DNA from: Rhizobium indicum
Lineage (GTDB): Bacteria > Pseudomonadota > Alphaproteobacteria > Rhizobiales > Rhizobiaceae
Direction of reading: 5' to 3'
Assembly: GCF_005862305.2 (NCBI RefSeq)
Contig: NZ_CP054022.1
Location: 62,001 to 126,000, forward strand
Length of the DNA: 64,000 nt
Both the position numbers and the translations under genes were made by a program. The notes beneath the pieces were generated by a model that did no database searches, was not told where the DNA came from, and was given only the letters and a program-made list of their open reading frames with translations. Positions 1-64,000 of the stretch are shown piece by piece. Positions within the stretch are counted from its first letter, which is position 1. The number at the start of each line of letters is the position of its first letter.

Positions 1-530
1 CGCGAGCGATAATAGGCTTTCGGTTCGGCGGTGGTCCCCGAGGTGAAACCGATCAGAAAGATCTTGTCGGTATCGGCCGGCAGCTCGGCTTCACCTTCCG
101 CCGCGGCAAGGTCGAAAGCCTCGGCTCCGGCAGCGACAACGGGAATGCCGAGTCTTCGGGCAATTTCAGCACTCGGCCCGGCATCGTCGTCGACAATCAG
201 AACGTCAGGCGCCAGGCGCTCGATTATGCGTTCGATCCTTTCCGCCGGCATCATCGGGTCGATGACCGCGCAGGCATTCGGGAAAGCGGTGGCCGCCGCA
301 AAATACTCGGCAAAGCCGATATGGTTGCCAAGGCTGAGAGCGGCAAGCTTCTCCACACCGGGCAGATCGAGCGAGCGGCGATTCGAGCGAGGGAGATCTT
401 GGAGAAACCGATAAATTGCCTTGGCGCGCACATAGAGCTCGCCATAGCTGAGCGAGTGCCCGTCGATCACCAGCGCCGGCTTGTCCGGTGTTTCCGTTGC
501 ATGTCGAAGAAGCTGCGCATGGATCGGCAT
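1..530 (-). CDS. Acyl-CoA synthetase / AMP-binding enzyme, N-terminal part (cut by the window edge)
   Basis: The reading frame runs leftward off the window, leaving about 176 N-terminal codons. Near the visible C-terminal end it carries the adenylate-forming signature FTSGTTAEPKAYY (P-loop-like TSGTT..PK), which binds ATP phosphates in acyl- and aryl-CoA ligases. The N-terminus (PALVIDGHSLSYGEL) matches the usual opening of the AMP-binding fold. The family activates a carboxylate as acyl-AMP and transfers it to CoA or a carrier protein; the substrate cannot be told from this part. ATG at 530 was chosen; GTG at 536 is an in-frame alternative. It lies 29 bp after a thioesterase on the same strand, so the two probably share a transcript and a fatty-acyl or aryl-CoA role. 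Confidence 0.8.
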   Translation of the reverse strand, partial: MPIHAQLLRHATETPDKPALVIDGHSLSYGELYVRAKAIYRFLQDLPRSNRRSLDLPGVEKLAALSLGNHIGFAEYFAAATAFPNACAVIDPMMPAERIERIIERLAPDVLIVDDDAGPSAEIARRLGIPVVAAGAEAFDLAAAEGEAELPADTDKIFLIGFTSGTTAEPKAYYRS

Positions 531-559
531 GGACACCCGCTGGTTTGAACGATCGGCAA

Positions 560-976
560 TCAGCCTGGAGACAGAGCGGCTCTGGTCGCTTCGGGAATCG
601 GCGTCGGGCGGCTGTCGGAGAGGCCGACGCAGACCCAGACGAAATGCGCCGATGCGCAATGGGCGCCATCGCGCTGGCGAAAGAGTTCTATGGCAAAGGA
701 CAGACTCGTGCGCCCGATTTTCTCTATGTTCACCTTCACTTCCACGACATCGTCAAGGTCGATTGGGCTGTGAAAGGTGATCTCCGCCTTCTTCACGTGA
801 TAGGCAACGCCGGAGGAAGTGTGACGGAAATGGCTGAGAATTTGCCGTTGCCGCAGGAACTCGATGACCGCATCCTCGCAATAATCGAGATAACGGGAAT
901 TGTGGACATGACCATAGATGTCGATGTCTCGCATCGAGACCCGGAACGATGCTAAAGGCCTGTCGTCAACGCTCAT
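560..976 (-). CDS. Acyl-CoA thioesterase, hotdog (4HBT/YbgC-like) family
   Basis: This is a 138-residue protein, the usual size for a single hotdog-fold thioesterase. Near the N-terminus it has the family motif D-I-Y-G-H-V-H-N-S-R-Y-L, where the Asp and the downstream helix form the active site of 4-hydroxybenzoyl-CoA/YbgC-type enzymes. It should hydrolyse acyl- or aryl-CoA thioesters in the cytoplasm. The frame stays open to 1027, but that start would overlap the divergent reductase gene, so ATG at 976 (MSVDDRPLASF) is preferred. It is followed 29 bp later by an acyl-CoA synthetase on the same strand. Substrate unknown. Confidence 0.8.
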   Translation of the reverse strand: MSVDDRPLASFRVSMRDIDIYGHVHNSRYLDYCEDAVIEFLRQRQILSHFRHTSSGVAYHVKKAEITFHSPIDLDDVVEVKVNIEKIGRTSLSFAIELFRQRDGAHCASAHFVWVCVGLSDSRPTPIPEATRAALSPG

Positions 977-1026
977 TCGATCACCAATTCGACGGGGTGA
1001 TCTAACCGCAGTGTGTGGGGGATGCA

Positions 1027-2001
1027 ATGCAATATCAGGCGGTCGTGCGAAAATTCGGCCCGGCTCAGGATGTCGTTGAGCTCGAGCAGGCTGCGCTGCC
1101 GCCGCTGGCGCGCGACGAGGTGAGGGTACGTCTGCTGGCGCGGGCGATCAATCCGTCCGATATCATCACCATATCAGGAGCCTATAGCGGACGCACGACA
1201 TTACCTTTCATTCCCGGCTTCGAAGCATTCGGCGTGGTCGAACAGTGCGGTGAGGAGGTTCATGGGCTTTCCCCCGGGACACGCGTGCTGCCGGTGCGCA
1301 GCGCCGGCGGGTGGCAGGAATTCAAGGATACCGATCCCGGCTGGTGCCTTCGTGTTCCAGACGAGCTTACCGACTTCGAAGCTGCAACGAGCTACGTCAA
1401 TCCGATGACGGCCTGGTTGATGCTGCGTGCCAAGATCGGGCTGAGGCCAGGCATGCGCATCGCCATCAATGCCGCCGCCTCTTCGATCGGAGCGATATTG
1501 ATCGGTCTCGCCAATGCCGCCGGCGTGGAGCCGGTCGCCATCGTCCGCAGCGAAGGATCACTTGAGCGCCTGCGCGGCCGGGTCGAGGCTATCATCATCG
1601 ATAGAGAGGAAAGCGAAAGCGATCTGGTCGCCGGGCTCACCGGCCGGCATGGGCTCGACGCTGTGCTTGACTGCGTCGGAGGAGCGCGCGCATCCGTCCT
1701 CGCCGATGCGCTCAAGCCCGGCGGGCATTTCGTGCATTACGGCCTGCTTTCGGGCCAAAGCATTCCGGCTTCCTTCTGGGCCTCCCATCCCGATATCGCC
1801 TTTTCCTATTGTCACCTCCGTGAATGGGTTCATTCGCAAGCGATGGGCGACGTCCAGCGGGCCTATTCCGAGATCGCGGCGCATATCGTTTCGAAGGTCA
1901 TAGCGACCGAGGTGCGGGAGGTATTCCCCTTGGAAAATGTCCGGCAAGCCCTGCACTCCGCTCTTCCCTTTCGAACGGGCGGCAAGGTGCTCTTGGCCTG
2001 A
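1027..2001 (+). CDS. MDR-family oxidoreductase, enoyl-thioester reductase (MECR)-like
   Basis: This 324-residue protein has the medium-chain dehydrogenase/reductase layout: a GroES-like N-terminal half and a Rossmann nucleotide-binding C-terminal half. The segment AINPSDIITISGAYSGR resembles the INP(A/S)D..I.G.Y substrate-site motif of mitochondrial-type trans-2-enoyl thioester reductases and quinone reductases. No zinc-ligand cysteine cluster was seen, so a zinc-free NADPH-dependent reductase is more likely than an alcohol dehydrogenase. GTG at 1015 is possible, but ATG at 1027 is preceded by a purine-rich GGGGGA. It is divergent from the thioesterase and convergent with the HxlR regulator, 12 bp apart. 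Confidence 0.75.
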   Translation: MQYQAVVRKFGPAQDVVELEQAALPPLARDEVRVRLLARAINPSDIITISGAYSGRTTLPFIPGFEAFGVVEQCGEEVHGLSPGTRVLPVRSAGGWQEFKDTDPGWCLRVPDELTDFEAATSYVNPMTAWLMLRAKIGLRPGMRIAINAAASSIGAILIGLANAAGVEPVAIVRSEGSLERLRGRVEAIIIDREESESDLVAGLTGRHGLDAVLDCVGGARASVLADALKPGGHFVHYGLLSGQSIPASFWASHPDIAFSYCHLREWVHSQAMGDVQRAYSEIAAHIVSKVIATEVREVFPLENVRQALHSALPFRTGGKVLLA

Positions 2002-2013
2002 CGGACGCTGTCC

Positions 2014-2385
2014 CTAGGAGTCTTCGTGCCGTTGCCGCGCGATGGTGATTGCCGCATGGTTCTGCTCGGCCCACCCGATCAGGGTTTTCATGGGGATGAG
2101 GAAGGATCGCCCCTGCTCCGTCAGTTCGTATTCCACGCGAGGCGGGACCTCCGGATAGACGGTGCGCCGCACGAAGCCGTCCTGCTCCAGATGCTTCAAT
2201 GTCTTGGACAGCATCTGCTTCGAGATGTCACCGATCTCGCGCATCAGCTCGTTGAAGCGCTTCTTTCCGTCTTCCAGTGCCTCGAGGGTGAGCAGGCTCC
2301 ATTGATCGCCGATACGATCGAGCACGCCTCTGATCGAGCATCCCGCCCCAGGCTGTTGTTTCGGATCGTCCGTTTCCTTGGGCAT
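2014..2385 (-). CDS. HxlR-family transcriptional regulator
   Basis: This 123-residue winged-helix protein has the HxlR pattern: a conserved Cys near the N-terminus (GAGCSIRGVLDRIGDQWSLL, Cys16), the helix-turn-helix around FNELMREIGDISKQMLSKTLK, and the wing VPPRVEYELTEQG. In several HxlR proteins (for example HypR and QorR) this Cys senses electrophiles or oxidants; that role is inferred here. ATG at 2385 has GAGGA upstream and is preferred over an upstream start at 2421. It is divergent from a secreted SnoaL-like gene, with an inverted repeat between them, and convergent with the MDR reductase. Both neighbours are candidate targets. Confidence 0.88.
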   Translation of the reverse strand: MPKETDDPKQQPGAGCSIRGVLDRIGDQWSLLTLEALEDGKKRFNELMREIGDISKQMLSKTLKHLEQDGFVRRTVYPEVPPRVEYELTEQGRSFLIPMKTLIGWAEQNHAAITIARQRHEDS

Positions 2386-2472
2386 GCTCCGTCCTCGGTC
2401 ATCGTCGGCTGACCTTGCCACTAAAACCTGCCTTCTTGCTCGGCATGCCGCGGTTTCATAGACCAGCTCTCA

Positions 2473-2491
2473 TAGTCTGTTTTCTAGACTA
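2473..2491. promoter_or_regulatory. Inverted repeat TAGTCT-N7-AGACTA, candidate HxlR operator
   Basis: A perfect 6-bp inverted repeat with a 7-nt spacer lies in the short divergent intergenic region, 32 bp before the SnoaL-like gene and about 90 bp before the HxlR start. Position and symmetry fit an operator for the adjacent HxlR dimer. Binding is inference. Confidence 0.45.
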
Positions 2492-2522
2492 GATCGCGAA
2501 TCCGTACCAAGGAGCTTGATGC

Positions 2523-2990
2523 ATGACATTCGGGAAATCGCTTTTCGCACTCGTCATTTTGGCAGGTGTCGCCGCGCCGGCCGGCGCTTTTGCTGAATCG
2601 GCCTCGCGGGATTTGAAGATCGAGGAAGCCAACCGGAAGCTGGTGGTGGAATTCTACGACGGGTTCTTCAACAAGCACGATATCGAGGCCGCCTCGGTCG
2701 TCGCTGACGATTACCGGCAGCACAATCCCCAAGTTCCCGACGGGAAGAAGCCTTTGATTTCCTTCTTCATCGGCTTCTTCAAGGACAATGCCCAATCGAA
2801 GGCCGAGATCGTCGGCAGCGCCGCCGATGGCGATCTCGTCTGGCTGCACGTGCACGCGACGAACGGCGCCGATGACCGCGGCCAGGCGATCGTCGATATT
2901 TTCCGCGTCAAGGACGGCAAGATCGTCGAGCACTGGGACGTGATCCAGGCCGTTCCGAAAGAGGCGGTAAACAAGAACACCATGTTCTGA
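2523..2990 (+). CDS. Exported SnoaL-like / NTF2-fold protein
   Basis: This 155-residue protein starts with a cleavable signal peptide (FALVILAGVAAPAGAFA then ES), so it should be periplasmic. The mature part (VVEFYDGFFNKHDIEAASVVADDYRQHNP..., ending VDIFRVKDGKIVEHWDVIQ) is typical of SnoaL-like NTF2-fold proteins, which bind small ligands or act as cyclases or hydrolases. The exact function is not predictable. The start at 2523 has a good ribosome-binding site (AAGGAG, 9 nt upstream). It is divergent from the HxlR regulator and probably under its control. Confidence 0.78.
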   Translation: MTFGKSLFALVILAGVAAPAGAFAESASRDLKIEEANRKLVVEFYDGFFNKHDIEAASVVADDYRQHNPQVPDGKKPLISFFIGFFKDNAQSKAEIVGSAADGDLVWLHVHATNGADDRGQAIVDIFRVKDGKIVEHWDVIQAVPKEAVNKNTMF

Positions 2991-2994
2991 GTTG

Positions 2995-3024
2995 AGTGGG
3001 GCCGGCTTCCCAGCTGGCCCCACT
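2995..3024. terminator. Hairpin after the SnoaL-like gene
   Basis: AGTGGGGCC (2995-3003) pairs perfectly with GGCCCCACT (3016-3024) just after the stop codon. There is no clear T-run, so it is a factor-dependent terminator or mRNA 3'-end stabiliser rather than a classical intrinsic terminator. Confidence 0.55.
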
Positions 3025-3152
3025 ATCGGCACTACGCGCTTGGTTCAGCCGTCTCTCTCGTTGCTGCCGATTTCCGCCGCACTGCTCGGTCGACATTTGC
3101 CGGTGGCCTAATGCCCATACGCCAAAATGGCTGGTGCCCTAGTCGATCCGCA

Positions 3153-3620
3153 TCAATCGATCCGGGGACGCTTCGATTTCGGCGTTGCCAGCCCGTGTTT
3201 GGCAAGCTCCAGGGTCAGGATGCGGGTTTCGAGAAGATTGAAGATGCGCAGGATGGCCTCGATCGCATCGAATGGCTTCGTCAGAAAATCCTTCGCGCCG
3301 AGCGAAAGTGCGCGCCTGCGCGTCGGCAAGGTCGCATCGGCAGTGAGCACCAGGATCGGCAGATAGCTGTTTTCGGGAATGAGCCTCGCAAAGGTCTCGA
3401 GCAGGGCGAAACCGTCCAGATCGGGCATCATCAGATCGAGAAGAACGAGATCGACAGGATGTTCGCGGAAGAGCCGCAAGGCCTCGCGCGGTTCGGTGGT
3501 GCTGATCAGCGCCGTAAAGCCTTCGCGCTTGAGGATACGCTCCAGCAGTGAGACATTGGCGGGCTCGTCGTCGACGATCAGGATCGTCGATCGGCGCACG
3601 ATATCTGTGGAATCTGTCAT
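3153..3620 (-). CDS. Single-domain (CheY-like) response regulator
   Basis: This 155-residue receiver-domain protein has no output domain. Receiver hallmarks are present: acidic pair in ILIVDDEP, phospho-acceptor Asp62 in LVLLDLMMPDLDG, Thr in VLTADA, and Lys in DFLTKPFD. The C-terminus (TLELAKHGLATPKSKRPRID) is short and basic. ATG at 3620 was chosen over a TTG at 3674. It is the last gene of a four-gene operon and lies directly after a PAS-containing histidine kinase, its likely phosphodonor. It may relay phosphate to another protein or act by protein contact. Confidence 0.87.
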   Translation of the reverse strand: MTDSTDIVRRSTILIVDDEPANVSLLERILKREGFTALISTTEPREALRLFREHPVDLVLLDLMMPDLDGFALLETFARLIPENSYLPILVLTADATLPTRRRALSLGAKDFLTKPFDAIEAILRIFNLLETRILTLELAKHGLATPKSKRPRID

Positions 3621-3689
3621 GGACCCAATATTTGGTTGAAGCGATGCCGAACTGATATCAAGCGGCGCGGCCAAATCAAAGGCGATGTC

Positions 3690-5612
3690 TTATGGCGGGC
3701 TTCCCATCGCAACCGGTCTTGCCTCTACCACTGCAGGCGCGCGCGGCAGATCGACGTGGAAAGTGGCGCCGCCTTCCTGGTTGCTGAAGCCGAGCGTTCC
3801 GCCCATGGCGTCTGTCAGATGTTTCGACAGCGCGAGCCCGAGACCGGTTCCATCCTGGCTGATCCGTTCCGCTCCCAGCCGATCGAACGGGGTGAAAAGC
3901 CGGGCGACGCGTTCGGCCGGAATGCCGGGACCGGTATCGCTGACCTCGATGCGGATACGGCCGCCATCCATCGCGCGGTGGCTGACGGTTACGCTTCCCT
4001 GGGGGCGATTGTATTTCACCGCATTGGAGAGGAGGTTGAGGAACACCTGCAGCAGACGCCGTCGGTCGGCGAGCACCGAAAGATCCGGCTCGGCCGGCTC
4101 GACGACCTCGATCCTGATCTGCTGCTGGCCGCAGAGCGGTCTTGCAAGCGACACGGCTTCATCGATCACCTCGGCGACGGGCTGTGCTTCGACAGCGAGA
4201 TCCATGCGCCCGGCCTCGATCCTCGCCATGTCGAGAACCTCGTCGATGAGGCTGAGCAAATGCCGGCCGGCCCTCAAGATCTGCGCGACGCTCTCTCTGG
4301 ACTCAGTATCGGTGACGTCCATTTCCAGAAGCTGCGCGAAACCGAGCACGGAATTCAGCGGCGTGCGCAGCTCGTGGCTCATGCGCGACAGAAATTCGCT
4401 CTTGGCGTTGCTCGCGCGGATCGCATCCTCACGGGCGCCAAGCAGGGCCTCTTCGATTTGCTTGCGCTCGGTAATATCTCGCGTGATCTTGGAAAAGCCG
4501 CGCAACCGGCCCGTCTCGTCATGGAGTGCGGTCACGACGACGTGCGACCAGAATTGCGACCCGTCCTTGCGAAGGCGCCAGCCTTCCGCTTCGGTGCGTC
4601 CGTGAAGGGCGGCTTTGGCAAGCTCTTCTGCCGGAAATGTGTCCCTGGTTTCCGTGGGATAGAAGCGGGAAAAATGCTGCCCGACGATCTCCTCGGCGCC
4701 ATAACCGGTGATCCGCTCGGCGCCTGCATTCCAGCTTATCACCCGTCCTGAAGTATCGAGCCCGAAGATGCCGTAGTCGCTGACGCCTTCGACCAATTGC
4801 CGAAAGCGCTCCTCGCTCTCGGTCAGATCAGCCTCGCGCTTTTTCAGAAGCACGCTCGCATCCTCGAGCGCCTGTCCGAGGCTCCCGAGTTCATCGCGGA
4901 AGGGATCCGCCACCGTCACGACCTCGCCTTGCGCCAGCCGATGCGCCTCGGCTTTCAGCGCATGCACGCGACGCACGATGCTCGCCGAAAACAGGAAGAC
5001 GGCGACGAGCGCGCCGGCAAACCCAAGGAAGCCGGCGGCGATCATCAGGCTTCGCGACAGCGTGCGAACCCGGTCGGCAGCCTCCGTCCTCGCGTGAAGC
5101 AGATCGGCCTCCCGCCGGCTCATCGCGTCGATTTCCTGTCTCAGCACATCGAGGACCTGCTTGCCCTCGATGAGCTTGGCCGCAAGATCCTCGCGTCCGC
5201 CGGCGCGCAGGATGTCGGCCTGTTTCAGGAGCTGGAGACGGTCGACTTTCGCGACGACGAGGGTGCGGATGCGTTCGAGGCGGCTCTTTTGCTCGTCATC
5301 CCGCAATCGGCGACCGACCTCGTCGAGCACGACGGGCAGCCTGTTTTCGGCCCGGTTGAAGGGATCGAGAAAATCGGTTCTGCCGGTCAGCAGATAACCG
5401 CGCATCGCGGTGGCTGCTTCGGCGATCGAGGCATGGATCTCCTGAATGCCCGACTGGATCTCGAGCGTGACCCGCACCTGATCCTCGGCAATCCGGCTTT
5501 GCCGGTCGGCCACGAAGACGGAGGCGAGAGCCGCAAGCAGCAGCGCCAGCGGTACGGTGATGATGACAATGCCCTTCGCCCTCAGCGGCAGATCGGCGAA
5601 ACGCAGGGTCAT
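3690..5612 (-). CDS. Membrane sensor histidine kinase, CHASE3-HAMP-PAS-HisKA-HATPase
   Basis: This 640-residue kinase begins with a transmembrane helix (about 14-35), followed by a helical CHASE3-like periplasmic domain (about 40-185, with the EAATAMRGYLLTG motif), a second helix (about 188-211) and a HAMP region (about 212-262). A PAS domain follows (about 265-390; ITGYGAEEIVG and ITRDITERK). The dimerisation domain carries the phospho-acceptor His413 in FLSRMSHELRTPLN. The ATPase domain has the N box (NLLSNAVKYN), G1 (DTGPGIP) and G2 (GTGLGLAL). Its ATG overlaps the stop of the upstream NarL-type regulator by 4 bp, so translation is coupled. The likely partner is the receiver protein downstream. 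Confidence 0.92.
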   Translation of the reverse strand: MTLRFADLPLRAKGIVIITVPLALLLAALASVFVADRQSRIAEDQVRVTLEIQSGIQEIHASIAEAATAMRGYLLTGRTDFLDPFNRAENRLPVVLDEVGRRLRDDEQKSRLERIRTLVVAKVDRLQLLKQADILRAGGREDLAAKLIEGKQVLDVLRQEIDAMSRREADLLHARTEAADRVRTLSRSLMIAAGFLGFAGALVAVFLFSASIVRRVHALKAEAHRLAQGEVVTVADPFRDELGSLGQALEDASVLLKKREADLTESEERFRQLVEGVSDYGIFGLDTSGRVISWNAGAERITGYGAEEIVGQHFSRFYPTETRDTFPAEELAKAALHGRTEAEGWRLRKDGSQFWSHVVVTALHDETGRLRGFSKITRDITERKQIEEALLGAREDAIRASNAKSEFLSRMSHELRTPLNSVLGFAQLLEMDVTDTESRESVAQILRAGRHLLSLIDEVLDMARIEAGRMDLAVEAQPVAEVIDEAVSLARPLCGQQQIRIEVVEPAEPDLSVLADRRRLLQVFLNLLSNAVKYNRPQGSVTVSHRAMDGGRIRIEVSDTGPGIPAERVARLFTPFDRLGAERISQDGTGLGLALSKHLTDAMGGTLGFSNQEGGATFHVDLPRAPAVVEARPVAMGSPP

Positions 5613-6271
5613 TGCTGTTCTTCGCTGGATGTTGCGACCAGCCCGCCGCGCACGGCCATGACCGCGGCCTGCGTCCGGTCGCCGGCGCTGAGCTTGCCGA
5701 TGATGCGCTCGACATGGATCTTCACGGTACCGGGCGAGATCTTCAAGGCTCGGCCAATCTCCTTGTTCGTCAGGCCCTCGGCCACTTTCGACAAGACTTC
5801 GCGCTCCCGGATCGTCAGCGTCTCCAGGGCGCTGCTGTTGGTCTGCGGCTTGGTGGCGGCGCGGCGCAACAGCTTGGCGACGAGTGGACCGTCGAAGAAG
5901 GCGTCGCCCTGAAGGACGCGCCGGATCGTGCGGAGAATGTCTTCCCGGCTGGCGTCCTTCAGCAGATAGCCCGTGGCGCCAGCTTCGATCGCCGCTTCCA
6001 GATAATCGAGGCTGTCATGCATCGTGATGATCATGACGCGTGTGCCGGGCGACACGCGCCGGATCTCCCTCGTCGCGGCGAGGCCGTCCATGCGCGGCAT
6101 GCGGATATCGAGCAGTGCCAGATCCGGCTTGTGGTGAGCTGAGGCATCCACCGCTTCGACGCCGTCGCGCACGTCCCAGCCGACATGGAAATCTTCCTGA
6201 CCGCCGATCATGGCGATAAGACCGGCACGGGCGATGTCGTGATCGTCGGCGACAAGGATCGATGCCGTCAT
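5609..6271 (-). CDS. NarL/FixJ-type response regulator
   Basis: This 220-residue regulator has a receiver domain (phospho-acceptor Asp55 in LALLDIRMPRMDG, Lys105 in YLLKDAS) and a C-terminal LuxR-type helix-turn-helix (about 150-210, LTIREREVLSKVAEGLTNKE). It should dimerise on phosphorylation and bind DNA. It overlaps the upstream HisKA_3 kinase (ATGA) and the downstream PAS kinase by 4 bp each. The HisKA_3 kinase is the expected partner, since this kinase class normally works with NarL-type regulators. Confidence 0.92.
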   Translation of the reverse strand: MTASILVADDHDIARAGLIAMIGGQEDFHVGWDVRDGVEAVDASAHHKPDLALLDIRMPRMDGLAATREIRRVSPGTRVMIITMHDSLDYLEAAIEAGATGYLLKDASREDILRTIRRVLQGDAFFDGPLVAKLLRRAATKPQTNSSALETLTIREREVLSKVAEGLTNKEIGRALKISPGTVKIHVERIIGKLSAGDRTQAAVMAVRGGLVATSSEEQQ

Positions 6272-7395
6272 TCTGATGTCGTCTCCTGCGCAAGAGGGGC
6301 GGCGGCGCGGACATGCGTGCCGCCCGAAGACCCGGCCTCGATCTCGATCCGGCCGCCGAGCAGCGCCAGCCGTTCCCGCATGCCGACGATGCCGAGTTGC
6401 CCGCCCCGCATCTGAGGATGGCGCAACTCGCCGATGCCTTTGCCATCATCGATCACTTCGAGATGCGCTTCGCCCGCGTCATCCTCGAAGAGCCGCACGA
6501 CCAGCCGGCTCGCCTCGGCGTGCTTGATCACATTGGTGATCGCTTCCTGCGCGACTCGATAGAAGATGATCCCGGTCGATGTCGGCCAGCGGTCGGAGGC
6601 GGCATCGAGGTCGGCGATCACTTCGAGACCGTCGATCGCATCGAGACGCGTGCGCAGGGCCGCGGCGACACCGAGATCATCGAGTTCGGGCGGGCGAAGA
6701 TCGGCGATGGCCGCCCTGAGATCCGCAACGGAATGGCGCGCCAGTGCAGCGAGTTGGTCGATCTCGGGCTTCAGGACATGCGCCTCGCCGATACGGGCCG
6801 CGAGGTCCTGCAGGCGATAGCTAAGGCCTGCAGCCAGCTGCGCCGAGCCGTCGTGAAGATCAAGCGCCACCCGCTGCCGCTCCTGTTCCTGCGCCTGGAT
6901 CAATTGCGCGACAAGGGCCGCGAGTTCACTTCGCTGCCGCTGGAGATCGCCGAGAAGCGCCTGGTTTTCCGCTGCCTGCCGATTGAGATTGTAGGCGTCG
7001 GCGAGCTGTCCCGCCACCACCTCCAATGTCTGCCGGTCGTCGGCATCGACGCCGCGCCCCCTCAGCGGACCGATCAGCGTCAGGCAGAGACCGGAGCCGT
7101 CTTGCGAGGTAAACAAGATGCTGTCGCTTCCGGGGCTCGTCGACTTGCCGACCGTCATCTGCACAGGCAGCTCTTCTTGCGAGGACGGGAAAACGAGCTC
7201 GGCAAAGGATGCTCCCGAGAAGTCGGCGAGACGGGACAGAACCTCCTGAGCAGCCGCTTCGAAAGTTTGTGCGTCAAGCAGGTTTCGCGCCTCGATGATG
7301 AAGCGCAGACGAGCCGCGCGCGCTTCCGCTGCCCGGTAAAGGGCCTTCAATTCCGTTACGTTAGGCGAATGCGTCGCGCCTGTATCGTGGTTCAT
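6268..7395 (-). CDS. Soluble GAF-type sensor histidine kinase, HisKA_3 (NarX/LiaS class)
   Basis: This 375-residue kinase has no obvious transmembrane segment. Residues about 25-145 look like a GAF sensor domain, followed by a coiled coil. The HisKA_3 domain has phospho-acceptor His181 in RQRVALDLHDGSAQ, and the HATPase domain ends with the class motif GIVGMRERLALLGG. Such kinases phosphorylate NarL-type regulators, and one is encoded directly downstream with a 4-bp overlap. It is the first gene of the four-gene signalling operon (7395 down to 3153). The signal is unknown; a cytoplasmic small molecule or redox cue is plausible for GAF. Confidence 0.88.
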   Translation of the reverse strand: MNHDTGATHSPNVTELKALYRAAEARAARLRFIIEARNLLDAQTFEAAAQEVLSRLADFSGASFAELVFPSSQEELPVQMTVGKSTSPGSDSILFTSQDGSGLCLTLIGPLRGRGVDADDRQTLEVVAGQLADAYNLNRQAAENQALLGDLQRQRSELAALVAQLIQAQEQERQRVALDLHDGSAQLAAGLSYRLQDLAARIGEAHVLKPEIDQLAALARHSVADLRAAIADLRPPELDDLGVAAALRTRLDAIDGLEVIADLDAASDRWPTSTGIIFYRVAQEAITNVIKHAEASRLVVRLFEDDAGEAHLEVIDDGKGIGELRHPQMRGGQLGIVGMRERLALLGGRIEIEAGSSGGTHVRAAAPLAQETTSE

Positions 7396-7439
7396 GCCTG
7401 ACGGGACTGCTCCGATATGAATGACGCCGGCACGATAGT

Positions 7440-7455
7440 CATTCCGGCGGGAATG
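7440..7455. promoter_or_regulatory. Palindrome CATTCC-GGCG-GGAATG upstream of the signalling operon
   Basis: A perfect 6-bp inverted repeat lies 45 bp upstream of the first kinase start, inside the divergent region shared with the small exported-protein gene at 7587. It could be an operator for the NarL-type regulator of the operon; this is inference. Confidence 0.3.
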
Positions 7456-7586
7456 TCATCTATGCCGTTCGGCAGACCCGATCGGAGCCACACGGCAGAT
7501 GGGGCGGCGGCACTAGGCACCTTAGATGTCGATCATGCGGTCGACCGATGCGATGTCCGCCGGAACCGCCACATAGGAAGTCAAAC

Positions 7587-8045
7587 ATGCATACCATCAT
7601 TGCCGCCGCCCTCGTTCTCGGTTTCGTTCAGGTCCAGTCGGCCGCGGCGGCTACCGAAACCGCAACCTGTGCGCCGACAAGCGAGGCGGAAATCGCCAAG
7701 CTCTTCGACCGCTGGAATACCTCACTCGCGACCCTGAGCCCCCAGGAAGTCGCCAAGAATTACAGTGAAGACTCCGTGCTGCTCGCGACCTTGTCGGACA
7801 AGCCTCGTCTGACCCAGGCGGAACGGATCGATTATTTCAAGCACTTCCTGGTGAATGAGCCCAAGGGCCATATCGATAGCCGCGACGTCAAGATCGGCTG
7901 CAACTGGGCCGTCGACACCGGCACCTACACCTTCACCTTGAAGGACGGTTCGAAAGTGCCGGCCCGTTATACCTACACCTACGAGTTCAAGGATAGCGCC
8001 TGGCTTATCACCTCGCACCACTCTTCGATGATGCCGGAGAAGTAA
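7587..8045 (+). CDS. Exported SgcJ/EcaC-type (DUF4440-like, NTF2-fold) protein
   Basis: This 152-residue protein has a signal peptide (HTIIAAALVLGFVQVQSAAAA). The mature part matches the SgcJ/EcaC NTF2-like pattern: EIAKLFDRWNTSLATLSPQEVAKNY, then a sheet ending in YTYEFKDSAWLITSHHSSMMP. These proteins form dimers with a ligand-binding pouch, but their functions are mostly unknown. ATG at 7587 (AGGAAG upstream) is preferred over an upstream frame extension from 7548. It is divergent from the two-component operon and followed by a strong hairpin. Confidence 0.75.
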   Translation: MHTIIAAALVLGFVQVQSAAAATETATCAPTSEAEIAKLFDRWNTSLATLSPQEVAKNYSEDSVLLATLSDKPRLTQAERIDYFKHFLVNEPKGHIDSRDVKIGCNWAVDTGTYTFTLKDGSKVPARYTYTYEFKDSAWLITSHHSSMMPEK

Positions 8046-8071
8046 GGCTTCACCAGCCCGCCGGTCCGGCA

Positions 8072-8106
8072 AGGAGATCCCGTGCTTACCCCACACGGGG
8101 TCTCCT
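8072..8106 (+). terminator. Strong 13-bp stem-loop after the SgcJ-like gene
   Basis: AGGAGATCCCGTG (8072-8084) pairs with CACGGGGTCTCCT (8094-8106) with one G-U pair and a 9-nt loop, 27 bp after the stop codon. Only a short T-run follows (GATTT), so it is a probable but not textbook terminator. Confidence 0.6.
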
Positions 8107-8160
8107 GATTTGCCGATAGCGGCAGGACGGACTCGAATATGAGAGGGCATACCGTGTGAG

Positions 8161-8188
8161 CCTCCTCTGGCCTGCCAGGCCCAGGAGG
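8161..8188. repeat. Second GC-rich hairpin in the 8.1-8.3 kb intergenic region
   Basis: The CCTCCT/AGGAGG and GGCCTG/CAGGCC arms nest into one imperfect stem. It lies about 150 bp before the DUF3299 gene. Role unknown; possibly a 5' leader structure. Confidence 0.3.
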
Positions 8189-8334
8189 GGGGTGGCCAAT
8201 GGCATACGATCTCCCTGTTCCCTACAAAGCCCTGAGTAGTCCGTGCGCGAAGTTTTGACGGCCAAGCGGGATCGGGAGTAGCATCCATGCGGCAGCGGCA
8301 AGGTGGTCAAAGCGGCCGGCCCGATGGAGATGCA

Positions 8335-8895
8335 ATGATGAAACACAAACCTTTCCTCCTGACGTTTGCGGCACTGGCATTTGGTTCCGCATGGCCAATT
8401 TCTGACAGCTTCGCTGCAGCTCAGCCTATCTTCTGGAGCGCTTTACGGCCGGCGGATCAGGCCAAAGCGACAGTGCCGCTGTCGGGCAAGACGGTCAGCG
8501 GCCCACAGGGCGAAACACTCGCCTGGCATGGCGAGGAACATCCGATCGAAATGACGGGCTTCGTTCTGCCAATCGATCAGGAAGGCGATCTCGTCTACGA
8601 ATTCATGCTGGTGCCTTGGGCCGGAGCCTGCAGCCACATGCCTTCCCCTCCGCCCAACCAACTGGTTCGTGTCGTTCCGGAAAAGCCTTTGCACCTGGCA
8701 AGAATGTACGAGACCGTCACCGTGACGGGTACCCTGCGGCCCGGCCTGGATCAGGCGCAATTCTTCATGATCGATGGTGACCGCGTCCTCACCTACGGCT
8801 ACAGCATAAGCCATGCCCAGGTAGCGACAGTAACGGCGACGACCGATCCCGATCTGCTGTCACTTTCGCCTTTCGGCATTCTGCCTCGCCAGTAG
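8335..8895 (+). CDS. Exported DUF3299 family protein
   Basis: This 186-residue protein has a signal peptide (residues about 1-26, ending DSFAAAQ). The motif FMLVPWAGACSHMPSPPPNQ (about residues 96-115), with its conserved Cys, His and proline run, is the hallmark of DUF3299 proteins, along with the preceding MTGFVLP. The family is periplasmic and of unknown biochemical role. It is sometimes found near metal or membrane-transport genes; no such neighbour is present here. ATG at 8335 was chosen because GGAGA lies 5-9 nt upstream. Confidence 0.75.
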   Translation: MMKHKPFLLTFAALAFGSAWPISDSFAAAQPIFWSALRPADQAKATVPLSGKTVSGPQGETLAWHGEEHPIEMTGFVLPIDQEGDLVYEFMLVPWAGACSHMPSPPPNQLVRVVPEKPLHLARMYETVTVTGTLRPGLDQAQFFMIDGDRVLTYGYSISHAQVATVTATTDPDLLSLSPFGILPRQ

Positions 8896-9000
8896 AAGGC
8901 GCGGGATCTGGTTCTCATTATGAACAATGTCGGGGAATTCCGCCGCGTCGACGATCTGCGTGTCGAGGACTGGTCGGGGCGGTAGGTCCGGTCTCAGATG

Positions 9001-9037
9001 AAAAAATGCCCGGGCGCAGCCGAAACTGCGCCCAGGC
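9001..9037 (-). terminator. Intrinsic terminator of katG
   Basis: On the minus strand a 12-bp stem (9037-9026 with 9019-9008, one G-U pair) with a 6-nt loop is followed by ATTTTTT (9007-9001). It starts 14 bp after the katG stop. This is the clearest Rho-independent terminator in the window. Confidence 0.9.
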
Positions 9038-9050
9038 AAAATGCTGCCGA

Positions 9051-11300
<2,250 letters not shown>

Positions 11301-11370
11301 CTACTCTCCCCTTGCAGTCTTCATATCGGAAGCATGTAATAAATTTAAGTTGGATTTACTGATCGGTGCG

Positions 11371-11385
11371 ATAAGCTGAACTTAT
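11371..11385. promoter_or_regulatory. ATAAG-N5-CTTAT palindrome over the oxyR start, candidate OxyR site
   Basis: A perfect 5-bp inverted repeat containing a LysR-type T-N11-A core overlaps the oxyR start codon in the katG-oxyR divergent region (11241-11383). It may mediate oxyR autorepression; the adjacent AT-rich stretch at 11335-11360 probably holds the katG activation site. Inference from position and symmetry. Confidence 0.4.
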
Positions 11386-12298
11386 GAAGAACCTTACCCT
11401 GAAACAGCTACGTTATTTTGAAGCACTGGCTAGAGATGGCCGCTTCCGACGTGCCGCCGACGCCTGCGCGATCTCCCAGCCGGCATTGTCAATGCAGATC
11501 AAAGAACTTGAGCAAGAGTTGGGCGGTGAGCTTTTTGAGCGCAACGCGCGTGAGGTGAAGCTGACCGCCTTCGGCCAAAGCGTCGCACTCAGGATCCGCG
11601 ATATCCTGCGTGGCGTGGACGAACTGGCGGATCTGGCGCGTGCCGCGCGCGATCCTTTCCTGACGCGGCTGCGCATCGGCATCATCCCGACGATTGCGCC
11701 CTATCTGTTGCCGGCGATCATCAACGATCTGAACAGGAGCTTTGCCGGCATCCAGATCGAGGTGCGCGAGACGCAGACGTCAAAGCTGGTTCAGGAGTTG
11801 GCGCAAGGTCAGCTGGACACGGCAATCGTTGCCTTGCCCGTGTCCGAACCCTCCCTGGCAGAACTCGAGCTCTTCAAGGAAGAGTTCGTGCTGGTTCGGC
11901 GGCCCGAAGACGAGGGCAAGCCGGTGCCCGAACGCGAGGCGCTGCGCGAAATGCGGTTGTTGCTGCTCGAGGAAGGTCACTGCTTTCGCGATCAGGCCTT
12001 GTCGTTCTGCAAGATCGGGCAGGCCCGTCCCCGGGAAGTCATGGAAGGCAGCTCTCTCTCCACCCTAGTCCAGATGGTCAGCGCCGGTATCGGCATCACC
12101 TTGATTCCCGAGATGGCCGTTCCCCTCGAAACGCGCTCGGCGCACGTCTCGATCTCCCGTTTTCAGTCTCCGCAGCCGTCGCGAACGATCGGCATGATCT
12201 GGCGCAATTCGACGCCGATGGCCAAACAGCTCCAGCAGGTTTCCGAGGCGGTTCGCCGGTCGGCCGACAGCATGCGCGAACAGTATGCCGCCCGGTGA
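11384..12298 (+). CDS. oxyR: LysR-family peroxide sensor OxyR
   Basis: This 304-residue LysR-type regulator has an N-terminal winged HTH (about 5-65, FRRAADACAISQPALSMQIKELE). In the effector domain the two redox cysteines are Cys200 and Cys209 in EEGHCFRDQALSFCKIG, matching Cys199/Cys208 of E. coli OxyR, which form a disulfide on H2O2 exposure. It is divergent from katG, its expected main target. Its 3' end is convergent with panB, 21 bp apart. Confidence 0.96.
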   Translation: MKNLTLKQLRYFEALARDGRFRRAADACAISQPALSMQIKELEQELGGELFERNAREVKLTAFGQSVALRIRDILRGVDELADLARAARDPFLTRLRIGIIPTIAPYLLPAIINDLNRSFAGIQIEVRETQTSKLVQELAQGQLDTAIVALPVSEPSLAELELFKEEFVLVRRPEDEGKPVPEREALREMRLLLLEEGHCFRDQALSFCKIGQARPREVMEGSSLSTLVQMVSAGIGITLIPEMAVPLETRSAHVSISRFQSPQPSRTIGMIWRNSTPMAKQLQQVSEAVRRSADSMREQYAAR

Positions 12299-12319
12299 TG
12301 GACCTGACATCGCCTTGCC

Positions 12320-13141
12320 TCAGGATCGCCGTTTGAACGTATGCTCCGCTGCCGGAAACTGTCGCGATCGGACCTCGTCGGCATAAGCGCCAGCGGCGGC
12401 CGAAATCCTTTTGCCGAGTTCGTCGTAGCGCTTGACGAAGCGCGGGGTGAAATCGTTGAAGAGCCCCAGAATGTCGTCGGAAACCAGAACCTGACCGTCG
12501 CAGGCGGAAGAAGCGCCGATACCGATGGTCGGGACGTGCATGGCGGACGTCACCTCCCGGGCGAGCGGCTCTACCGTGCCCTCGATGACGACGGCAAAGG
12601 CGCCTGAGCCGCCAACGGCGTGGGCATCGCGTCGGATCTTCGACGTCTCGTGTTCGGAATGGCCGACAGATCGATAACCGCCTGCGGTTTGGACCTGCTG
12701 CGGCATCAGGCCGATATGGCCCATAACCGGGACCCCCCGCTTCGTCAGAAAGGCGATGGTCTCGGCCATCTCCTCGCCGCCCTCCAGCTTGACGGCATCA
12801 CAGCCGGTTTCCTGCAGGATGCGCACAGCGTTGCGGAAGGCGATCTCCTTGGATTCCTGATAGCTGCCGAAGGGCATGTCGACGACGACGCAGGCCTTGC
12901 CGACGCCGCGCATCACCGCCTTGCCGTGCGCGATCATCATGTCGAGCGTCACGCCGATGGTGGACTCCATGCCGTAGAGCACCATGCCGAGCGAATCCCC
13001 GACCAGCAGGAGGTCGCAATGCTCATCGAGTAGCCGCGCCATGGGCGTCGTATAGGCGGTCAGGCAGACGATCGGCTTGCCGCCCTTCATGGCTGAGATG
13101 CGCGGTGGCGTAATGCGCTTCTGAATTCCGGCCGCGCTCAT
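12320..13141 (-). CDS. panB: 3-methyl-2-oxobutanoate hydroxymethyltransferase PanB
   Basis: This 273-residue enzyme makes ketopantoate from alpha-ketoisovalerate and 5,10-methylene-tetrahydrofolate, the first committed step of pantothenate/CoA synthesis. Family motifs are seen: [32 protein letters not shown] (Mg2+-binding Asp in VGDSLGM), [28 protein letters not shown] and [23 protein letters not shown]. Its ATG overlaps the panC stop by 4 bp, so the two are translationally coupled as panC-panB. It is the downstream gene and ends against oxyR. Confidence 0.97.
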
Positions 13142-14049
13142 CTGGTCACTCCCTTTCCCGGCAAGCTCTGCCCGCCGATCACCCTTTTGTTCCCGACAAC
13201 TCGATTGTTACTGACGACCCTGTTGTCGAGCAGCCGTGTCGAGCCGACCCGAACGAAGAGCGCCACGACGACAGGCTCTGCGATCGATGTGACCGGCTGC
13301 AGCGTTGCGGCATCCCTGACGGCGACGACCTCGGGCTTTGCCAGAGGCTCGCGATTGAGAAATGCCGTGAGCTTTGCCTCGAGTTCCACCGGATCGGTCA
13401 GGCCGCCGGCGACCAGCCGCTCTGCCTCGTCAAGGGTCTGAGGGACGATCACCGCGGCATGCCGCTCCGCCTCGCTGAGATAGACGTTGCGCGACGACAA
13501 TGCGAGGCCGTCGCTGTCCCTGACCGTCGGCACCGATATCACGCGCACCGGCACGGCCAGATCGTCCACCATGCGCTTGATGATGACGACCTGCTGGTAA
13601 TCCTTCTCTCCGAAATAGGCGGTTTGCGGCTGCACGATGTTGAAAAGCTTGCAGACGACAGTGGCGACGCCGGCAAAATGCCCGGGCCGTACCGCCCCTT
13701 CGAGTTCGCGCCCGAGATCGGGAACGTCGACGACAGCAAGCATCGGGCGGGGATACATGTCCTCGACGCCAGGCGAAAAAAGGAAATTGACGCCGGCTTG
13801 CCTCAGCATGGCGGCGTCGCGTTCCAGATCGCGCGGATATTTGCTGAGATCTTCCGCCGGGCCGAATTGCAGCGGATTGACGAAAATCGAGACGACGACG
13901 ATGTCGTTCTCGGCGCGGGCGCGCGCGACCAGTTCCATATGACCGGCATGGAGATAGCCCATCGTCGGAACAAGGCCGACCGTCCGCCCCTGCCGCCTCA
14001 GCGCGTCGAGCGTGTGGCGCAGCTCGTCAATGCTCGAGAAAACCCGCAT
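13138..14049 (-). CDS. panC: Pantothenate synthetase PanC
   Basis: This 303-residue ligase joins pantoate and beta-alanine using ATP. The HIGH-like motif is in [24 protein letters not shown] and the KMSKS-like [10 protein letters not shown] follow. ATG at 14049 has GGGGAGGATAT upstream and is preferred over the frame start at 14070. It is coupled to panB. The C-terminus is unusual: after the normal end (VGSTRLLDN) there is a tail of three near-repeated hexapeptides ([18 protein letters not shown]). In R. etli, panCB is reported on plasmid p42f and needed for pantothenate prototrophy. Confidence 0.96.
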
Positions 14050-14326
14050 ATATCCTCCCCTGCCGGTCACTCCATCTTGGGCGCGGATAAGAAGTGTAAT
14101 CGATGCGGCAGGTCAATGCATATTCCTCGATAAAAACGATTAGATGAAAAGCCAGCCGACGACACCGGACCATATCAGCCCCCGGGGAACGGCTTTTCGC
14201 CACTTGGCCGCTGTTTGCGCGTTTCACCTGCTTGCAGTGGAACCGACGATATGCGACTTCCGTTACTCGCCCTGTCCGTCAAGATACCATCACAGTCGAT
14301 CGCTATGGACGTTACATGGAGGACGC

Positions 14327-14812
14327 ATGGACAAGCCCTGGAAGATCAGCCGCGGACCGATTGCTGCAACCGAGCTCGACGTGGAGAAGGCAAACGCGAT
14401 CAATGTGCTGTTGATCCGGCCGGTCGGCGTCCTTCCAGCCAAGGCGGGAGATCCTGTCCTTCCTTTTGCCGTCGGCCTTTTCAATGAACTCCGTCCGCTC
14501 CTGAAGCCCGATGCCGGCGTCACCGCGCTCAGGCGAGCGACCGCGGCCTATGTCCACTGCCGGCGCTACTATTTCGCCAGCGCCCAACCCGATTCTATGC
14601 GCCATAGTCTTGACGGTGAACCTGTCGAACCACTGTCGTCCGAAGACCGGCTGGTCGCGCAAAAACGCTTTCTGAGCCTCAAGCAGACCACCGGCAAGAC
14701 AGACGCGCCCGAGCAGATAGCGCCGGTCCCCGCTCCCCTGTTGAGCAAAAGCGAACAGATCCGCGCAGCCCTCCTCGGCAAAAAAGGAACGCCGCCAGCT
14801 AGAGCGGGATGA
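14327..14812 (+). CDS. ProQ/FinO-domain protein (putative RNA chaperone)
   Basis: This protein has 161 residues. The central part (ALRRATAAYVHCRRYYFASAQ..., HSLDGEPVEPLSSEDRLVAQKRF) matches the ProQ/FinO domain pattern: an aromatic- and basic-rich helix with a conserved Tyr/Arg pocket, then a DG.P..PV..E segment. FinO-domain proteins bind the base of terminator hairpins in sRNAs and mRNA 3' ends. ATG at 14327 has GGAGG 5 nt upstream; the frame start at 14144 lacks one. The C-terminal third is low-complexity and basic. It is alone on the plus strand. On a plasmid it could act on replication or conjugation antisense RNAs; that is inference. Confidence 0.68.
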   Translation: MDKPWKISRGPIAATELDVEKANAINVLLIRPVGVLPAKAGDPVLPFAVGLFNELRPLLKPDAGVTALRRATAAYVHCRRYYFASAQPDSMRHSLDGEPVEPLSSEDRLVAQKRFLSLKQTTGKTDAPEQIAPVPAPLLSKSEQIRAALLGKKGTPPARAG

Positions 14813-14905
14813 CATCAGCGTCTCGCTTGCAGTCATTGCGTGGTCTTGGTCGTGCGACCGTCATTCACAAGGGCGACGTAGTCGCTCTCTGAGCTTGGCC
14901 GCATC

Positions 14906-14942
14906 GGGGGCGCGGAAAACGCGCCCCCGGCCGGCGCCGGCC
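14906..14942. terminator. Hairpin plus 14-bp palindrome between convergent genes
   Basis: GGGGGCGCG (14906-14914) pairs perfectly with CGCGCCCCC (14920-14928) around a GAAAA loop. The perfect palindrome GGCCGGCGCCGGCC (14929-14942) follows at once. It lies between the 3' ends of the ProQ-like gene and the sugar ABC operon and probably terminates transcription from one or both sides. There is no T-tract. Confidence 0.55.
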
Positions 14943-14966
14943 GAAGGGGAGGGGCAATCGGCCGGG

Positions 14967-16028
14967 TCAGTTCAATGGGGCTTCGCCTGAGGTGATCCGC
15001 TGCTCGTCTCCGGCAAACAGATGAACCGCATCGTGGATTGGCGCGATCCTCAGCACCTCGCCGGGGGTTGCCCTGATCCGTTCCCTGAAGACGCAAGTCA
15101 AGGTCTGCGTTCCCAGCCGGACGATGACCAGCGTTTCCGAACCCGTCGGCTCGACGACCACCGTCGTCACCTCGATGCCGCCCGGGTCCAACCGGATATG
15201 TTCGGGACGAATGCCGTAGATCACGGCTTCAGGCGGACGGCGCTCGCTCGGCAGGAGCAGGCCGTCGGCGGTTCGAAACCCGTCTTCCGTCATGTTGCCG
15301 CTGATGAAATTCATCGCCGGGGAGCCGATGAAGCCGGCGACGAAGAGGTTGTTCGGACGATCGTACAATTCCAGCGGCGAACCCGACTGCTCGATCAGTC
15401 CGTCCTTCATGACGACAATCTTGTCGGCCATGGTCATGGCTTCGATCTGGTCATGGGTGACATAGATGGTCGTCGTCTGCAGCCGTTGATGCAGTTCCTT
15501 GATCTCCGAGCGCATCTGCACCCTGAGCTTGGCGTCGAGGTTCGACAGGGGCTCGTCGAAGAGGAAGACGGCCGGGTCGCGCACGATTGCCCGCCCCATC
15601 GCCACACGCTGTCTCTGGCCGCCCGACAGTTGCTTGGGATATCTCTCCAGGAGACTTTCGAGACCGAGGATCTTCGCGGCGTTGCCGACCCGCTGATCGA
15701 TCTCCGTCCTCGGCATCCGTTTCAGCCGCAGCGAAAAGCCCATGTTCTTGGCAACGGTCATATGCGGGTAGAGCGCATAATTCTGGAACACCATGGCGAT
15801 GTCCCGGTCCTTGGGGGCAAGCTCGTTGACGATATGCTTGCCGATCTGGATCTGCCCCGAAGTGATGCCCTCAAGGCCCGCAATCATCCTCAAGAGCGTG
15901 GATTTGCCGCAGCCCGAAGGGCCGACCAGAACGACGAACTCGCCGTCGCCGATATCGACCGAGACGCCTTTGATGGCTTTGAACGCGCCGTAATCCTTGC
16001 GCGCATTGTTGACCGAAACATGGGCCAT
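14967..16028 (-). CDS. Sugar ABC importer ATPase (UgpC/MsmK type)
   Basis: This 353-residue ATPase has Walker A (GPSGCGKST), Q-loop (FQNYALYPHMTV), signature (LSGGQRQRVAMGRAI), Walker B (FLFDEPLSNLDAKLR) and switch His (YVTHDQIEAMT). A C-terminal TOBE/OB-fold regulatory domain (about 240-353, YGIRPEHIRLDP) marks it as CUT1 carbohydrate importer type. It is the last gene of the operon that starts with the solute-binding protein at 21366. It energises the two permeases encoded at 18.2-20.0 kb. Confidence 0.93.
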   Translation of the reverse strand: MAHVSVNNARKDYGAFKAIKGVSVDIGDGEFVVLVGPSGCGKSTLLRMIAGLEGITSGQIQIGKHIVNELAPKDRDIAMVFQNYALYPHMTVAKNMGFSLRLKRMPRTEIDQRVGNAAKILGLESLLERYPKQLSGGQRQRVAMGRAIVRDPAVFLFDEPLSNLDAKLRVQMRSEIKELHQRLQTTTIYVTHDQIEAMTMADKIVVMKDGLIEQSGSPLELYDRPNNLFVAGFIGSPAMNFISGNMTEDGFRTADGLLLPSERRPPEAVIYGIRPEHIRLDPGGIEVTTVVVEPTGSETLVIVRLGTQTLTCVFRERIRATPGEVLRIAPIHDAVHLFAGDEQRITSGEAPLN

Positions 16029-16050
16029 TACCGTCCTCCCGAAATCGCTG

Positions 16051-16905
16051 TCAAAGTCCGCTCAGGACATTTCTCAAATAATCGAGGCCGAGGCGCTCGC
16101 CGTCTTTGCGCGCGGCCAAGTCCTTGCCCGGCCAGCCATAGGCGGCATCCTCGTGTTCGATCGACAGCGTGCCGTCGAAGCCAGCCCCGCGGGCCTGGCG
16201 CAGAAACCTCGGCCAATCGATGAGGCCGAGCCCCGGCAGCTTGTATTGCCACCAGCCCTTGCCGTGATAGCCGACAGCCTGCAGGTTCTCCGGATCGATT
16301 GCCGTGTCCTTGGCATGAAGGATGGCGATGCGATCCTTCACCGCCTCCATCGCCTGATAGGGATCGACGCCGATGCGAACGAGGTGCGAGGGATCAAATT
16401 CCAGCCCGAAACGAGGATCCCTGATCCGCTGAAAAAGCTCCTGCCACCCTCTTGGTGTCGTTCCGATGAAATTGTCCTTCGGACCCGGCCAGTTCTCGAT
16501 TGCAAACGTCAGGCCGTAGGGCTGCGTCTCAGCGATCAGGCCGTTGGCGAAATCGGCGAAGTCATCATAATTGGCTTCGTCGCTTGCGGTGTCGTCCCGG
16601 CCCGGGAAGATCACGAAGATCGGGACGCCCGCTTGCCCGATCGCGCCGGCGAATTCGGCGGTCGTTTCGCGAAGTGCCGTTCGTTTTGCCCGGTCGGCAT
16701 CGAGCTGATTGCCGAAATAGGTGATCGACGACACGAAGAGGTCGCGGCTACGCGCGAGCGCGACGGCGGCCTCCACCCGATCCGGCGTCTTGATATGACC
16801 GCCGACATCGATCTCGATGGCGTCGAACCCGGCCGACGCGGCGAAATCAACCACTTCCTCCAGGGGGCGATCGTTGAATGTCGAAGTGTAAAAGCCGATC
16901 TTCAT
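16051..16905 (-). CDS. Sugar phosphate isomerase/epimerase-like TIM-barrel protein
   Basis: This 284-residue member of the xylose isomerase-like (AP endonuclease 2) TIM-barrel superfamily has likely metal ligands in the expected strands: Glu in TFAIENWPG, Asp and His in LEFDPSHLVR, His in AILHAKDT, and Glu-His in LSIEHEDAAY. Such enzymes isomerise or epimerise keto-sugars, inositol-type or oxidised sugar derivatives. It lies in the sugar ABC operon between the ROK regulator and the ATPase, so it probably acts on the imported sugar, perhaps with the divergent Gfo/Idh/MocA dehydrogenase. ATG at 16905 follows GGAGGATTTTG. Confidence 0.87.
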   Translation of the reverse strand: MKIGFYTSTFNDRPLEEVVDFAASAGFDAIEIDVGGHIKTPDRVEAAVALARSRDLFVSSITYFGNQLDADRAKRTALRETTAEFAGAIGQAGVPIFVIFPGRDDTASDEANYDDFADFANGLIAETQPYGLTFAIENWPGPKDNFIGTTPRGWQELFQRIRDPRFGLEFDPSHLVRIGVDPYQAMEAVKDRIAILHAKDTAIDPENLQAVGYHGKGWWQYKLPGLGLIDWPRFLRQARGAGFDGTLSIEHEDAAYGWPGKDLAARKDGERLGLDYLRNVLSGL

Positions 16906-16951
16906 CAAAATCCTCCGATCTTCACCAAATCCCTGGGGCCATGCGGCCGTT

Positions 16952-18190
16952 TCAACTGTTCAGGCGATCCATGTTCTTGAGTGGCGAACGTGTGCGTTGA
17001 GCAGCGTCCGCCGATGCGAGCATGAGGGCTGCTGCCATCGGCATGGCCGCTGCTCCCATGGCAGAGGCATCCTCTCCGAGCGAGGCGCGATGAAGCGAAG
17101 GAAGGTTGGTGTCCTCGGCATCGAGATGCTCATGCACGTAGCGCAGCAATTCGTCGACGATGCGGATCGGCAATCTGCCGCCGACAAGGACGGCGTCTGG
17201 GTCGACGACCATGCCGATATGCTTGACGGCGACAGCCAGATGCGCGCTCATTTCCTTCAGCCATTGCGACACGAGGCGCCTGCCATGCGCATCCAGCGTC
17301 AGGAGATCGTGGGGAACACTCACCTCGACGCCGTGTTGCGCAAGGAAATCATAGAGGAAGAACAGCGAGAATATCTCGCCGAGAAGCTGGACCTTATGGG
17401 CCTTCCCATCCCGGCCGTCGGCGATCGGCAGCCAGCCGATTTCGCCGCTGAGGCCCATGGCGCCACGATGACCGTTGCCGTCGAGCACGAGGCCGCCGCC
17501 CGGGCATGGATTGATGGCGATGTAGAAGAAGCTGCTGCTTTCAGCACCCAGTCCATAATCGAGTTCGGCAAGGGCTGCGGCATTGGCTTCGTTTTCGATG
17601 AAGACGGGATGCTGCGTGAGATTCTCCAGTGCGGCGCGCACATCGAATGCCGTCCATTCCTGATAGGCCTTGGGCTTGCCGAGGAGCGAAATCTCGCCAA
17701 GCCAATCCGGCATCGCCAGACCGATGCCGGCGAGACGCGCGTCGTCGATGAGCCGGCTGCGCTGGAAATGCGAAATCGCATCGGCCGTGAGCTGCAGGAA
17801 CTCCGCCGGCAGAATGAAGCGTTTCTCGTGGTGTACGCGGGCGCGGACATTGCCGACCGCATCGACGGCCAGGATCGTCAGATGGTCGCGATCAATGTTG
17901 ATGCCGATGGCAAAACAGGCATCCGGATTGATTTCGAGTTCGATCGCCGGCTGGCCTCTCAGCCCATGCCGCCGGCGGGCTTCCATGATCAGGCCCTCGT
18001 CCAGCAGGCGATCGACGATCCGGGCGATCGCCGGTTTGGTAAAACCCGTCCGCCTAGCGATTTCAGCCCGCGAAATCGGCGCCTGACGGTGAATGCAGCG
18101 CAGGACGACGGCCCTGTTGTGCTCACCTGCATCTTCGACATTGGCGCCCGTCAGATCCGGGGACAGCCTGGCGCCGAGTGTCTGGTTCAT
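16952..18190 (-). CDS. ROK-family transcriptional regulator (in the sugar ABC operon)
   Basis: This 412-residue protein has an N-terminal MarR-like winged HTH (about 25-85, PISRAEIARRTGFTKPAIARIVDRLLDEGLI) and a C-terminal ROK sugar-kinase-like fold (FIENEANAAALAELDYG, the GGGLVLDGNGHRGAMGLSGEIGWLP region). ROK repressors such as NagC, Mlc and XylR respond to sugars or sugar phosphates. ATG at 18190 has GGAAGG upstream; an alternative ATG at 18232 would overlap the permease stop (ATGA). Its position inside the operon suggests autoregulation, perhaps through the 31-bp element at 21443-21473. Confidence 0.9.
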   Translation of the reverse strand: MNQTLGARLSPDLTGANVEDAGEHNRAVVLRCIHRQAPISRAEIARRTGFTKPAIARIVDRLLDEGLIMEARRRHGLRGQPAIELEINPDACFAIGINIDRDHLTILAVDAVGNVRARVHHEKRFILPAEFLQLTADAISHFQRSRLIDDARLAGIGLAMPDWLGEISLLGKPKAYQEWTAFDVRAALENLTQHPVFIENEANAAALAELDYGLGAESSSFFYIAINPCPGGGLVLDGNGHRGAMGLSGEIGWLPIADGRDGKAHKVQLLGEIFSLFFLYDFLAQHGVEVSVPHDLLTLDAHGRRLVSQWLKEMSAHLAVAVKHIGMVVDPDAVLVGGRLPIRIVDELLRYVHEHLDAEDTNLPSLHRASLGEDASAMGAAAMPMAAALMLASADAAQRTRSPLKNMDRLNS

Positions 18191-18228
18191 GCTCGAAATC
18201 CTTCCTTGCGCATCGCCTGAACCGCTCG

Positions 18229-19071
18229 TCATCCCTTGACGGCGCCGCTGGTCATCGCACCGAGGATCAGCCGCTGGAGCGACAGAAAGGCGACGATCGC
18301 CGGAACGACCGCAATCAGGCAGGCGGCGGCAAGCAGCTGGATGGACGAGTCGGTCTGCATGCCGCGGAAGTTAAAGATCCCGACGCCGATCGGCATCAGA
18401 TCATTTTTCGTGAGCAACAGAAAAGGCACCAGAAATTGCGACCAGCCGGCAATCACCGTGATGATGAAGACGGAGGCGATGCCCGGCGCCGATAATGGCA
18501 GAATGATGCGCCAGAAGACCGAAAATCGATTGCAGCCATCGATCATCGCCGCTTCGTCGAGGCTGCGCGGGATGCCGTCGACCGAACTCTTCAGAAGCCA
18601 GGTCGCCAGCGGAACACCAAGCGCGATATAGACCATGACGACGGCAAAATGCGTATCCAGCAGGCCGAGGCGGTTCATGTAGCGGTAGAGCGGCACCATG
18701 ATGACAAGCGGCGAGATCATCTGGAAAAGCAGCAGCCCCATCATCGACAGGCCCTTGCCCCGGAACTGAAAGCGGGAAAAAGCGTATGCCGCGGGCAGTG
18801 CGACGATCAGGACGCCCAGTCCGCTAAGGGCGGCAAGCTTGAGGCCGTTCCAGAGATAGATCGGAAAATAGCTGTTGTTCAAAACGGTGATGAAATTGTC
18901 GATGGTGGGATTGTTTGGAATATATCTCGCCGCGCCGCGATAGATCTCGCGCTTGTCACGCATCGCCATCGACAGGAGATAGGTGAGGGGGCCGGCGAAG
19001 AATACGAACATTACCAGCATGAACAGATAGCTCATGGCATCGCCGAGCCGCGTTCCGGTCCGTCCGCTCAT
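18229..19071 (-). CDS. Sugar ABC importer permease, MalG type
   Basis: This 280-residue inner-membrane permease has six predicted helices. The EAA loop EAAMIDGCNRFSVFWRIILPLSAPGI contacts the ATPase. It overlaps the upstream MalF-type permease by 4 bp and is followed by the ROK regulator. Together with the MalF partner, the solute-binding protein and the MsmK-type ATPase it forms a complete CUT1 importer. Substrate not determined by sequence. Confidence 0.93.
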   Translation of the reverse strand: MSGRTGTRLGDAMSYLFMLVMFVFFAGPLTYLLSMAMRDKREIYRGAARYIPNNPTIDNFITVLNNSYFPIYLWNGLKLAALSGLGVLIVALPAAYAFSRFQFRGKGLSMMGLLLFQMISPLVIMVPLYRYMNRLGLLDTHFAVVMVYIALGVPLATWLLKSSVDGIPRSLDEAAMIDGCNRFSVFWRIILPLSAPGIASVFIITVIAGWSQFLVPFLLLTKNDLMPIGVGIFNFRGMQTDSSIQLLAAACLIAVVPAIVAFLSLQRLILGAMTSGAVKG

Positions 19072-19997
19072 TGCTCTTCCTCCTTCGGCAGGAACGACGC
19101 ATAGATAAAGGCGAGCCCGAGGCTGATGATCAGCATGAGCACGGAGAGCACGCTGCCGCCGGACAGGTCGTAGTTTCTAAAGACGATATTGAAGACGTAG
19201 AGCGAGATGACCTCGGTCGCACGCCCCGGACCACCGCCCGTCAGCGTGATGATCGCATCGAAAGTATTCACCGTCTGGATCGTAATGAGGATCATGTTGA
19301 CGAGGATTGCCGCGCGCAGTTGCGGAAGCGTGACGAAGAAAAACTGCTGCGATGCCGTCGCACCGTCGACCTCCGCCGCTTCATAGAGCGAGGGATCGAT
19401 CGACTTCAGCGCCGCATACATGACGACCATCGAAAATGCCGTGCCGCGCCATATGTTGGAGATAAGGGTAGACCACGGTGCGATTGCGGGGTCCGAGAGC
19501 CAGGCGACAACAGGCATGTGCATCAACCGCAGAATGCTGTTCAACGCACCATAAGGCGCTTCGGAAAAGAGCATCTGCCAGATGATGCCGCCGGCAATTC
19601 CGGGGACGACCCAGGCAACCAGCGCCGTCGTCCTCAAAATGGTGGTGCCGAACAGGCCGCGCTTTTCGCCGCGGATAACCACGACGGCGACCGCAAGGCC
19701 TAAAATCTGCTGACCGATAACGCTGCCGCCGACAAAGATCAGGGTCGCCCATAAAATGTCGGGTAGCTGCGGCGAGCTCAACGCATTGGTGATCGACCCC
19801 AGCGTATAATCCTGATTGTCGCCGATCAGCGTGGCATTGGTGAATGAAAGCCTGAAAACGTCGATGACGGGGTAAAGGTAGAAGATGCCGATGACGACGA
19901 TCACGGGCATGATCCAGGGCAGGGGCGCACCGGCGAAACGGCGCATGAACGTTCTGCTTTGAGGCGGGCTGTCAGCCTCGATGGCAATGGGGCTCAT
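19068..19997 (-). CDS. Sugar ABC importer permease, MalF type
   Basis: This 309-residue permease with about six membrane helices has the EAA loop EAAEVDGATASQQFFFVTLPQL and the downstream LTGGGPGRATEV motif typical of CUT1 MalF-like subunits. ATG at 19997 (MSPIAIEADSPP) was chosen; the open frame up to 20111 has low-quality N-terminal sequence. It is separated from the upstream solute-binding-protein gene by about 70 bp containing a stem-loop. Confidence 0.92.
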   Translation of the reverse strand: MSPIAIEADSPPQSRTFMRRFAGAPLPWIMPVIVVIGIFYLYPVIDVFRLSFTNATLIGDNQDYTLGSITNALSSPQLPDILWATLIFVGGSVIGQQILGLAVAVVVIRGEKRGLFGTTILRTTALVAWVVPGIAGGIIWQMLFSEAPYGALNSILRLMHMPVVAWLSDPAIAPWSTLISNIWRGTAFSMVVMYAALKSIDPSLYEAAEVDGATASQQFFFVTLPQLRAAILVNMILITIQTVNTFDAIITLTGGGPGRATEVISLYVFNIVFRNYDLSGGSVLSVLMLIISLGLAFIYASFLPKEEEQ

Positions 19998-20032
19998 TGG
20001 CTTCTCTGTGCGGGGTTTCGCAATGTCGACGA

Positions 20033-20049
20033 CGCCTGGCGGGCAGGCG
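20033..20049 (-). repeat. Intercistronic hairpin after the first solute-binding-protein gene
   Basis: The core CGCCTG/CAGGCG stem (20033-20038 with 20044-20049) has a 5-nt loop, and the flanks can extend it with imperfect pairing. It lies 18 bp after the solute-binding-protein stop and before the permease. It may raise solute-binding-protein mRNA level relative to the distal genes, as in other ABC operons. Confidence 0.45.
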
Positions 20050-20067
20050 CCGTCACGGTCGGAAGCA

Positions 20068-21366
20068 CTAGAGACGCTTGTAGGCCTCCAGCGCCGCATT
20101 GAAGGCGGCATTCAAGGCGTCTTCCGGCTTTTTGGTCCCCGAGAGCACGTCGCCCATCATGATCTGGATCTGGTTGGAGATTTCAGGATAGATCGGCACA
20201 CCCGGGCGTGCCTGTCCATCGACCAGAGCCGCGGCGAAGGTCTTGTTGGCTTCGGTGGAGAAGACCTCATATTTGTCGAACAGCGACTTCCTGGTCGGCA
20301 ACTGCTGCTGCAGCGCGTTTGCCGGCCCCATATAGACCTCGCGTGCGAGGTTGGCGCACATCTCGATCTTGTCCTTGTCCTTGCTGAAGGATGCGATCGT
20401 CCAGCCGCCGGTTCCGGTCGAACGCTCATCGGCGCTGGGGCCGGGGATCGGCGAGAAGGTCCAGTTGTTGAACTCGTCCTCGTCGAGCGTGGCCTTCAGC
20501 TGCGCATATTGCCAGTTGCCGCCGATGAAGAGCGCCGTCGTCGCCGCTGCCGCCGCGGCATTCATATCGTCGTAATTCGCGATCGTGCTGACGCGCTTGG
20601 GCGCGGCACCCGAATCGACGAGATCCTTGAAATAATTCAGCGCCTTTAGGAACTTCTCCTTGTTCTCGCCTTCGCCGAATACCGGCTTGCCTGAGTCGTC
20701 GACGAGCTTGCCGCCCAGCGCCCAATAATTCGCGAGCCAGTCGAACGTCGTCCCTTCCCAGCGCCCGCCGTTGAAGAGAACGCCTTCCATGCCTTCCTTG
20801 GTGGAGGCGAGCGCGGCCGTTTTCAGGTCGTCCCATGTCTGGGGCGCATCCGCAACGATCGACTTGTTGCGGTAGAGCACACGAAGGTCGGTATCCCACC
20901 ACCAGGCGCGGACCGTCTGATCCTTATCCGTGATGCCGCTGCGGATGAAGGGGAACAGGTCATCCACTTCCTCCTTCGAAAAATACGGCGTGAAGTCCGC
21001 AAGAACTTTATTGACCATGAACTGCGAAAGCACGAAGGAGTCGACGGCAGCGCAGTCAGGCGCGTTGCCGGCCTTGGCCTGCTCCAGCATCTTGGCCTGT
21101 TCGGTGCCGATGTCCGAGGACATGAATTGCATCTGCAATTTCCAGTCCGGATGCTTCTTGATGAAATCGACGAACAGCTTCTGATAGCCCTCGGCGATCG
21201 CCGGATCGGAATTGTTGGGACTATCGTTCGTCAGACGGACGACGAGGGATTTCGGCGCATCGGCAAGGCCGATCCTGTCCTTCGTGGCAAGTTCCTGGGC
21301 AAATGAAACGGATGCTGAAAATAACATGGTGCTCAGCGCAAATGCGCTGACGGTGGCGCTCTTCAT
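20068..21366 (-). CDS. Periplasmic sugar-binding protein of the CUT1 importer
   Basis: This 432-residue protein has a signal peptide (about 1-24, ending SVSFAQ). The mature part has the family-1 extracellular solute-binding pattern (TEQAKMLEQAKAGNAPDCAAVDSFV near the N-terminus, a GGWTIASFSKDK hinge segment, C-terminal IYPEISNQIQIMMGDVLSG). ATG at 21366 follows GGGGAGGAGACCCATC. It is the first gene of the operon and gives substrate specificity. The 31-bp element at 21443-21473 overlaps its likely promoter. It is divergent from a Gfo/Idh/MocA gene. Confidence 0.9.
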   Translation of the reverse strand: MKSATVSAFALSTMLFSASVSFAQELATKDRIGLADAPKSLVVRLTNDSPNNSDPAIAEGYQKLFVDFIKKHPDWKLQMQFMSSDIGTEQAKMLEQAKAGNAPDCAAVDSFVLSQFMVNKVLADFTPYFSKEEVDDLFPFIRSGITDKDQTVRAWWWDTDLRVLYRNKSIVADAPQTWDDLKTAALASTKEGMEGVLFNGGRWEGTTFDWLANYWALGGKLVDDSGKPVFGEGENKEKFLKALNYFKDLVDSGAAPKRVSTIANYDDMNAAAAAATTALFIGGNWQYAQLKATLDEDEFNNWTFSPIPGPSADERSTGTGGWTIASFSKDKDKIEMCANLAREVYMGPANALQQQLPTRKSLFDKYEVFSTEANKTFAAALVDGQARPGVPIYPEISNQIQIMMGDVLSGTKKPEDALNAAFNAALEAYKRL

Positions 21367-21736
21367 GATGGGTCTCCTCCCCATTTTGAACGGATACAGC
21401 CTGGCGGTCAGTTGACCTCTCCTCATTTCCGTGCTGCATTAATTAGATTAAGTTACTTTGATTTGATGTCAAGCCACAGCTTGGAAGGCCAGACCCGGGA
21501 GGTTGAGATGCTGGCGACAATCAACAGCAGCTAGCGCACAGTTCCGGAAAATCGAGATCGATTTCCGGAAAAGAACATGCGCCGTGAAAGTGATGGAGCG
21601 TCCCGCGGCACGCGCGGCGCATCCACCGCAATTTTCCTGAAGAAGAGCACGAGGCAATCGCGGATGGCTGCGATGGCGCGAGTGTGGTTTTGCCCGGCTG
21701 AACTGCGGCGGGGAAGTTAATTCCATGGAGGATAAG
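21367..21736. promoter_or_regulatory. Divergent promoter region between the sugar importer and the dehydrogenase
   Basis: This 370-bp non-coding region contains the 31-bp element described separately. The rest (21480-21720) is ordinary GC-rich sequence with no supported ORF. No clear second operator was seen near the Gfo/Idh/MocA start. Confidence 0.5.
21443..21473 (-). promoter_or_regulatory. 31-bp promoter/operator element, copy 1
   Basis: Read toward the solute-binding-protein gene (minus strand), it begins CTTGACATCAAATCAAAG and ends with TAACTTAATCTAA. It contains a -35 like TTGACA, a -10 like TAATCT at 16-bp spacing, and the palindromic core AAGTAACTT. Copy 2 at 33264-33294, upstream of the alpha-mannosidase gene, matches at 28 of 31 positions in the same orientation relative to its gene. 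It is probably a promoter overlapped by one operator. Confidence 0.65.
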
Positions 21737-22783
21737 ATGCGTCTACTCATTCTCGGTACCGGCGGAATGGCCAACCAGCATGCCGCCAACTTCAAGGCGA
21801 TCGAAGGCGTCAGCGTGGTGGGCGGCGTCGATGTCGTCCCGGAAAGGCTCGCGGCCTTTTGCACCGAACATGGCATCGCCAATCATTTCACGACCCTCGA
21901 GGATGCTCTCGCCTGGGGCGAGTTCGACGCAGTGGCAAACGTCACGCCGGACCGCATTCACCACCCGACGACGCTTCAGGCCATTGCCGCCGGCAAGCAC
22001 GTCTTCTGCGAAAAGCCGCTCGCCACCGATGCGGTCAAGGCCATGGAGATGACCGAGGCCATCGAGCGATCGGGCAAGGTCGGCATGGTCAATTTCACCT
22101 ATCGCAATTCGCCTGCTCTTCAGAAAGGCCGGCAGATGGTGCTCGCCGGCGAAATCGGGGAGATCAGGCACGTCGAGGCTTCCCACCTGCAAAGCTGGCT
22201 GGTCGGCCGCCACTGGGGCGACTGGAAGAGCGAAAGCAAATGGCTGTGGCGGCTGAGCAAGAAACACGGATCCAACGGCGCGCTCGGCGATATCGGAATT
22301 CACATCGTCGATTTCGCATCATACGGTTCCGGGCTCGACGTTGCTCATGTCTTCGCCCGGCTGAAGACCTTCGACAAGGCGCCGGGACACAAGATCGGCG
22401 AGTATGATCTCGATGCGAATGACAGTTTTACGATGAATGTCGATTTCTTCGGCGGGGCGATCGGGACGATCCAGGCGACGCGCACGGCGGCCGGACAGAT
22501 GGATCAGCTGCGCCTCAGGGTCTATGGCGAAACCGGCTCGATCGAGATGATCTACGACACCGGAAAATCGACGCTACGCGCCTGTCTTGGAGAAGACGTG
22601 CACACGGCGACCTGGCGTGACGTCCCCTTCGATCCGGTCGAGACGAACTACCAGCGTTTCGTCCAGGCCGTGCGGGCGGGCAGGACCCAGGAACCCTCGT
22701 TCCGGCGGGCGGCCAATATCCAGAAAGTCCTGGACAAGGCGCTGGCCTCCGATCTCAGCCACGCCGATGAAGCGCTCGGCTGA
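21737..22783 (+). CDS. Gfo/Idh/MocA family oxidoreductase
   Basis: This 348-residue NAD(P)-dependent dehydrogenase has an N-terminal Rossmann motif (LILGTGGMANQHAANF), the family EKP motif (FCEKPLATDAVKAMEM) with its catalytic Lys, and a GDIGIHIVDFASY segment containing the active-site Asp and His. Family members oxidise sugars, inositols or their derivatives. ATG at 21737 follows GGAGGATAAG; an in-frame ATG at 21725 is less likely. It is divergent from the sugar importer and probably acts on the same substrate. Confidence 0.93.
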   Translation: MRLLILGTGGMANQHAANFKAIEGVSVVGGVDVVPERLAAFCTEHGIANHFTTLEDALAWGEFDAVANVTPDRIHHPTTLQAIAAGKHVFCEKPLATDAVKAMEMTEAIERSGKVGMVNFTYRNSPALQKGRQMVLAGEIGEIRHVEASHLQSWLVGRHWGDWKSESKWLWRLSKKHGSNGALGDIGIHIVDFASYGSGLDVAHVFARLKTFDKAPGHKIGEYDLDANDSFTMNVDFFGGAIGTIQATRTAAGQMDQLRLRVYGETGSIEMIYDTGKSTLRACLGEDVHTATWRDVPFDPVETNYQRFVQAVRAGRTQEPSFRRAANIQKVLDKALASDLSHADEALG

Positions 22784-22810
22784 GTCGCGCCAAAGCGGCT
22801 GGTTGGGCCA

Positions 22811-23950
22811 TCAGGCCGAAGCCGGCGGCAGCAGCAAAGTGTTGAGGAAGGGCAGGAGGGCTGCACCGAGCGCAACGCCGCCGCCGCTGAAACTCGCGGG
22901 TTTCATCGGCGAAATCCAGGGCGTCAGCAACGGTCTCGTCGAGGTGTCGCGCCGCTCGATGGAAAGCTGATGGATCAGCGCTTCGATCACGGACTGCGGC
23001 AGGTCGCTGCCGATCATGACGACGCTCGGCGCGAGGAAACCGGCCATGGCGATGATCGGGTCGAGCAGATGGCCTGCGGCTTCCCGTATCCATTGCGACA
23101 GTAACGGCGAGGAGATTTCCTCCCCTTGCAGCAGACGGGTGAAGTCCCGGTCGCCGATCCGTGATCGCAAGGACTCGAAACCGACGACGGTATTGAGCTG
23201 GACATTGTCGGGACCGGTCAGCATTTCGCCGATGCTGCCTGCCCGGCCATGCACGCCGGAATAGGGAATACCGCGAATGAGAAAGCCGGCCTGAACGTCG
23301 TCGTCGATGATGATCATCGCAAGTCCGCCTTCCCTGCCGGAGCTGCCGATCGTGCGCTCGGCGAGAAGGCTCGCCGTGCACTCGTTCTCGACATAGGGAC
23401 GCGCGATCGTCGACATCGCGGCGATCTGATCGCTTTGATCGTCCGTCCAGTCGTTGGCGGCGATGCCGAGCCCGATGATCGGCAATGTCGCGTGGCGATC
23501 GACCATATCCCTGACGGCCGCATGCACCAGGCCGACTTTGTCAGCGGGGTCCAGCTCGATATAGACCCGGTCATGGACCTGGCCACTCAGATCGATGAGC
23601 ACGGCCTCGCCACGCCTTTGGCGAAGCTTGACGCCGATCGAGAAAGCACCTTCCGGGCGCAAGGCAAACTCGGTAGCGGTGGCCCCTCCGCCAACGCCAT
23701 TGCGGCGGTTGGAGGTGACAAGCTTTTCGTCAGCCAGTCGGCGGAGAATATTGGTAATGCCCGGACCGGTCAGGCCGCAATGCCGGCCGAGTTCCATCCG
23801 CGTCAGCGGGCCATGGCGGCGGATGGCTTCCAGAATGACGCGAATGTTTCGATCGGCGATTTCGCCGGACCGCAGACCGACCGTTTTGGCGCGCTGGGCG
23901 CCCATCTCCTGAGTGTGAAGCCGACGCGGCCCTGACCGAAGATACCGCAT
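22811..23950 (-). CDS. ROK-family transcriptional regulator (second)
   Basis: This 379-residue protein has an N-terminal winged HTH (about 40-100, GPLTRMELGRHCGLTGPGITNILRRLADEKLV) followed by a ROK fold (VENECTASLLAERTIG, GLAMIIIDDDVQAGFLIRGIPYSGVHGRAGSIGEML). ATG at 23950 (GGAAAG upstream) is preferred to 23995. Its 3' end is convergent with the Gfo/Idh/MocA gene (27 bp apart). It may regulate the dehydrogenase or importer; two ROK proteins flank one small sugar locus. Confidence 0.87.
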   Translation of the reverse strand: MRYLRSGPRRLHTQEMGAQRAKTVGLRSGEIADRNIRVILEAIRRHGPLTRMELGRHCGLTGPGITNILRRLADEKLVTSNRRNGVGGGATATEFALRPEGAFSIGVKLRQRRGEAVLIDLSGQVHDRVYIELDPADKVGLVHAAVRDMVDRHATLPIIGLGIAANDWTDDQSDQIAAMSTIARPYVENECTASLLAERTIGSSGREGGLAMIIIDDDVQAGFLIRGIPYSGVHGRAGSIGEMLTGPDNVQLNTVVGFESLRSRIGDRDFTRLLQGEEISSPLLSQWIREAAGHLLDPIIAMAGFLAPSVVMIGSDLPQSVIEALIHQLSIERRDTSTRPLLTPWISPMKPASFSGGGVALGAALLPFLNTLLLPPASA

Positions 23951-24056
23951 GACTGTCTTTCCTAGAGCACCATCTCGGTTGTGTACTTCATCCACGGGCT
24001 ATGGGAAAGCCGGGCTTAGCGGCCGCTTTTTGGGCTGAACGTCCTATCAACCGGGA

Positions 24057-24077
24057 TCAGCGCCATCAAGGCGCTGA
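24057..24077. repeat. Hairpin TCAGCGCC-ATCAA-GGCGCTGA upstream of the second ROK gene
   Basis: A perfect 8-bp stem with a 5-nt loop lies about 107 bp upstream of the ROK start. It could be an operator, a leader hairpin or the end of an unseen transcript. Confidence 0.3.
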
Positions 24078-24161
24078 CGACGCGCGGCGGGGCGAATGCC
24101 GCGCAATGCGTCAACAGATCGTCGAAACGACATGGCAATGGAAGCTTCACTCTATTGGTCA

Positions 24162-24377
24162 CTAATAGCTGCAAGGATGATCGTTGCCGAATCCATCGCG
24201 GCAGGCAGGTCTGAGCGAATAGTCGGTGCCGGTATATCCAACCGAGCCGGTTTGCATCGAGTCATTCGAGGTCGTCGTGCAGGATGACGACGATACGGCA
24301 ATCACGATGACGGCTATCGTGGCTGTCAATACGGACTTGAAGCATCCGACCCTCCCCAGCTGCCTGAAATCTGCCAT
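24162..24377 (-). CDS. Small putative lipoprotein (71 residues)
   Basis: The short ORF has a hydrophobic N-terminal segment (KSVLTATIAVIVIAVSSSSC) ending in a Cys that could be lipidated, though the lipobox is poor (Ser at -3). The mature part is Ser/Thr-rich then DYSLRPACRDGFGNDHPCSY with two further Cys. The start at 24377 has no strong ribosome-binding site. The frame stays open further upstream through 24935, where it is antisense-in-frame to the GH32 gene. No family recognised. Confidence 0.35.
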   Translation of the reverse strand: MADFRQLGRVGCFKSVLTATIAVIVIAVSSSSCTTTSNDSMQTGSVGYTGTDYSLRPACRDGFGNDHPCSY

Positions 24378-24483
24378 ATCAGTGCAATTCTCGGTCAAAT
24401 AGGGCCGACAGGGGTTTCGATAACCATTGTCGTCGATCAAGATCTCGTTATTCCGTGAAGGCCCAGGCGTTTCATTCAATAGC

Positions 24484-26208
24484 TCATCTCGCGGCAGCAC
24501 AGCAGCGTTTCGCATCCCTCTCCAGCACCCGCGTTGAAGCGGACGATGAGATTTCCAGGTAATCGGGGTTGATATTCGCGTAGCCGCGACGGGTTCCACA
24601 AACAGTTCCGCCATCGGCGAAAATCTCGATGATTCCGCAATCATGAAACAGACGAAGGTCCTTTCCGTCGGCAAGCTCCGCCACGTAATGGATCGAGCCG
24701 TCGTCCTGGGCGAGCCGGATCGAGAGAATACCGCCAGCGACGCCCACCTCGAAGGCAAGTTCGCCGCCCTGCGTCGCAACGGCCTTGCTGCCTTCCAGGG
24801 CTCCGGAAAGGCGGATTTCAATGGGAGCCATTGGTAGCGAGAATTTGCCGCTTTGTTCCTCGACGATAGGGGCAGCGGCAAAGTGATCGTCGACTTCGAT
24901 CGTCGGCAGCATGCGCAGCCTCTTCCTGTCTTCACTCAAACTTAGAACACGCGGTAGGGACATCTCCCCGGAATAGGCAGAGCCCTCAGGCTTGCGATAT
25001 TCCCAATTGAAGAGCCAGGCAAAGGCGATCTGGCGCCCTCCCGCTTCGAAACTCTGCATCGCGTAATAATCGGTGCCGAAATCCAGCAATTGCAGTTCCG
25101 GCACGTCGGGTACGAAGCAGTCGTCGATAAACTCGCCGATCATGGCATAAAGGAGATTGTGGCGCCGTGTTCGTGGCTCGACATGGCCAACAAAACCCAT
25201 CACCAGAACCCACTTTTCCTCCAGCCGAAAGAAATCCGGGCATTCCACCGCACGCGCGCCTTCTTGGCGGAAATTAACCGGCGCACGGTAGAGCGGCCTG
25301 AGATATTGCCAATCGAGGCCATCGCCGGAGCCGAACAACAACACCGCGGGATCACCTTCGATCGATGCGCCGAGTATCATGCGATAGGCGTTGGCTGTGT
25401 CATCCCACCAAACTTTTGGATCGCGGAAGTCGTGCTCGACACCGTCGGGACGCTCTTCCAACACCGTCACAATGCCTTCCGCCTTGATCATCAGCCGATC
25501 TGGCCGCGCTATTTTCTGAATTTCCCGATAGCCCTTGAAAAGGTCATAGGCAGGCAGGCGCTCGGTGTAAAAGAACATCAAACTTCCATCTCGATCCCGA
25601 AAGGCATTGCCGGAGAATGCGCCTCCTGTAGCGCCGAGACGCCACAGGTTCTGTTCTGGATGCAGAAATACCGGCATGTGACGCCAATTGACCAGATCGC
25701 GGCTGGTCGCATGTCCCCAGTGCATCGGTCCCCAATCACTGCCGCTCGGATGGAATTGATAGAAAAGGTGCCATAACTCGTCGATCTTGCAGAGACCTAC
25801 GGGGTCGTTCATCCAATGCCGGATTGGCGAGAAATGAAGCGCAGGACGATCCGGATCGGACCGAAGCCAATCTTCAATTTCCGCGCCGGTGCGTTGAAGG
25901 ATCCCTTTTTGCGAGAATTCAAACACTGTTATACCGGTCTCGTTCACGGTTTGAGGCTGATATCCATAGGCCCACAGAACAGCGTCCGGCGCATTGGTGA
26001 CAATGGTGACCTCGCACGCTTCCCTGTGGTGATATTTGAAAAACTCCGGATGGATGGCAAATGACCGAACCTGCCAAACCGTTTTCCCGTCAATGTCGAT
26101 ACGAAAAAAGCCGTCGCCCGCGGCCCAAAATTCCAAGTGATACCCCGAGGGTAGGAACAGGTTTTGCTGCATCAACGGGTCATCTTCCCGATCCATTTGG
26201 TTCGCCAT
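24484..26208 (-). CDS. GH32 beta-fructosidase (levanase/inulinase-like), no signal peptide
   Basis: This 574-residue enzyme has the three GH32 acidic motifs: nucleophile Asp135 in HWMNDPVG, Asp263 in FRDPKVWW (transition-state stabiliser) and acid/base Glu322 in ECPDFF. WGPMHWGHATSRDLVNW is also typical. The first motif is WMNDPVG where most members have WMNDPNG. About 125 residues precede the five-bladed propeller, longer than usual. There is no signal peptide, so it should act in the cytoplasm on imported fructosides, releasing fructose. It is the last gene of the fructan ABC cassette, 56 bp after GH91. ATG at 26208 follows CGGAG. Confidence 0.9.
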   Translation of the reverse strand: MANQMDREDDPLMQQNLFLPSGYHLEFWAAGDGFFRIDIDGKTVWQVRSFAIHPEFFKYHHREACEVTIVTNAPDAVLWAYGYQPQTVNETGITVFEFSQKGILQRTGAEIEDWLRSDPDRPALHFSPIRHWMNDPVGLCKIDELWHLFYQFHPSGSDWGPMHWGHATSRDLVNWRHMPVFLHPEQNLWRLGATGGAFSGNAFRDRDGSLMFFYTERLPAYDLFKGYREIQKIARPDRLMIKAEGIVTVLEERPDGVEHDFRDPKVWWDDTANAYRMILGASIEGDPAVLLFGSGDGLDWQYLRPLYRAPVNFRQEGARAVECPDFFRLEEKWVLVMGFVGHVEPRTRRHNLLYAMIGEFIDDCFVPDVPELQLLDFGTDYYAMQSFEAGGRQIAFAWLFNWEYRKPEGSAYSGEMSLPRVLSLSEDRKRLRMLPTIEVDDHFAAAPIVEEQSGKFSLPMAPIEIRLSGALEGSKAVATQGGELAFEVGVAGGILSIRLAQDDGSIHYVAELADGKDLRLFHDCGIIEIFADGGTVCGTRRGYANINPDYLEISSSASTRVLERDAKRCCAAAR

Positions 26209-26264
26209 GAACACAACTCCGAATAGTCACTGGATTTTCGGCCGACGGCCTAGCTATGCTCGGC

Positions 26265-27659
26265 CTAGTGAAACTCTGCCGACGATTGCCCAAGAACTGG
26301 AGTGCCCCTGAAAGCATTCACTGTTCTGTCCATCTCGACCTGATCGACACTGCCTGAATCCAGAACTGTATTCCGCAGCGAACCCCTTTGCACCAATACT
26401 GCCGTTACCTCGAGCGCCTTCAAATTGTCCGTTGAAAGCAATGCGCCCACTTGCGTTGAAAAACAGGCGCTGTTTGGTGCGTCGTTGATCTGCGAAATTT
26501 CGGTTGTGGCCACGATGTGATTATTGGCGATGTAGTTGCCGCTGCCGGAAACGACATTGATGATCACCGGCTTTGCGGCGAGAGGCTTGATATATTGAAT
26601 ATCGATCGTTTCTGAAATGTGGTTGGCGATTACCGAATTGTTGCTGCCATCAATGTGCAAAAGTCCGAACAGGTCATCCAGGCCGTTATCGTACCTCTGC
26701 ATGGGCGCCCACGGCTCGCGATCTCGCAGGAAGTGATTTGAGGAGACCAGGTTTTCGCAGCAATTCGCAGCAAAAACCAGCATTCCGGGATAGAAGGAAT
26801 GGAATCTGTTTCCTGTGATCGAGGAACGCACCACGCCGGAAAAATAGACGCTGCTGGCGCCTCGGGGGAAGACGTTGTTTGAAGAGACCAGGATGCCGCC
26901 GTAATTTTCAGCGTAGACGGAATGTCCCCTATATCCGGCTCCGACAAAATTATTCGCTATCCTCGAGGCCTGCCCCATACCTTTCAATTCGATACAGTTG
27001 CCGCACTCTGCAATGAAATTGTTGTCTATTGCCAGCGCATCCGCGTCATGAACAGTCACGCCATGTTCCAGATAGATAAGGCCCATCCCCGTTATTCGGA
27101 ATGAGTCATTGGCGCTGCCCACATAGATTCCCGTTTTGCCATTCCTGTAGGTATTTTCCGCATCATTCTGCCCCGAACCGTCGTCCATGAAGTGCAGGCC
27201 ATCGATGCAAAAATCGGCAAACTCCACAGAGCTTATGCGAGGATCGCCGGTGCGCTTGACGTAGAACGCGGCTCCGGCAGCCTCACCGTCGGCGGCGTCC
27301 GGAGACATGTCCACACATATGCGACTTCCGCCCGGCCACACTTCACGCCACTGTGCCAGTTCGTTTGCGGGTGTGTTGAAACGGATGCTCGAAGACGTAA
27401 AACCATGTCCCGAGCCGACAATCTTCAGATAGCTCAGGTCTATAACGACTTGGGTGGCAAGACGATAATCGCCTGGCGGAATATAGATCACCGCTCCAGG
27501 CTTCCCGCCGTCATTCTGGTCGCGAACCGCTTGCCTGCTCTTAATATCCGCAATGATGCTATTGATGACCGATCCAATGTCCTCTTGGGGGTTGCCTAAG
27601 GGATATTGTGTTACGTCGTAAAAGTTTTCACTTACCATTGCTAACGTCTCCTCGGCCAT
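26265..27659 (-). CDS. GH91 inulin fructotransferase / difructose-anhydride hydrolase family enzyme
   Basis: This 464-residue right-handed beta-helix protein matches the Arthrobacter/Bacillus inulin fructotransferases across its length: YDVTQYPLGNPQEDIGSVIN, GAVIYIPPGDYRL, SYLKIVGSGHGF, TGMGLIYLEHGV, ADALAIDNNFIAECGNCIEL, GLLHIDG. Asp207 and Glu218 have the same 11-residue spacing as the catalytic Asp233/Glu244 described for the Bacillus sp. snu-7 enzyme. Secreted family members cut inulin into difructose anhydride (DFA) III or I; a subgroup hydrolyses DFA III to inulobiose inside the cell. No signal peptide is present here, favouring the intracellular hydrolase role. It lies between an ABC importer and a GH32 gene. 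Confidence 0.88.
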   Translation of the reverse strand: MAEETLAMVSENFYDVTQYPLGNPQEDIGSVINSIIADIKSRQAVRDQNDGGKPGAVIYIPPGDYRLATQVVIDLSYLKIVGSGHGFTSSSIRFNTPANELAQWREVWPGGSRICVDMSPDAADGEAAGAAFYVKRTGDPRISSVEFADFCIDGLHFMDDGSGQNDAENTYRNGKTGIYVGSANDSFRITGMGLIYLEHGVTVHDADALAIDNNFIAECGNCIELKGMGQASRIANNFVGAGYRGHSVYAENYGGILVSSNNVFPRGASSVYFSGVVRSSITGNRFHSFYPGMLVFAANCCENLVSSNHFLRDREPWAPMQRYDNGLDDLFGLLHIDGSNNSVIANHISETIDIQYIKPLAAKPVIINVVSGSGNYIANNHIVATTEISQINDAPNSACFSTQVGALLSTDNLKALEVTAVLVQRGSLRNTVLDSGSVDQVEMDRTVNAFRGTPVLGQSSAEFH

Positions 27660-27779
27660 TTCCTACTCCACAGCGAGAGTAGACCGATGTTCTTGATTGG
27701 CTTGTCGTGCGAAAGCCGCCTGGGGTTATGCGTTCAACCGGCTTTCTTGTTCGAGTTTGGAGCAAAATCCTGCGCACCA

Positions 27780-28922
27780 TCACCAGATGCTGGTGCGGAT
27801 GTCCGGTTCAAAGAAATGGAGTTCGTCGGCATCGACAGCGATGCGCGCGATGTCACCTGCTCGGACTGTGCTCTTCGGAGAAAAGCGGGCTACAGCAGCC
27901 TTTTCGTTGCCGATGTCGGCGACGGCGTCCGGGTCGCCGGCATCCACACGGGTGGCGTCGATATTCAGATGCACCATGGATTCAGAACCTAGCGCCTCGA
28001 CAAGAGCGACCGGGGCCGAGATCTCGGCCGAAGAGGGCCGGATTGCGGCATCGTTCATATGCTCGGGCCGGATACCAACAATGACCTGACGGTTGGACGC
28101 GCCGTTGAGCGAGGGGCGGCCTTCAAAAACCTGGTCGGAGATTTCCAAGCTGTTGCTGCCCAGGGTCAGCGTCCTTCCATTCAGAACGGCCTCGTACAAA
28201 TTCATCGAAGGCGATCCGATAAAGGCGGCGACGAAGACATTGTCAGGACGATTGTACAGGTTTTGCGGTGTGTCGACTTGCTGCAGCACACCGCCTTTCA
28301 TGACAGCGACGCGGTCACCCATCGTCATCGCCTCGACTTGGTCGTGGGTCACGTAAATCGTCGTGACATTCAGTTTTCTCTGGAGGCTGGCGATCTCGGC
28401 GCGCATCTGCACGCGCAGCTTGGCATCGAGGTTCGACAACGGTTCATCCATCAGGAAGGCCGCTGGTTTGCGGACGATCGCCCGTCCCATGGCGACACGC
28501 TGACGCTGGCCTCCTGAAAGGAGTGCCGGCCTGCGGTCGAGCAAAGTCGTCAGTTCGAGGATGCGGGCTGCTTCGTCTACGCGGCTGGCAATCTCGGTCT
28601 TCGGCAGGCCTGCCATCAGCAATGGGAAGGCAATGTTCTCCCGCACGGTCTTGTGCGGGTAGAGCGCATAGGACTGAAAGACCATGGCGATGTCGCGATC
28701 CTTGGGATCGACATCGTTGACTAACCTGTCACCGATTTTGAGTTCACCGCTCGTAATGCTCTCCAGGCCGGCAATCATCCTGAGCGCCGTCGATTTCCCA
28801 CATCCGGACGGGCCGACGAACACCATGAACTCGCCATCCCTGATGTCGAAGCTCAGATCGTGCAGAGCGTGAAAGCTGTTTCCGTAGACCTTGTTGATAT
28901 TGCGCAGTTCTATGCCGGCCAT
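27780..28922 (-). CDS. Fructan-cassette ABC importer ATPase (UgpC/MsmK type)
   Basis: This 380-residue ATPase has Walker A (GPSGCGKST), Q-loop (FQSYALYPHKTV), signature (LSGGQRQRVAMGRAI), Walker B (FLMDEPLSNLDAKLR), switch His (YVTHDQVEAMT) and a C-terminal TOBE domain (VGIRPEHM). It lies 13 bp after the MalG-type permease and 120 bp before GH91. It should energise import of the substrate bound by the protein at 30.7-32.0 kb. Confidence 0.93.
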   Translation of the reverse strand: MAGIELRNINKVYGNSFHALHDLSFDIRDGEFMVFVGPSGCGKSTALRMIAGLESITSGELKIGDRLVNDVDPKDRDIAMVFQSYALYPHKTVRENIAFPLLMAGLPKTEIASRVDEAARILELTTLLDRRPALLSGGQRQRVAMGRAIVRKPAAFLMDEPLSNLDAKLRVQMRAEIASLQRKLNVTTIYVTHDQVEAMTMGDRVAVMKGGVLQQVDTPQNLYNRPDNVFVAAFIGSPSMNLYEAVLNGRTLTLGSNSLEISDQVFEGRPSLNGASNRQVIVGIRPEHMNDAAIRPSSAEISAPVALVEALGSESMVHLNIDATRVDAGDPDAVADIGNEKAAVARFSPKSTVRAGDIARIAVDADELHFFEPDIRTSIW

Positions 28923-28935
28923 GCCTTTGCCTCCC

Positions 28936-29772
28936 TCATCCCTTTACAGCGCCGAAAGTCAGGCCGCCGACGATCTGTTTTTGCAGTGCGAGCGTTACGA
29001 TGATGACCGGCAGCGAGTAGAGGACGGCTGCCGCGGTCATCGCCCCCCAGGCAAGCCCATAGACCGAATTGTATTCAGCGATGACGATCGGCGCCGTTTT
29101 GGTCGCCTCGGACGTCAGCAGCAGCGCGTAAAGAAACTCGTTCCAGCTTGTGATGAAGGTAAAGAGCGCGGTGACCGCTATTCCCCCTGTCATGACCGGA
29201 AGCACGATCTTTCGAAACGCCTGGAATCGTGTGCAGCCATCCATGCGCGCCGCTTCTTCGAGCTCCTTCGGTATGCCCTCGAAGAACGCGGACATGAGCA
29301 GCAGTGCCAGTGGTACCGCAGCCGACGTGTGAGCGAGCACCAGGCCTGGAATGGTATCGAGCAGACCCACAGACTTCAAAAGCTGGAACAGCGGCACTCC
29401 GAGCGCCACCGACGGCACCATGCGCGTCACCAGGGCGAAGAGCAGGAAAATGGTGGTGATCCGGCGCCGGTACTGCGTGGCGACGTAAGCGGCAGGCACT
29501 GCCACCGAAAGCGAGAGAGCCGTCGTCAGTACCGCGACGGTCAGGGAATTGACGAAGGCTCTCGGCAAAGTGGAGGATCGCAGCACTTCGCGGAAATTCT
29601 CGAACGAGACAACGGCGGGAAAGAAGCTTGGCGGGATCTGCTGCACATCAGCCGCCGGCTTGATGGAGGTCATGAGGAGATAGATGTAAGGCAGCGCGTA
29701 GGATAGCACCAACACGAGGGCTGCCGCGTTGATCAGGATTCCGCTGAGATTGAGGCGGGGAGCTCTACGCAT
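28936..29772 (-). CDS. Fructan-cassette ABC permease, MalG type
   Basis: This 278-residue, six-helix permease has the EAA loop EAARMDGCTRFQAFRKIVLPVMTGGI. It overlaps the upstream MalF-type gene by 8 bp. It belongs to the CUT1 importer of the cassette and ends 13 bp before the ATPase gene. Confidence 0.92.
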   Translation of the reverse strand: MRRAPRLNLSGILINAAALVLVLSYALPYIYLLMTSIKPAADVQQIPPSFFPAVVSFENFREVLRSSTLPRAFVNSLTVAVLTTALSLSVAVPAAYVATQYRRRITTIFLLFALVTRMVPSVALGVPLFQLLKSVGLLDTIPGLVLAHTSAAVPLALLLMSAFFEGIPKELEEAARMDGCTRFQAFRKIVLPVMTGGIAVTALFTFITSWNEFLYALLLTSEATKTAPIVIAEYNSVYGLAWGAMTAAAVLYSLPVIIVTLALQKQIVGGLTFGAVKG

Positions 29773-30646
29773 GGACCGGCCTCCATATCTTCCAATAGGC
29801 GACTGCCGCCAAAAGCATCATGACGATGAGGAACAATGTTCCTGACGCGGAAGCCTCGCCGAGATCGCCGAACCGAACCATGCGCTGGTAGATGTTCATC
29901 GAGAACACTTCGGAAGCATGACTGGGACCACCCTGCGTCTGTATCCAGATCAGGTCGAATGTCTTTGCAGCATCCACGCCTCGCACGATCACCACGACGG
30001 CGATCACCGGCCGCATGAGGGGAAGGGTGACATGCCAGAAGCGCTTGAGGGCATTCGCCCCGTCGATCCGCGCTGCCTCCAGCAGGTCTTTCGGGATGTT
30101 CGTCAGCCCGGCATAGGACACAAGGGCGACAAAGGAAGTCGTCAGCCAGATGTCGGCAAAGGAAACAGAATAGATGACGATATCTTCGCTGGACAACCAT
30201 GCGATTGCCTCTGGATCGCTAATCAGACCCAAACGGACGAGCCCGTAGTTCAGGATGCCGATATTGCCGACGAGCAGAAATCGCCAAAGTAGACCCGCGA
30301 CGATGGGCGGAACCATCAGCGGCAGAGCGAAGATCGTGCGATGCCACCGCGATTGACCGGCAAGCGCCGAAAAAAGCAGCGCCGCACAGAAACCGAACGT
30401 GAACTCGAAAAACAGCGCGAAGAGCGAATACTGAACGGTCCGCAGAGCGCTTTCCATGACACGTTTCGACGTCAAGGCATCGACATAGTTCTGCAGGCCG
30501 ACCCATTCGCGAATATGGGGCGTGATCGTATCGACCTTGAAAAAGGAATCGAATACCAGGAGCCCCACCGGGTAAGCGACCAGCACGCCGAGGATGGCGA
30601 CAGCAGGCGCGAGCATGCAAAGTACAAATCGGTCTTCACCCGACAT
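29765..30646 (-). CDS. Fructan-cassette ABC permease, MalF type
   Basis: This 293-residue permease has the EAA loop EAARIDGANALKRFWHVTLPLMRPVI and the TQGGPSHASEVFSMNIYQ segment typical of MalF/UgpA-type subunits. It lies downstream of the solute-binding-protein gene after a strong stem-loop and overlaps the MalG-type permease gene. Confidence 0.92.
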   Translation of the reverse strand: MSGEDRFVLCMLAPAVAILGVLVAYPVGLLVFDSFFKVDTITPHIREWVGLQNYVDALTSKRVMESALRTVQYSLFALFFEFTFGFCAALLFSALAGQSRWHRTIFALPLMVPPIVAGLLWRFLLVGNIGILNYGLVRLGLISDPEAIAWLSSEDIVIYSVSFADIWLTTSFVALVSYAGLTNIPKDLLEAARIDGANALKRFWHVTLPLMRPVIAVVVIVRGVDAAKTFDLIWIQTQGGPSHASEVFSMNIYQRMVRFGDLGEASASGTLFLIVMMLLAAVAYWKIWRPVHA

Positions 30647-30667
30647 GTCCGTCTCCGAAAGCTAAGA

Positions 30668-30688
30668 GTGGGGCATATTTTGCCCCAC
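30668..30688 (-). repeat. Intercistronic hairpin after the fructan-cassette solute-binding-protein gene
   Basis: GTGGGGCA (30668-30675) pairs perfectly with TGCCCCAC (30681-30688) around a 5-nt loop, 21 bp beyond the stop codon and before the permease. It has the position of an mRNA-stabilising or partial-terminator hairpin. Confidence 0.6.
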
Positions 30689-30709
30689 GATGTGGAGGAA
30701 TGTACGAGG

Positions 30710-31969
30710 CTAGTTGAGAATGTCCTCGATCGTTTCCTTGGCTTCCGTCAGGACCTCCCCGATATCTGCCTTGCAGGTGAGTGCCTGCTGGATAGCGGGC
30801 AGCACAGCTTCATCGACTATTTCCTGATATTTTTCATTGATCGGCCGGCCCTGGGTGGCGGGCGCGCTCAGCGTCTCAAGAAGTGGGGGGAAGTGCTCAT
30901 AGCCGGCCTTGGCTGAATAGCTCCGATAGGCGGAATTCGTCGCGGCAAGGCCGAGGGGAGCTTCGATACCCAGGGTATTATTGGCGATAGCAAACGATAT
31001 GAATTTTTTCGCTGCATCCTTGTGCTCGGATGTCGAGGGAACGACGTTGTACCAAGGGCCGGGAACAGCTGCGATCCCGGCATCGCCGGCCAGCATCGGC
31101 ACCACGCCGACCTTGCCGCTGACCTTTGAATCCGGAGGCGTCATCTTGTAGGCGTGCGCCCAGAACTTCATCATGGCTGTTTTGCCCTGGTAGAACAGGT
31201 TCTGCGCCTCGCCCCAGCCGATTTCGTTCACATTTTCAGGAACGGAATGATCAACACAGTGTGGCGCGATGTAGAATTCAAGTGCCTTTTTGTGCGCCTC
31301 ATTGTCGATAATGACCTGCCCGTCCTTATCGAGGATCACCCCTGGCGAACCCGCCTGCAGCACATGCGCCATCCATTCCTCTGAAAACGTGCCGATGGTG
31401 TCAGTGCCCCAGAAGTCGGTCTTTCCATCGCCGTCAGTGTCACGCGTGAAGAATTTGGCGATGTCACGCCACTGCTGCCAGGTTTTGGGCGGCGCGAGAG
31501 GATAGCCATACTTGGCCTGAAAAGCCTCTTTTTCCTCAGCCTTATCAAACAGATCCTTGCGATAGAACACGATCTCGGCATTGGCCCAGGCAGGCATGCC
31601 GATCAGTTTGTCACCGACCTTCGCATCGGCAAGCAAGACAGGCGGCAGATCCGCGCGAACCGCATCGGTGAAAAGAGCCGAGAGATCCTCGACGTGGCTC
31701 GCGAATTTCGCATTCCACACGACGTCGATCGTCACGACATCGAACGCAGAAGAGCCTGAGGCGATTTCGGCCGAGAACTTGTCAAAGACACCCTGATAGG
31801 GAACGGTCGTGAAGTTCACCTCGATGCCTGTTTCGGCAGTAAACTTCTCGGCGACCGCCTTCTGCAACATTTCGCCGCCGCCTTCCACCAGAATGTTGAT
31901 GGCTTCGGCATTGGCAGTGGCGGCTATGAAAACAAGCGCAAGTGCGCTGGCACCAAGCAATTTCTTCAT
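30710..31969 (-). CDS. Periplasmic sugar-binding protein of the fructan cassette
   Basis: This 419-residue family-1 solute-binding protein has a signal peptide (KKLLGASALALVFIAATANA then EA). The N-terminal FTAETGIEVNFTTVPYQGVFDKFSAEIASGSSAFDVVTIDV and internal AWANAEIVFYRKDLFD are typical of CUT1 binding proteins. ATG at 31969 follows GGGAGGAATCA. It is the first gene of the operon leading to GH91 and GH32. The promoter region carries three LacI-type operators. Likely ligand: a difructose anhydride or short fructo-oligosaccharide, by context. Confidence 0.9.
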   Translation of the reverse strand: MKKLLGASALALVFIAATANAEAINILVEGGGEMLQKAVAEKFTAETGIEVNFTTVPYQGVFDKFSAEIASGSSAFDVVTIDVVWNAKFASHVEDLSALFTDAVRADLPPVLLADAKVGDKLIGMPAWANAEIVFYRKDLFDKAEEKEAFQAKYGYPLAPPKTWQQWRDIAKFFTRDTDGDGKTDFWGTDTIGTFSEEWMAHVLQAGSPGVILDKDGQVIIDNEAHKKALEFYIAPHCVDHSVPENVNEIGWGEAQNLFYQGKTAMMKFWAHAYKMTPPDSKVSGKVGVVPMLAGDAGIAAVPGPWYNVVPSTSEHKDAAKKFISFAIANNTLGIEAPLGLAATNSAYRSYSAKAGYEHFPPLLETLSAPATQGRPINEKYQEIVDEAVLPAIQQALTCKADIGEVLTEAKETIEDILN

Positions 31970-32038
31970 TGATTCCTCCCATTTGGCTCGCTGCACTTGC
32001 ACTGAGCCCTCCTTCTTGCTGCGAAGGTAGTCCTCGTA

Positions 32039-32052
32039 TGACGACGTTGTCA
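32039..32052. promoter_or_regulatory. LacI-type operator O1
   Basis: TGACGACGTTGTCA, a near-palindrome (12 of 14 positions symmetric). First of three sites at exact 22-bp spacing in the divergent region between the fructan importer and the LacI gene. Confidence 0.7.
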
Positions 32053-32060
32053 ATATGGAA

Positions 32061-32074
32061 TGACGACGTTGTCA
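32061..32074. promoter_or_regulatory. LacI-type operator O2
   Basis: TGACGACGTTGTCA, identical to O1 and starting 22 bp further on. Confidence 0.7.
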
Positions 32075-32082
32075 GAAAAATA

Positions 32083-32096
32083 TGTCGACGTTGTCA
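32083..32096. promoter_or_regulatory. LacI-type operator O3
   Basis: TGTCGACGTTGTCA, one base different from O1/O2 and again 22 bp further on, 43 bp before the LacI start codon. Suits cooperative repression of both divergent promoters and autoregulation. Confidence 0.68.
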
Positions 32097-32139
32097 TGCG
32101 TCTGGTTTAAAACGAATCCGGGCAAGGAGATTGGCGTAG

Positions 32140-33159
32140 ATGGTGAGCATAGTCAGCGTCGCGAAAGTGGCGGGAGTTTCCAACAAAACTGTGTCTCGCG
32201 TCATTAACGGCGAACCATATGTGACCGAGGAAACGAGAGAGAGGGTCGAAAGGGCAATCCGGGACCTCGGATATGTGCCCAATATGGCCGCGCGCCAAAT
32301 ACGCTCAAGTCGCTCCAACACATTTGGCATCATCGCTGACTACGTGTCGACGACGCCTTATTCAGTGGATATCGTTCGCGGGATCCAGGATTGGGCCAAC
32401 GCCAACGGCAAGACCATTCTGATGGCAAACACCGGCGGCGCATCCGAGCAGGAAATTAAAATTTGGAAAATGTTCCAATCGCACCGCATTGACGGTGTTC
32501 TCTACGTAACGATGTACCATCGCATCGTTGACCCCGAAATCGGCGACGTCGGCATCCCCACAGTCATGATCAACTGCCGACCAAAAACGAGCGAATTGTT
32601 GCCGTCGATCGAACCCGATGACTACCAGGGCGCTCAGGATCTCACACGCTATCTGCTTGAGCGGGGGCATCGAAAGATCGGCTATATCCGGCTCAATCCC
32701 ATTTTGCTTGGTGCGGAACTGCGCCTCGATGCTTTCCGCAAAACCACCGGAGACTTTGGCCTTGCGGAGAACGACCTCACTATCCGCCTTGGCATGGAAG
32801 GACCGGTAGGAGCAGAGAAGAACTACGTTTTTGCTTCCGCCACCGAGATGCTTCAACAAAAGGATCGACCGACCGCAATCATGAGCGGCAACGACGAAAT
32901 GGCGATCCAAATCTACATCGCGGCCATGGCATTGGGTCTTCGGATTCCCGAGGATGTCAGTATTGTCGGCTTTGACGATTTCCGGACGGTTTCCCTGGCG
33001 CTGAGGCCGGAGCTGACCACTGCCGCTTTGCCATATTACGATCTCGGTCTGCAAGGGGCGGAATTGTTGAATAGCGTGGTGGCGGGAAGCGAAGTTTGCC
33101 CGACCAGTCGAGTTATGTCCTGCAATTTGGTGGAGCGACTTTCGGTGCGCTCCCTGTAA
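32140..33159 (+). CDS. LacI-family repressor of the fructan cassette
   Basis: This 339-residue protein has an N-terminal LacI HTH (VSIVSVAKVAGVSNKTVSRVIN) and hinge helix region (NMAARQIRSS), followed by a periplasmic-binding-protein-like effector domain (NTFGIIADYV, IMSGNDEMAIQIYIAAMALGLRIPEDVSIVGFDD). AAGGAG lies 10 nt before the ATG. It is divergent from the fructan ABC operon with three operators between. The expected inducer is a fructan-derived sugar. Base composition is lower in GC than the mannosidase that follows. Confidence 0.93.
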   Translation: MVSIVSVAKVAGVSNKTVSRVINGEPYVTEETRERVERAIRDLGYVPNMAARQIRSSRSNTFGIIADYVSTTPYSVDIVRGIQDWANANGKTILMANTGGASEQEIKIWKMFQSHRIDGVLYVTMYHRIVDPEIGDVGIPTVMINCRPKTSELLPSIEPDDYQGAQDLTRYLLERGHRKIGYIRLNPILLGAELRLDAFRKTTGDFGLAENDLTIRLGMEGPVGAEKNYVFASATEMLQQKDRPTAIMSGNDEMAIQIYIAAMALGLRIPEDVSIVGFDDFRTVSLALRPELTTAALPYYDLGLQGAELLNSVVAGSEVCPTSRVMSCNLVERLSVRSL

Positions 33160-33263
33160 TCTGACCTCATGCATGAGAGCGTCTGATCGAGCAAGCAAGC
33201 TTTCGCAAGAACATGGCGTGACAGTGGCATCCGGTAAAGCCGGAGCGGTTCGCTTCTTCCGGG

Positions 33264-33294
33264 CTTGACGCCAAATCAAAGTTACTTAATCTAA
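33264..33294 (+). promoter_or_regulatory. 31-bp promoter/operator element, copy 2
   Basis: It begins CTTGACGCCAAATCAAAG and ends with TTACTTAATCTAA. It contains -35-like TTGACG, -10-like TAATCT at 16-bp spacing and the palindromic core AAGTTACTT. It differs from copy 1 (21443-21473, reverse strand) at only three positions. It lies about 146 bp upstream of the alpha-mannosidase start. No coding similarity surrounds either copy, so conservation points to a shared regulator. Confidence 0.65.
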
Positions 33295-33439
33295 GACTCT
33301 GCAAGCCTGCTTGGAGGAGGGGCCGGGCAATCGCGATGTCGGTCGCGCCATCTTCATCTCCCCCAAACCATGACCATGACCATGACCCCAAAAGCATGAC
33401 GACAAGATTGTCAGCCGTCGATTTTCAACAGGATAAGCC

Positions 33440-36400
33440 ATGCCTCTGACCATTGCCCAGCGCCTCGATCGTCTCAAAGTTCGCATTGCCGAGTTGGCGC
33501 ATTGGCGAGATCGACAAAGTGTTGCGATCGACGGCTGGACGTTCGAGGGCGAGCCGATTGGCCATCACCAGGGTTGGCCGCACCGCCAGGGGGTGGTGCA
33601 TTTTGCCGCGACCGCTGAAGCGCCGGAGGCGTGGCCTCTCGGCGATATTCGCCTGCAGCTCGACCTCGGCGGCGAGAGCCTGATTACGCTCAGCTACCCC
33701 GACGGCGAGACGGAAACATTCGGTCTCGATCCCTACCATCAGGAATTCCCGCTGAAGGGCCGCCGCTTTTCGATCGCAACGGAAACCGTCGCCCGGTTTC
33801 CATTCGGCGAGCCCAATCGCGCTCCACGGCTCAACAAGGCCCGATTTATCTGGCTCGATGGTCCAGCTCACCGCCTGCATCTTCTGTTAAAGCAGGTTGC
33901 CGAGGCAATCGATGTGCTGGGCGAGCATGAAGTCGTGCCGCACCTGATGGATGCCGCCGAGCACTCGTTGCGCAGTCTCGACTGGCCGTCGGATACGGCG
34001 GCCTATGTCTCCCGCACATCAAGCGCTGTCATGCAGCAGAAAATCTGGGAACTGCCGGAGCTCGAGGCTAATCCGGCAGGCCTTACGGAGGAGCAGAGCG
34101 CTTCGGCAGCCACAGCCTTCGAGGCTCTGACGGCGAAGTTGAAGGAGCTGCAGAAGCGCTTCCCGCCGAATGGAGAATTGCTGCTGACGGGCCATGCGCA
34201 TATCGATCTCGCCTGGCTTTGGCCCTATCGCGAGACGCGGCGGAAAATGCGGCGCACCTTCAATACGGCGCTGTCATTGATGGAGCGCTCCGACGATTTC
34301 CGCTTCAATCAATCGACCGCCCATTATTACGCGCAGATGGAAGAGGAAGACCCGGAGCTTCTCGATCGCATCAAGCAGAAGGTCGCGGAAGGAAAGTGGG
34401 AAACCGTCGGCGGCATGTGGGTGGAGCCCGACACGAACATGCCGACCGGCGAAAGTCTCGCCCGTCAGGTTCTCTATGGCCAGCGTTATTTCGAAAAGAC
34501 CTTCGGCACGCGCCATACGGTCTGCTGGCTGCCCGATTGCTTTGGCTTTTCAGGCGCGCTGCCGCAAATCTTGAGGCAGGGCGGCATCGACAGCTTCTTC
34601 ACGATCAAGGTCAATTGGAGCGAGACCAACCATATTCCATCCGATCTCTTCTGGTGGAAGGGTCTCGACGGCAGCCGGGTGCTGACCCACACGTTCGACA
34701 ATCCGATGCAGGGTTATAACGGCTTCGTGCAAGCCGATTGCTACGTGCCGACATGGAAGAATTTCCGCGGCAAGACACAGCACGATACCTCGCTGCTGGC
34801 CGTCGGATATGGCGACGGCGGCGGCGGCGTCACGCCCGAGATGGTCGAGCGCGAGGTGCAGCTGCGCGATTTCCCGGCGATCCCGCAGGCACGCTGGGGC
34901 ACCGTCAAAAGCTATTACGAACAGGCGCACCGCACCGCAGGCGAAAAGAACCTTCCGGTATGGGATGGCGAAATCTATCTCGAACTGCACCGCGCCACGC
35001 TGACGTCGCAAAGCGGCGTCAAGCGCAAGCATCGCCAGGCCGAACGCGCGCTGATCACCGCCGAAACCATCGCTTCGCTGGCGCATATGCTCGGAGCAGA
35101 CAGGCCCCGAAGCCTCGAAGCGGATTGGCGCGTGGTGCTGAAGAACGAATTTCACGACATTCTGCCGGGCTCGAGCATCCGTGAAGTTTATCAGGATGCC
35201 GAGCAGGAACTGGGCGGCGTCATCGAACGTGCTGGAACCGAACAGGCAAATGCCTTGCAAGCGCTGTCGGCCAAGCTGCCGAAAGGCGGGGTTGGCGATG
35301 CCCTCGTCGTCGTCAATCCGTCTCTTGCGGCCAGACAGCTCAGCGCAACGCTCTCCGACGGCACGGTCGTCGCGGCCGCCGATCTCGTCGCCCCCTTGTC
35401 CGTCACGGTCTTCGACAAGGGCTCGCTCAAGCCGGCGGGCGGGCTGAAGGCAGGCCCCGAGCGTCTCGAAAACGAGCACCTCTCGGTCTCCATCGGCAGG
35501 GACGGGGCGGTTTCGAGCCTCCTTCACAAGGCAACGGGCCGGGAAGCGGTCGACGGCTCGGCAAATCAGCTCTGGGTCTATCCGGCCGACAAGCCGCGCA
35601 ACTGGGACGCCTGGGACATCGATGCGGATTATGCCGAAAAGGCCGTCCGCCTCGATACGCCTGATAGTATCACCCTCGTTGAAGACGGCCCGCACCGCGC
35701 GGCGATCCGCGTCGTTTACCGCTACCGGAATTCGAGCGTCACGCAGACCTATGTGCTGACGGCCAACGCCAGGCGGCTCGACATCGAAACGACGATCGAC
35801 TGGCATGATCGCCGCACGCTGCTGCGAACCCTGAACCCGGTCGCCGCGCAGGCCCGCAAGGCGACCTTCGAATGCGCCTTCGGCATCGTCGAACGGGCAA
35901 CGCACACGAATACGTCCTGGGAGCAGGCGATGTTCGAGGCCGTCGCGCACCGCTTCGTCGATATCAGCGAGCCGGATTTCGGGGTCGCGCTGCTCAACAA
36001 TGCCAAATACGGCCATAGCGCCCGCGGCAATGTGATCGGCATGAGCCTCGTACGCGGGCCGATCTATCCGGATCCGTTGGCCGACGAAGGGGAGCAGAGC
36101 TTCACCTATGCACTGATGCCGCATGAAGGCGCCTGGCATGAAGGCGGCGTTCTCGACGAGGCGATCGATCTCAATCAGCCGCTCGTCTCGGCTCAATTCA
36201 GCGGCCTCTCCGCCGGCATTTTTGCGCCGCTTGCGGTCACCGGCATCCCTGTCGCGTTCTCAGGCCTGAAGCCGGCGGAAGAGGGCGACGGCCTCATCCT
36301 GCGCCTTTACGAACCGGCCGGCCGGCGCGGCAGGCTCGCCCTCAACTTGCCTTCCGGATGGGCAGCATCGCAGCCGCTGAACATTCTCGAAGAGCCGATG

Positions 36401-36466
36401 GAGCGGAAGGGACCTGCCGACATCATGCCGTTCGAAGTCAGGACCTGGAAGCTGCAGAATGGCTGA
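33440..36466 (+). CDS. GH38 alpha-mannosidase
   Basis: This 1008-residue enzyme has about 245 N-terminal residues and then the GH38 catalytic domain: Zn-binding His254 and Asp256 in GHAHIDLAWLWPYRET, and nucleophile Asp366 in VCWLPDCFGFSGALPQ. NEFHDILPGSSI is the conserved late motif. The C-terminal half is the beta-sandwich typical of retaining alpha-mannosidases. There is no signal peptide, so it should act in the cytoplasm on imported mannosides. The gene is preceded by the 31-bp element shared with the first sugar ABC operon. It ends against a TetR gene. Confidence 0.95.
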   Translation: MPLTIAQRLDRLKVRIAELAHWRDRQSVAIDGWTFEGEPIGHHQGWPHRQGVVHFAATAEAPEAWPLGDIRLQLDLGGESLITLSYPDGETETFGLDPYHQEFPLKGRRFSIATETVARFPFGEPNRAPRLNKARFIWLDGPAHRLHLLLKQVAEAIDVLGEHEVVPHLMDAAEHSLRSLDWPSDTAAYVSRTSSAVMQQKIWELPELEANPAGLTEEQSASAATAFEALTAKLKELQKRFPPNGELLLTGHAHIDLAWLWPYRETRRKMRRTFNTALSLMERSDDFRFNQSTAHYYAQMEEEDPELLDRIKQKVAEGKWETVGGMWVEPDTNMPTGESLARQVLYGQRYFEKTFGTRHTVCWLPDCFGFSGALPQILRQGGIDSFFTIKVNWSETNHIPSDLFWWKGLDGSRVLTHTFDNPMQGYNGFVQADCYVPTWKNFRGKTQHDTSLLAVGYGDGGGGVTPEMVEREVQLRDFPAIPQARWGTVKSYYEQAHRTAGEKNLPVWDGEIYLELHRATLTSQSGVKRKHRQAERALITAETIASLAHMLGADRPRSLEADWRVVLKNEFHDILPGSSIREVYQDAEQELGGVIERAGTEQANALQALSAKLPKGGVGDALVVVNPSLAARQLSATLSDGTVVAAADLVAPLSVTVFDKGSLKPAGGLKAGPERLENEHLSVSIGRDGAVSSLLHKATGREAVDGSANQLWVYPADKPRNWDAWDIDADYAEKAVRLDTPDSITLVEDGPHRAAIRVVYRYRNSSVTQTYVLTANARRLDIETTIDWHDRRTLLRTLNPVAAQARKATFECAFGIVERATHTNTSWEQAMFEAVAHRFVDISEPDFGVALLNNAKYGHSARGNVIGMSLVRGPIYPDPLADEGEQSFTYALMPHEGAWHEGGVLDEAIDLNQPLVSAQFSGLSAGIFAPLAVTGIPVAFSGLKPAEEGDGLILRLYEPAGRRGRLALNLPSGWAASQPLNILEEPMERKGPADIMPFEVRTWKLQNG

Positions 36467-36503
36467 CGCTATGTCTTGGCCGACGGCTCTCTCTCACTTC
36501 GGT

Positions 36504-36523
36504 GCCGCGGAATGATCCGCGGC
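36504..36523. terminator. Bidirectional hairpin between alpha-mannosidase and TetR genes
   Basis: GCCGCGGA (36504-36511) pairs perfectly with TCCGCGGC (36516-36523), loop ATGA. It lies in the 69-bp gap between convergent genes, the place expected for a shared terminator. No T-run. Confidence 0.5.
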
Positions 36524-36535
36524 GCTCAACCAAGC

Positions 36536-37174
36536 TCAGCCCTCTAAACCAAGGCTAGCCAGCAGGCGGCTGACATAGGCTTCCAACCCGCCGACCATAT
36601 CGAAGCGGGTGGGATTGCGCAGCCAGAGCATCTGAAGGCCGTCCATCACCGCGATCAGCTCGGCTGCCATCGCCCGGCCATCGATCTTGCCGTCTATCGA
36701 GCCATCGGTGACGGCTTGCTCGAAGGCGGCGGCGATGTCGTTCTGCAGCTGGGTGGCGCGATCGAGAAACCATGCCTTGGCCGGGTGATCCTTCATGAGG
36801 CTCTCGGCATTCAGGATGGCGAAGGCCCTGATGACCTCGATCATTTCGGCGTTGCGGCGGAAGACCCCGACCATGCCCTTGAGCAGGCCGCGGAGGTCGG
36901 AACGGTAGGGCCCGACGAAGCTTTCGCTTTCGAGATCGCGCTTGTCCAGGATGGCAAGCAGGAGATCGACCTTGGTCGGAAAATGGTGCAGCAGGCCGGG
37001 CAGCGACAGGCCGACGTCGCGGGCCACATCGCCGATGGCGGCATTCTGGTAGCCATCTTCGGCAAAGCGCCGCATCGCAGCCGCCAGGATCTCCGCGCGG
37101 CGCGCTTCGCCCTTGCGAGATCTGCGTCGTCGCTTTTCGTCCTGTCCGGTCTTCGATTCGAATAAGTCTGCCAT
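36536..37174 (-). CDS. TetR-family transcriptional regulator
   Basis: This 212-residue protein has a basic N-terminus and then a TetR HTH (about 22-70, EARRAEILAAAMRRFAEDGYQ...IGDVARDVGLSLPGLLHHFPTKVDLL). The C-terminal ligand/dimer domain is helical (BetI-like). ATG at 37174 follows GGAAGAG; the frame is open to 37345 but those starts lack ribosome-binding sites. It is divergent from the GH3 gene, and a palindrome in the shared promoter is its likely operator. Confidence 0.9.
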   Translation of the reverse strand: MADLFESKTGQDEKRRRRSRKGEARRAEILAAAMRRFAEDGYQNAAIGDVARDVGLSLPGLLHHFPTKVDLLLAILDKRDLESESFVGPYRSDLRGLLKGMVGVFRRNAEMIEVIRAFAILNAESLMKDHPAKAWFLDRATQLQNDIAAAFEQAVTDGSIDGKIDGRAMAAELIAVMDGLQMLWLRNPTRFDMVGGLEAYVSRLLASLGLEG

Positions 37175-37246
37175 CGTCTCTTCCGCCTGCCTCTTTCTCC
37201 CGCCCTCCATCCATACATCACGGCTCGGCAGTTGACATCTTAAAAA

Positions 37247-37262
37247 TACCGAGTAATCGGTA
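37247..37262. promoter_or_regulatory. TACCGA-N4-TCGGTA palindrome, candidate TetR operator
   Basis: A perfect 6-bp inverted repeat lies 10 bp downstream of a TTGACA -35-like hexamer (37232-37237) in the TetR/GH3 divergent region. Binding would block the promoter of the GH3 gene and perhaps the TetR gene. Inference. Confidence 0.55.
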
Positions 37263-37375
37263 GGTTTAAGAACTGTCTGGCGCGTGGAGAAGTTGATGCC
37301 GCCGCCGGATGAATTGCCCGGGCATGCTCGGCCAGCACTTCGCAATGCCCGAATTCCATTGAAGGGGAGGTTTGC

Positions 37376-39838
37376 ATGATCGATTCCATTCTCGACAAGA
37401 TGACGCTCGAGGAGCAGGTCTCCCTGCTATCAGGCGCCGATTTCTGGACGACGGTTCCCGTCGAGCGTCTTGATGTGCCGAAGATCAAGGTGACGGACGG
37501 ACCGAATGGCGCCCGCGGCGCGGGTTCGCTGGTCGGCGGCGTCAAGGCGACCTGCTTTCCTGTCGCCATCGCGCTCGGCGCCACCTGGAATCCCGATCTC
37601 GTCGAGCGCATGGGTGTGGCGCTTGCCTGCCAGGCGAAGAGCAAGGGGGCCGCGGTGCTGCTCGCGCCCACGGTGAATATTCATCGTTCCGGGCTCAACG
37701 GGCGAAATTTCGAATGTTATTCCGAGGATCCGATGCTGACCGCGGAACTGGCCGTCGCCTATATCAAGGGCGTGCAGAGCCAGGGGATCGCCGCGACGAT
37801 CAAGCACTTCGCCGGCAACGAATCCGAGATCGAGCGGCAGACCATGTCTTCCGATATCGACGAGCGGACGCTGCGCGAAATCTACCTTCCCCCCTTCGAA
37901 CAGGCTGTCAGGCGCGCCGGCGTGATGGCCGTCATGTCCTCCTATAACCGCCTCAACGGCACCTATACGAGCGAGCATGAGTGGCTGCTGACCAAGGTGC
38001 TGCGCGAGGAATGGGGATTCGACGGGATCGTCATGTCCGACTGGTTTGGTTCGCATTCGACGGCCGAGACGATCAATGCCGGTCTTGATCTCGAAATGCC
38101 CGGCCCGGCGCGCGATCGCGGCGAGAAGCTGGTTGCGGCCGTGCGCGAGGGCAGGGTCGAAGCGGCAACGGTGCGGGCGGCGGCGCGGCGGATCCTGCTG
38201 CTGCTCGAGCGGGTCGGTGCCTTCGAGAAGAGGCCCGACCTCACCGAGCGGGCAGTCGACCTGCCGGAAGACCGGGCGCTGATCCGGCGTCTCGGCTCAG
38301 AGGGAGCAGTCCTTTTGAAGAACGACGGCATCCTGCCGCTTGCCAAGACGTCGCTCGACCGGATCGCCGTCATCGGACCCAACGCCGCGAGCGCGCGTGT
38401 GATGGGCGGCGGCAGCGCGCAGATCGCGGCGCATTACACGGTCAGCCCGCTCGAAGGGATTCGAGCCGCCCTTTCCAATGCCAACAGCGTCAGCCACGCC
38501 GTCGGCTGCCGCCACAACCGTCTGATCGAGGTGGCCAAGGGAAAGATCACCGTCGAATATTTCAAGGGGCGTGGTTGCCAGGGCACTCCGCTTCATGTCG
38601 AAACCGTCGACAAGGGTGAGTTCTTCTGGTTCGAGCTGCCGTCGGCCGAGCTCGACCCAACCGATTTCTCGGCACGGATGACGATGCAATTCGTGCCGGA
38701 GGAGAGCGGCGATCATGTCTTCGGCATGACCAATGCTGGACTGGCGCGGCTCTTCGTCGACGGCAGGCTCACGGTCGACGGCCATGATGGCTGGACACGC
38801 GGCGAGAATTATTTCGGCACCGCCAATGACGAACAGCGCGGCACGGTGGCACTCGATGCGGGCAAGGCCCATGCCGTCACCGTCGAGTATGATCCGCCGG
38901 CGGCATCAGGGGAGGGGATCAACCTCACGGCCATTCGGTTCGGCGTCGAAAAGCCCTTGGGCGAGGCCGATATGCAGGACGCCGTCGAGACGGCGCTGAA
39001 TGCCGATGTGGCGATTCTCTTCGTCGGCCGCGACGGCGAATGGGATACCGAAGGCTTGGACCTGCCCGACATGCGGCTTCCGGGTCGGCAGGAGGAACTG
39101 ATCGAGCGGGTCGCGGCGGTCAACACCAACACCGTCGTCGTGCTGCAGACCGGCGGCCCGGTGGAAATGCCCTGGCTCGGCAAGGTTCGCGCCGTGCTGC
39201 AGATCTGGTATCCCGGGCAGGCGCTGGGCAATGCCGTCGCCGATGTCCTGTTCGGCGATGTCGAGCCCGGTGGGCGCCTGCCGCAGACATTTCCGAAGGC
39301 GCTTGCCGACAACTCCGCGATAACAGGTGATCCAGCCGTCTATCCGGGTAAGGATGGGCATGTGCGCTATGCCGAAGGCGTGTTCGTCGGCTATCGTCAT
39401 CACGATACGCGCGCTGTCGAACCGCTCTTCCCCTTCGGTTTCGGCCTTGGCTATACACGCTTCAGCTGGGGCGAGGCGCGGCTCTCAGCAAGCGAAATGG
39501 GTGCCGAAGGCGTGACGATCAGCGTCGATCTGACCAATATCGGCGACCGGGCCGGATCGGAACTGGTCCAGCTCTATGTGCGCTCGCCAAAGTCCAAGGT
39601 GGAGCGGCCGGACAAGGAACTGCGGGCCTTCGCAAAGCTTTCGCTGCGATCCGGTGAGACGGGCACAGCCGAGCTGAAGATCCTGCCCCGCGATCTCGCT
39701 TATTTCGACGTCGAGTCCGGTGCCTTCCGCGCCGAACCGGGCGATTACCAGCTGATCGTGGCCGCCAATGCCGCGGATATCAGGTTCATCATCGAACTGC
39801 CGTCACCATTCGACTACGTGCTGCCACCTTCGTATTAA
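37376..39838 (+). CDS. GH3 beta-glucosidase with PA14 insert
   Basis: This 820-residue enzyme has an N-terminal TIM-barrel with LGATWNPDLVERMG, IKHFAGNESEIERQ and nucleophile Asp222 in DGIVMSDWFGSHS. An alpha/beta sandwich follows, interrupted by a PA14-type domain (about 395-535, HVFGMTNAGLARLFVDGRLTVD), and a C-terminal fibronectin-III-like domain (FSWGEARLS..., GSELVQLYV). This is the layout of beta-glucosidases/xylosidases of the KmBglI type. No signal peptide, so probably cytoplasmic. AGGGGAGG lies just before the ATG. Regulated by the divergent TetR protein, by context. Confidence 0.94.
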   Translation: MIDSILDKMTLEEQVSLLSGADFWTTVPVERLDVPKIKVTDGPNGARGAGSLVGGVKATCFPVAIALGATWNPDLVERMGVALACQAKSKGAAVLLAPTVNIHRSGLNGRNFECYSEDPMLTAELAVAYIKGVQSQGIAATIKHFAGNESEIERQTMSSDIDERTLREIYLPPFEQAVRRAGVMAVMSSYNRLNGTYTSEHEWLLTKVLREEWGFDGIVMSDWFGSHSTAETINAGLDLEMPGPARDRGEKLVAAVREGRVEAATVRAAARRILLLLERVGAFEKRPDLTERAVDLPEDRALIRRLGSEGAVLLKNDGILPLAKTSLDRIAVIGPNAASARVMGGGSAQIAAHYTVSPLEGIRAALSNANSVSHAVGCRHNRLIEVAKGKITVEYFKGRGCQGTPLHVETVDKGEFFWFELPSAELDPTDFSARMTMQFVPEESGDHVFGMTNAGLARLFVDGRLTVDGHDGWTRGENYFGTANDEQRGTVALDAGKAHAVTVEYDPPAASGEGINLTAIRFGVEKPLGEADMQDAVETALNADVAILFVGRDGEWDTEGLDLPDMRLPGRQEELIERVAAVNTNTVVVLQTGGPVEMPWLGKVRAVLQIWYPGQALGNAVADVLFGDVEPGGRLPQTFPKALADNSAITGDPAVYPGKDGHVRYAEGVFVGYRHHDTRAVEPLFPFGFGLGYTRFSWGEARLSASEMGAEGVTISVDLTNIGDRAGSELVQLYVRSPKSKVERPDKELRAFAKLSLRSGETGTAELKILPRDLAYFDVESGAFRAEPGDYQLIVAANAADIRFIIELPSPFDYVLPPSY

Positions 39839-39885
39839 ACGCAGGCTGGCGAGATCCATGTCGTATTCGAGTGAGCCCGGCCGAT

Positions 39886-39913
39886 AGCGCTTGGCGCGTC
39901 TGCGCCAAGCGCT
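39886..39913. terminator. 12-bp perfect stem-loop between GH3 and OmpA-like genes
   Basis: AGCGCTTGGCGC (39886-39897) pairs perfectly with GCGCCAAGCGCT (39902-39913), loop GTCT, between convergent genes. Likely bidirectional terminator or 3'-end hairpin; no T-tract. Confidence 0.6.
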
Positions 39914-39930
39914 GAGTGGTTCGAGCTGGA

Positions 39931-40467
39931 TCAAACCGCGTCGGGCTGAGTGCGCAGATTGGTGACGACGCGCCGGTTCTGCACCTTGCAGGAGCGCTCC
40001 GTGCAGTCGCGGACCTCGCGGTCGTTGCCGTAGCCCTTGGCCCACATGCGCCTGGCGTCCACGCCCTTCGAGGCGAGATAAGCCATCGCCGCATCGGCGC
40101 GCTTCTGCGACAGCGTCTCCATACTGGATGCGGAGCCGGAATCGTCGGCAAATCCCTGCAGCTTGAGCAGCCAGGATGGGTTCCTGTTGAGCCAGGCGGC
40201 TTGGTTATCCAGGGTTGCCATGGCGACGGAATCGAGTGTTGCGGAGTCCTGCTTGAAGTAGATCCGCCGGCCGACATTGAGGATGAAATCCTCTTCGCTG
40301 CCCATCGCGACGTTTTCGAAACCGGGCGCGGGATCGTTGGTCTGGCCGGTCATCGGCGCCGCAGCAGGTTCTTCCACGGAGGCGATATCGGTGGTGCTGC
40401 AGGCGGCGAGCGCCAAGAGCATGGCTGCGGCGGCAAGGCGCCTCATGTATCCGGTCGGAGCAGACAT
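39931..40467 (-). CDS. OmpA-domain outer-membrane lipoprotein
   Basis: This 178-residue protein has a lipoprotein signal (MLLALAACSTTD, lipobox LAAC). The C-terminal OmpA/Pal domain has NVGRRIYFKQDSATLD, LKLQGFADDSGSAS and LSQKRADAAMAYLASKGVDARRMWAKGYGND, the residues that hold meso-diaminopimelate of peptidoglycan. It should tether the outer membrane to the cell wall. It lies 14 bp after an L,D-transpeptidase gene on the same strand, which also acts on peptidoglycan. ATG at 40467 is preferred, with GGAA about 10 nt upstream; ATG at 40446 is possible. Confidence 0.9.
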   Translation of the reverse strand: MSAPTGYMRRLAAAAMLLALAACSTTDIASVEEPAAAPMTGQTNDPAPGFENVAMGSEEDFILNVGRRIYFKQDSATLDSVAMATLDNQAAWLNRNPSWLLKLQGFADDSGSASSMETLSQKRADAAMAYLASKGVDARRMWAKGYGNDREVRDCTERSCKVQNRRVVTNLRTQPDAV

Positions 40468-40481
40468 CAAGTTGATATTCC

Positions 40482-41156
40482 TTATTCGACCGGGGTTGCT
40501 TGGCTGACCTGCGCCGCACTTTCAGCCTGGTCGGCAATATGCGGCAGAACCTGCACCGCGGTGCCGATCGGGCAACGCTGGTAAAGATCGATGGCGTCTT
40601 CATTGAACATGCGGATACAGCCGCTGGAGGCATCCTTGCCGATGCTCCACGGCTCCAGCGTGCCGTGGAAGCGATAGCCGGTGTCGACGCCGTCGCGATG
40701 CAGGTACATGGCGCGGGGACCGAGCGGATTTTTCGGTGAGCCTCCCGCCACGAATTCGGGCAGTTCGGGATGGCGCTTGCGCATCTCCGGCGGCGGCGTC
40801 CAGCGCGGCCACAGCGATTTGCTGTCAATCGTGGCGCGGCCAAACCATTTGAAGCCCTCGCGGCCGACGCCGACGCCGTAGCGGATGGCCGTCTTGTTCT
40901 CCATGATCACGTAGAGGAAATGGTGCCTCGTATCGACGACAACGGTGCCGATCGGCTCGCTGCTGAAATATTTGACGACCTGGCGGTGCCACTTCTTGTC
41001 GATCTTGGCGAAGTTGGTTCTTCGGAACGTCACGCCATTGTCGACGATGGTGCCGTCGAAAAAGGAAGACGCCGCGGCAAATACCGGTTTCTGCACTGCA
41101 CCGGCGCCAAGTAACGCCAATCCACCAAGCACAATATTTCTGCGTGTCCACGGCAT
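40482..41156 (-). CDS. L,D-transpeptidase (YkuD/ErfK type)
   Basis: This 224-residue periplasmic enzyme has an N-terminal signal with twin arginines (PWTRRNIVLGGLALLGAGAV), possibly Tat-exported. The YkuD domain has His164 in YRFHGTLEPWSIG and catalytic Cys180 in DASSGCIRMFNED. Members form 3-3 peptidoglycan cross-links or attach lipoproteins to the wall. ATG at 41156 follows AAGGGGGAT. Probably co-transcribed with the OmpA-like lipoprotein gene. Confidence 0.93.
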   Translation of the reverse strand: MPWTRRNIVLGGLALLGAGAVQKPVFAAASSFFDGTIVDNGVTFRRTNFAKIDKKWHRQVVKYFSSEPIGTVVVDTRHHFLYVIMENKTAIRYGVGVGREGFKWFGRATIDSKSLWPRWTPPPEMRKRHPELPEFVAGGSPKNPLGPRAMYLHRDGVDTGYRFHGTLEPWSIGKDASSGCIRMFNEDAIDLYQRCPIGTAVQVLPHIADQAESAAQVSQATPVE

Positions 41157-41320
41157 CGGCAATATCCCCCTTAAAGCCAAGCAGCGAAACGTCAGTAAAT
41201 CAGATTTTTCATTTGCGACAACAGAAAAATCATCTCCTCCCTCAAGGCGGAGATCGGGTCACGGGCCTCCTGTGTCTGGTATTGCCCCATCGCTACTCTG
41301 GAATGCCTCGGCGCTTCGAA

Positions 41321-42226
41321 TTAGAGGGCCGGGGATTCATCTCCTCTGAAGACCTGCATGTACTCTTTGCGAGATGGCGCTTCCACAACCGCCTGCGAGC
41401 CGATGCTCCTCACACGCGGGAGTTCCGTTTCTTGTGCGCATGCCTCCACAAGATCACCAAGCATCCGTCGCGCCACGCCAGGGACCACATGATGGGGCAA
41501 ATGCCCGACACCTTCCAGCAATCTGACGATCGGCCCCGGATGCTTCCTGCAAAGCCAATCGATATGCCAGTTCGGTGAAATCACGCGGTCCGCCAGCCCG
41601 AAGAGAACGTGCAGGGGAAGATCGCCAGGCAGATCTGGAAGGTGCTCCATGTCTCGGTTGAAGGCGCGCAACTCGTCGGCCATCGTGCGGATGGTAATGG
41701 GATTGACCACGTGAGAGGCCGGCAGGTCCGAGAGATGAGAAGGTAGGGGATTGGGAAAAGAGGACGACCTCAGACCTCGATCGAGAAAGAATGCGGGCCA
41801 CCGGCCGATGACGTGCTGGCGGATCAACGACCCGACCACCGGAGCGACCGCTGACCTAAGCACAATCAACGGTTTCGGCGGCACCGGCCCGCAACATGGA
41901 GAGATGAGAAAAAGTCCCCTGACGAGGTCCGGTCTTCTTGCCGCAAGGTGTAGCGCGGCTGCGCTGCCGATCGAGTGCGCGACGATCGTCACCTCCGGCA
42001 GGTCAAGAGAGGCGAGAAGGCGTTCAAGCCAGAAGGACTGTCCCTCAGGTCCACGCTCAGCCGGTGCAAGCGGCGTGCTCAGTCCATAGCCGGGGCGGTC
42101 GGGTGCAATGATCCGGAAGTCGCTGTTGTCGAAGGGAAACGAAATTTCCTGCGCAAGACTGCCGCAGCCATGCAGGAGGAGGACTGGAATGCCATGTGGG
42201 TTGCCACCGTCAAGGATGTGAACATC
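41321..42226 (-). pseudogene. Alpha/beta hydrolase, 5'-truncated
   Basis: The reading frame encodes a hydrolase core: HILDGGNPHGIPVLLLHGCG (oxyanion region), IIAPDRPGYGLST, nucleophile elbow VAHSIGS, and late His in GVGHLPHHV. Homologous sequence begins at about 42226. Upstream of that the frame continues only as antisense of an AI-2E transporter remnant and hits a TAG at 42295-42293, with no ATG, GTG or TTG start. The only usable start (GTG, 41992) lies inside the gene just before the nucleophile and would omit essential strands. The gene has lost its 5' end and promoter. Confidence 0.75.
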
Positions 42227-42391
42227 CTGATCTTGGAGACCAAGCTTCCCGACTATGTTGTCCTCATTTCCACCATTGGCGGCATTTCTCTCCTAGGCAT
42301 CAATGGTTTCGTGATCGGGCCGCTGATAGCCGCTCTCTTCATCGCCGCTTGGGGGATATTCGTGGAGGAGGAGGGCACGTCGGATTCCTGA
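42227..42391 (+). pseudogene. AI-2E family transporter, C-terminal remnant
   Basis: About 54 codons match the extreme C-terminus of AI-2E (PerM/YdiK) family permeases: TKLPDYVVLISTIGGISLLG, then INGFVIGPLIAALFIAAWGIF. The rest of the roughly 350-residue protein is missing. The fragment joins directly to the truncated 5' end of the hydrolase on the other strand, so one event removed both 5' ends. Not functional. Confidence 0.72.
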
Positions 42392-42726
42392 CGAAGCGGC
42401 CGGTGCATTTAACGGTGGCTTCCGGAACTTTCGTCTCCCTGACTGGTTTGATAGATTCGAGCCATCATCATGTTCAATCGACGCCAACCGTAAGGTCGGA
42501 TTTCGGGGCCTATGTTACTATAGTGATCCGAGCAAGCAAGGTGCGGAAAGTGCGCCACGGACTGCCGGCAGAAGTCCAGGCCCCCTGGTCGGATCCTGAT
42601 AAGCCCCGTTGAAGATGGGTCGAGGAGTGACCAGGAGGAGCGGGCATAAACGGAGCCGCCTCCTTTCGGAACGACTCTCACCGCAACGTTTGACGTTCCG
42701 CTAACCGCACAACAGGAGGAAAGACC
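42392..42726. other. Non-coding stretch before the CBS-domain gene
   Basis: No supported ORF. GGAAC at 42424-42428 followed after 16 nt by GGTT loosely resembles the rhizobial EcfG/RpoE-type general-stress promoter, 280 bp upstream of the CBS gene. The segment just before the gene contains GGAACG and CGTTCC arms (near 42669-42701). Otherwise nothing recognised. Confidence 0.3.
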
Positions 42727-43152
42727 ATGAAAGTGTCAGAGATCATGTCGCGCGATGTAGAAATCGCCAACCCTAATCAGACGATAGCCGAAATCGCGAG
42801 ATGCATGGCCGACAGGCAGATCGGCTTCCTGCCGGTCGGCGACAACGACCGGCTCGTCGGAACGATCACCGACCGCGATCTCGTCGTGCGCGGGCTTGCC
42901 GACGGACTCGGGGGCGATGCAAAGGTGCGCGAAGTCATGTCGCGCGATGTCAAATATTGTTTCGAAGACGAAGATGTCGACGACGTGACCCGCAATATGG
43001 GGCAGGTCCAGGTCCGCCGCCTTCCCGTCGTCAATCGTGACAAACGCCTAACCGGCGTCATCTCGCTCGGCGATGCGTCCCTGGCGGACACCGCTGCAGC
43101 GGGAGCCGGGTTGAAAAAAGTGTCCCGTCCGGGCGGCGCTCATGCACATTAG
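42727..43152 (+). CDS. CBS-domain protein
   Basis: This 141-residue protein is made of two CBS motifs (a Bateman module): IMSRDVEIANPNQTIAEIARCMADRQIGFLPV...LVGTITDRDLVVRGLADG, then VMSRDVKYCFEDEDVDDVTRNMGQVQVRRLPVVNRDKRLTGVISLGD. Such stand-alone proteins bind adenine nucleotides and modulate partner proteins; many rhizobial copies are stress-induced. The ribosome-binding site AGGAGGAAAGACC is strong. It is not part of an evident operon. Confidence 0.92.
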   Translation: MKVSEIMSRDVEIANPNQTIAEIARCMADRQIGFLPVGDNDRLVGTITDRDLVVRGLADGLGGDAKVREVMSRDVKYCFEDEDVDDVTRNMGQVQVRRLPVVNRDKRLTGVISLGDASLADTAAAGAGLKKVSRPGGAHAH

Positions 43153-43202
43153 AACAGGGATGATGTTAGGCCTGAAGCAATCAGCGATCCTATCGCTTGA
43201 GA

Positions 43203-44210
43203 TCATTCATCGTTGAGGTGGCAAGCCGACAAGTGCCCCGGTGCAATTTCCTTTTTCACCGGCACTTCCACACGACAGCGGTCCATCGCAAACGGGCATC
43301 TCGGATGAAAGTGGCAGCCTTTCGGCGGGTTTATCGGGCTGGGCAGTTCGCCGGCGACGGGCTTGAACTGCCGCTTGCCGGGTTCGATGCGCGGCACTTC
43401 GGCCAAGAGCGCTTTCGTGTAAGGATGATTGGGCCGTCTGAAAACCTCCTCGACGGGCGCCTCTTCGACGATGCGGCCGAGATACATGATCGCAACACGG
43501 TCGGAAATATGTTCCACGACGCCGAGATCATGGCTGACGAGCAAATAGGTCAGGTCGAGCTTGTCACGAAGTTCCATGAACAGGTTGATGACCTGTGCCT
43601 GGATGGAAACGTCGAGCGCCGCGACGCTTTCGTCACAGACGAGGAATTTCGGCTGCACGGCGAGCGCGCGCGCAATATTGACGCGTTGCCGCTGGCCACC
43701 GGAAAACTGGTGCGGGTATCGCTTTTTCATGGCCGGGTCGAAACCGGCCAGCATCAAATATCTGTCGACATAGGCGTCGCGTTCCGTCGAGCGGGCAAGC
43801 CCATGCGTTCGAGGCGCCTCCCAGATAAGCTGCTCGACGGTCATGCGCGGATTGAGAGCCGCCATCGGGTTCTGGAAAATCATCTGGCTGGCGAGACCAA
43901 ACTGATGCTGCTCGCCTTTCGACATGGCGCTTCGATCCATCCCCTTCCAGAGAATGCGGCCCTGGCTTGGTGAGGTGATCCCTGCAATGGCGCGGCCGAG
44001 CGTCGACTTCCCGCAGCCGCTTTCACCGACAAGGCCGACAACCTCTCCGGGCCGAATGCTGAGGCTGACATTATCAAGCGCGTGAACGACAGGCGCCGGT
44101 TTGGCCAGTTTGAGCTTGAGCGCGATCTTGGCGGCGAGATCGGGTTTGGCTCCGAAGCGCTGCGACACGTTCCTCGCTTCGATTAGGGGCGCGGCGGTCG
44201 CCGTCATCAT
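43203..44210 (-). CDS. Peptide-type ABC importer ATPase (DppF/OppF-like), operon 1
   Basis: This 335-residue ATPase has Walker A (GESGCGKST), signature (FSGGQRQRVNIARAL), Walker B (FLVCDESVAALDVS), switch His (LVSHDLGVVEHI), and the C-terminal oligopeptide/dipeptide extension with a Cys cluster (GCHFHPRCPFAMDRC) seen in this subfamily. ATG at 44210 overlaps the DppD stop. It is the last gene of the seven-gene operon starting at 51397. Confidence 0.92.
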   Translation of the reverse strand: MMTATAAPLIEARNVSQRFGAKPDLAAKIALKLKLAKPAPVVHALDNVSLSIRPGEVVGLVGESGCGKSTLGRAIAGITSPSQGRILWKGMDRSAMSKGEQHQFGLASQMIFQNPMAALNPRMTVEQLIWEAPRTHGLARSTERDAYVDRYLMLAGFDPAMKKRYPHQFSGGQRQRVNIARALAVQPKFLVCDESVAALDVSIQAQVINLFMELRDKLDLTYLLVSHDLGVVEHISDRVAIMYLGRIVEEAPVEEVFRRPNHPYTKALLAEVPRIEPGKRQFKPVAGELPSPINPPKGCHFHPRCPFAMDRCRVEVPVKKEIAPGHLSACHLNDE

Positions 44211-45184
44211 GCTACCTCTTTCGTTACGGGATGAATGCAACGGAAGGAGCGATCGCCTTCCGGCATGAGCGCCGGCATGACCAGACAGCCGTCGGTTGCC
44301 CGATCGCAGCGCGTACGAAAACTGCATCCCTGTGGGAGCCGGTTAATCGCCGGCGTCATGCCGCGGATCTGGTGAAGGGGCTCTCCGCGTCTGTTTTGCG
44401 AAGGAACGGACGCGATCAGACCGGCGGTGTAGGGATGGTGAGGATCGGTCAGAACCTTGCCCACCGGTCCGGTCTCGACGAGGCGGCCGGCATACATGAC
44501 GGCGATCTCGTCGGCCAATCTTGAAACGATAGCCAGATCGTGGGTGATCCAGATCACCGCCGTATTTCCCTCTTCCGTGAGTTTCTGGAATTCGGAAATG
44601 ATCTGGCTCTGGATCGTCACATCAAGCGCCGTTGTCGGTTCATCGGCGATGATGAGGTCCGGCTTGTGAAGAAGCGCGATGGCAATTGCCACGCGCTGGC
44701 GCATTCCGCCGGAAAACTGATGCGGATAGGCGGCAAGCCTTTCTTCAGGGCTTGGTATGCCGACCAGCGCCAAAGCATCCCGCGCCCGCTGCCGGGCGGC
44801 ATCCTTCGAGACTCGCTCGTGTGCCTGGACGGCTTCCACCATCTGCGTTCCGACCGTCAGGACCGGATTGAGCGTCATCATCGGATCCTGGAATACCATG
44901 GCGATCCGCTTGCCGCGCAGCTGCCGCATCTCTTCGTCCGAATATTTCGCGATGTCGGCGCCGTCGAAGATGACCCTGCCGCCGACAACCCGGCCGGGTT
45001 TATCAAGGAGCCGCATGATCGAAAAGCCGGTCACCGACTTTCCGGATCCGGATTCTCCCACAAGACCAAGGACCTTGCCGCGCTCCACAGTGAACGACAC
45101 ATCATTGACGGCGCAAAGGCTGGGGCGTCCCCTGCCGCCGCCGAATTCGGTGACAAGATTGCTCACTTGCAGCAATGGGGTCAT
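44207..45184 (-). CDS. Peptide-type ABC importer ATPase (DppD/OppD-like), operon 1
   Basis: This 325-residue ATPase has Walker A (GESGSGKSV), signature (FSGGMRQRVAIAIAL), Walker B ([14 protein letters not shown]), switch His (WITHDLAIVSRL), and the C-terminal Cys-rich extension (GCSFRTRCDRATDGC). The true start is ATG at 45184, overlapping the permease stop. It pairs with the DppF-like ATPase downstream. Confidence 0.92.
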   Translation of the reverse strand: MTPLLQVSNLVTEFGGGRGRPSLCAVNDVSFTVERGKVLGLVGESGSGKSVTGFSIMRLLDKPGRVVGGRVIFDGADIAKYSDEEMRQLRGKRIAMVFQDPMMTLNPVLTVGTQMVEAVQAHERVSKDAARQRARDALALVGIPSPEERLAAYPHQFSGGMRQRVAIAIALLHKPDLIIADEPTTALDVTIQSQIISEFQKLTEEGNTAVIWITHDLAIVSRLADEIAVMYAGRLVETGPVGKVLTDPHHPYTAGLIASVPSQNRRGEPLHQIRGMTPAINRLPQGCSFRTRCDRATDGCLVMPALMPEGDRSFRCIHPVTKEVA

Positions 45185-46095
45185 GACATGTTCCTCGGGT
45201 TGAGGACATCGCGCAGCCGGTCGCCGACGAGATTGATCGCCGCGATCGTGACCAGAAGCGCAATGCCGGGAAAGAAGCTGATCCAGTAAAGGCCTGTCAG
45301 AAGATACTGGTAGCCCGTCGAGATCAGCATGCCGAGCGAGGGTTCGGTCACGGATGCACCGAGACCGAGGAAGGACAAGGTTGCTTCGAGGCCGATTGCC
45401 CGGGCGATCTGCATGGTGGCGATGACGATGACCGGCGCAAGACAGTTCGGCAGCAGGTGCCTGAAGAGGATGCGCCATCCGGGCAGGCGCAGCATCCGGG
45501 CCGCCTCGATATATTCCTTCTCGCGCTCGACCAGAGCGGTGCCGCGGACCGTGCGGGCATAGGTCGCCCACTCGGCGATGATCAGTGCGATCACCACGTT
45601 GGGCACGCCCTTGCCAAGCACGGCAAGCATCATGAGCGCCATCAAGATGGTGGGAAACGACAGCTGCAGGTCGACGAGCCGCATCATCGCGGTTTCTGTG
45701 CGCCCTCCCATGTAAGCGGCGAACAGTCCGGCTGAGGTTCCGATGATGGCAGCGGCGAAAGCCGACAGAACGCCCACCAATAACGACGTGCGCAGCCCAT
45801 AGAGGATGCCGGACAGGATATCGCGGCCCTGGCTGTCGGTACCGAGGTGATAGACAAGCCCGGTCATGGATTCGGACCCCGGCGGCAGTCGTCCATCCAT
45901 GATGTCGAGCTGCATCAAATCATAGGGATTTTGCGGAGAGATCCATGGCGCGAACAGCGCCAGGCAACAGATGATCACCAGCGTGAGGAAGGCGATCGCC
46001 GCTGCCGGAGAGCTGAAGAAATCCGCGATCCCTTTCGAGAGACGACTGGGTTCGGGCGTTGGAGCGCTGGTGTCTTGCGTTTGTGGTTCGGCCAT
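45181..46095 (-). CDS. Peptide-type ABC permease (DppC-like), operon 1
   Basis: This 304-residue permease has an N-terminal cytoplasmic tail, a helix at about 30-50, the OppC-type motif YHLGTDSQGRDILSGILYG and the EAA loop EAARMLRLPGWRILFRHLLPNCLAPVI. It begins 5 bp after the DppB-like gene and overlaps the DppD-like gene by 4 bp. Confidence 0.92.
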   Translation of the reverse strand: MAEPQTQDTSAPTPEPSRLSKGIADFFSSPAAAIAFLTLVIICCLALFAPWISPQNPYDLMQLDIMDGRLPPGSESMTGLVYHLGTDSQGRDILSGILYGLRTSLLVGVLSAFAAAIIGTSAGLFAAYMGGRTETAMMRLVDLQLSFPTILMALMMLAVLGKGVPNVVIALIIAEWATYARTVRGTALVEREKEYIEAARMLRLPGWRILFRHLLPNCLAPVIVIATMQIARAIGLEATLSFLGLGASVTEPSLGMLISTGYQYLLTGLYWISFFPGIALLVTIAAINLVGDRLRDVLNPRNMS

Positions 46096-46100
46096 GAGGG

Positions 46101-47075
46101 TCAAGCCTTTCCTTCCAGCCGGACCCGCGGATCCAGAAGGGTATAACAGATATCGATGATGAAATTGAGGACGACGAAGAGCAGCACCATCATCATCAGG
46201 TAGGCGACGATGACCGGGCGATCGAGAAGGTTGATCGAGTCGATGATGAGCTTGCCCATGCCGGGCCAGGCAAAGATGCTTTCGGTGACGACCGAAAAGG
46301 CGATCAGTGAGCCGAACTCGAGACCGATGATGGTCACCACCGGGATCATCAGGTTCTTGAGAACGTGCACGGAAATGATCCGCCGCTCTCGCAATCCCTT
46401 GGCGCGGGCAAACTTCACATAGTCCTGGGGAAGGACCTCCTGCACGCCGGCGCGGGTCAGCCGAAGAATGAGCGACGTCTTGAACAGAGCCAGGTTGAAG
46501 GCCGGCAATAGAAGATGCCTGATGCCGTCCCCGGTCAGAAACGACCATTGTGCGCCAAGCAGCTCCTGCGTTGGGCCGCGGCCATTTGTCGGCAACCAGC
46601 CGAGCTCGACGGAAAACACCATGATCAGCATGAGACCGACCCAGAAGGTCGGAAGCGAGAACCCCAGAATTGAGCCGCTCATGATCAGCTTGGAGGAGAT
46701 CCGATTGGGGTAGAGCCCTGCATACAGCCCAAGCGGCAGGCCGAACAGCAGCGCGATGCCGAGAGCCGTGATCGCCAGTTCGAGCGTCGCCGGGAGACGT
46801 TCGAGGATCAGACCCAGCGCCGGTCGCCCATAAACGAAGCTGTTGCCGAAGTCCCCGTGCAGAAGTCCCTGGAGAAACAGCAGATACTGTTTCCACAGCG
46901 GCTGATCCAGACCGTAATGCGCGATAACGAGCGCCCGCTCCGCCTGATTGGCGTCCGGGTTGATGAGGATGTCGACCGGGTTGCCGATCACATTGACGCC
47001 GATGAAGACAATGATCGTCATCGCGACAACGACGAACAGCGCCTGTATCAACCGCCTGATAATGGATGTGACCAT
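46101..47075 (-). CDS. Peptide-type ABC permease (DppB-like), operon 1
   Basis: This 324-residue permease has an N-terminal helix (RRLIQALFVVVAMTIIVFIG), the GDFGNSFVYGRPALGLILERLPATLELA region and the EAA-like loop FARAKGLRERRIISVHVLKNLMIPVV typical of OppB/DppB. It is separated from the upstream gamma-glutamyltransferase by 129 bp holding a REP-like palindrome. Confidence 0.93.
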   Translation of the reverse strand: MVTSIIRRLIQALFVVVAMTIIVFIGVNVIGNPVDILINPDANQAERALVIAHYGLDQPLWKQYLLFLQGLLHGDFGNSFVYGRPALGLILERLPATLELAITALGIALLFGLPLGLYAGLYPNRISSKLIMSGSILGFSLPTFWVGLMLIMVFSVELGWLPTNGRGPTQELLGAQWSFLTGDGIRHLLLPAFNLALFKTSLILRLTRAGVQEVLPQDYVKFARAKGLRERRIISVHVLKNLMIPVVTIIGLEFGSLIAFSVVTESIFAWPGMGKLIIDSINLLDRPVIVAYLMMMVLLFVVLNFIIDICYTLLDPRVRLEGKA

Positions 47076-47158
47076 TCAACCTCTCCCTACAGCGCCGCAC
47101 GTCTTTTCGAGAGCCGCAGAGGACGCTGTAACACTTTGAATCGACGTCTTTGTTTTAC

Positions 47159-47203
47159 GCATGTCGTTATCGCAAAACCGCTGCGCACTTTTGCGCGACA
47201 TGC
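47159..47203. repeat. REP-like palindromic element, copy 1
   Basis: The 45-nt imperfect palindrome has outer arms GCATGTCG/CGACATGC and inner arms GCAAAA/TTTTGC around CCGCTGCGCAC. It sits directly after the gamma-glutamyltransferase stop, inside the operon. I recall similar elements as widely dispersed in Rhizobium/Agrobacterium intergenic regions. A second copy is at 49774-49812. Confidence 0.7.
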
Positions 47204-47204
47204 T

Positions 47205-48815
47205 TTAGGTGACGGAGATCGCCATCCCGTCGCGTTGCGGATCGGCCGCGCCTTTCGAGATGCCGCCGTCAATCTTAATCGCGTGGACTGCGGCGAACGC
47301 ATATGTCTGCGGCGACCGCGCCACCTGGTAGCCCTGCGCCCGCAACTCGTCTTCGACAGAGTGTCGAATGCGATTGCAGATGTCGATCGTGTTTGACACC
47401 CCTACGATCCTCGGCGCCGAGACGGCTTCGAGCACGGACATGTCGAAATCGATCATGTTCATCAGGCATTGCGCAACGGCGGGCGCGATATAGCTGCCGC
47501 CAGGCGCTCCGATGACGATGCTGGGCTCATCGCCCCTGAAGACGATCGTCGGTGCCGCCGAGCTGGGACGCCGCTTGCCGGGCGCGATGGAGCCGGGCTT
47601 GCCCGGAAGCGGATTAAAGCGGCTCATCGTGCCATTATACATGAAGCCGAGGCCGTCGGTGATCGCACCCGAGGGACTGCCGAGAGTGTGGGTCATCGCG
47701 ACGGCATTACCGTCCTTGTCGATCACCGAGATGTGGGTGGTGTCGCGCTGCGAGGTATCAAGACGCGAAACACTTGCGATCTCGCCCGCCTTGATCGCGC
47801 CAGCATGCGCCTTTGCATGCTCTTTCGACAGCAGCTTTTCATAGGGCACGTCGACATAGGCGGGATCGCCCATATGCGCGTCCTTATCGATCGTCATCCG
47901 CTTCATGGCTTCGAACAGGATGCGGACATGATCGGCACTGCCATGCTGCAGCGAGCCGACGTCGAACTGCTCCATGATATGCAGAAGTTCCAGCATCGGG
48001 AAGCCCGAGCCTGGCGGAGGCGAGGTGGCGATGCGGTTGTCGCGGTAGTCGCCCCAAACCGGCTCTACCTTCGACAATTCGTAACGCGCCAGATCCTTCC
48101 GATCGATCAGGCCGCCATTTGCCCTGAAATCGCTAGCGATCTGCTCGGCCAGTTCGCCGTGATAGAAGATGTCCGAGCCGCCGCTTCGCGCGATACGTTC
48201 GAGGGTCTCTGCCATGTCCTTGTTGACGAGCAGGTCGCCGACATTCTTGATCGTGCCGTCATCGTGGAAATAGGTTCTCCGGCCCGTTTCAGAAAAGCGC
48301 AGCTTGTCGAGCGTGTTGGCAAAACCGTCGTTCGACTGGTCCTTGGCCCAATACCAGTGCATATGGTTTCGGATAATGAAACCGTTACGGGCAAGGCGGA
48401 TAGCCGGCTTGATGAGATCGGCCCAATCGAAGGTGCCGTAGTCGCGCAGCGCGGTCTCATAGCCCTTGAGCGAGCCGGGGGTGCAGACGGCAAGGTAGCC
48501 GATATCGGAAATATTGCCTTCAAGCACATAGCCGAAGCCGTCGCGGCTTTGGTGCTTGATCTTGTCGAGCCACATGTCCGGCGCAGCCTTCAACGGCGCG
48601 CGCGCATAAAATTCGAGGATCTCGTGCACGCCCTTTTTCGGCATGTAGACATGCATGGAGCCGAAGCCGCCGATGCCGGCCATCTGCGGGTCGACCACGC
48701 CCTGGACGAAAGCACAGGCGAGTGCTGCGTCGATGGCATTGCCGCCGCGTTCGAGAACTTCCGCGCCGGCTTCGACTGCCTCCGGCTGAGGCGCCACGAT
48801 CGTTGCATTTCTCAT
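47205..48815 (-). CDS. Gamma-glutamyltransferase family protein
   Basis: This 536-residue Ntn-hydrolase is made as one chain and should cleave itself before Thr359 in RDTTHISVIDKDGNAVAMTHTLG, which becomes the nucleophile of the small subunit. N-terminal ERGGNAIDAALACAFVQGVVDP and GIGGFG, and the late GAPGGSYI oxyanion segment, are family hallmarks. There is no signal peptide, so it is probably cytoplasmic. It could split gamma-glutamyl peptides (or act as an acylase) imported by the peptide ABC system in the same operon. Its ATG overlaps the upstream hydrolase stop by 4 bp. Confidence 0.93.
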   Translation of the reverse strand: MRNATIVAPQPEAVEAGAEVLERGGNAIDAALACAFVQGVVDPQMAGIGGFGSMHVYMPKKGVHEILEFYARAPLKAAPDMWLDKIKHQSRDGFGYVLEGNISDIGYLAVCTPGSLKGYETALRDYGTFDWADLIKPAIRLARNGFIIRNHMHWYWAKDQSNDGFANTLDKLRFSETGRRTYFHDDGTIKNVGDLLVNKDMAETLERIARSGGSDIFYHGELAEQIASDFRANGGLIDRKDLARYELSKVEPVWGDYRDNRIATSPPPGSGFPMLELLHIMEQFDVGSLQHGSADHVRILFEAMKRMTIDKDAHMGDPAYVDVPYEKLLSKEHAKAHAGAIKAGEIASVSRLDTSQRDTTHISVIDKDGNAVAMTHTLGSPSGAITDGLGFMYNGTMSRFNPLPGKPGSIAPGKRRPSSAAPTIVFRGDEPSIVIGAPGGSYIAPAVAQCLMNMIDFDMSVLEAVSAPRIVGVSNTIDICNRIRHSVEDELRAQGYQVARSPQTYAFAAVHAIKIDGGISKGAADPQRDGMAISVT

Positions 48816-49666
48816 TTCGCGCGACGCTCCTCCAGCACCTTTGACAGGAAGGCCTTGACGTGGCCCAGAACTTTCATCCGGTCGTGAGAGACGCCTGGAA
48901 CACGATCGAACGTCACATCGACACCCACTTTGCGGAATGAGCTCGCCAGGGCGGCGAGGCGCTCCGGTCGCGTTTTGCCGGCGTCGTTTGCGCCGTCCAT
49001 ATAATATTTGCCGCCCGGTTTATGGGTGATTTCCCAGGTCTCCAGATCGGCATCGCCGACGATCATGTGCACCGGCACCTTGGCGAGATCTTCGGGCCGG
49101 AAGGCCTTGCCGAAGCGCGCTTCCAGATCCCGAATGCCGACCCACCAGTCACGCGTCGGATCCAGAAGGGTGACGGAACCAGGTGCGCCGATCGATGCCG
49201 CCCAGAGCTTTTCCGGATGCAGGATGGTGAAACGATGCACGAAATGCCCGCCGCCGGAGAAGCCGAACATGGCGAATTTGGACCAGTCCTGGAGGTATTT
49301 GTCGGCCATCTCCGCGACCATGGCGAGGACGACACGATCGTAGCGGATGTCGCCTTCCTCTAGAAACTTGTAGCCGGAACGCGCACCATCGCCGAGAACG
49401 CCAACCGGGAAGATCGGGCAAAGGATGGCGCAATCGTTGTAGAGCCCGAATTCGGCAAAACCGTCGCGGAAGTCGATGGCCGACGTGCGCCCGGTGCCGT
49501 GGACCGCGACCAGGAGGTCGAGCTTGCGGCCGTCTGCCGCCGTCGGCGGCACATAAAGCACCATATGGAGGCGGGGATCGGCCTGAGAGGCGAAGATGGC
49601 CGTCTGGCCATAGTCATAGATGGCCTTCGCCCGGGCGACGGCTTCGCCCGTTCCAAGTTCCTGCAT
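48812..49666 (-). CDS. Alpha/beta-hydrolase, esterase-like
   Basis: This 284-residue protein has the alpha/beta-hydrolase pattern: LDLLVAVHGTGR (oxyanion strand), nucleophile Ser in KFAMFGFSGGGHFVHRF, Asp in HMIVGDADLETW and late His in VPGVSHDRMKVL. No signal peptide. It lies between the solute-binding protein and the gamma-glutamyltransferase in the operon, suggesting removal of an ester or amide group from the imported compound. ATG at 49666 follows AGGAGACATTC. Confidence 0.85.
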   Translation of the reverse strand: MQELGTGEAVARAKAIYDYGQTAIFASQADPRLHMVLYVPPTAADGRKLDLLVAVHGTGRTSAIDFRDGFAEFGLYNDCAILCPIFPVGVLGDGARSGYKFLEEGDIRYDRVVLAMVAEMADKYLQDWSKFAMFGFSGGGHFVHRFTILHPEKLWAASIGAPGSVTLLDPTRDWWVGIRDLEARFGKAFRPEDLAKVPVHMIVGDADLETWEITHKPGGKYYMDGANDAGKTRPERLAALASSFRKVGVDVTFDRVPGVSHDRMKVLGHVKAFLSKVLEERRAK

Positions 49667-49773
49667 GAATGTCTCCTGGGAGATGACGAAAGGGACGGCC
49701 CTGGTGCGGCCCCATGCTGCTGTTTTAAACCGCGCCACATCGAATGGATCGATGCGACGCACTTCAAGTCTTT

Positions 49774-49812
49774 ATGTGTCCCAAAACCGCTGCACGCTTT
49801 TGGACGACATGC
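49774..49812. repeat. REP-like palindromic element, copy 2
   Basis: ATGTGTCCCAAAACC opens and TTTTGGACGACATGC closes the element, sharing the AAAACCGCTGC core with copy 1. It abuts the 3' end of the solute-binding-protein gene, before the hydrolase. Confidence 0.68.
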
Positions 49813-49813
49813 A

Positions 49814-51397
49814 TTAGTCCGCCGGCTTCACGTCGTAAGCGAGCGTATATTTGTCGCCGCGCGGGGTGTAGGACACGGTCTTCTTTGCGCCCAGCACGAC
49901 GTTTTCGTAATGCATCGGCAGGAGCCAGAGGTTGTTGAAGGTCTCGGTCGACAGTTCCTCGAGAAGGGGCGCGCGTTCGGCTTGATCGAGCGTCGAACTG
50001 GCCTTGGCCAGCACCTCGTCGATCTTCGGATCGGACACGCCGCCGCCGTTATATCTGCCGGTCCCCTTTTTCTCGTCGCGCGTGGCGACGAGCGCAACAG
50101 TCGGATTGGTGGTTTCGCCCGTGTTCACACCCCAGGAGCCGAAATAGGTGCTGTAGGTGCCTTTTGAGTAGGCTTCCGAATACATCGACCAGGGCAGGAC
50201 CTCGACTTTCGATTTGATGCCGATGCGCGTGAACATCTGGCCGACCGCCTGCAGAACTTCGGCATCCTTGACGTAACGGCCAGAGGGGCCATGCAGGGTC
50301 AGGCTGAAGCCATCGGGATAACCGGCCTCAGCCAGAAGCGCCTTGGCGGCGGCGGGATCATAACCCACCTTCTCGACTTTTTCGGAATAGCCCGCATAGC
50401 CTTGGGTGACGAACTGGTCGGCCACCGTGCCGTTCTTCTGCATGACGCGGTCGACGATTGCCGGCCGGTTGATCGACATCAGCATTGCACGACGCACCCG
50501 TTCATCCTTGAGCGGGTTCTTGTCGAGATCGGAGCCATCCGCAGCCTTCACGAAAGGTGAAACATCGCGGCTGACATCGAGGCCAAGATAAACGAAGCGG
50601 GAAGACAGGCCGTTGATGACTTGCAGATTATCGCTCGCTTCCACGCGTGCCATTCCATCGGCAGGAAGGGTTTCGACAATGTCGATCTCGTTGGAGAGAA
50701 GCGATGCCAGGCGGGCGCCGTCATCGGGCAGGAAGCGGAGCGTGACGTTCGACCAGTGCGAGGGGCCAGCGAAATAGCTGTCATTGCGCTTCAAGGTCAG
50801 GTTGCTGCCTGGCGAATAGGAGACGAAGGAATAGGCCCCGGTTCCGATTGCACACTTGCCGTTGTCGAAATCCTGGACCGGCGCCTCCTTGCAATCGGCG
50901 CTGATAATGCGAATTCGGCTGACGGAATTCAGCAGGATCGGATCCGGAACCTTGGTCTCGACGACGATGGTATAGGGATCCGTGGCCGTGACATTGACAA
51001 TATTGCGGGTGTAGGAAGCAAAGCTCTGGCTGGGCTTGTCGCGGGCACGCAGAAGCGAAGCGATGACGTCATCGGCGTTGAACTCGCTGCCGTCATGGAA
51101 TTTCACGCCCTTCCGCAGCTTGAATTCCCAGTGGGTCGGGTCGACGACCTTCCATTCGGTGGCGAGTTCCGGGGCATTTGCCGACGTTCCCGTGAGGTTT
51201 ACGAGGCTGTCCCAGATATGGCGCGAGGTCGCATTGTTTGGCGCGGAACTGTCTTCATGGGGATCCAGCGTCGTCGGCGTCGTCGACATCCCGATCGTCA
51301 GCGGGGTTTCCTGTGCGGCGACCATTGCAGGAATAGCGATCGTTCCGAGCAGCCCGATCGCTGCCCGCGTCAATATTTTTGCGGCCATTTCTTCCAT
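49814..51397 (-). CDS. Periplasmic peptide-type solute-binding protein (DppA-like), operon 1
   Basis: This 527-residue family-5 binding protein has a signal peptide (RAAIGLLGTIAIPAMVAAQ). Family motifs: LTIGMSTTPTTLDPHEDSS, HWEFKLRKGVKFHDGSEFNADDVI, DERVRRAMLMSINRPAIVD. First gene of the seven-gene operon. ATG at 51388 is an equally possible start. Ligand unknown; the downstream gamma-glutamyltransferase suggests gamma-glutamyl compounds, as with the glutathione importer Gsi. An IclR gene is divergent. Confidence 0.92.
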   Translation of the reverse strand: MEEMAAKILTRAAIGLLGTIAIPAMVAAQETPLTIGMSTTPTTLDPHEDSSAPNNATSRHIWDSLVNLTGTSANAPELATEWKVVDPTHWEFKLRKGVKFHDGSEFNADDVIASLLRARDKPSQSFASYTRNIVNVTATDPYTIVVETKVPDPILLNSVSRIRIISADCKEAPVQDFDNGKCAIGTGAYSFVSYSPGSNLTLKRNDSYFAGPSHWSNVTLRFLPDDGARLASLLSNEIDIVETLPADGMARVEASDNLQVINGLSSRFVYLGLDVSRDVSPFVKAADGSDLDKNPLKDERVRRAMLMSINRPAIVDRVMQKNGTVADQFVTQGYAGYSEKVEKVGYDPAAAKALLAEAGYPDGFSLTLHGPSGRYVKDAEVLQAVGQMFTRIGIKSKVEVLPWSMYSEAYSKGTYSTYFGSWGVNTGETTNPTVALVATRDEKKGTGRYNGGGVSDPKIDEVLAKASSTLDQAERAPLLEELSTETFNNLWLLPMHYENVVLGAKKTVSYTPRGDKYTLAYDVKPAD

Positions 51398-51513
51398 CCC
51401 GGTTTAGCGTTTTTGGGCCGACCTTGCTTGGTCGGTACGAGCGGGTTCCCGTCCACTCTTGACACAAATTGGTAAGGGGGCCTCAAGGGGGCTGTCAAAC
51501 GGAAAACAAGCGC

Positions 51514-51530
51514 GTTACGATAGACGTAAC
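51514..51530. promoter_or_regulatory. GTTACG-N5-CGTAAC palindrome, candidate IclR operator
   Basis: A perfect 6-bp inverted repeat with a 5-nt spacer lies in the 184-bp divergent region, 52 bp before the IclR start. Its size fits the short palindromes bound by IclR-family dimers. Inference. Confidence 0.55.
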
Positions 51531-51581
51531 TTGAAACTATGCCAATCCTTCAGCCTTGACCGCGGAGAAACTTCTAGTCCC

Positions 51582-52346
51582 ATGGACAAAAGACAATCAT
51601 CAAAAAGCGATATCGTGCAATCTGTTGATGTCTGCATCGACGTATTGCTGAATGTCGCCAAAAACCCGGATATCAGACTGACCGAGGTGGCGCAGAACCT
51701 TGAGGAAACCAAGCCGAGAATTTTGCGCATGTTACGCACACTGGAACGGCGCGGCCTGGTGCGCAAGAGCGATACGGGCACTTATCGGCTGGGGACGACT
51801 GCGATCATTCTCGGGACTGCTGCCTCGACACAGGTTGATCTGGTGCGAATAGCCAATCCTATCCTTGAAGAAGTCGGCCAGAAGGCGAACGAAACCACCC
51901 AGCTCAGGATCATCGACAATGGGGAATCCCTGTGCATTGCAAAGTTCGAACCGATGCGCGACTTGCGGGTGCAGGCGATGATCGGTCGAAGGCGGCCGCT
52001 CACGGCCGGCTCGTACAAGGTGCTTCTCGCCTATCTCCATCCCCAGGTGCAGTTGCAAATGATCCCCGAGACTTTACCGCGGCTGACCAAGCGCACGATC
52101 ACGGATCGTGGCAAGCTGGTTGCTGAATTGGATAAAATCCGTCGCCAGGGATTTTGTGTGAGCTATGGTGAAGTCAGCGAGCAACTCGTCTCCGTCTCGG
52201 TGCCGGTTCTGGCATTCGACGGATCCGTGATCGCCGCGGTGAATGTCGGCGCCCCGGCATTTCGCACGCAAAAAAGCGATGTCGACCGCTTCATCGTTCT
52301 GCTGAAGGAAGCCTCCAGCAAGATATCGGCTCGGCTGGGATGGTAG
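51582..52346 (+). CDS. IclR-family transcriptional regulator
   Basis: This 254-residue protein has an N-terminal winged HTH (about 10-75, IRLTEVAQNLEETKPRILRMLRTLERRGLVRKSDTGTYRLG) and a C-terminal IclR effector domain (QLRIIDNGESLCIAKFE, GFCVSYGEVSEQLVSVSVPVLAFDGSVIAAVNVG). ATG at 51582 fits the family start; the frame is open to 51459. It is divergent from the peptide ABC/gamma-glutamyltransferase operon and presumably controls it. Confidence 0.92.
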   Translation: MDKRQSSKSDIVQSVDVCIDVLLNVAKNPDIRLTEVAQNLEETKPRILRMLRTLERRGLVRKSDTGTYRLGTTAIILGTAASTQVDLVRIANPILEEVGQKANETTQLRIIDNGESLCIAKFEPMRDLRVQAMIGRRRPLTAGSYKVLLAYLHPQVQLQMIPETLPRLTKRTITDRGKLVAELDKIRRQGFCVSYGEVSEQLVSVSVPVLAFDGSVIAAVNVGAPAFRTQKSDVDRFIVLLKEASSKISARLGW

Positions 52347-52448
52347 AGCTTTTCGTTCTGCGCCATCGGGCCTTGTCTCTTCGGTTCGACACCCATCAAG
52401 GCGAGCCAACGCAGCTTGTTTCGTGCCAGGCCCGTCCTTTGAGCAAAC

Positions 52449-53384
52449 TCAGGGAAAAAGATCGGGGAGTTCGGAGCGTGCGATGCGTCGCAACCTGACC
52501 GCTTCTGCCATGTCTATCGAGCGGTAGGGAAACCGCAAACGGGTGCCCGCGGGTCCCCAATTGCCGATCGCACTCAAAAGCTTGTCGAGAGCGGCGTTCG
52601 AATAGCCGAATTCCTGGCGAAACGGGACGATATGCGCGTCCATAAACGTGCAGATGCGTCGCTCCAGATCGAGTGCGGCGTCGATATCGTTTCGCATCGA
52701 GACCGTCCAGGTCTGAGCACCGCGGGGACTGAGGCAGGCCACGTTGGAAAAGGAGCCTGCTGCCACACCTTCCTTGGTGCCGGTTGCGAGATGATGGCCT
52801 GGGACGAAGAGCGAAAGCCCGGACAGATGCCGGCGTGCCTCGGCATACCAGGAGGCGTCGCCATCGGCGAGCTTGATGCCGATCACCTCAGGCACTGCCG
52901 CGCAGACCATGCCGAGTTCCCTTGGTGCCAGCGCGCGTTTTGCATGCGGCGGATTGTAGAGGATGAGCGGAATTCCGTCGGCAACCTCGGCCACTCGTTT
53001 CAGGTAGTCGACCGCTTCGGCATCGTTGAGCGGCCACCAGTCCGGCAATATGACCTGAATCGCGCGGGGATCGAGCGCGGCGGCGCGGCGGACGCGATTG
53101 AGCATGATCAGCGGGTCGGGCTGGCAGGCGCCGATCACGAATGGCGTTGAAGATGCCTTGCAGCGTTCGGCCAGCATTGCCTGGATCCTGGCGAACTCCG
53201 CCTCCGTCTGATTGTGGAATTCGCCGGCAGTGCCGTTCGAATAGATACCATCGACGCCGGCATCGATGAGGATGTCGATCTCTTCGCCGAGCTTGTCGAA
53301 TTCGATGCTGTCATCGGCCGCGATCGGTAGAAGCAGGCTCGCCCAATTTCCGCTGATGGCGGGATGCGGCGTCTTCGCAGTCAT
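52449..53384 (-). CDS. DapA/NanA-family (class I aldolase) lyase, distal copy
   Basis: This 311-residue TIM-barrel of the dihydrodipicolinate synthase/N-acetylneuraminate lyase family has Schiff-base Lys in VIGIKLADGD and the conserved Tyr in LILYNPPHAKRAL. The carboxylate-binding GTTGE motif reads GTAGE, losing the second Thr, so the keto-acid partner may differ from pyruvate. It is the last gene of the second peptide-type ABC operon, 25 bp after the DppF-like ATPase. Substrate unknown. Confidence 0.9.
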   Translation of the reverse strand: MTAKTPHPAISGNWASLLLPIAADDSIEFDKLGEEIDILIDAGVDGIYSNGTAGEFHNQTEAEFARIQAMLAERCKASSTPFVIGACQPDPLIMLNRVRRAAALDPRAIQVILPDWWPLNDAEAVDYLKRVAEVADGIPLILYNPPHAKRALAPRELGMVCAAVPEVIGIKLADGDASWYAEARRHLSGLSLFVPGHHLATGTKEGVAAGSFSNVACLSPRGAQTWTVSMRNDIDAALDLERRICTFMDAHIVPFRQEFGYSNAALDKLLSAIGNWGPAGTRLRFPYRSIDMAEAVRLRRIARSELPDLFP

Positions 53385-53409
53385 CTGTTTTTCTCCGATG
53401 GATGACGGA

Positions 53410-54363
53410 TCAGTTGAGGTCGTCGCGAATGCAGGCCTTGAAGTGGCCGGGCGCGGTTTCCCGCAGTTGCGGAACGGCGCCAGCGCAGGCCTCGAGCGCG
53501 CTCGGACAGCGCGTGCGAAAGACGCATCCGCTCGGCGGATTGGCCGGACTTGGAATATCGCCTTTCAGGATCTGCCTGTTGCGGCGGGCATCCGGATCGG
53601 GCGATGGAATCGCCGACAGCAGCGCGCGCGTATAGGGATGCTGCGGTCTCGCATAGAGATCGGCACTCGGCGCGATTTCCATGATGCGGCCGAGATAGAG
53701 CACGATCACCCGATCGCAGATATATTCGACGACGGCCAGGTCATGCGAGATGAACAGCATGGTCAGGCCAAGCCGCTGCTGCAGTTCGCGCAGCAGGTTG
53801 ATCACCTGCGCCTGGATCGACACGTCGAGCGCCGAGACCGGCTCATCGGCGACGATGAATTCGGGCGACAAGGTCAACGCACGGGCAATCCCGATGCGTT
53901 GGCGCTGGCCACCGGAAAATTCATGCGCGTACCGATTGATCGCATCGGCGGGCAAGTCGACCTGGGCCAACGCCGACTGCGCCCGTTCGAGCCTGTCGCG
54001 GGCGGTTCCGATCCCTTGGATCTTCAGACCTTCCGTCAGGATCTCGCCGATCGTCATGCGCGGCGACAGGCTGGCGAAGGGGTCCTGGAAAATATACTGC
54101 ATGCGCGGCCGTTGCCGTCTGAGCGCGGAGGCGGAAAGTGCCGTGAGTTCCGTCCCGTCGAAACGGACGCTGCCTGACGACGGCTCGACGAGGCGAAGGA
54201 CAGAACGCCCGATCGTGGTCTTTCCGCTGCCGGATTCGCCGACAAGCCCGACGACTTCACCCTTGCCGATATCGAAGGAGATGCCCTCAAGAATGTTCAG
54301 CCGCGTGCCACGGGAGGTATAATGTTTCGAAAGGTCGCGGACGGACAGCAGCGGTGCGCTCAT
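53410..54363 (-). CDS. Peptide-type ABC importer ATPase (DppF/OppF-like), operon 2
   Basis: This 317-residue ATPase has Walker A (GESGSGKTT), signature (FSGGQRQRIGIARAL), Walker B (FIVADEPVSALDVS), switch His (FISHDLAVVEYI), and the C-terminal Cys motif (GCVFRTRCPSALEAC). It begins immediately after the DppD-like stop. Confidence 0.92.
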   Translation of the reverse strand: MSAPLLSVRDLSKHYTSRGTRLNILEGISFDIGKGEVVGLVGESGSGKTTIGRSVLRLVEPSSGSVRFDGTELTALSASALRRQRPRMQYIFQDPFASLSPRMTIGEILTEGLKIQGIGTARDRLERAQSALAQVDLPADAINRYAHEFSGGQRQRIGIARALTLSPEFIVADEPVSALDVSIQAQVINLLRELQQRLGLTMLFISHDLAVVEYICDRVIVLYLGRIMEIAPSADLYARPQHPYTRALLSAIPSPDPDARRNRQILKGDIPSPANPPSGCVFRTRCPSALEACAGAVPQLRETAPGHFKACIRDDLN

Positions 54364-55380
54364 CTAGATCTCCTGCCATCGGATGCAGCGGCTGCGGTGC
54401 TGCGGATTGACCTGTTCGAGCGCGGGAACGGCAGCGCGACAGGCTTCGATCGCGAATTTGCAGCGCGGGGAAAAGGCGCAGCCGCTAGGCATGTTCATCA
54501 GGCTCGGGACCATGCCGGGAATGGCCGCGAGCTTTTCGCCGGCCAGCTTCATCCGCGCCGCATCGCCAAGGCGCGGCATGGAGGCGAGGAGGCCCATCGT
54601 GTAGGGATGCTTCGGATTGCGAAACACTTCGCCGACCGGCCCTTCTTCGACGATCCGGCCGGCATACATCACAGCCACGCGATGGGCGATTTCGGCGACG
54701 ACGCCGAGATTGTGGGTGACGAAGAGCATGGCCATGCCGCGCTCGCGCTGCAGCTTGAGCAGCAGGTCGAGAATCTGCGCCTGGATCGTCACGTCGAGCG
54801 CGGTTGTCGGCTCGTCGGCGATTAGCAGCGCCGGATCACAGGCGAGCGCCATGGCGATCGTCGCGCGCTGGCGCATGCCGCCCGACAGTTCGTGCGGATA
54901 TTGGCCGGCGCGGCGTCGGGCGTCCGGTATGCCGACGCTTTCAAGCAACGCGACGGCTGCGTTCATCGCCGCCTTGCGGTCGGCACCGCGATGGATGCGG
55001 ATTGGCTCGGCGATCTGATCGCCGATGGTGAAGACGGGATTGAGGCTCGACATCGGCTCCTGGAATATCATGCCGATGTCGTCGCCCCTGATCCTGCGCA
55101 TGCTCTCTTCGTCGAGGGAGACGAGATCTCTGACCACGCCGTCGCTGGTCGCGAGGCGGATGCTGCCTGCGGCGATCACGCCGATGTTGCGGGTCAGCAG
55201 CCGCATGACCGACAGGCTGGTGACCGACTTGCCGGAGCCGGATTCGCCGACGAGCGCAAGCGTCTCGCCGGCGGCAACAGTCATGTCGATACTGTTGACC
55301 GCCGTGATCTCGCCGCCGCGGATGCGGAAGATCGTTCGCAATCCCCTGATGTCGAGTACGGGTTCGGCGGTCTGTCCCAT
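54364..55380 (-). CDS. Peptide-type ABC importer ATPase (DppD/OppD-like), operon 2
   Basis: This 338-residue ATPase has Walker A (GESGSGKSV), signature ([15 protein letters not shown]), Walker B ([14 protein letters not shown]), switch His ([12 protein letters not shown]; His then Asn rather than Asp), and the Cys-rich tail ([15 protein letters not shown]). It lies between the DapA-family gene and the DppF-like ATPase. Confidence 0.92.
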
Positions 55381-55388
55381 CGGTCGGC

Positions 55389-56306
55389 TCAGTTCAGCAG
55401 GCCGGTAACACGCAGGATCTCGTCGATCCGCGCCGTTTCGGCATCGTTGAGGGATGCACGCGGCCGCGGCATGACAGCGGAATCAATGATGCCGAGGCTG
55501 CGCATGGCGGTCTTGAAGGCGCCGATGCCGGCTGCGCCGCCGCTGACCCGGCCCTGCGCGACCCAGACGATTTCGAACAGGCGGCAGAGGCGCTCCTGCT
55601 CCTTCCTCGCGGCGACCCAGTCGCCGCGCTGGGCAGCATCCCAAAGGCGGATATAGCCATGCGGATCGACATTGGCGATACCAGGGACAACACCATGGGC
55701 GCCCATCAGCAAGGCAGTGTCGACGACGATCTCGGAGCCCGTCATCAGGAAGACGTCTTTTTGTTCGGCAAGATCGAGGAGCGCATAGCGGAAGTTGCCG
55801 TCGTCGCCGCTGGAATCCTTGAGGCCGATAATGGCGCCTTCCCTGGCAAGCGTGACCACGGTCTGGCGCTGCAGCTTGACGTGAACGCAGACGGGAATGT
55901 CATAGGCGATCAGCGGAATGTCCACCGCGTCTCTGACATAACGGAAGTGGTCGAGGATCTCCGACTGGCTGGTGACCGTATAGAATGGCGCCGTCACCAC
56001 GACCGCATCGGCGCCGGCGGCCTTTGCGACCTTCGCATGGGCGATGACGCGATCGGTGGTCGGATCGATGACGCCGACGATCAGCGGCACCCGACCATTC
56101 ACCACCTTGGCGGAATGTTCGATGATTTCCCGCCGAGTCCTTTCGTCATGGAAGATCACCTCGCTGGTCGAGCCGAGCACGAATACGCCATGGCAGCCGG
56201 CATCGATCAGATGCTCGAGCACGCGTGTATAGGATGGATAGTCGACGGTGAGATCCGGATTGAGCGGTGTTACGACGGGGGGGACGACACCCTTGAATTT
56301 GGTCAT
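55389..56306 (-). CDS. DapA/NanA-family (class I aldolase) lyase, proximal copy
   Basis: This 305-residue TIM-barrel has Schiff-base Lys in [11 protein letters not shown], conserved Tyr in [12 protein letters not shown], and [18 protein letters not shown]. The GTTGE motif reads GSTSE, replacing the usual Gly with Ser. It lies between the DppC-like permease and the DppD-like ATPase, so it probably acts on the imported compound or its catabolite. The distal paralogue differs at several active-site positions, so the two are likely to have different substrates. Confidence 0.9.
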
Positions 56307-56324
56307 TTTCGCTTCTTTCGATTG

Positions 56325-57203
56325 TCAGTTCAGTTCGGCACGCGGGTCGAAGGCATCTCTGAGGCCATCGCCAATGAAATTGATTGCCAGGACGGCAAGG
56401 ATGAGCGCGGCGCCGGGGAAGAGCCATTGCCACGGATATTGTTCGAGCACCGCGGTCGAGCGGGCCGCGTTCAGCATGTTGCCCCAGCTTGCCGCCGGCG
56501 GGGCGATGCCGAGACCGAGAAAGGATAGCCCCGCCTCGAGCAGGATGGCATTGGCGATCTGAAGCGTTGCATAGACCACGAGGATATCGATCGAGTTCGG
56601 CAGGCCGTGGCGAAAGAGCAGATGTCCGATGCCGGCGCCCATGCCGCGGGCGGCCATGACGAAGTCGCGTTCGCGCAATTCCAGCAGCCGCGAGCGGATC
56701 ATGCGCGCAAGCAGCGGCCAGGAGAGCAGCGAGATGACCAGCACCGTCGGCCAGATGCCGGTGCCGGCAATCGAAGCGAGCACAAGCAGGAAGATGACGG
56801 GCGGCAGGGTCATCACCAGATCGACGAAGCGCATCGAGACGGCGTCCGTCCAGCGTCCTGCAAGCGCCGAGATTGCCCCGAAGAGAAAACCGATGACTGC
56901 CGAAAGCGCGGTCGATGCGACAGCGACCAGCAGCGAAATCCGGCCGCCCTCGAGCACGCGCGCGAAGACGTCGCGGCCGACGCCGTCGGCTCCGAACCAG
57001 TGCGTTGCCGTCGGGCCGCTATTCATGGCCAGAAGATCGATGTCGTTCGGCCGGAAAGCCCACCATAGCGGATAGGAAAGGATCAGCAGCAGCATCGGAA
57101 TGGCAATGCAGACGCCGGCAACGGCTGCGCGATTGAGCAGAAACCGACTGAAGGCGCGGGCAAGTGGTCCGGGGCTGCGGCGTTCGGAAGAGCGTGCCAG
57201 CAT
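56325..57203 (-). CDS. Peptide-type ABC permease (DppC-like), operon 2
   Basis: This 292-residue permease has the N-terminal helix [22 protein letters not shown], the OppC motif [19 protein letters not shown] and the EAA-like loop [26 protein letters not shown]. It begins 2 bp after the DppB-like gene. Confidence 0.92.
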
Positions 57204-57205
57204 GA

Positions 57206-58165
57206 TCAGCCCACCTTGATGCGCGGGTCGACGACCGCATAGGTGATATCGGTCAGAAGATTGACGACGATAACGCAGGCGCCGATGACGAGCGTCGCGC
57301 CCATGATGACGGGGTAGTCGCGGGTCTGCACGGCATCGACGAGCAACAGACCCATGCCCGGCCAGTTGAAGACGCTCTCGATGAAGATGGCGCCGCCGAT
57401 TGCAAGCCCGATGGTGGAGCCGATCAGCGTCACGATCGGAAGAAGCGCATTGCGCAAGGCATGCTTGGTGATGACCCAGAACTCGCGAACGCCCTTGGCG
57501 CGGGCCGTGCGCACGTAATCCTGGTTCAGGACTTCGAGCAGCGAAGCGCGCATGTAACGCATGATCAATGCGGCTTGCGCGACAGACAGAAGTGCCGCTG
57601 GCAGGATCAGATGGTGGAGGAGGTCGCCGAGCGAGAATTCCTCGCCCGGCGTCAGCATGCCGCCTGATGGCATCCAGTGCAGACGAACGGAGAAAATATA
57701 AAGGCCGATCAGCGCGCTGAGGAAGGCCGGGCTGGAAATGCCGGCAAGCGCAATCACCGACAAGGAGAGATCGGCCAGCGAATTGCGGCGGACGGCGCCG
57801 ATCACCCCGAAGGTGATGCCTGCGACGATGGCAAAGGCAAGTGCGGTGCCCATCAAGAGCACTGTCGGGCCGATCCGTGACAGCACTAAACCCAGAACCG
57901 GCTGATCGAGACGCTTGATCGAATAGCCGAGATTGCCCGTCAACGCCTGTTGCAACCAGCCCAGATACTGCGCGGGCAAGGGCTGATCGAGCCCGAGGCT
58001 TCTGCGCAGATCGGCAAGGTCTGACGGCGACATCGGCAGGTTCGGATCGATATAGGCATCGATCGGATCGCCGGGTGTCAGGCGCAGCAGCAGGAAGATC
58101 AGCATGCTCAGGGCGACGAGCATGCCCATTCCTATGATCAGGCGTCTGAGACTGTATTGGAGCAT
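57206..58165 (-). CDS. Peptide-type ABC permease (DppB-like), operon 2
   Basis: This 319-residue permease has N-terminal helix [27 protein letters not shown], the [28 protein letters not shown] segment and the loop [27 protein letters not shown] typical of OppB/DppB. ATG at 58165 was chosen over a TTG at 58171. A hairpin separates it from the upstream solute-binding-protein gene. Confidence 0.93.
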
Positions 58166-58195
58166 CGGCAATCCGTCTTATCGAGCCGTCTTGTC

Positions 58196-58215
58196 AGGGT
58201 GGCCGAAGCCACCCT
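58196..58215 (-). repeat. Intercistronic hairpin with UUCG-type loop
   Basis: On the mRNA strand AGGGTGGC-TTCG-GCCACCCT forms a perfect 8-bp stem closed by the very stable C(UUCG)G tetraloop, 22 bp after the solute-binding-protein stop. Likely protects the upstream message or partly terminates. Confidence 0.65.
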
Positions 58216-58236
58216 CAAAGCTTTCGCGGAAAACGC

Positions 58237-59835
58237 CTATTCGGCGATCGACCATTTCTGTGGGTTGGCCTGGTAGGGGCCGCCGCCAGGCGCCGGCGTC
58301 CAGACGAAATCCTTCACCTTGGTCGAGACGATGCCGTAGCGGTTTGCCACCCAGAGGGTCGCCCAGGGCAGGTTGGTGTTCATCACCTTGCAGACGTCCT
58401 GGTAGGCGGCATCCCGCTTGGTGCTGTCAGGCTCGGCCAGCGCGGTATCGAGCGCCTTGGTGAGGTCAGGCATGCGAACCCTGGCGACATTCGGTCCGGC
58501 CGGAGGGATCTGCTTCTCGTTAAGGCCGACATTGATGCTTCCGGCATCCGGCCCGTTCTGCAGCCCGGCATAAACCAACTGGAACTGGGCAATGTCCGGC
58601 GTCGCATTGAGCACGATACTGTTATAGGTCGGGGCATCGACGGCGCGCGGGACGATGTTGATGCCGACCTGGGCAAGCATCGCCTGGACTGCGGCAAGCA
58701 CGTTGGTGGCCAGCGGCGTGGTGTAATAGGTCAGAAGGGTGATCGGCTTGCCGCCATTGATCTGGTCCCAGCCGGCTTCCGTCAGCAGTTGCTTGGCCTC
58801 CTCGGGATCATAGGCATAGCTGTCTATGCCCTGGGGTATCAGCTGGTCGGCGACATAGGCGCAATTGGCTGGCTTGGCCGCACCGCCATAGAGGCTCTGG
58901 ATGATGGCATCGCGATTGATCGCGTACATCACCGCCTGGCGGACGCGCACATCCTTCCAGAGCGGGGATTCGTGGTTGAAGCCGAGATAGTTGACGACGA
59001 AAGAGTTGCCTTCGATGACCTGGAAGTCCTTGTTGTCCTTGAAGGTCGGCACGTCGTTGGAATCGACATAGGTGAACTGGATTTCGCCGGATCTCAGCGC
59101 AGCGATTGCTGCGGCCGGGTTGGCGAAATAACGATTGATGACACGTTCCAGTGCAGGTTTGCCACCGCGATAATCGGTGTTTGCGGCAAGTTCGACATAT
59201 TGATCCGAGACGTATTTGGTGAATTTGAACGGACCGGTGCCGATCGGAGCGGTGGACCACCAGGTATTCTTCGCTAATTGGTCGGCCGGAATCGAGGAGA
59301 GCGCATGCTCGGGCAGCATCATCACCTTGGTCATCGTGTCGGGAAAACTGCTGCTCGGCGCGCTGAGCTTGATGACAACAGTGTGCTCATCCGGCGTCTC
59401 GACCGACGATATGCCCTTCAGCCGGGCAGCGAGCACCGAGCCGGTTTTCGCATCCATAGCAAGGCCCATGGTGAACTTCGCGTCCTTGGCGGTGAACGGT
59501 TTGCCGTCATGCCATTTGGCGTCCGTCAGCTTGAACGTGTAGGTCATCTGGTCGGAGCTGACCTCGTAGGAGCTTGCCAGCGCGCCGATAACCTTCTGCA
59601 GCTTCTCGTCATAGGCGATCAGCGGTTCGTAGTAGACGCTGAGCCAGGTGAAGCCGGCGGTCGCGGCGAGCGGATTGAAGTTGCCCTGGAAGCCTCCGGG
59701 GCCGACATCGAAGCCACCCGACAGCGTGGCTGCCTGAGCCTCAGCTGCTGCGCCCGAAACGACAAGAGCCGGAACGGCAGCCGTCGACAGCAGAGCGCCA
59801 AGCGCAATAACGGATAATCTAGACAGTCTTTTCAT
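58237..59835 (-). CDS. Periplasmic peptide-type solute-binding protein (DppA-like), operon 2
   Basis: This 532-residue family-5 binding protein has a signal peptide ending around AAAEAQA. Family motifs: MTYTFKLTDAKWHDGKPFTAKDAKFT, DVRVRQAVMYAINRDAIIQSLYGG. ATG at 59835 follows GGGAGGAACAC. It overlaps the 3' end of the GntR gene by 17 bp, so regulator and transporter are in one transcript. Ligand unknown; the two aldolase-family genes argue for a sugar-acid or amino-sugar-type compound rather than a simple peptide. Confidence 0.92.
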   Translation of the reverse strand: MKRLSRLSVIALGALLSTAAVPALVVSGAAAEAQAATLSGGFDVGPGGFQGNFNPLAATAGFTWLSVYYEPLIAYDEKLQKVIGALASSYEVSSDQMTYTFKLTDAKWHDGKPFTAKDAKFTMGLAMDAKTGSVLAARLKGISSVETPDEHTVVIKLSAPSSSFPDTMTKVMMLPEHALSSIPADQLAKNTWWSTAPIGTGPFKFTKYVSDQYVELAANTDYRGGKPALERVINRYFANPAAAIAALRSGEIQFTYVDSNDVPTFKDNKDFQVIEGNSFVVNYLGFNHESPLWKDVRVRQAVMYAINRDAIIQSLYGGAAKPANCAYVADQLIPQGIDSYAYDPEEAKQLLTEAGWDQINGGKPITLLTYYTTPLATNVLAAVQAMLAQVGINIVPRAVDAPTYNSIVLNATPDIAQFQLVYAGLQNGPDAGSINVGLNEKQIPPAGPNVARVRMPDLTKALDTALAEPDSTKRDAAYQDVCKVMNTNLPWATLWVANRYGIVSTKVKDFVWTPAPGGGPYQANPQKWSIAE

Positions 59836-60562
59836 GTGTTCCTCCCACGTTTGAACTTGTCTTGTTGTTGGCAATCACCCGGGCGATGCCCTCGTAGTGA
59901 CGATCCAGGCGCCTGCGCGCCTCCTCCAGATCTTTTGCCTCAATCGCATCGACGATCGCGGCATGGTCGCGCCACGTCGCCATCGGATCGGCATTTTCAA
60001 GATTGACGAAATCCGATGCCTTGTAGAAGGCGAGCCAGAAGACATCGATCAGCCGCACGAGCGTTTCATTGTCCTGGCAGCGAAACAGCAGTCGGTGGAA
60101 CAGCTGGTCGTCTTCCGCAAAGGTTTCGCCCCGCTCGGCATGGGCGCGCATCCGATTGACCGTGGCGCGCAGCTCGGCGATGTCCTCCTCGCCGATCACG
60201 TCGATCGTTTTGCCGATCAATCCCACTTCCAGCGTACGCCGGATTTCGAGGACCTCCTCGATCTGCCGCAGGGCGCCGCCGAGGCCGTAAGCGAGGTTGT
60301 CGAGAAGCGGCTCGAAGGAAAAGGCCTTCACGAAGATGCCGACGCCGCGCCGCGTCTCCAGCACGCCGAGCGATTCCAACGCCTTGATGCCTTCCCTCAG
60401 CGAATTGCGGCTGACACCGAGCTGGGTGGCAAGCTCTCCTTCCGCCGGAAGCAGGGTTCCCGGCGCAAGGCCATTGTCGTCGATATAGGCGCGCAGACTT
60501 TCCTGCACGGAGACATGCAACAGCGGGGCGCGCGTCAGCGGCTTCATCGATTTCAATGTCAT
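59819..60562 (-). CDS. GntR-family (FadR subfamily, FCD domain) regulator
   Basis: This 247-residue protein has an N-terminal winged HTH (about 10-75, ESLRAYIDDNGLAPGTLLPAEGELATQLGVSRNSLREGIKALESLGVLETRRGVGIFV) and a helical FCD ligand domain (EVLEIRRTLEVGLIGKTIDV, DQLFHRLLF, HAAIVDAIEAKDLEEARRRLDRHYEGI) with metal-binding Asp/His positions. ATG at 60562 is chosen; ATG at 60583 is possible. It heads the operon that includes the second peptide-type importer and two lyases, so it is probably autoregulated. Confidence 0.92.
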   Translation of the reverse strand: MTLKSMKPLTRAPLLHVSVQESLRAYIDDNGLAPGTLLPAEGELATQLGVSRNSLREGIKALESLGVLETRRGVGIFVKAFSFEPLLDNLAYGLGGALRQIEEVLEIRRTLEVGLIGKTIDVIGEEDIAELRATVNRMRAHAERGETFAEDDQLFHRLLFRCQDNETLVRLIDVFWLAFYKASDFVNLENADPMATWRDHAAIVDAIEAKDLEEARRRLDRHYEGIARVIANNKTSSNVGGTHEKTV

Positions 60563-60604
60563 GCCCCGGTCACTTTCCCGCATCGTCGATAAGATGGATG
60601 TTAC

Positions 60605-60623
60605 ATATCGACTTGTAGGATAT
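60605..60623. promoter_or_regulatory. ATATC-N9-GATAT repeat, weak candidate GntR operator
   Basis: A 5-bp perfect inverted repeat, extendable to ACA/TGT arms with a gap, lies 42 bp upstream of the GntR start. Weak evidence; position is right for autoregulation. Confidence 0.3.
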
Positions 60624-60649
60624 CTGTCAAATGGGCAAGCTCGGACGGT

Positions 60650-60690
60650 CGACACCAAACCGGCTCGAAGCCGTTTAAGGTGTCGTTTTT
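60650..60690 (+). terminator. Intrinsic-terminator-like hairpin with T5, plus strand
   Basis: CGACACC and GGTGTCG form the outer stem, CGGCT and AGCCG the inner stem with a CGA loop, and TTTTT follows at 60686-60690. It points in the plus direction, although no plus-strand gene precedes it. It could end a small RNA starting near 60563-60640, or act as a bidirectional terminator for the GGDEF gene. Confidence 0.5.
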
Positions 60691-60736
60691 GGGCACCAGA
60701 AGGACAACAGGAACAGCGTACTTTTGCTGGAATTAT

Positions 60737-62023
60737 TCATTGGAGGCTTTGATCGACCTCTGGAGAATGGACCACGACCCGGTTGCGGCCGGTCTTTTTG
60801 GCAAGGTAGAGGGCCGCATCCGCTTGGCGCTGCATGTGCTCTGCTGACACGAGTTCACCGTTTTGCATCAATATCGCTATGCCGATGCTGACAGTGACCC
60901 AGGGACCGACGCGGGAGGTAGGATTTGGAAGAGACGCGGCTTCCACTCGGCTGCGAATTCTCTCAGCGACCAACCCGGCCTCTTGTTCATCGGAGCTTGG
61001 GAGAAAGACGAGAAATTCTTCGCCTCCGTACCGGGCGACCTGGTCCCGCTCGTCTCTCATGCTGCTCTGAATGATGCCGGCAACTTTCACCAGGCAACGG
61101 TCGCCTTCGGCATGTCCGAGATTATCGTTGAGATGTTTGAAGTCGTCGACATCGCACATCAGCATCGCCGCGCCGCTCGTTCGTTTAAGGTCCTCGTTCC
61201 AGAAATGATTTAGCGTTTCCATCATCGAACGCCGGTTGGCGACACCCGTCAGCGGGTCGGTCCGCGCCAGCAATTCCAGCTGCGAGTTGGCGTCGGTAAG
61301 CGCCGCGAGCCGGCTTCGATCTCGTAACTCGAGCAAGAAAGTCTTCTGAGCGAAGATGGTGGCGGTGCGTCGGGCAACGATGGTTGCCGCCACCCCGCTG
61401 GCGAAAAACAGCGTCCCGGCCAGAGCACTTCCCACTTCGATGCCCGGATTGCGCAGCTGAAACACAAGGTAGATACCAAGGGCGGCAGCACCGATCGCCA
61501 TCGCCCAACCGAGTGGAACGGGAAATATGATAATGGCAGTGACGGCCACAAAAAGCATGATGGTCAAATGCCGCTCATAAAACTCGCCACCGGTATTGAC
61601 GCCCACCAAGGCGACCGACAGGAGAATGAGAAAAACAGCAGAGAGGAGGAAAACTCCCTGCACCCACAAAGCGTGCGGCCGCAGGAAGGCTATCGCGGCG
61701 ACAAGAGCCGCGGGGGGAAGGATAGACGCTGGCCAAAGCATCGACATGACCGTTTCAGCCGGAAGCAAGATCGCGTTGAGGCCCAACGTCAGGACGTCGA
61801 GCACGATAACCCAAACCATCCACGCGCGGATGATCTTGGCAGTCCGCGGCCAGGAGCGTTCGCCAAAAAGCTGAGTCAGCTCGCCATTGAGGCGGATATC
61901 ACGCGTGCGTCCACCAAGCAGGCGCTCGACTTGCTCTACAATGGCCGGGCTCAACCTCTGAAGAGGTTTCCGCGAAGACGCCCTTACCGATTTGATAGGA
62001 GCTGTGGTTCGCTCGGTATCCAT
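60737..62023 (-). CDS. Membrane-bound GGDEF diguanylate cyclase
   Basis: This 428-residue protein has a cytoplasmic N-terminus (about 60 residues), then about six transmembrane helices (about 65-220), a short coiled coil, and a GGDEF domain (about 250-420): DPLTGVANRRSMME, MCDVDDFKHLNDNLGHAEGD (Mg2+ Asp and GTP base contacts) and the active-site loop GGEEF (333-337), which is catalytically competent. The RxxD inhibitory site normally five residues before GGEEF is not in register (DERDQVARYGGEEF). It should make c-di-GMP. No phosphodiesterase domain. Confidence 0.93.
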   Translation of the reverse strand: MDTERTTAPIKSVRASSRKPLQRLSPAIVEQVERLLGGRTRDIRLNGELTQLFGERSWPRTAKIIRAWMVWVIVLDVLTLGLNAILLPAETVMSMLWPASILPPAALVAAIAFLRPHALWVQGVFLLSAVFLILLSVALVGVNTGGEFYERHLTIMLFVAVTAIIIFPVPLGWAMAIGAAALGIYLVFQLRNPGIEVGSALAGTLFFASGVAATIVARRTATIFAQKTFLLELRDRSRLAALTDANSQLELLARTDPLTGVANRRSMMETLNHFWNEDLKRTSGAAMLMCDVDDFKHLNDNLGHAEGDRCLVKVAGIIQSSMRDERDQVARYGGEEFLVFLPSSDEQEAGLVAERIRSRVEAASLPNPTSRVGPWVTVSIGIAILMQNGELVSAEHMQRQADAALYLAKKTGRNRVVVHSPEVDQSLQ

Positions 62024-62437
62024 GTGTCGGATCTAGGGAGCAGACGGTCGGAGACAAGACGAGCCGCGAATTCCGCCCCGAAAGACGATATGCTTGCCCT
62101 AATGATTTTGGACCACTTCACGACAGTATGTTGTTAAGTGTGTCACATCGGTTCAAAGTCTCACCTGTGCCGGGCCAAATTTACGGTTCGCCCCATCAAA
62201 ACCTGCAGATTAACAGTCGTCTCGGTCCGCACGTGATCTCTCGCACGACAGAATCGCCTGCGTTGGCAATTTACCCGCACAGAACGTTACGGGCCTCGAT
62301 GCTGAGTGCAACCCCTTCGGGAGTGTTGGGGGCGCAGATTTTATCGATTAAAAGGTGACTAAAATAATCATCTTATGTTGACAAGGCCAATTTCGCTCCA
62401 TAGGTTCCGCCCGCATCCGTGGCGTAGGGACCAAGCA
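62024..62437. promoter_or_regulatory. Divergent intergenic region, GGDEF gene / siderophore receptor
   Basis: This 414-bp non-coding region becomes AT-rich toward the receptor gene. It holds the iron box at 62356-62370 and a TTGACA hexamer at 62378-62383. No supported ORF; the small open frames have no family features or ribosome-binding sites. Confidence 0.5.
62356..62370. promoter_or_regulatory. TGA-N9-TCA iron-responsive (RirA/IRO) box
   Basis: TGACTAAAATAATCA fits the IRO motif (TGA-N9-TCA) described for RirA, the rhizobial Rrf2-family iron regulator. It lies 68 bp before the start of a TonB-dependent siderophore receptor gene and just upstream of a TTGACA hexamer, as expected for iron-repressed uptake genes. 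Confidence 0.6.
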
Positions 62438-64000
62438 ATGGCGCGTGTTTTTTTGAATGTTTCTAATAATGTATCGCGAATTTATAGAGATAGCCTGTTT
62501 CTCACGACAGCGATCGTCCTGATCGGAAGTGCAGCATCGCCGGCTTCAGCCCAGAGCGTATCCGGAGATGCTGGCGCCACAACGCTGGAACCGATCGTCA
62601 TTCAAGGCGCATCCTCTGATAGCAAGACCGACCGGACGTCCGTTGCCGCCAAGAACAGTTCGGCTGCGACCAAGATCAACACGCCGCTCGTCGAGACGCC
62701 GCGTTCGGTCTCGGTGACCACCGAGAAGGAAATCGAGCAGCGTGGCGCCCAGAGCATCATCGAGGCCGTGCGCTATTCGGCCGGCGTGACGACCGGGCCG
62801 AACGGCTTCGATCCGCGCTTCGACCAGATCTACATTCGCGGCTACAACGCCACGACGGTCGGTGACTATCGTGACGGCTTGCGCCAGCCCTACATCAACT
62901 ACGGCACGTTCCGCACCGATCCCTATCAACTGCAGCGCATCGAGGTGATCAAGGGGCCGGTATCCGTTCTCTACGGCTCGGGATCGCCGGGCGGCCTCGT
63001 CAACAAGATATCGAAGCTTCCGACCGAAGAGCCGATCCGTGAAGTGGGTGTTTCCTACAGCACCAAGGATCGGGCTCAAGCGATGTTCGATTTCGGTGGG
63101 CCGATCAGCGAAGATAACGACGATTTCCTCTATCGCATCGTCGGCCTTGCCCGCCGCGGCGACACCAATTTCGATATTGCCGACGACCGCTACTTCCTGG
63201 CGCCGTCCTTCACCTGGAAACCGGACGAGGGCACCTCCTTCACGGTGTACGGCCTAGCGCAGGCCGACGAGACCGACTCGAATGTCGGCGCGATCACGAC
63301 CTCGGACGGGAGGATCCTCGACATCAGGGCGAGCGATCCCGACTATGACTACCAGAAGGTCAAGCAGCAGCAGGTCGGCTATCAGTTCGAGCATGAATTC
63401 GACAATGGCCTGACATTCCGGCAGAACCTGCGTTATTCGCAGCTCGATCTCAAGGCTCGCTACCTCGGCGTCTTGAGCTGGACGGACACTGTTGCGCATC
63501 GGTACCCGAATTCGATCCGCGACGAGATGAACGTCTTCCAGGTCGACAACCAGCTCGAGGCGAAGTTCGATACCGGCCCGCTTGCCCACACGATGCTGTT
63601 TGGGCTCGACTACACCAATCTCCAGTCGAGTTTTGGCTATGGCCTCGGAGCCGCCGATCCGGCATTCGACTTCGATATCGCCAATCCGACCTATGGAGTC
63701 TCGGGCGCTACCCCGGACTATAATTTCTTGGCTTCCGATGCCGATATGCGGCAGGTCGGCATCTACGCCATGGACCAGATCGAGGTCGGAAACTGGCGTT
63801 TCAACCTCGGCGGCCGGCAGACCTGGGTGAACCAGACGCGAGATGCGACTTTGCCCTCGGTCAGCTCGGAGGAGGTCGACAAGAATGCCTTCTCCGTACA
63901 GGCAGGCGCGCTTTATCTCTTCGACAACGGCATCGCGCCGTTCGTTTCCTACGCCACCTCCTTTGATCCGGTCACCAACCGGTCGAGAACCAACACAATT
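62438..64000 (+). CDS. TonB-dependent siderophore receptor (cut by the window edge)
   Basis: 521 codons are present and the frame runs off the right edge. A signal peptide ends at SAASPASA-QS. The plug domain follows: TonB-box-like LEPIVIQGA, NTPLVETPRSVSVTTEKEIE, IIEAVRYSAGV, IYIRGYNAT, and LQRIEVIKGPVSVLYGSGSP with GGLVNKISK, all typical of FhuA/FpvA-type receptors. The beta-barrel begins at about residue 200. It imports ferric siderophores across the outer membrane using TonB energy. No siderophore synthesis gene lies in the window, so it may serve foreign siderophores. An iron box is upstream. Confidence 0.94.
   Translation, partial: MARVFLNVSNNVSRIYRDSLFLTTAIVLIGSAASPASAQSVSGDAGATTLEPIVIQGASSDSKTDRTSVAAKNSSAATKINTPLVETPRSVSVTTEKEIEQRGAQSIIEAVRYSAGVTTGPNGFDPRFDQIYIRGYNATTVGDYRDGLRQPYINYGTFRTDPYQLQRIEVIKGPVSVLYGSGSPGGLVNKISKLPTEEPIREVGVSYSTKDRAQAMFDFGGPISEDNDDFLYRIVGLARRGDTNFDIADDRYFLAPSFTWKPDEGTSFTVYGLAQADETDSNVGAITTSDGRILDIRASDPDYDYQKVKQQQVGYQFEHEFDNGLTFRQNLRYSQLDLKARYLGVLSWTDTVAHRYPNSIRDEMNVFQVDNQLEAKFDTGPLAHTMLFGLDYTNLQSSFGYGLGAADPAFDFDIANPTYGVSGATPDYNFLASDADMRQVGIYAMDQIEVGNWRFNLGGRQTWVNQTRDATLPSVSSEEVDKNAFSVQAGALYLFDNGIAPFVSYATSFDPVTNRSRTNTI

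Follow-up and report, generated by a model that had tools for sequence, protein, structure and literature searches.

Soil and gut bacteria have already revealed the chemistry by which DFA III is utilized. In Blautia, a published cluster comprises a GH91 DFA-IIIase, a GH32 enzyme, and an ABC transporter through which import has been proposed, and the DFA-IIIase of Arthrobacter is described as intracellular (both in the covered sections of PMC11538131). Compared by description, the 80 loci whose context we studied including none from Blautia, the locus of Rhizobium indicum analyzed here resembles that cluster in its two-enzyme pathway, its proposed ABC import, and a GH91 enzyme of the DFA-IIIase subfamily, but differs in its own UgpC-type ATPase, divergent LacI gene, and triple operator, and in being plasmid-borne in many relatives; whereas certain Blautia strains have a sugar-kinase or a GH39 gene, and the covered sections of that article describe no LacI operator array (PMC11538131).

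The solved Arthrobacter DFA-IIIase (PDB 5zks, 5zku, 5zla) is about 62% identical to the Rhizobium GH91 protein and shares with it a lid, a lid cysteine, and the catalytic Asp and Glu; Arthrobacter sp. StoSoilB13, however, carries a further GH91, without a lid, at a distance of about 4 kb, whereas the only GH91 match in our genome is at this locus. The enterobacterial clusters (E. coli strain 53, a Citrobacter plasmid, Pectobacterium, and Klebsiella) likewise contain a lidded GH91, some of them with a LacI regulator and a GH32 43–44% identical to that of R. indicum; but where R. indicum has the ABC importer those clusters have a GPH/MFS symporter, together with a different LacI and, in some instances, an added porin and kinase. 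Finally, the GH172 alpha-fructofuranosidase of Bifidobacterium dentium also involves a difructose dianhydride, yet both the enzyme family and the anhydride, DFA I, are different (covered part of PMC8605356). The GH172-type domain PF11175 gave no match in our genome, nor any in the 14 control genomes, so that its absence from our genome carries no weight.

Against this background, we consider it highly probable that the locus serves, on a Rhizobium megaplasmid, as an operon for DFA III catabolism induced by its substrate, carrying out import, ring opening, and a GH32 finishing step. An earlier note on this DNA had held such an operon to be new in a rhizobium: its kind was already known, since a GH91–GH32–ABC cluster had been published for Blautia (covered sections of PMC11538131), but as far as we searched the system is new in rhizobia, for among the matches listed from the open-licence literature (titles and abstract openings) we found no rhizobial DFA system, repressor, or operators. 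The covered part of an article consulted on DFA III in the rhizosphere of a fructan plant does not mention 'DFA III' (PMC4835578). What we add is the dedicated operator array, the assignment of the structure 3MIZ, the mislabelling of the enzyme as NosD, and, in some relatives, a second, lidless GH91 in the regulon.

The window—the whole stretch of 64,000 nucleotides analyzed—contains the locus at positions 24484–33159, with six genes in one direction on the minus strand in the order solute-binding protein (SBP), permease, permease, ATPase, GH91, and GH32, and with lacI divergent on the plus strand, exactly the arrangement described in the earlier note. The features are the following:

32140..33159, plus strand: divergent LacI-family repressor, ortholog of PDB 3MIZ (LacI profile; 3miz, E 3e-164)
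32082..32097, minus strand: predicted operator copy 1, ATGACAACGTCGACAT (pattern match)
32060..32075, minus strand: predicted operator copy 2, CTGACAACGTCGTCAT (pattern match)
32038..32053, minus strand: predicted operator copy 3, TTGACAACGTCGTCAT, with a −35-like TTGACA inside (pattern match)
30710..31969, minus strand: SBP of a sugar ABC importer, with a signal peptide and start ATG at 31969 (SBP_bac_1, E 3.6e-34)
30668..30688, minus strand: GC-rich stem-loop between the SBP and permease genes (pattern match only)
29765..30646, minus strand: ABC permease 1, UgpA/MalF type (BPD_transp_1, Pfam/NCBIfam)
28936..29772, minus strand: ABC permease 2, UgpE/MalG type (BPD_transp_1, Pfam/NCBIfam)
27780..28922, minus strand: ABC ATPase, UgpC/MalK subfamily (NF008653, 469.7 bits versus a cut-off of 432)
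26265..27659, minus strand: predicted cytoplasmic GH91 DFA III hydrolase, or DFA-IIIase (PDB match, clade, lid, residues, fold match)
24484..26214, minus strand: GH32 beta-fructofuranosidase, with an N-terminal beta-rich domain at about residues 14–110 (GH32N)

The ATG at 31969 is a likelier start for the SBP gene than the TTG at 32053 that would lengthen it, because that TTG lies inside the third operator, GGGAGG precedes the ATG, and the annotated orthologs in R. leguminosarum 248 and R. etli CFN42 measure 1260 bp. The stem-loop might possibly serve as a point of mRNA processing or attenuation. The locus is on a contig of 1.13 Mb (C2; C1 being of 5.03 Mb) in a genome of 7.5 Mb and six contigs; and since its closest GH91 relatives, those of the R. 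leguminosarum complex, are in many instances plasmid-borne, we took that contig to be a megaplasmid.

The assignment of the enzyme to GH91 came from a search of PDB sequences and not from Pfam: the protein matched the Arthrobacter DFA-IIIase 5zks over nearly its full length with an E value of 2.1e-188, as against 4.8e-105 for the DFA-III-forming inulin fructotransferase (IFTase) 9j4i and 3.4e-79 for 8hsn, a DFA-I-forming lyase according to the entry title. The AlphaFold model (mean pLDDT 76) had as its first fold match 5zla, the C387A mutant of the DFA-IIIase with DFA-III (TMq 0.87, 62% identity), while the first IFTase, 2inu, came at rank 23 with 42% identity. The protein has a lid of 34 residues at 384–417, modelled with low confidence as a helix at 399–408, as against 29 residues in 5zks and a 4-residue loop in 2inu and 9j4i; the lid cysteine, C399, is absent from those two IFTases, and at position 287 the window enzyme has His where both have Gln. 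Residues D207 and E218, moreover, are invariant in our alignment, and would be the catalytic Asp and Glu, numbered D207/E218 in the A. aurescens DFA-IIIase and D233/E244 in the Bacillus IFTase (covered part of PMC4640833), the equivalence having been drawn via 2inu with an offset of 40 and not from an A. aurescens sequence. By its sequence, then, the window protein is a DFA III hydrolase, and the strong homology argues that it would open the DFA III ring to inulobiose in the cytoplasm. On a simple hydropathy scale, used in place of a signal-peptide program, the N-terminus of the GH91 protein reached a maximum of 0.75 versus 2.25 for the leader of the SBP; and a hydrophobic leader, present on the SBP, was absent from both the GH91 and the GH32 proteins, which bears out the earlier statement that neither of them has a signal peptide.

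The pathway that we propose would begin with DFA III formed outside the cell, either by the inulin fructotransferases of other organisms or by heating, and our strain, with its single GH91 match, would, if the pathway works, be a scavenger dependent on DFA III made elsewhere. The sugar would enter through the SBP-dependent ABC importer, of which all the components—the SBP, the two permeases, and the UgpC/MalK ATPase—are present, and which set we take to be of the CUT1 type. The nearest solved relatives of the SBP are generic sugar binders, the best being a maltose-binding protein (1.5e-26), so that homology does not fix its ligand. After ring opening by the leaderless GH91, the GH32 enzyme, whose N-terminal GH32 domain contains WMNDP, RDP, and EC—presumably the functional GH32 motifs—would cut the inulobiose into two fructoses and so draw the reversible GH91 reaction forward, as the biochemistry of the Blautia enzymes suggests. 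This sequence of import, intracellular ring opening, and GH32 cleavage had been put forward in the earlier note, and the phylogeny, the lid, the active-site residues, the leaders, and the synteny speak in its favor. As to a fructokinase, our genome gave seven PfkB-type matches at 26–32% identity, to none of which we assigned this role, and a second kinase query, run without a positive control, gave no match.

The substrate would likely be DFA III. The alternative of DFA I, also entertained in the earlier note, is unlikely by analogy, in that the Blautia DFA-IIIase failed to hydrolyze DFA I ('data not shown' in the covered part of PMC11538131); that same enzyme does split GF3, GF4, and inulin (likewise in the covered part of PMC11538131), so that short inulin-type oligosaccharides could be cosubstrates. 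This breadth of action also lends some weight to a different reading, in which the importer would mainly take up short inulin-type fructo-oligosaccharides (FOS), the GH91 and GH32 enzymes would shorten them in the cytoplasm, and DFA III would be a side substrate or an intermediate. Our genome contains one further GH32, in an operon that we read by eye as LacI–ABC–GH32 without a GH91, so that such pairs occur without a cyclic substrate; and in some relatives a lidless second GH91 stands beside the lidded one. For linear FOS, however, a GH32 alone should suffice, and a lidded GH91 makes the most sense with a cyclic substrate; that second GH32–ABC operon, moreover, could already serve for sucrose or FOS, while the pairing of the enteric lidded GH91 with a GPH/MFS symporter would suit a disaccharide better than FOS. 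We therefore regard uptake mainly of FOS as improbable, and uptake of DFA III as the preferred reading.

The identity of the enzyme was further examined in an alignment of 95 rows, consisting of 87 window-type locus rows (the window included), 5zks, the two IFTases, and five lidless locus rows. A lid of 29–43 residues and H287 were found in all 87 window-type rows and in 5zks, and the lid cysteine in 86 of the 87, the exception being that of Latilactobacillus (L009); among the lidless rows, position 287 was Ala in four and His in one, that of Arthrobacter L008, for which reason H287 alone does not prove a DFA-IIIase. In a tree built from this alignment by a quick method without bootstrap, seven short loci (L092–L098) and two duplicate contigs (L016, L017) having been left out beforehand, and with one DFA-IIIase, two IFTases, and no DFA-I-forming enzyme as the characterized members, the 88 lidded rows, 5zks among them, were split from the two IFTases with an SH-aLRT of 100, which value was 99 when the lid columns (window positions 380–422) were removed. 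This phylogeny, which the earlier note had recommended, placed the window protein with the DFA-IIIase. An activity as a fructotransferase producing DFA III from inulin, suggested by the membership in the family and by one record (H82) that names a Rhizobium copy 'fructotransferase', is accordingly most unlikely, and we rejected it on account of that clade, of the lid and lid cysteine that the solved IFTases lack, of the His in place of their Gln at 287, and of the missing leader. Of quite negligible probability is the notion of most public annotations and record names, that of a beta-helix protein either of the NosD copper type or similar to pectate lyases: Pfam does give only NosD/Beta_helix, with NosD above its cut-off at 1.5e-07 and Beta_helix_2 'of Inulin fructotransferase' below its own, but the sequence contradicts it through the nearly full-length DFA-IIIase match and an NCBIfam NosD score of 19.4, far below the cut-off of 300, and the operon context is one of sugar uptake.

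The region that separates lacI from the SBP gene contains three imperfect palindromes of 16 bp with a period of 22 bp. The operator pattern had six matches in the window (the three sites on both strands), all within this array, versus 0.44 expected. When we compared 30 intergenic regions between a divergent lacI and an SBP gene, with LacI proteins more than 55% identical, all 30 (the window included) had two to three copies conserved at 11 or more of the 16 positions, the spacing in the relatives being 21–22 bp; and in two Sinorhizobium loci (L018, L019) in which lacI is turned round, two copies precede lacI and another two the SBP gene. Among 148 genomes of the genus, the paired array was present in 28 of the 29 bearing a GH91 and in none of the 119 without one (Fisher p 2e-29, shared ancestry being ignored), while a reversed control pattern matched none of the 148. 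The sole GH91-bearing genome without the array (G138; by its coordinates the R. sullae contig of L014) has neither an SBP nor the cassette permeases at the locus concerned; and in Martelella (L032) the array precedes a GH91 that adjoins a different ABC set. Computation in this manner shows both that the array of sites exists and that it is coupled to the operon.

The LacI protein, composed of a LacI helix-turn-helix and a sugar-binding domain, would bind the three operators, two helical turns apart, over the operon promoter; the sugar that releases it would probably be DFA III, inulobiose, or one related to them. The overlap of the operator with the −35-like motif is a weak indication, since the operon promoter was missed by a sigma-70 scan (one site versus 5.4 expected). 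Over residues 50–339, 3miz, which represents the LacI ligand domain, and the R. etli CFN42 ortholog of this repressor are the same; 3MIZ, an unassigned LacI structure of which the searched open-licence literature contains no mention, would therefore probably have its role in this operon. With the array, LacI induction by DFA III or inulobiose could be tested cleanly on one operon, and both the repressor structure and the gene that most of the listed rhizobial plasmid records call 'NosD' acquire a testable function. At one mismatch or less, the operator had 24 matches in the whole genome (both strands, the array included) and the reversed control four. As candidates for a wider regulon we discarded the sole exact match outside the array (C2:736835, in an ORF read by eye as an ABC ATPase) and two near-matches (C1:2008999, in an ORF read as a short-chain dehydrogenase, and C3:390433, in an ORF of 695 amino acids), which look like chance occurrences since all three lie inside ORFs.

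Counting our own genome in every instance, the GH91 enzyme was found in 29 of the 148 genomes sampled from the genus, in 8 of 297 from the family, in 4 of 297 from the order (one being a marginal match of 24%), and in 1 of 398 from the phylum, namely our own. Among 72,556 plasmid records, 84 encoded it, of which 69 were from Rhizobium and one was a weak, partial match of 31%; in 45 of the 60 plasmid records among the matches listed, the name given was 'NosD domain-containing protein'. DNA similarity located the gene in 7 of 5,426 E. coli genomes, and a tblastn search of 50,697 phage records produced no GH91 match. We would predict from these figures that some rhizobia can use a cyclic fructose disaccharide supplied by other organisms, a niche that would often be carried on plasmids.

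The scan of species genomes gave 307 GH91-encoding stretches, of which the best 80 entered the context study, the other 227 remaining outside. Eighteen query proteins (E 1e-15, coverage at least 35%) served as the panel for recording the genes next to GH91 in 78 loci, the two duplicate contigs, both of one genome, being discounted. Within 9 kb, the SBP and two permeases were present in 55 of these 78, while a GPH/MFS symporter was near GH91 in 15, all of them enteric; four had permeases only, and four neither type of transporter. With three GH32 queries, a GH32 was detected within 9 kb in 58 of the 78, the 20 loci lacking it being ten enteric ones, seven with an ABC set of the Bacillus/Paenibacillus type, L032, L064, and L067; the panel, though, may miss divergent GH32s, and several loci end at contig edges. 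The order of genes was colinear in 26 loci—21 from genomes, four from plasmids, and the window, with both GH91 types lumped—of which 25, belonging to Rhizobium, Sinorhizobium, Agrobacterium, Devosia, and Maritimibacter, have the lidded GH91 in the slot and the remaining one, of Pleomorphomonas (L046), the lidless type; this recurrence argues that the gene order is not due to chance. In one Mesorhizobium (L043) and two Devosia (L044, L051) loci the order was the same, with no ATPase detected by the panel. Relatives outside the cassette genera keep the GH91, often with a GH32, and in the enterics and Latilactobacillus other transporters lie beside it. The flanks of the cassette differ among R. 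leguminosarum 248, R. etli CFN42, and the Agrobacterium pAt, which variation is in keeping with a cassette mobile among plasmids.

The GH32 slot was less conserved than the rest, so that the specificity of this enzyme may vary. In 21 of 25 cassette loci—all except those of Devosia, Pleomorphomonas, and Maritimibacter—the transporter genes and GH91 were 83–100% identical to the window, as against 45–97% to the best query for the GH32, whose identity was 45–74% in 18 of the 25. The three lowest GH32s (45–46%) matched an enteric query best, and one, L015, was 48% identical to the window GH32. To judge from these identities, some lineages have probably replaced their GH32.

The lidless GH91 proteins with Ala at position 287 constitute a second, leaderless class; the residue there is His in the lidded DFA-IIIases and Gln in the two solved IFTases. 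We advance only tentatively, as less than an even chance, that DFA III is not the only sugar with which the regulon deals, the lidless GH91 being a cytoplasmic enzyme of an undescribed activity; if this were so, its substrate may be, for example, a different difructose dianhydride or inulo-oligosaccharides taken up by the cell, and the whole would be a modular system under LacI control, serving for fructan pieces both cyclic and linear. In Agrobacterium the lidless GH91 lies inside the operon, next to the lidded enzyme, and in the Pleomorphomonas locus the lidded one lies further downstream of the slot. In two Rhizobium species (G040 and G053; by their coordinates, loci L021 and L023), an extra operator array precedes a lidless GH91 a few kb away.

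The GH32 gene of the DFA operon was conserved far below the level of its neighbouring genes (in the compared GH91 loci L005, L015, L022 and L024, among others), as if, to judge from sequence conservation, this gene had been swapped out in some lineages. The GH32 protein of the window (24484-26214) contains a beta-rich N-terminal stretch at about residues 14-110, which stretch is also present in the GH32 proteins of two further loci (L100:8166-9872 and L010:12802-14529) and is lacking in the short GH32 of Latilactobacillus.

A second GH91, which lacks both a lid and a leader and has Ala at position 287, was found in four loci, in which it lies within or adjoins the DFA operon:

L006:11532-12737, second GH91
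L046 (Pleomorphomonas), second GH91 within the ABC operon
L021 and L023 (both Rhizobium), second GH91 upstream of lacI

In L021 and L023 this gene is accompanied by a separate copy of the operator array—the repeated 16-bp imperfect palindromes that are putative LacI-repressor sites—of its own.

In the GH91 of L009, from a plasmid of Latilactobacillus sakei, the lid Cys is replaced by Ala, the only such case among the lidded rows of the alignment. The same locus groups a GH32, a fructokinase and a mannose-type PTS with the GH91, and sigma-54 factors adjoin it. For R. sullae (L014), the solute-binding-protein and permease genes of the cassette were not found upstream of the ATPase within the 10 kb covered upstream of the GH91; nor was the operator array found in G138, the sampled genome that, by its coordinates, contains the same contig.

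Two further glycosidase genes follow lacI in the window:

33440-36466, GH38 alpha-mannosidase
37376-39838, GH3 with a PA14 domain

The GH38 gene also adjoins lacI in R. leguminosarum 248 but does not lie beside it in R. etli CFN42, and is therefore probably unrelated to the DFA operon. Neither the 777-aa ORF at 9006-11339 nor the 452-aa ORF at 20068-21426 had a Pfam match at 0.001; in R. leguminosarum 248 an ABC binding protein is annotated at the place of the latter, which, judged by position, seems to encode the same protein.

The R. etli CFN42 ortholog of the operon repressor (window 32140-33159) matched the LacI-family structure PDB 3MIZ without a difference over residues 50-339. As to the public records, the GH91 gene is named "NosD domain-containing protein" in 45 of the 60 plasmid records among the matches listed (e.g., NZ_CP048281.1 and NC_007765.1), and "fructotransferase" in one of those 60.
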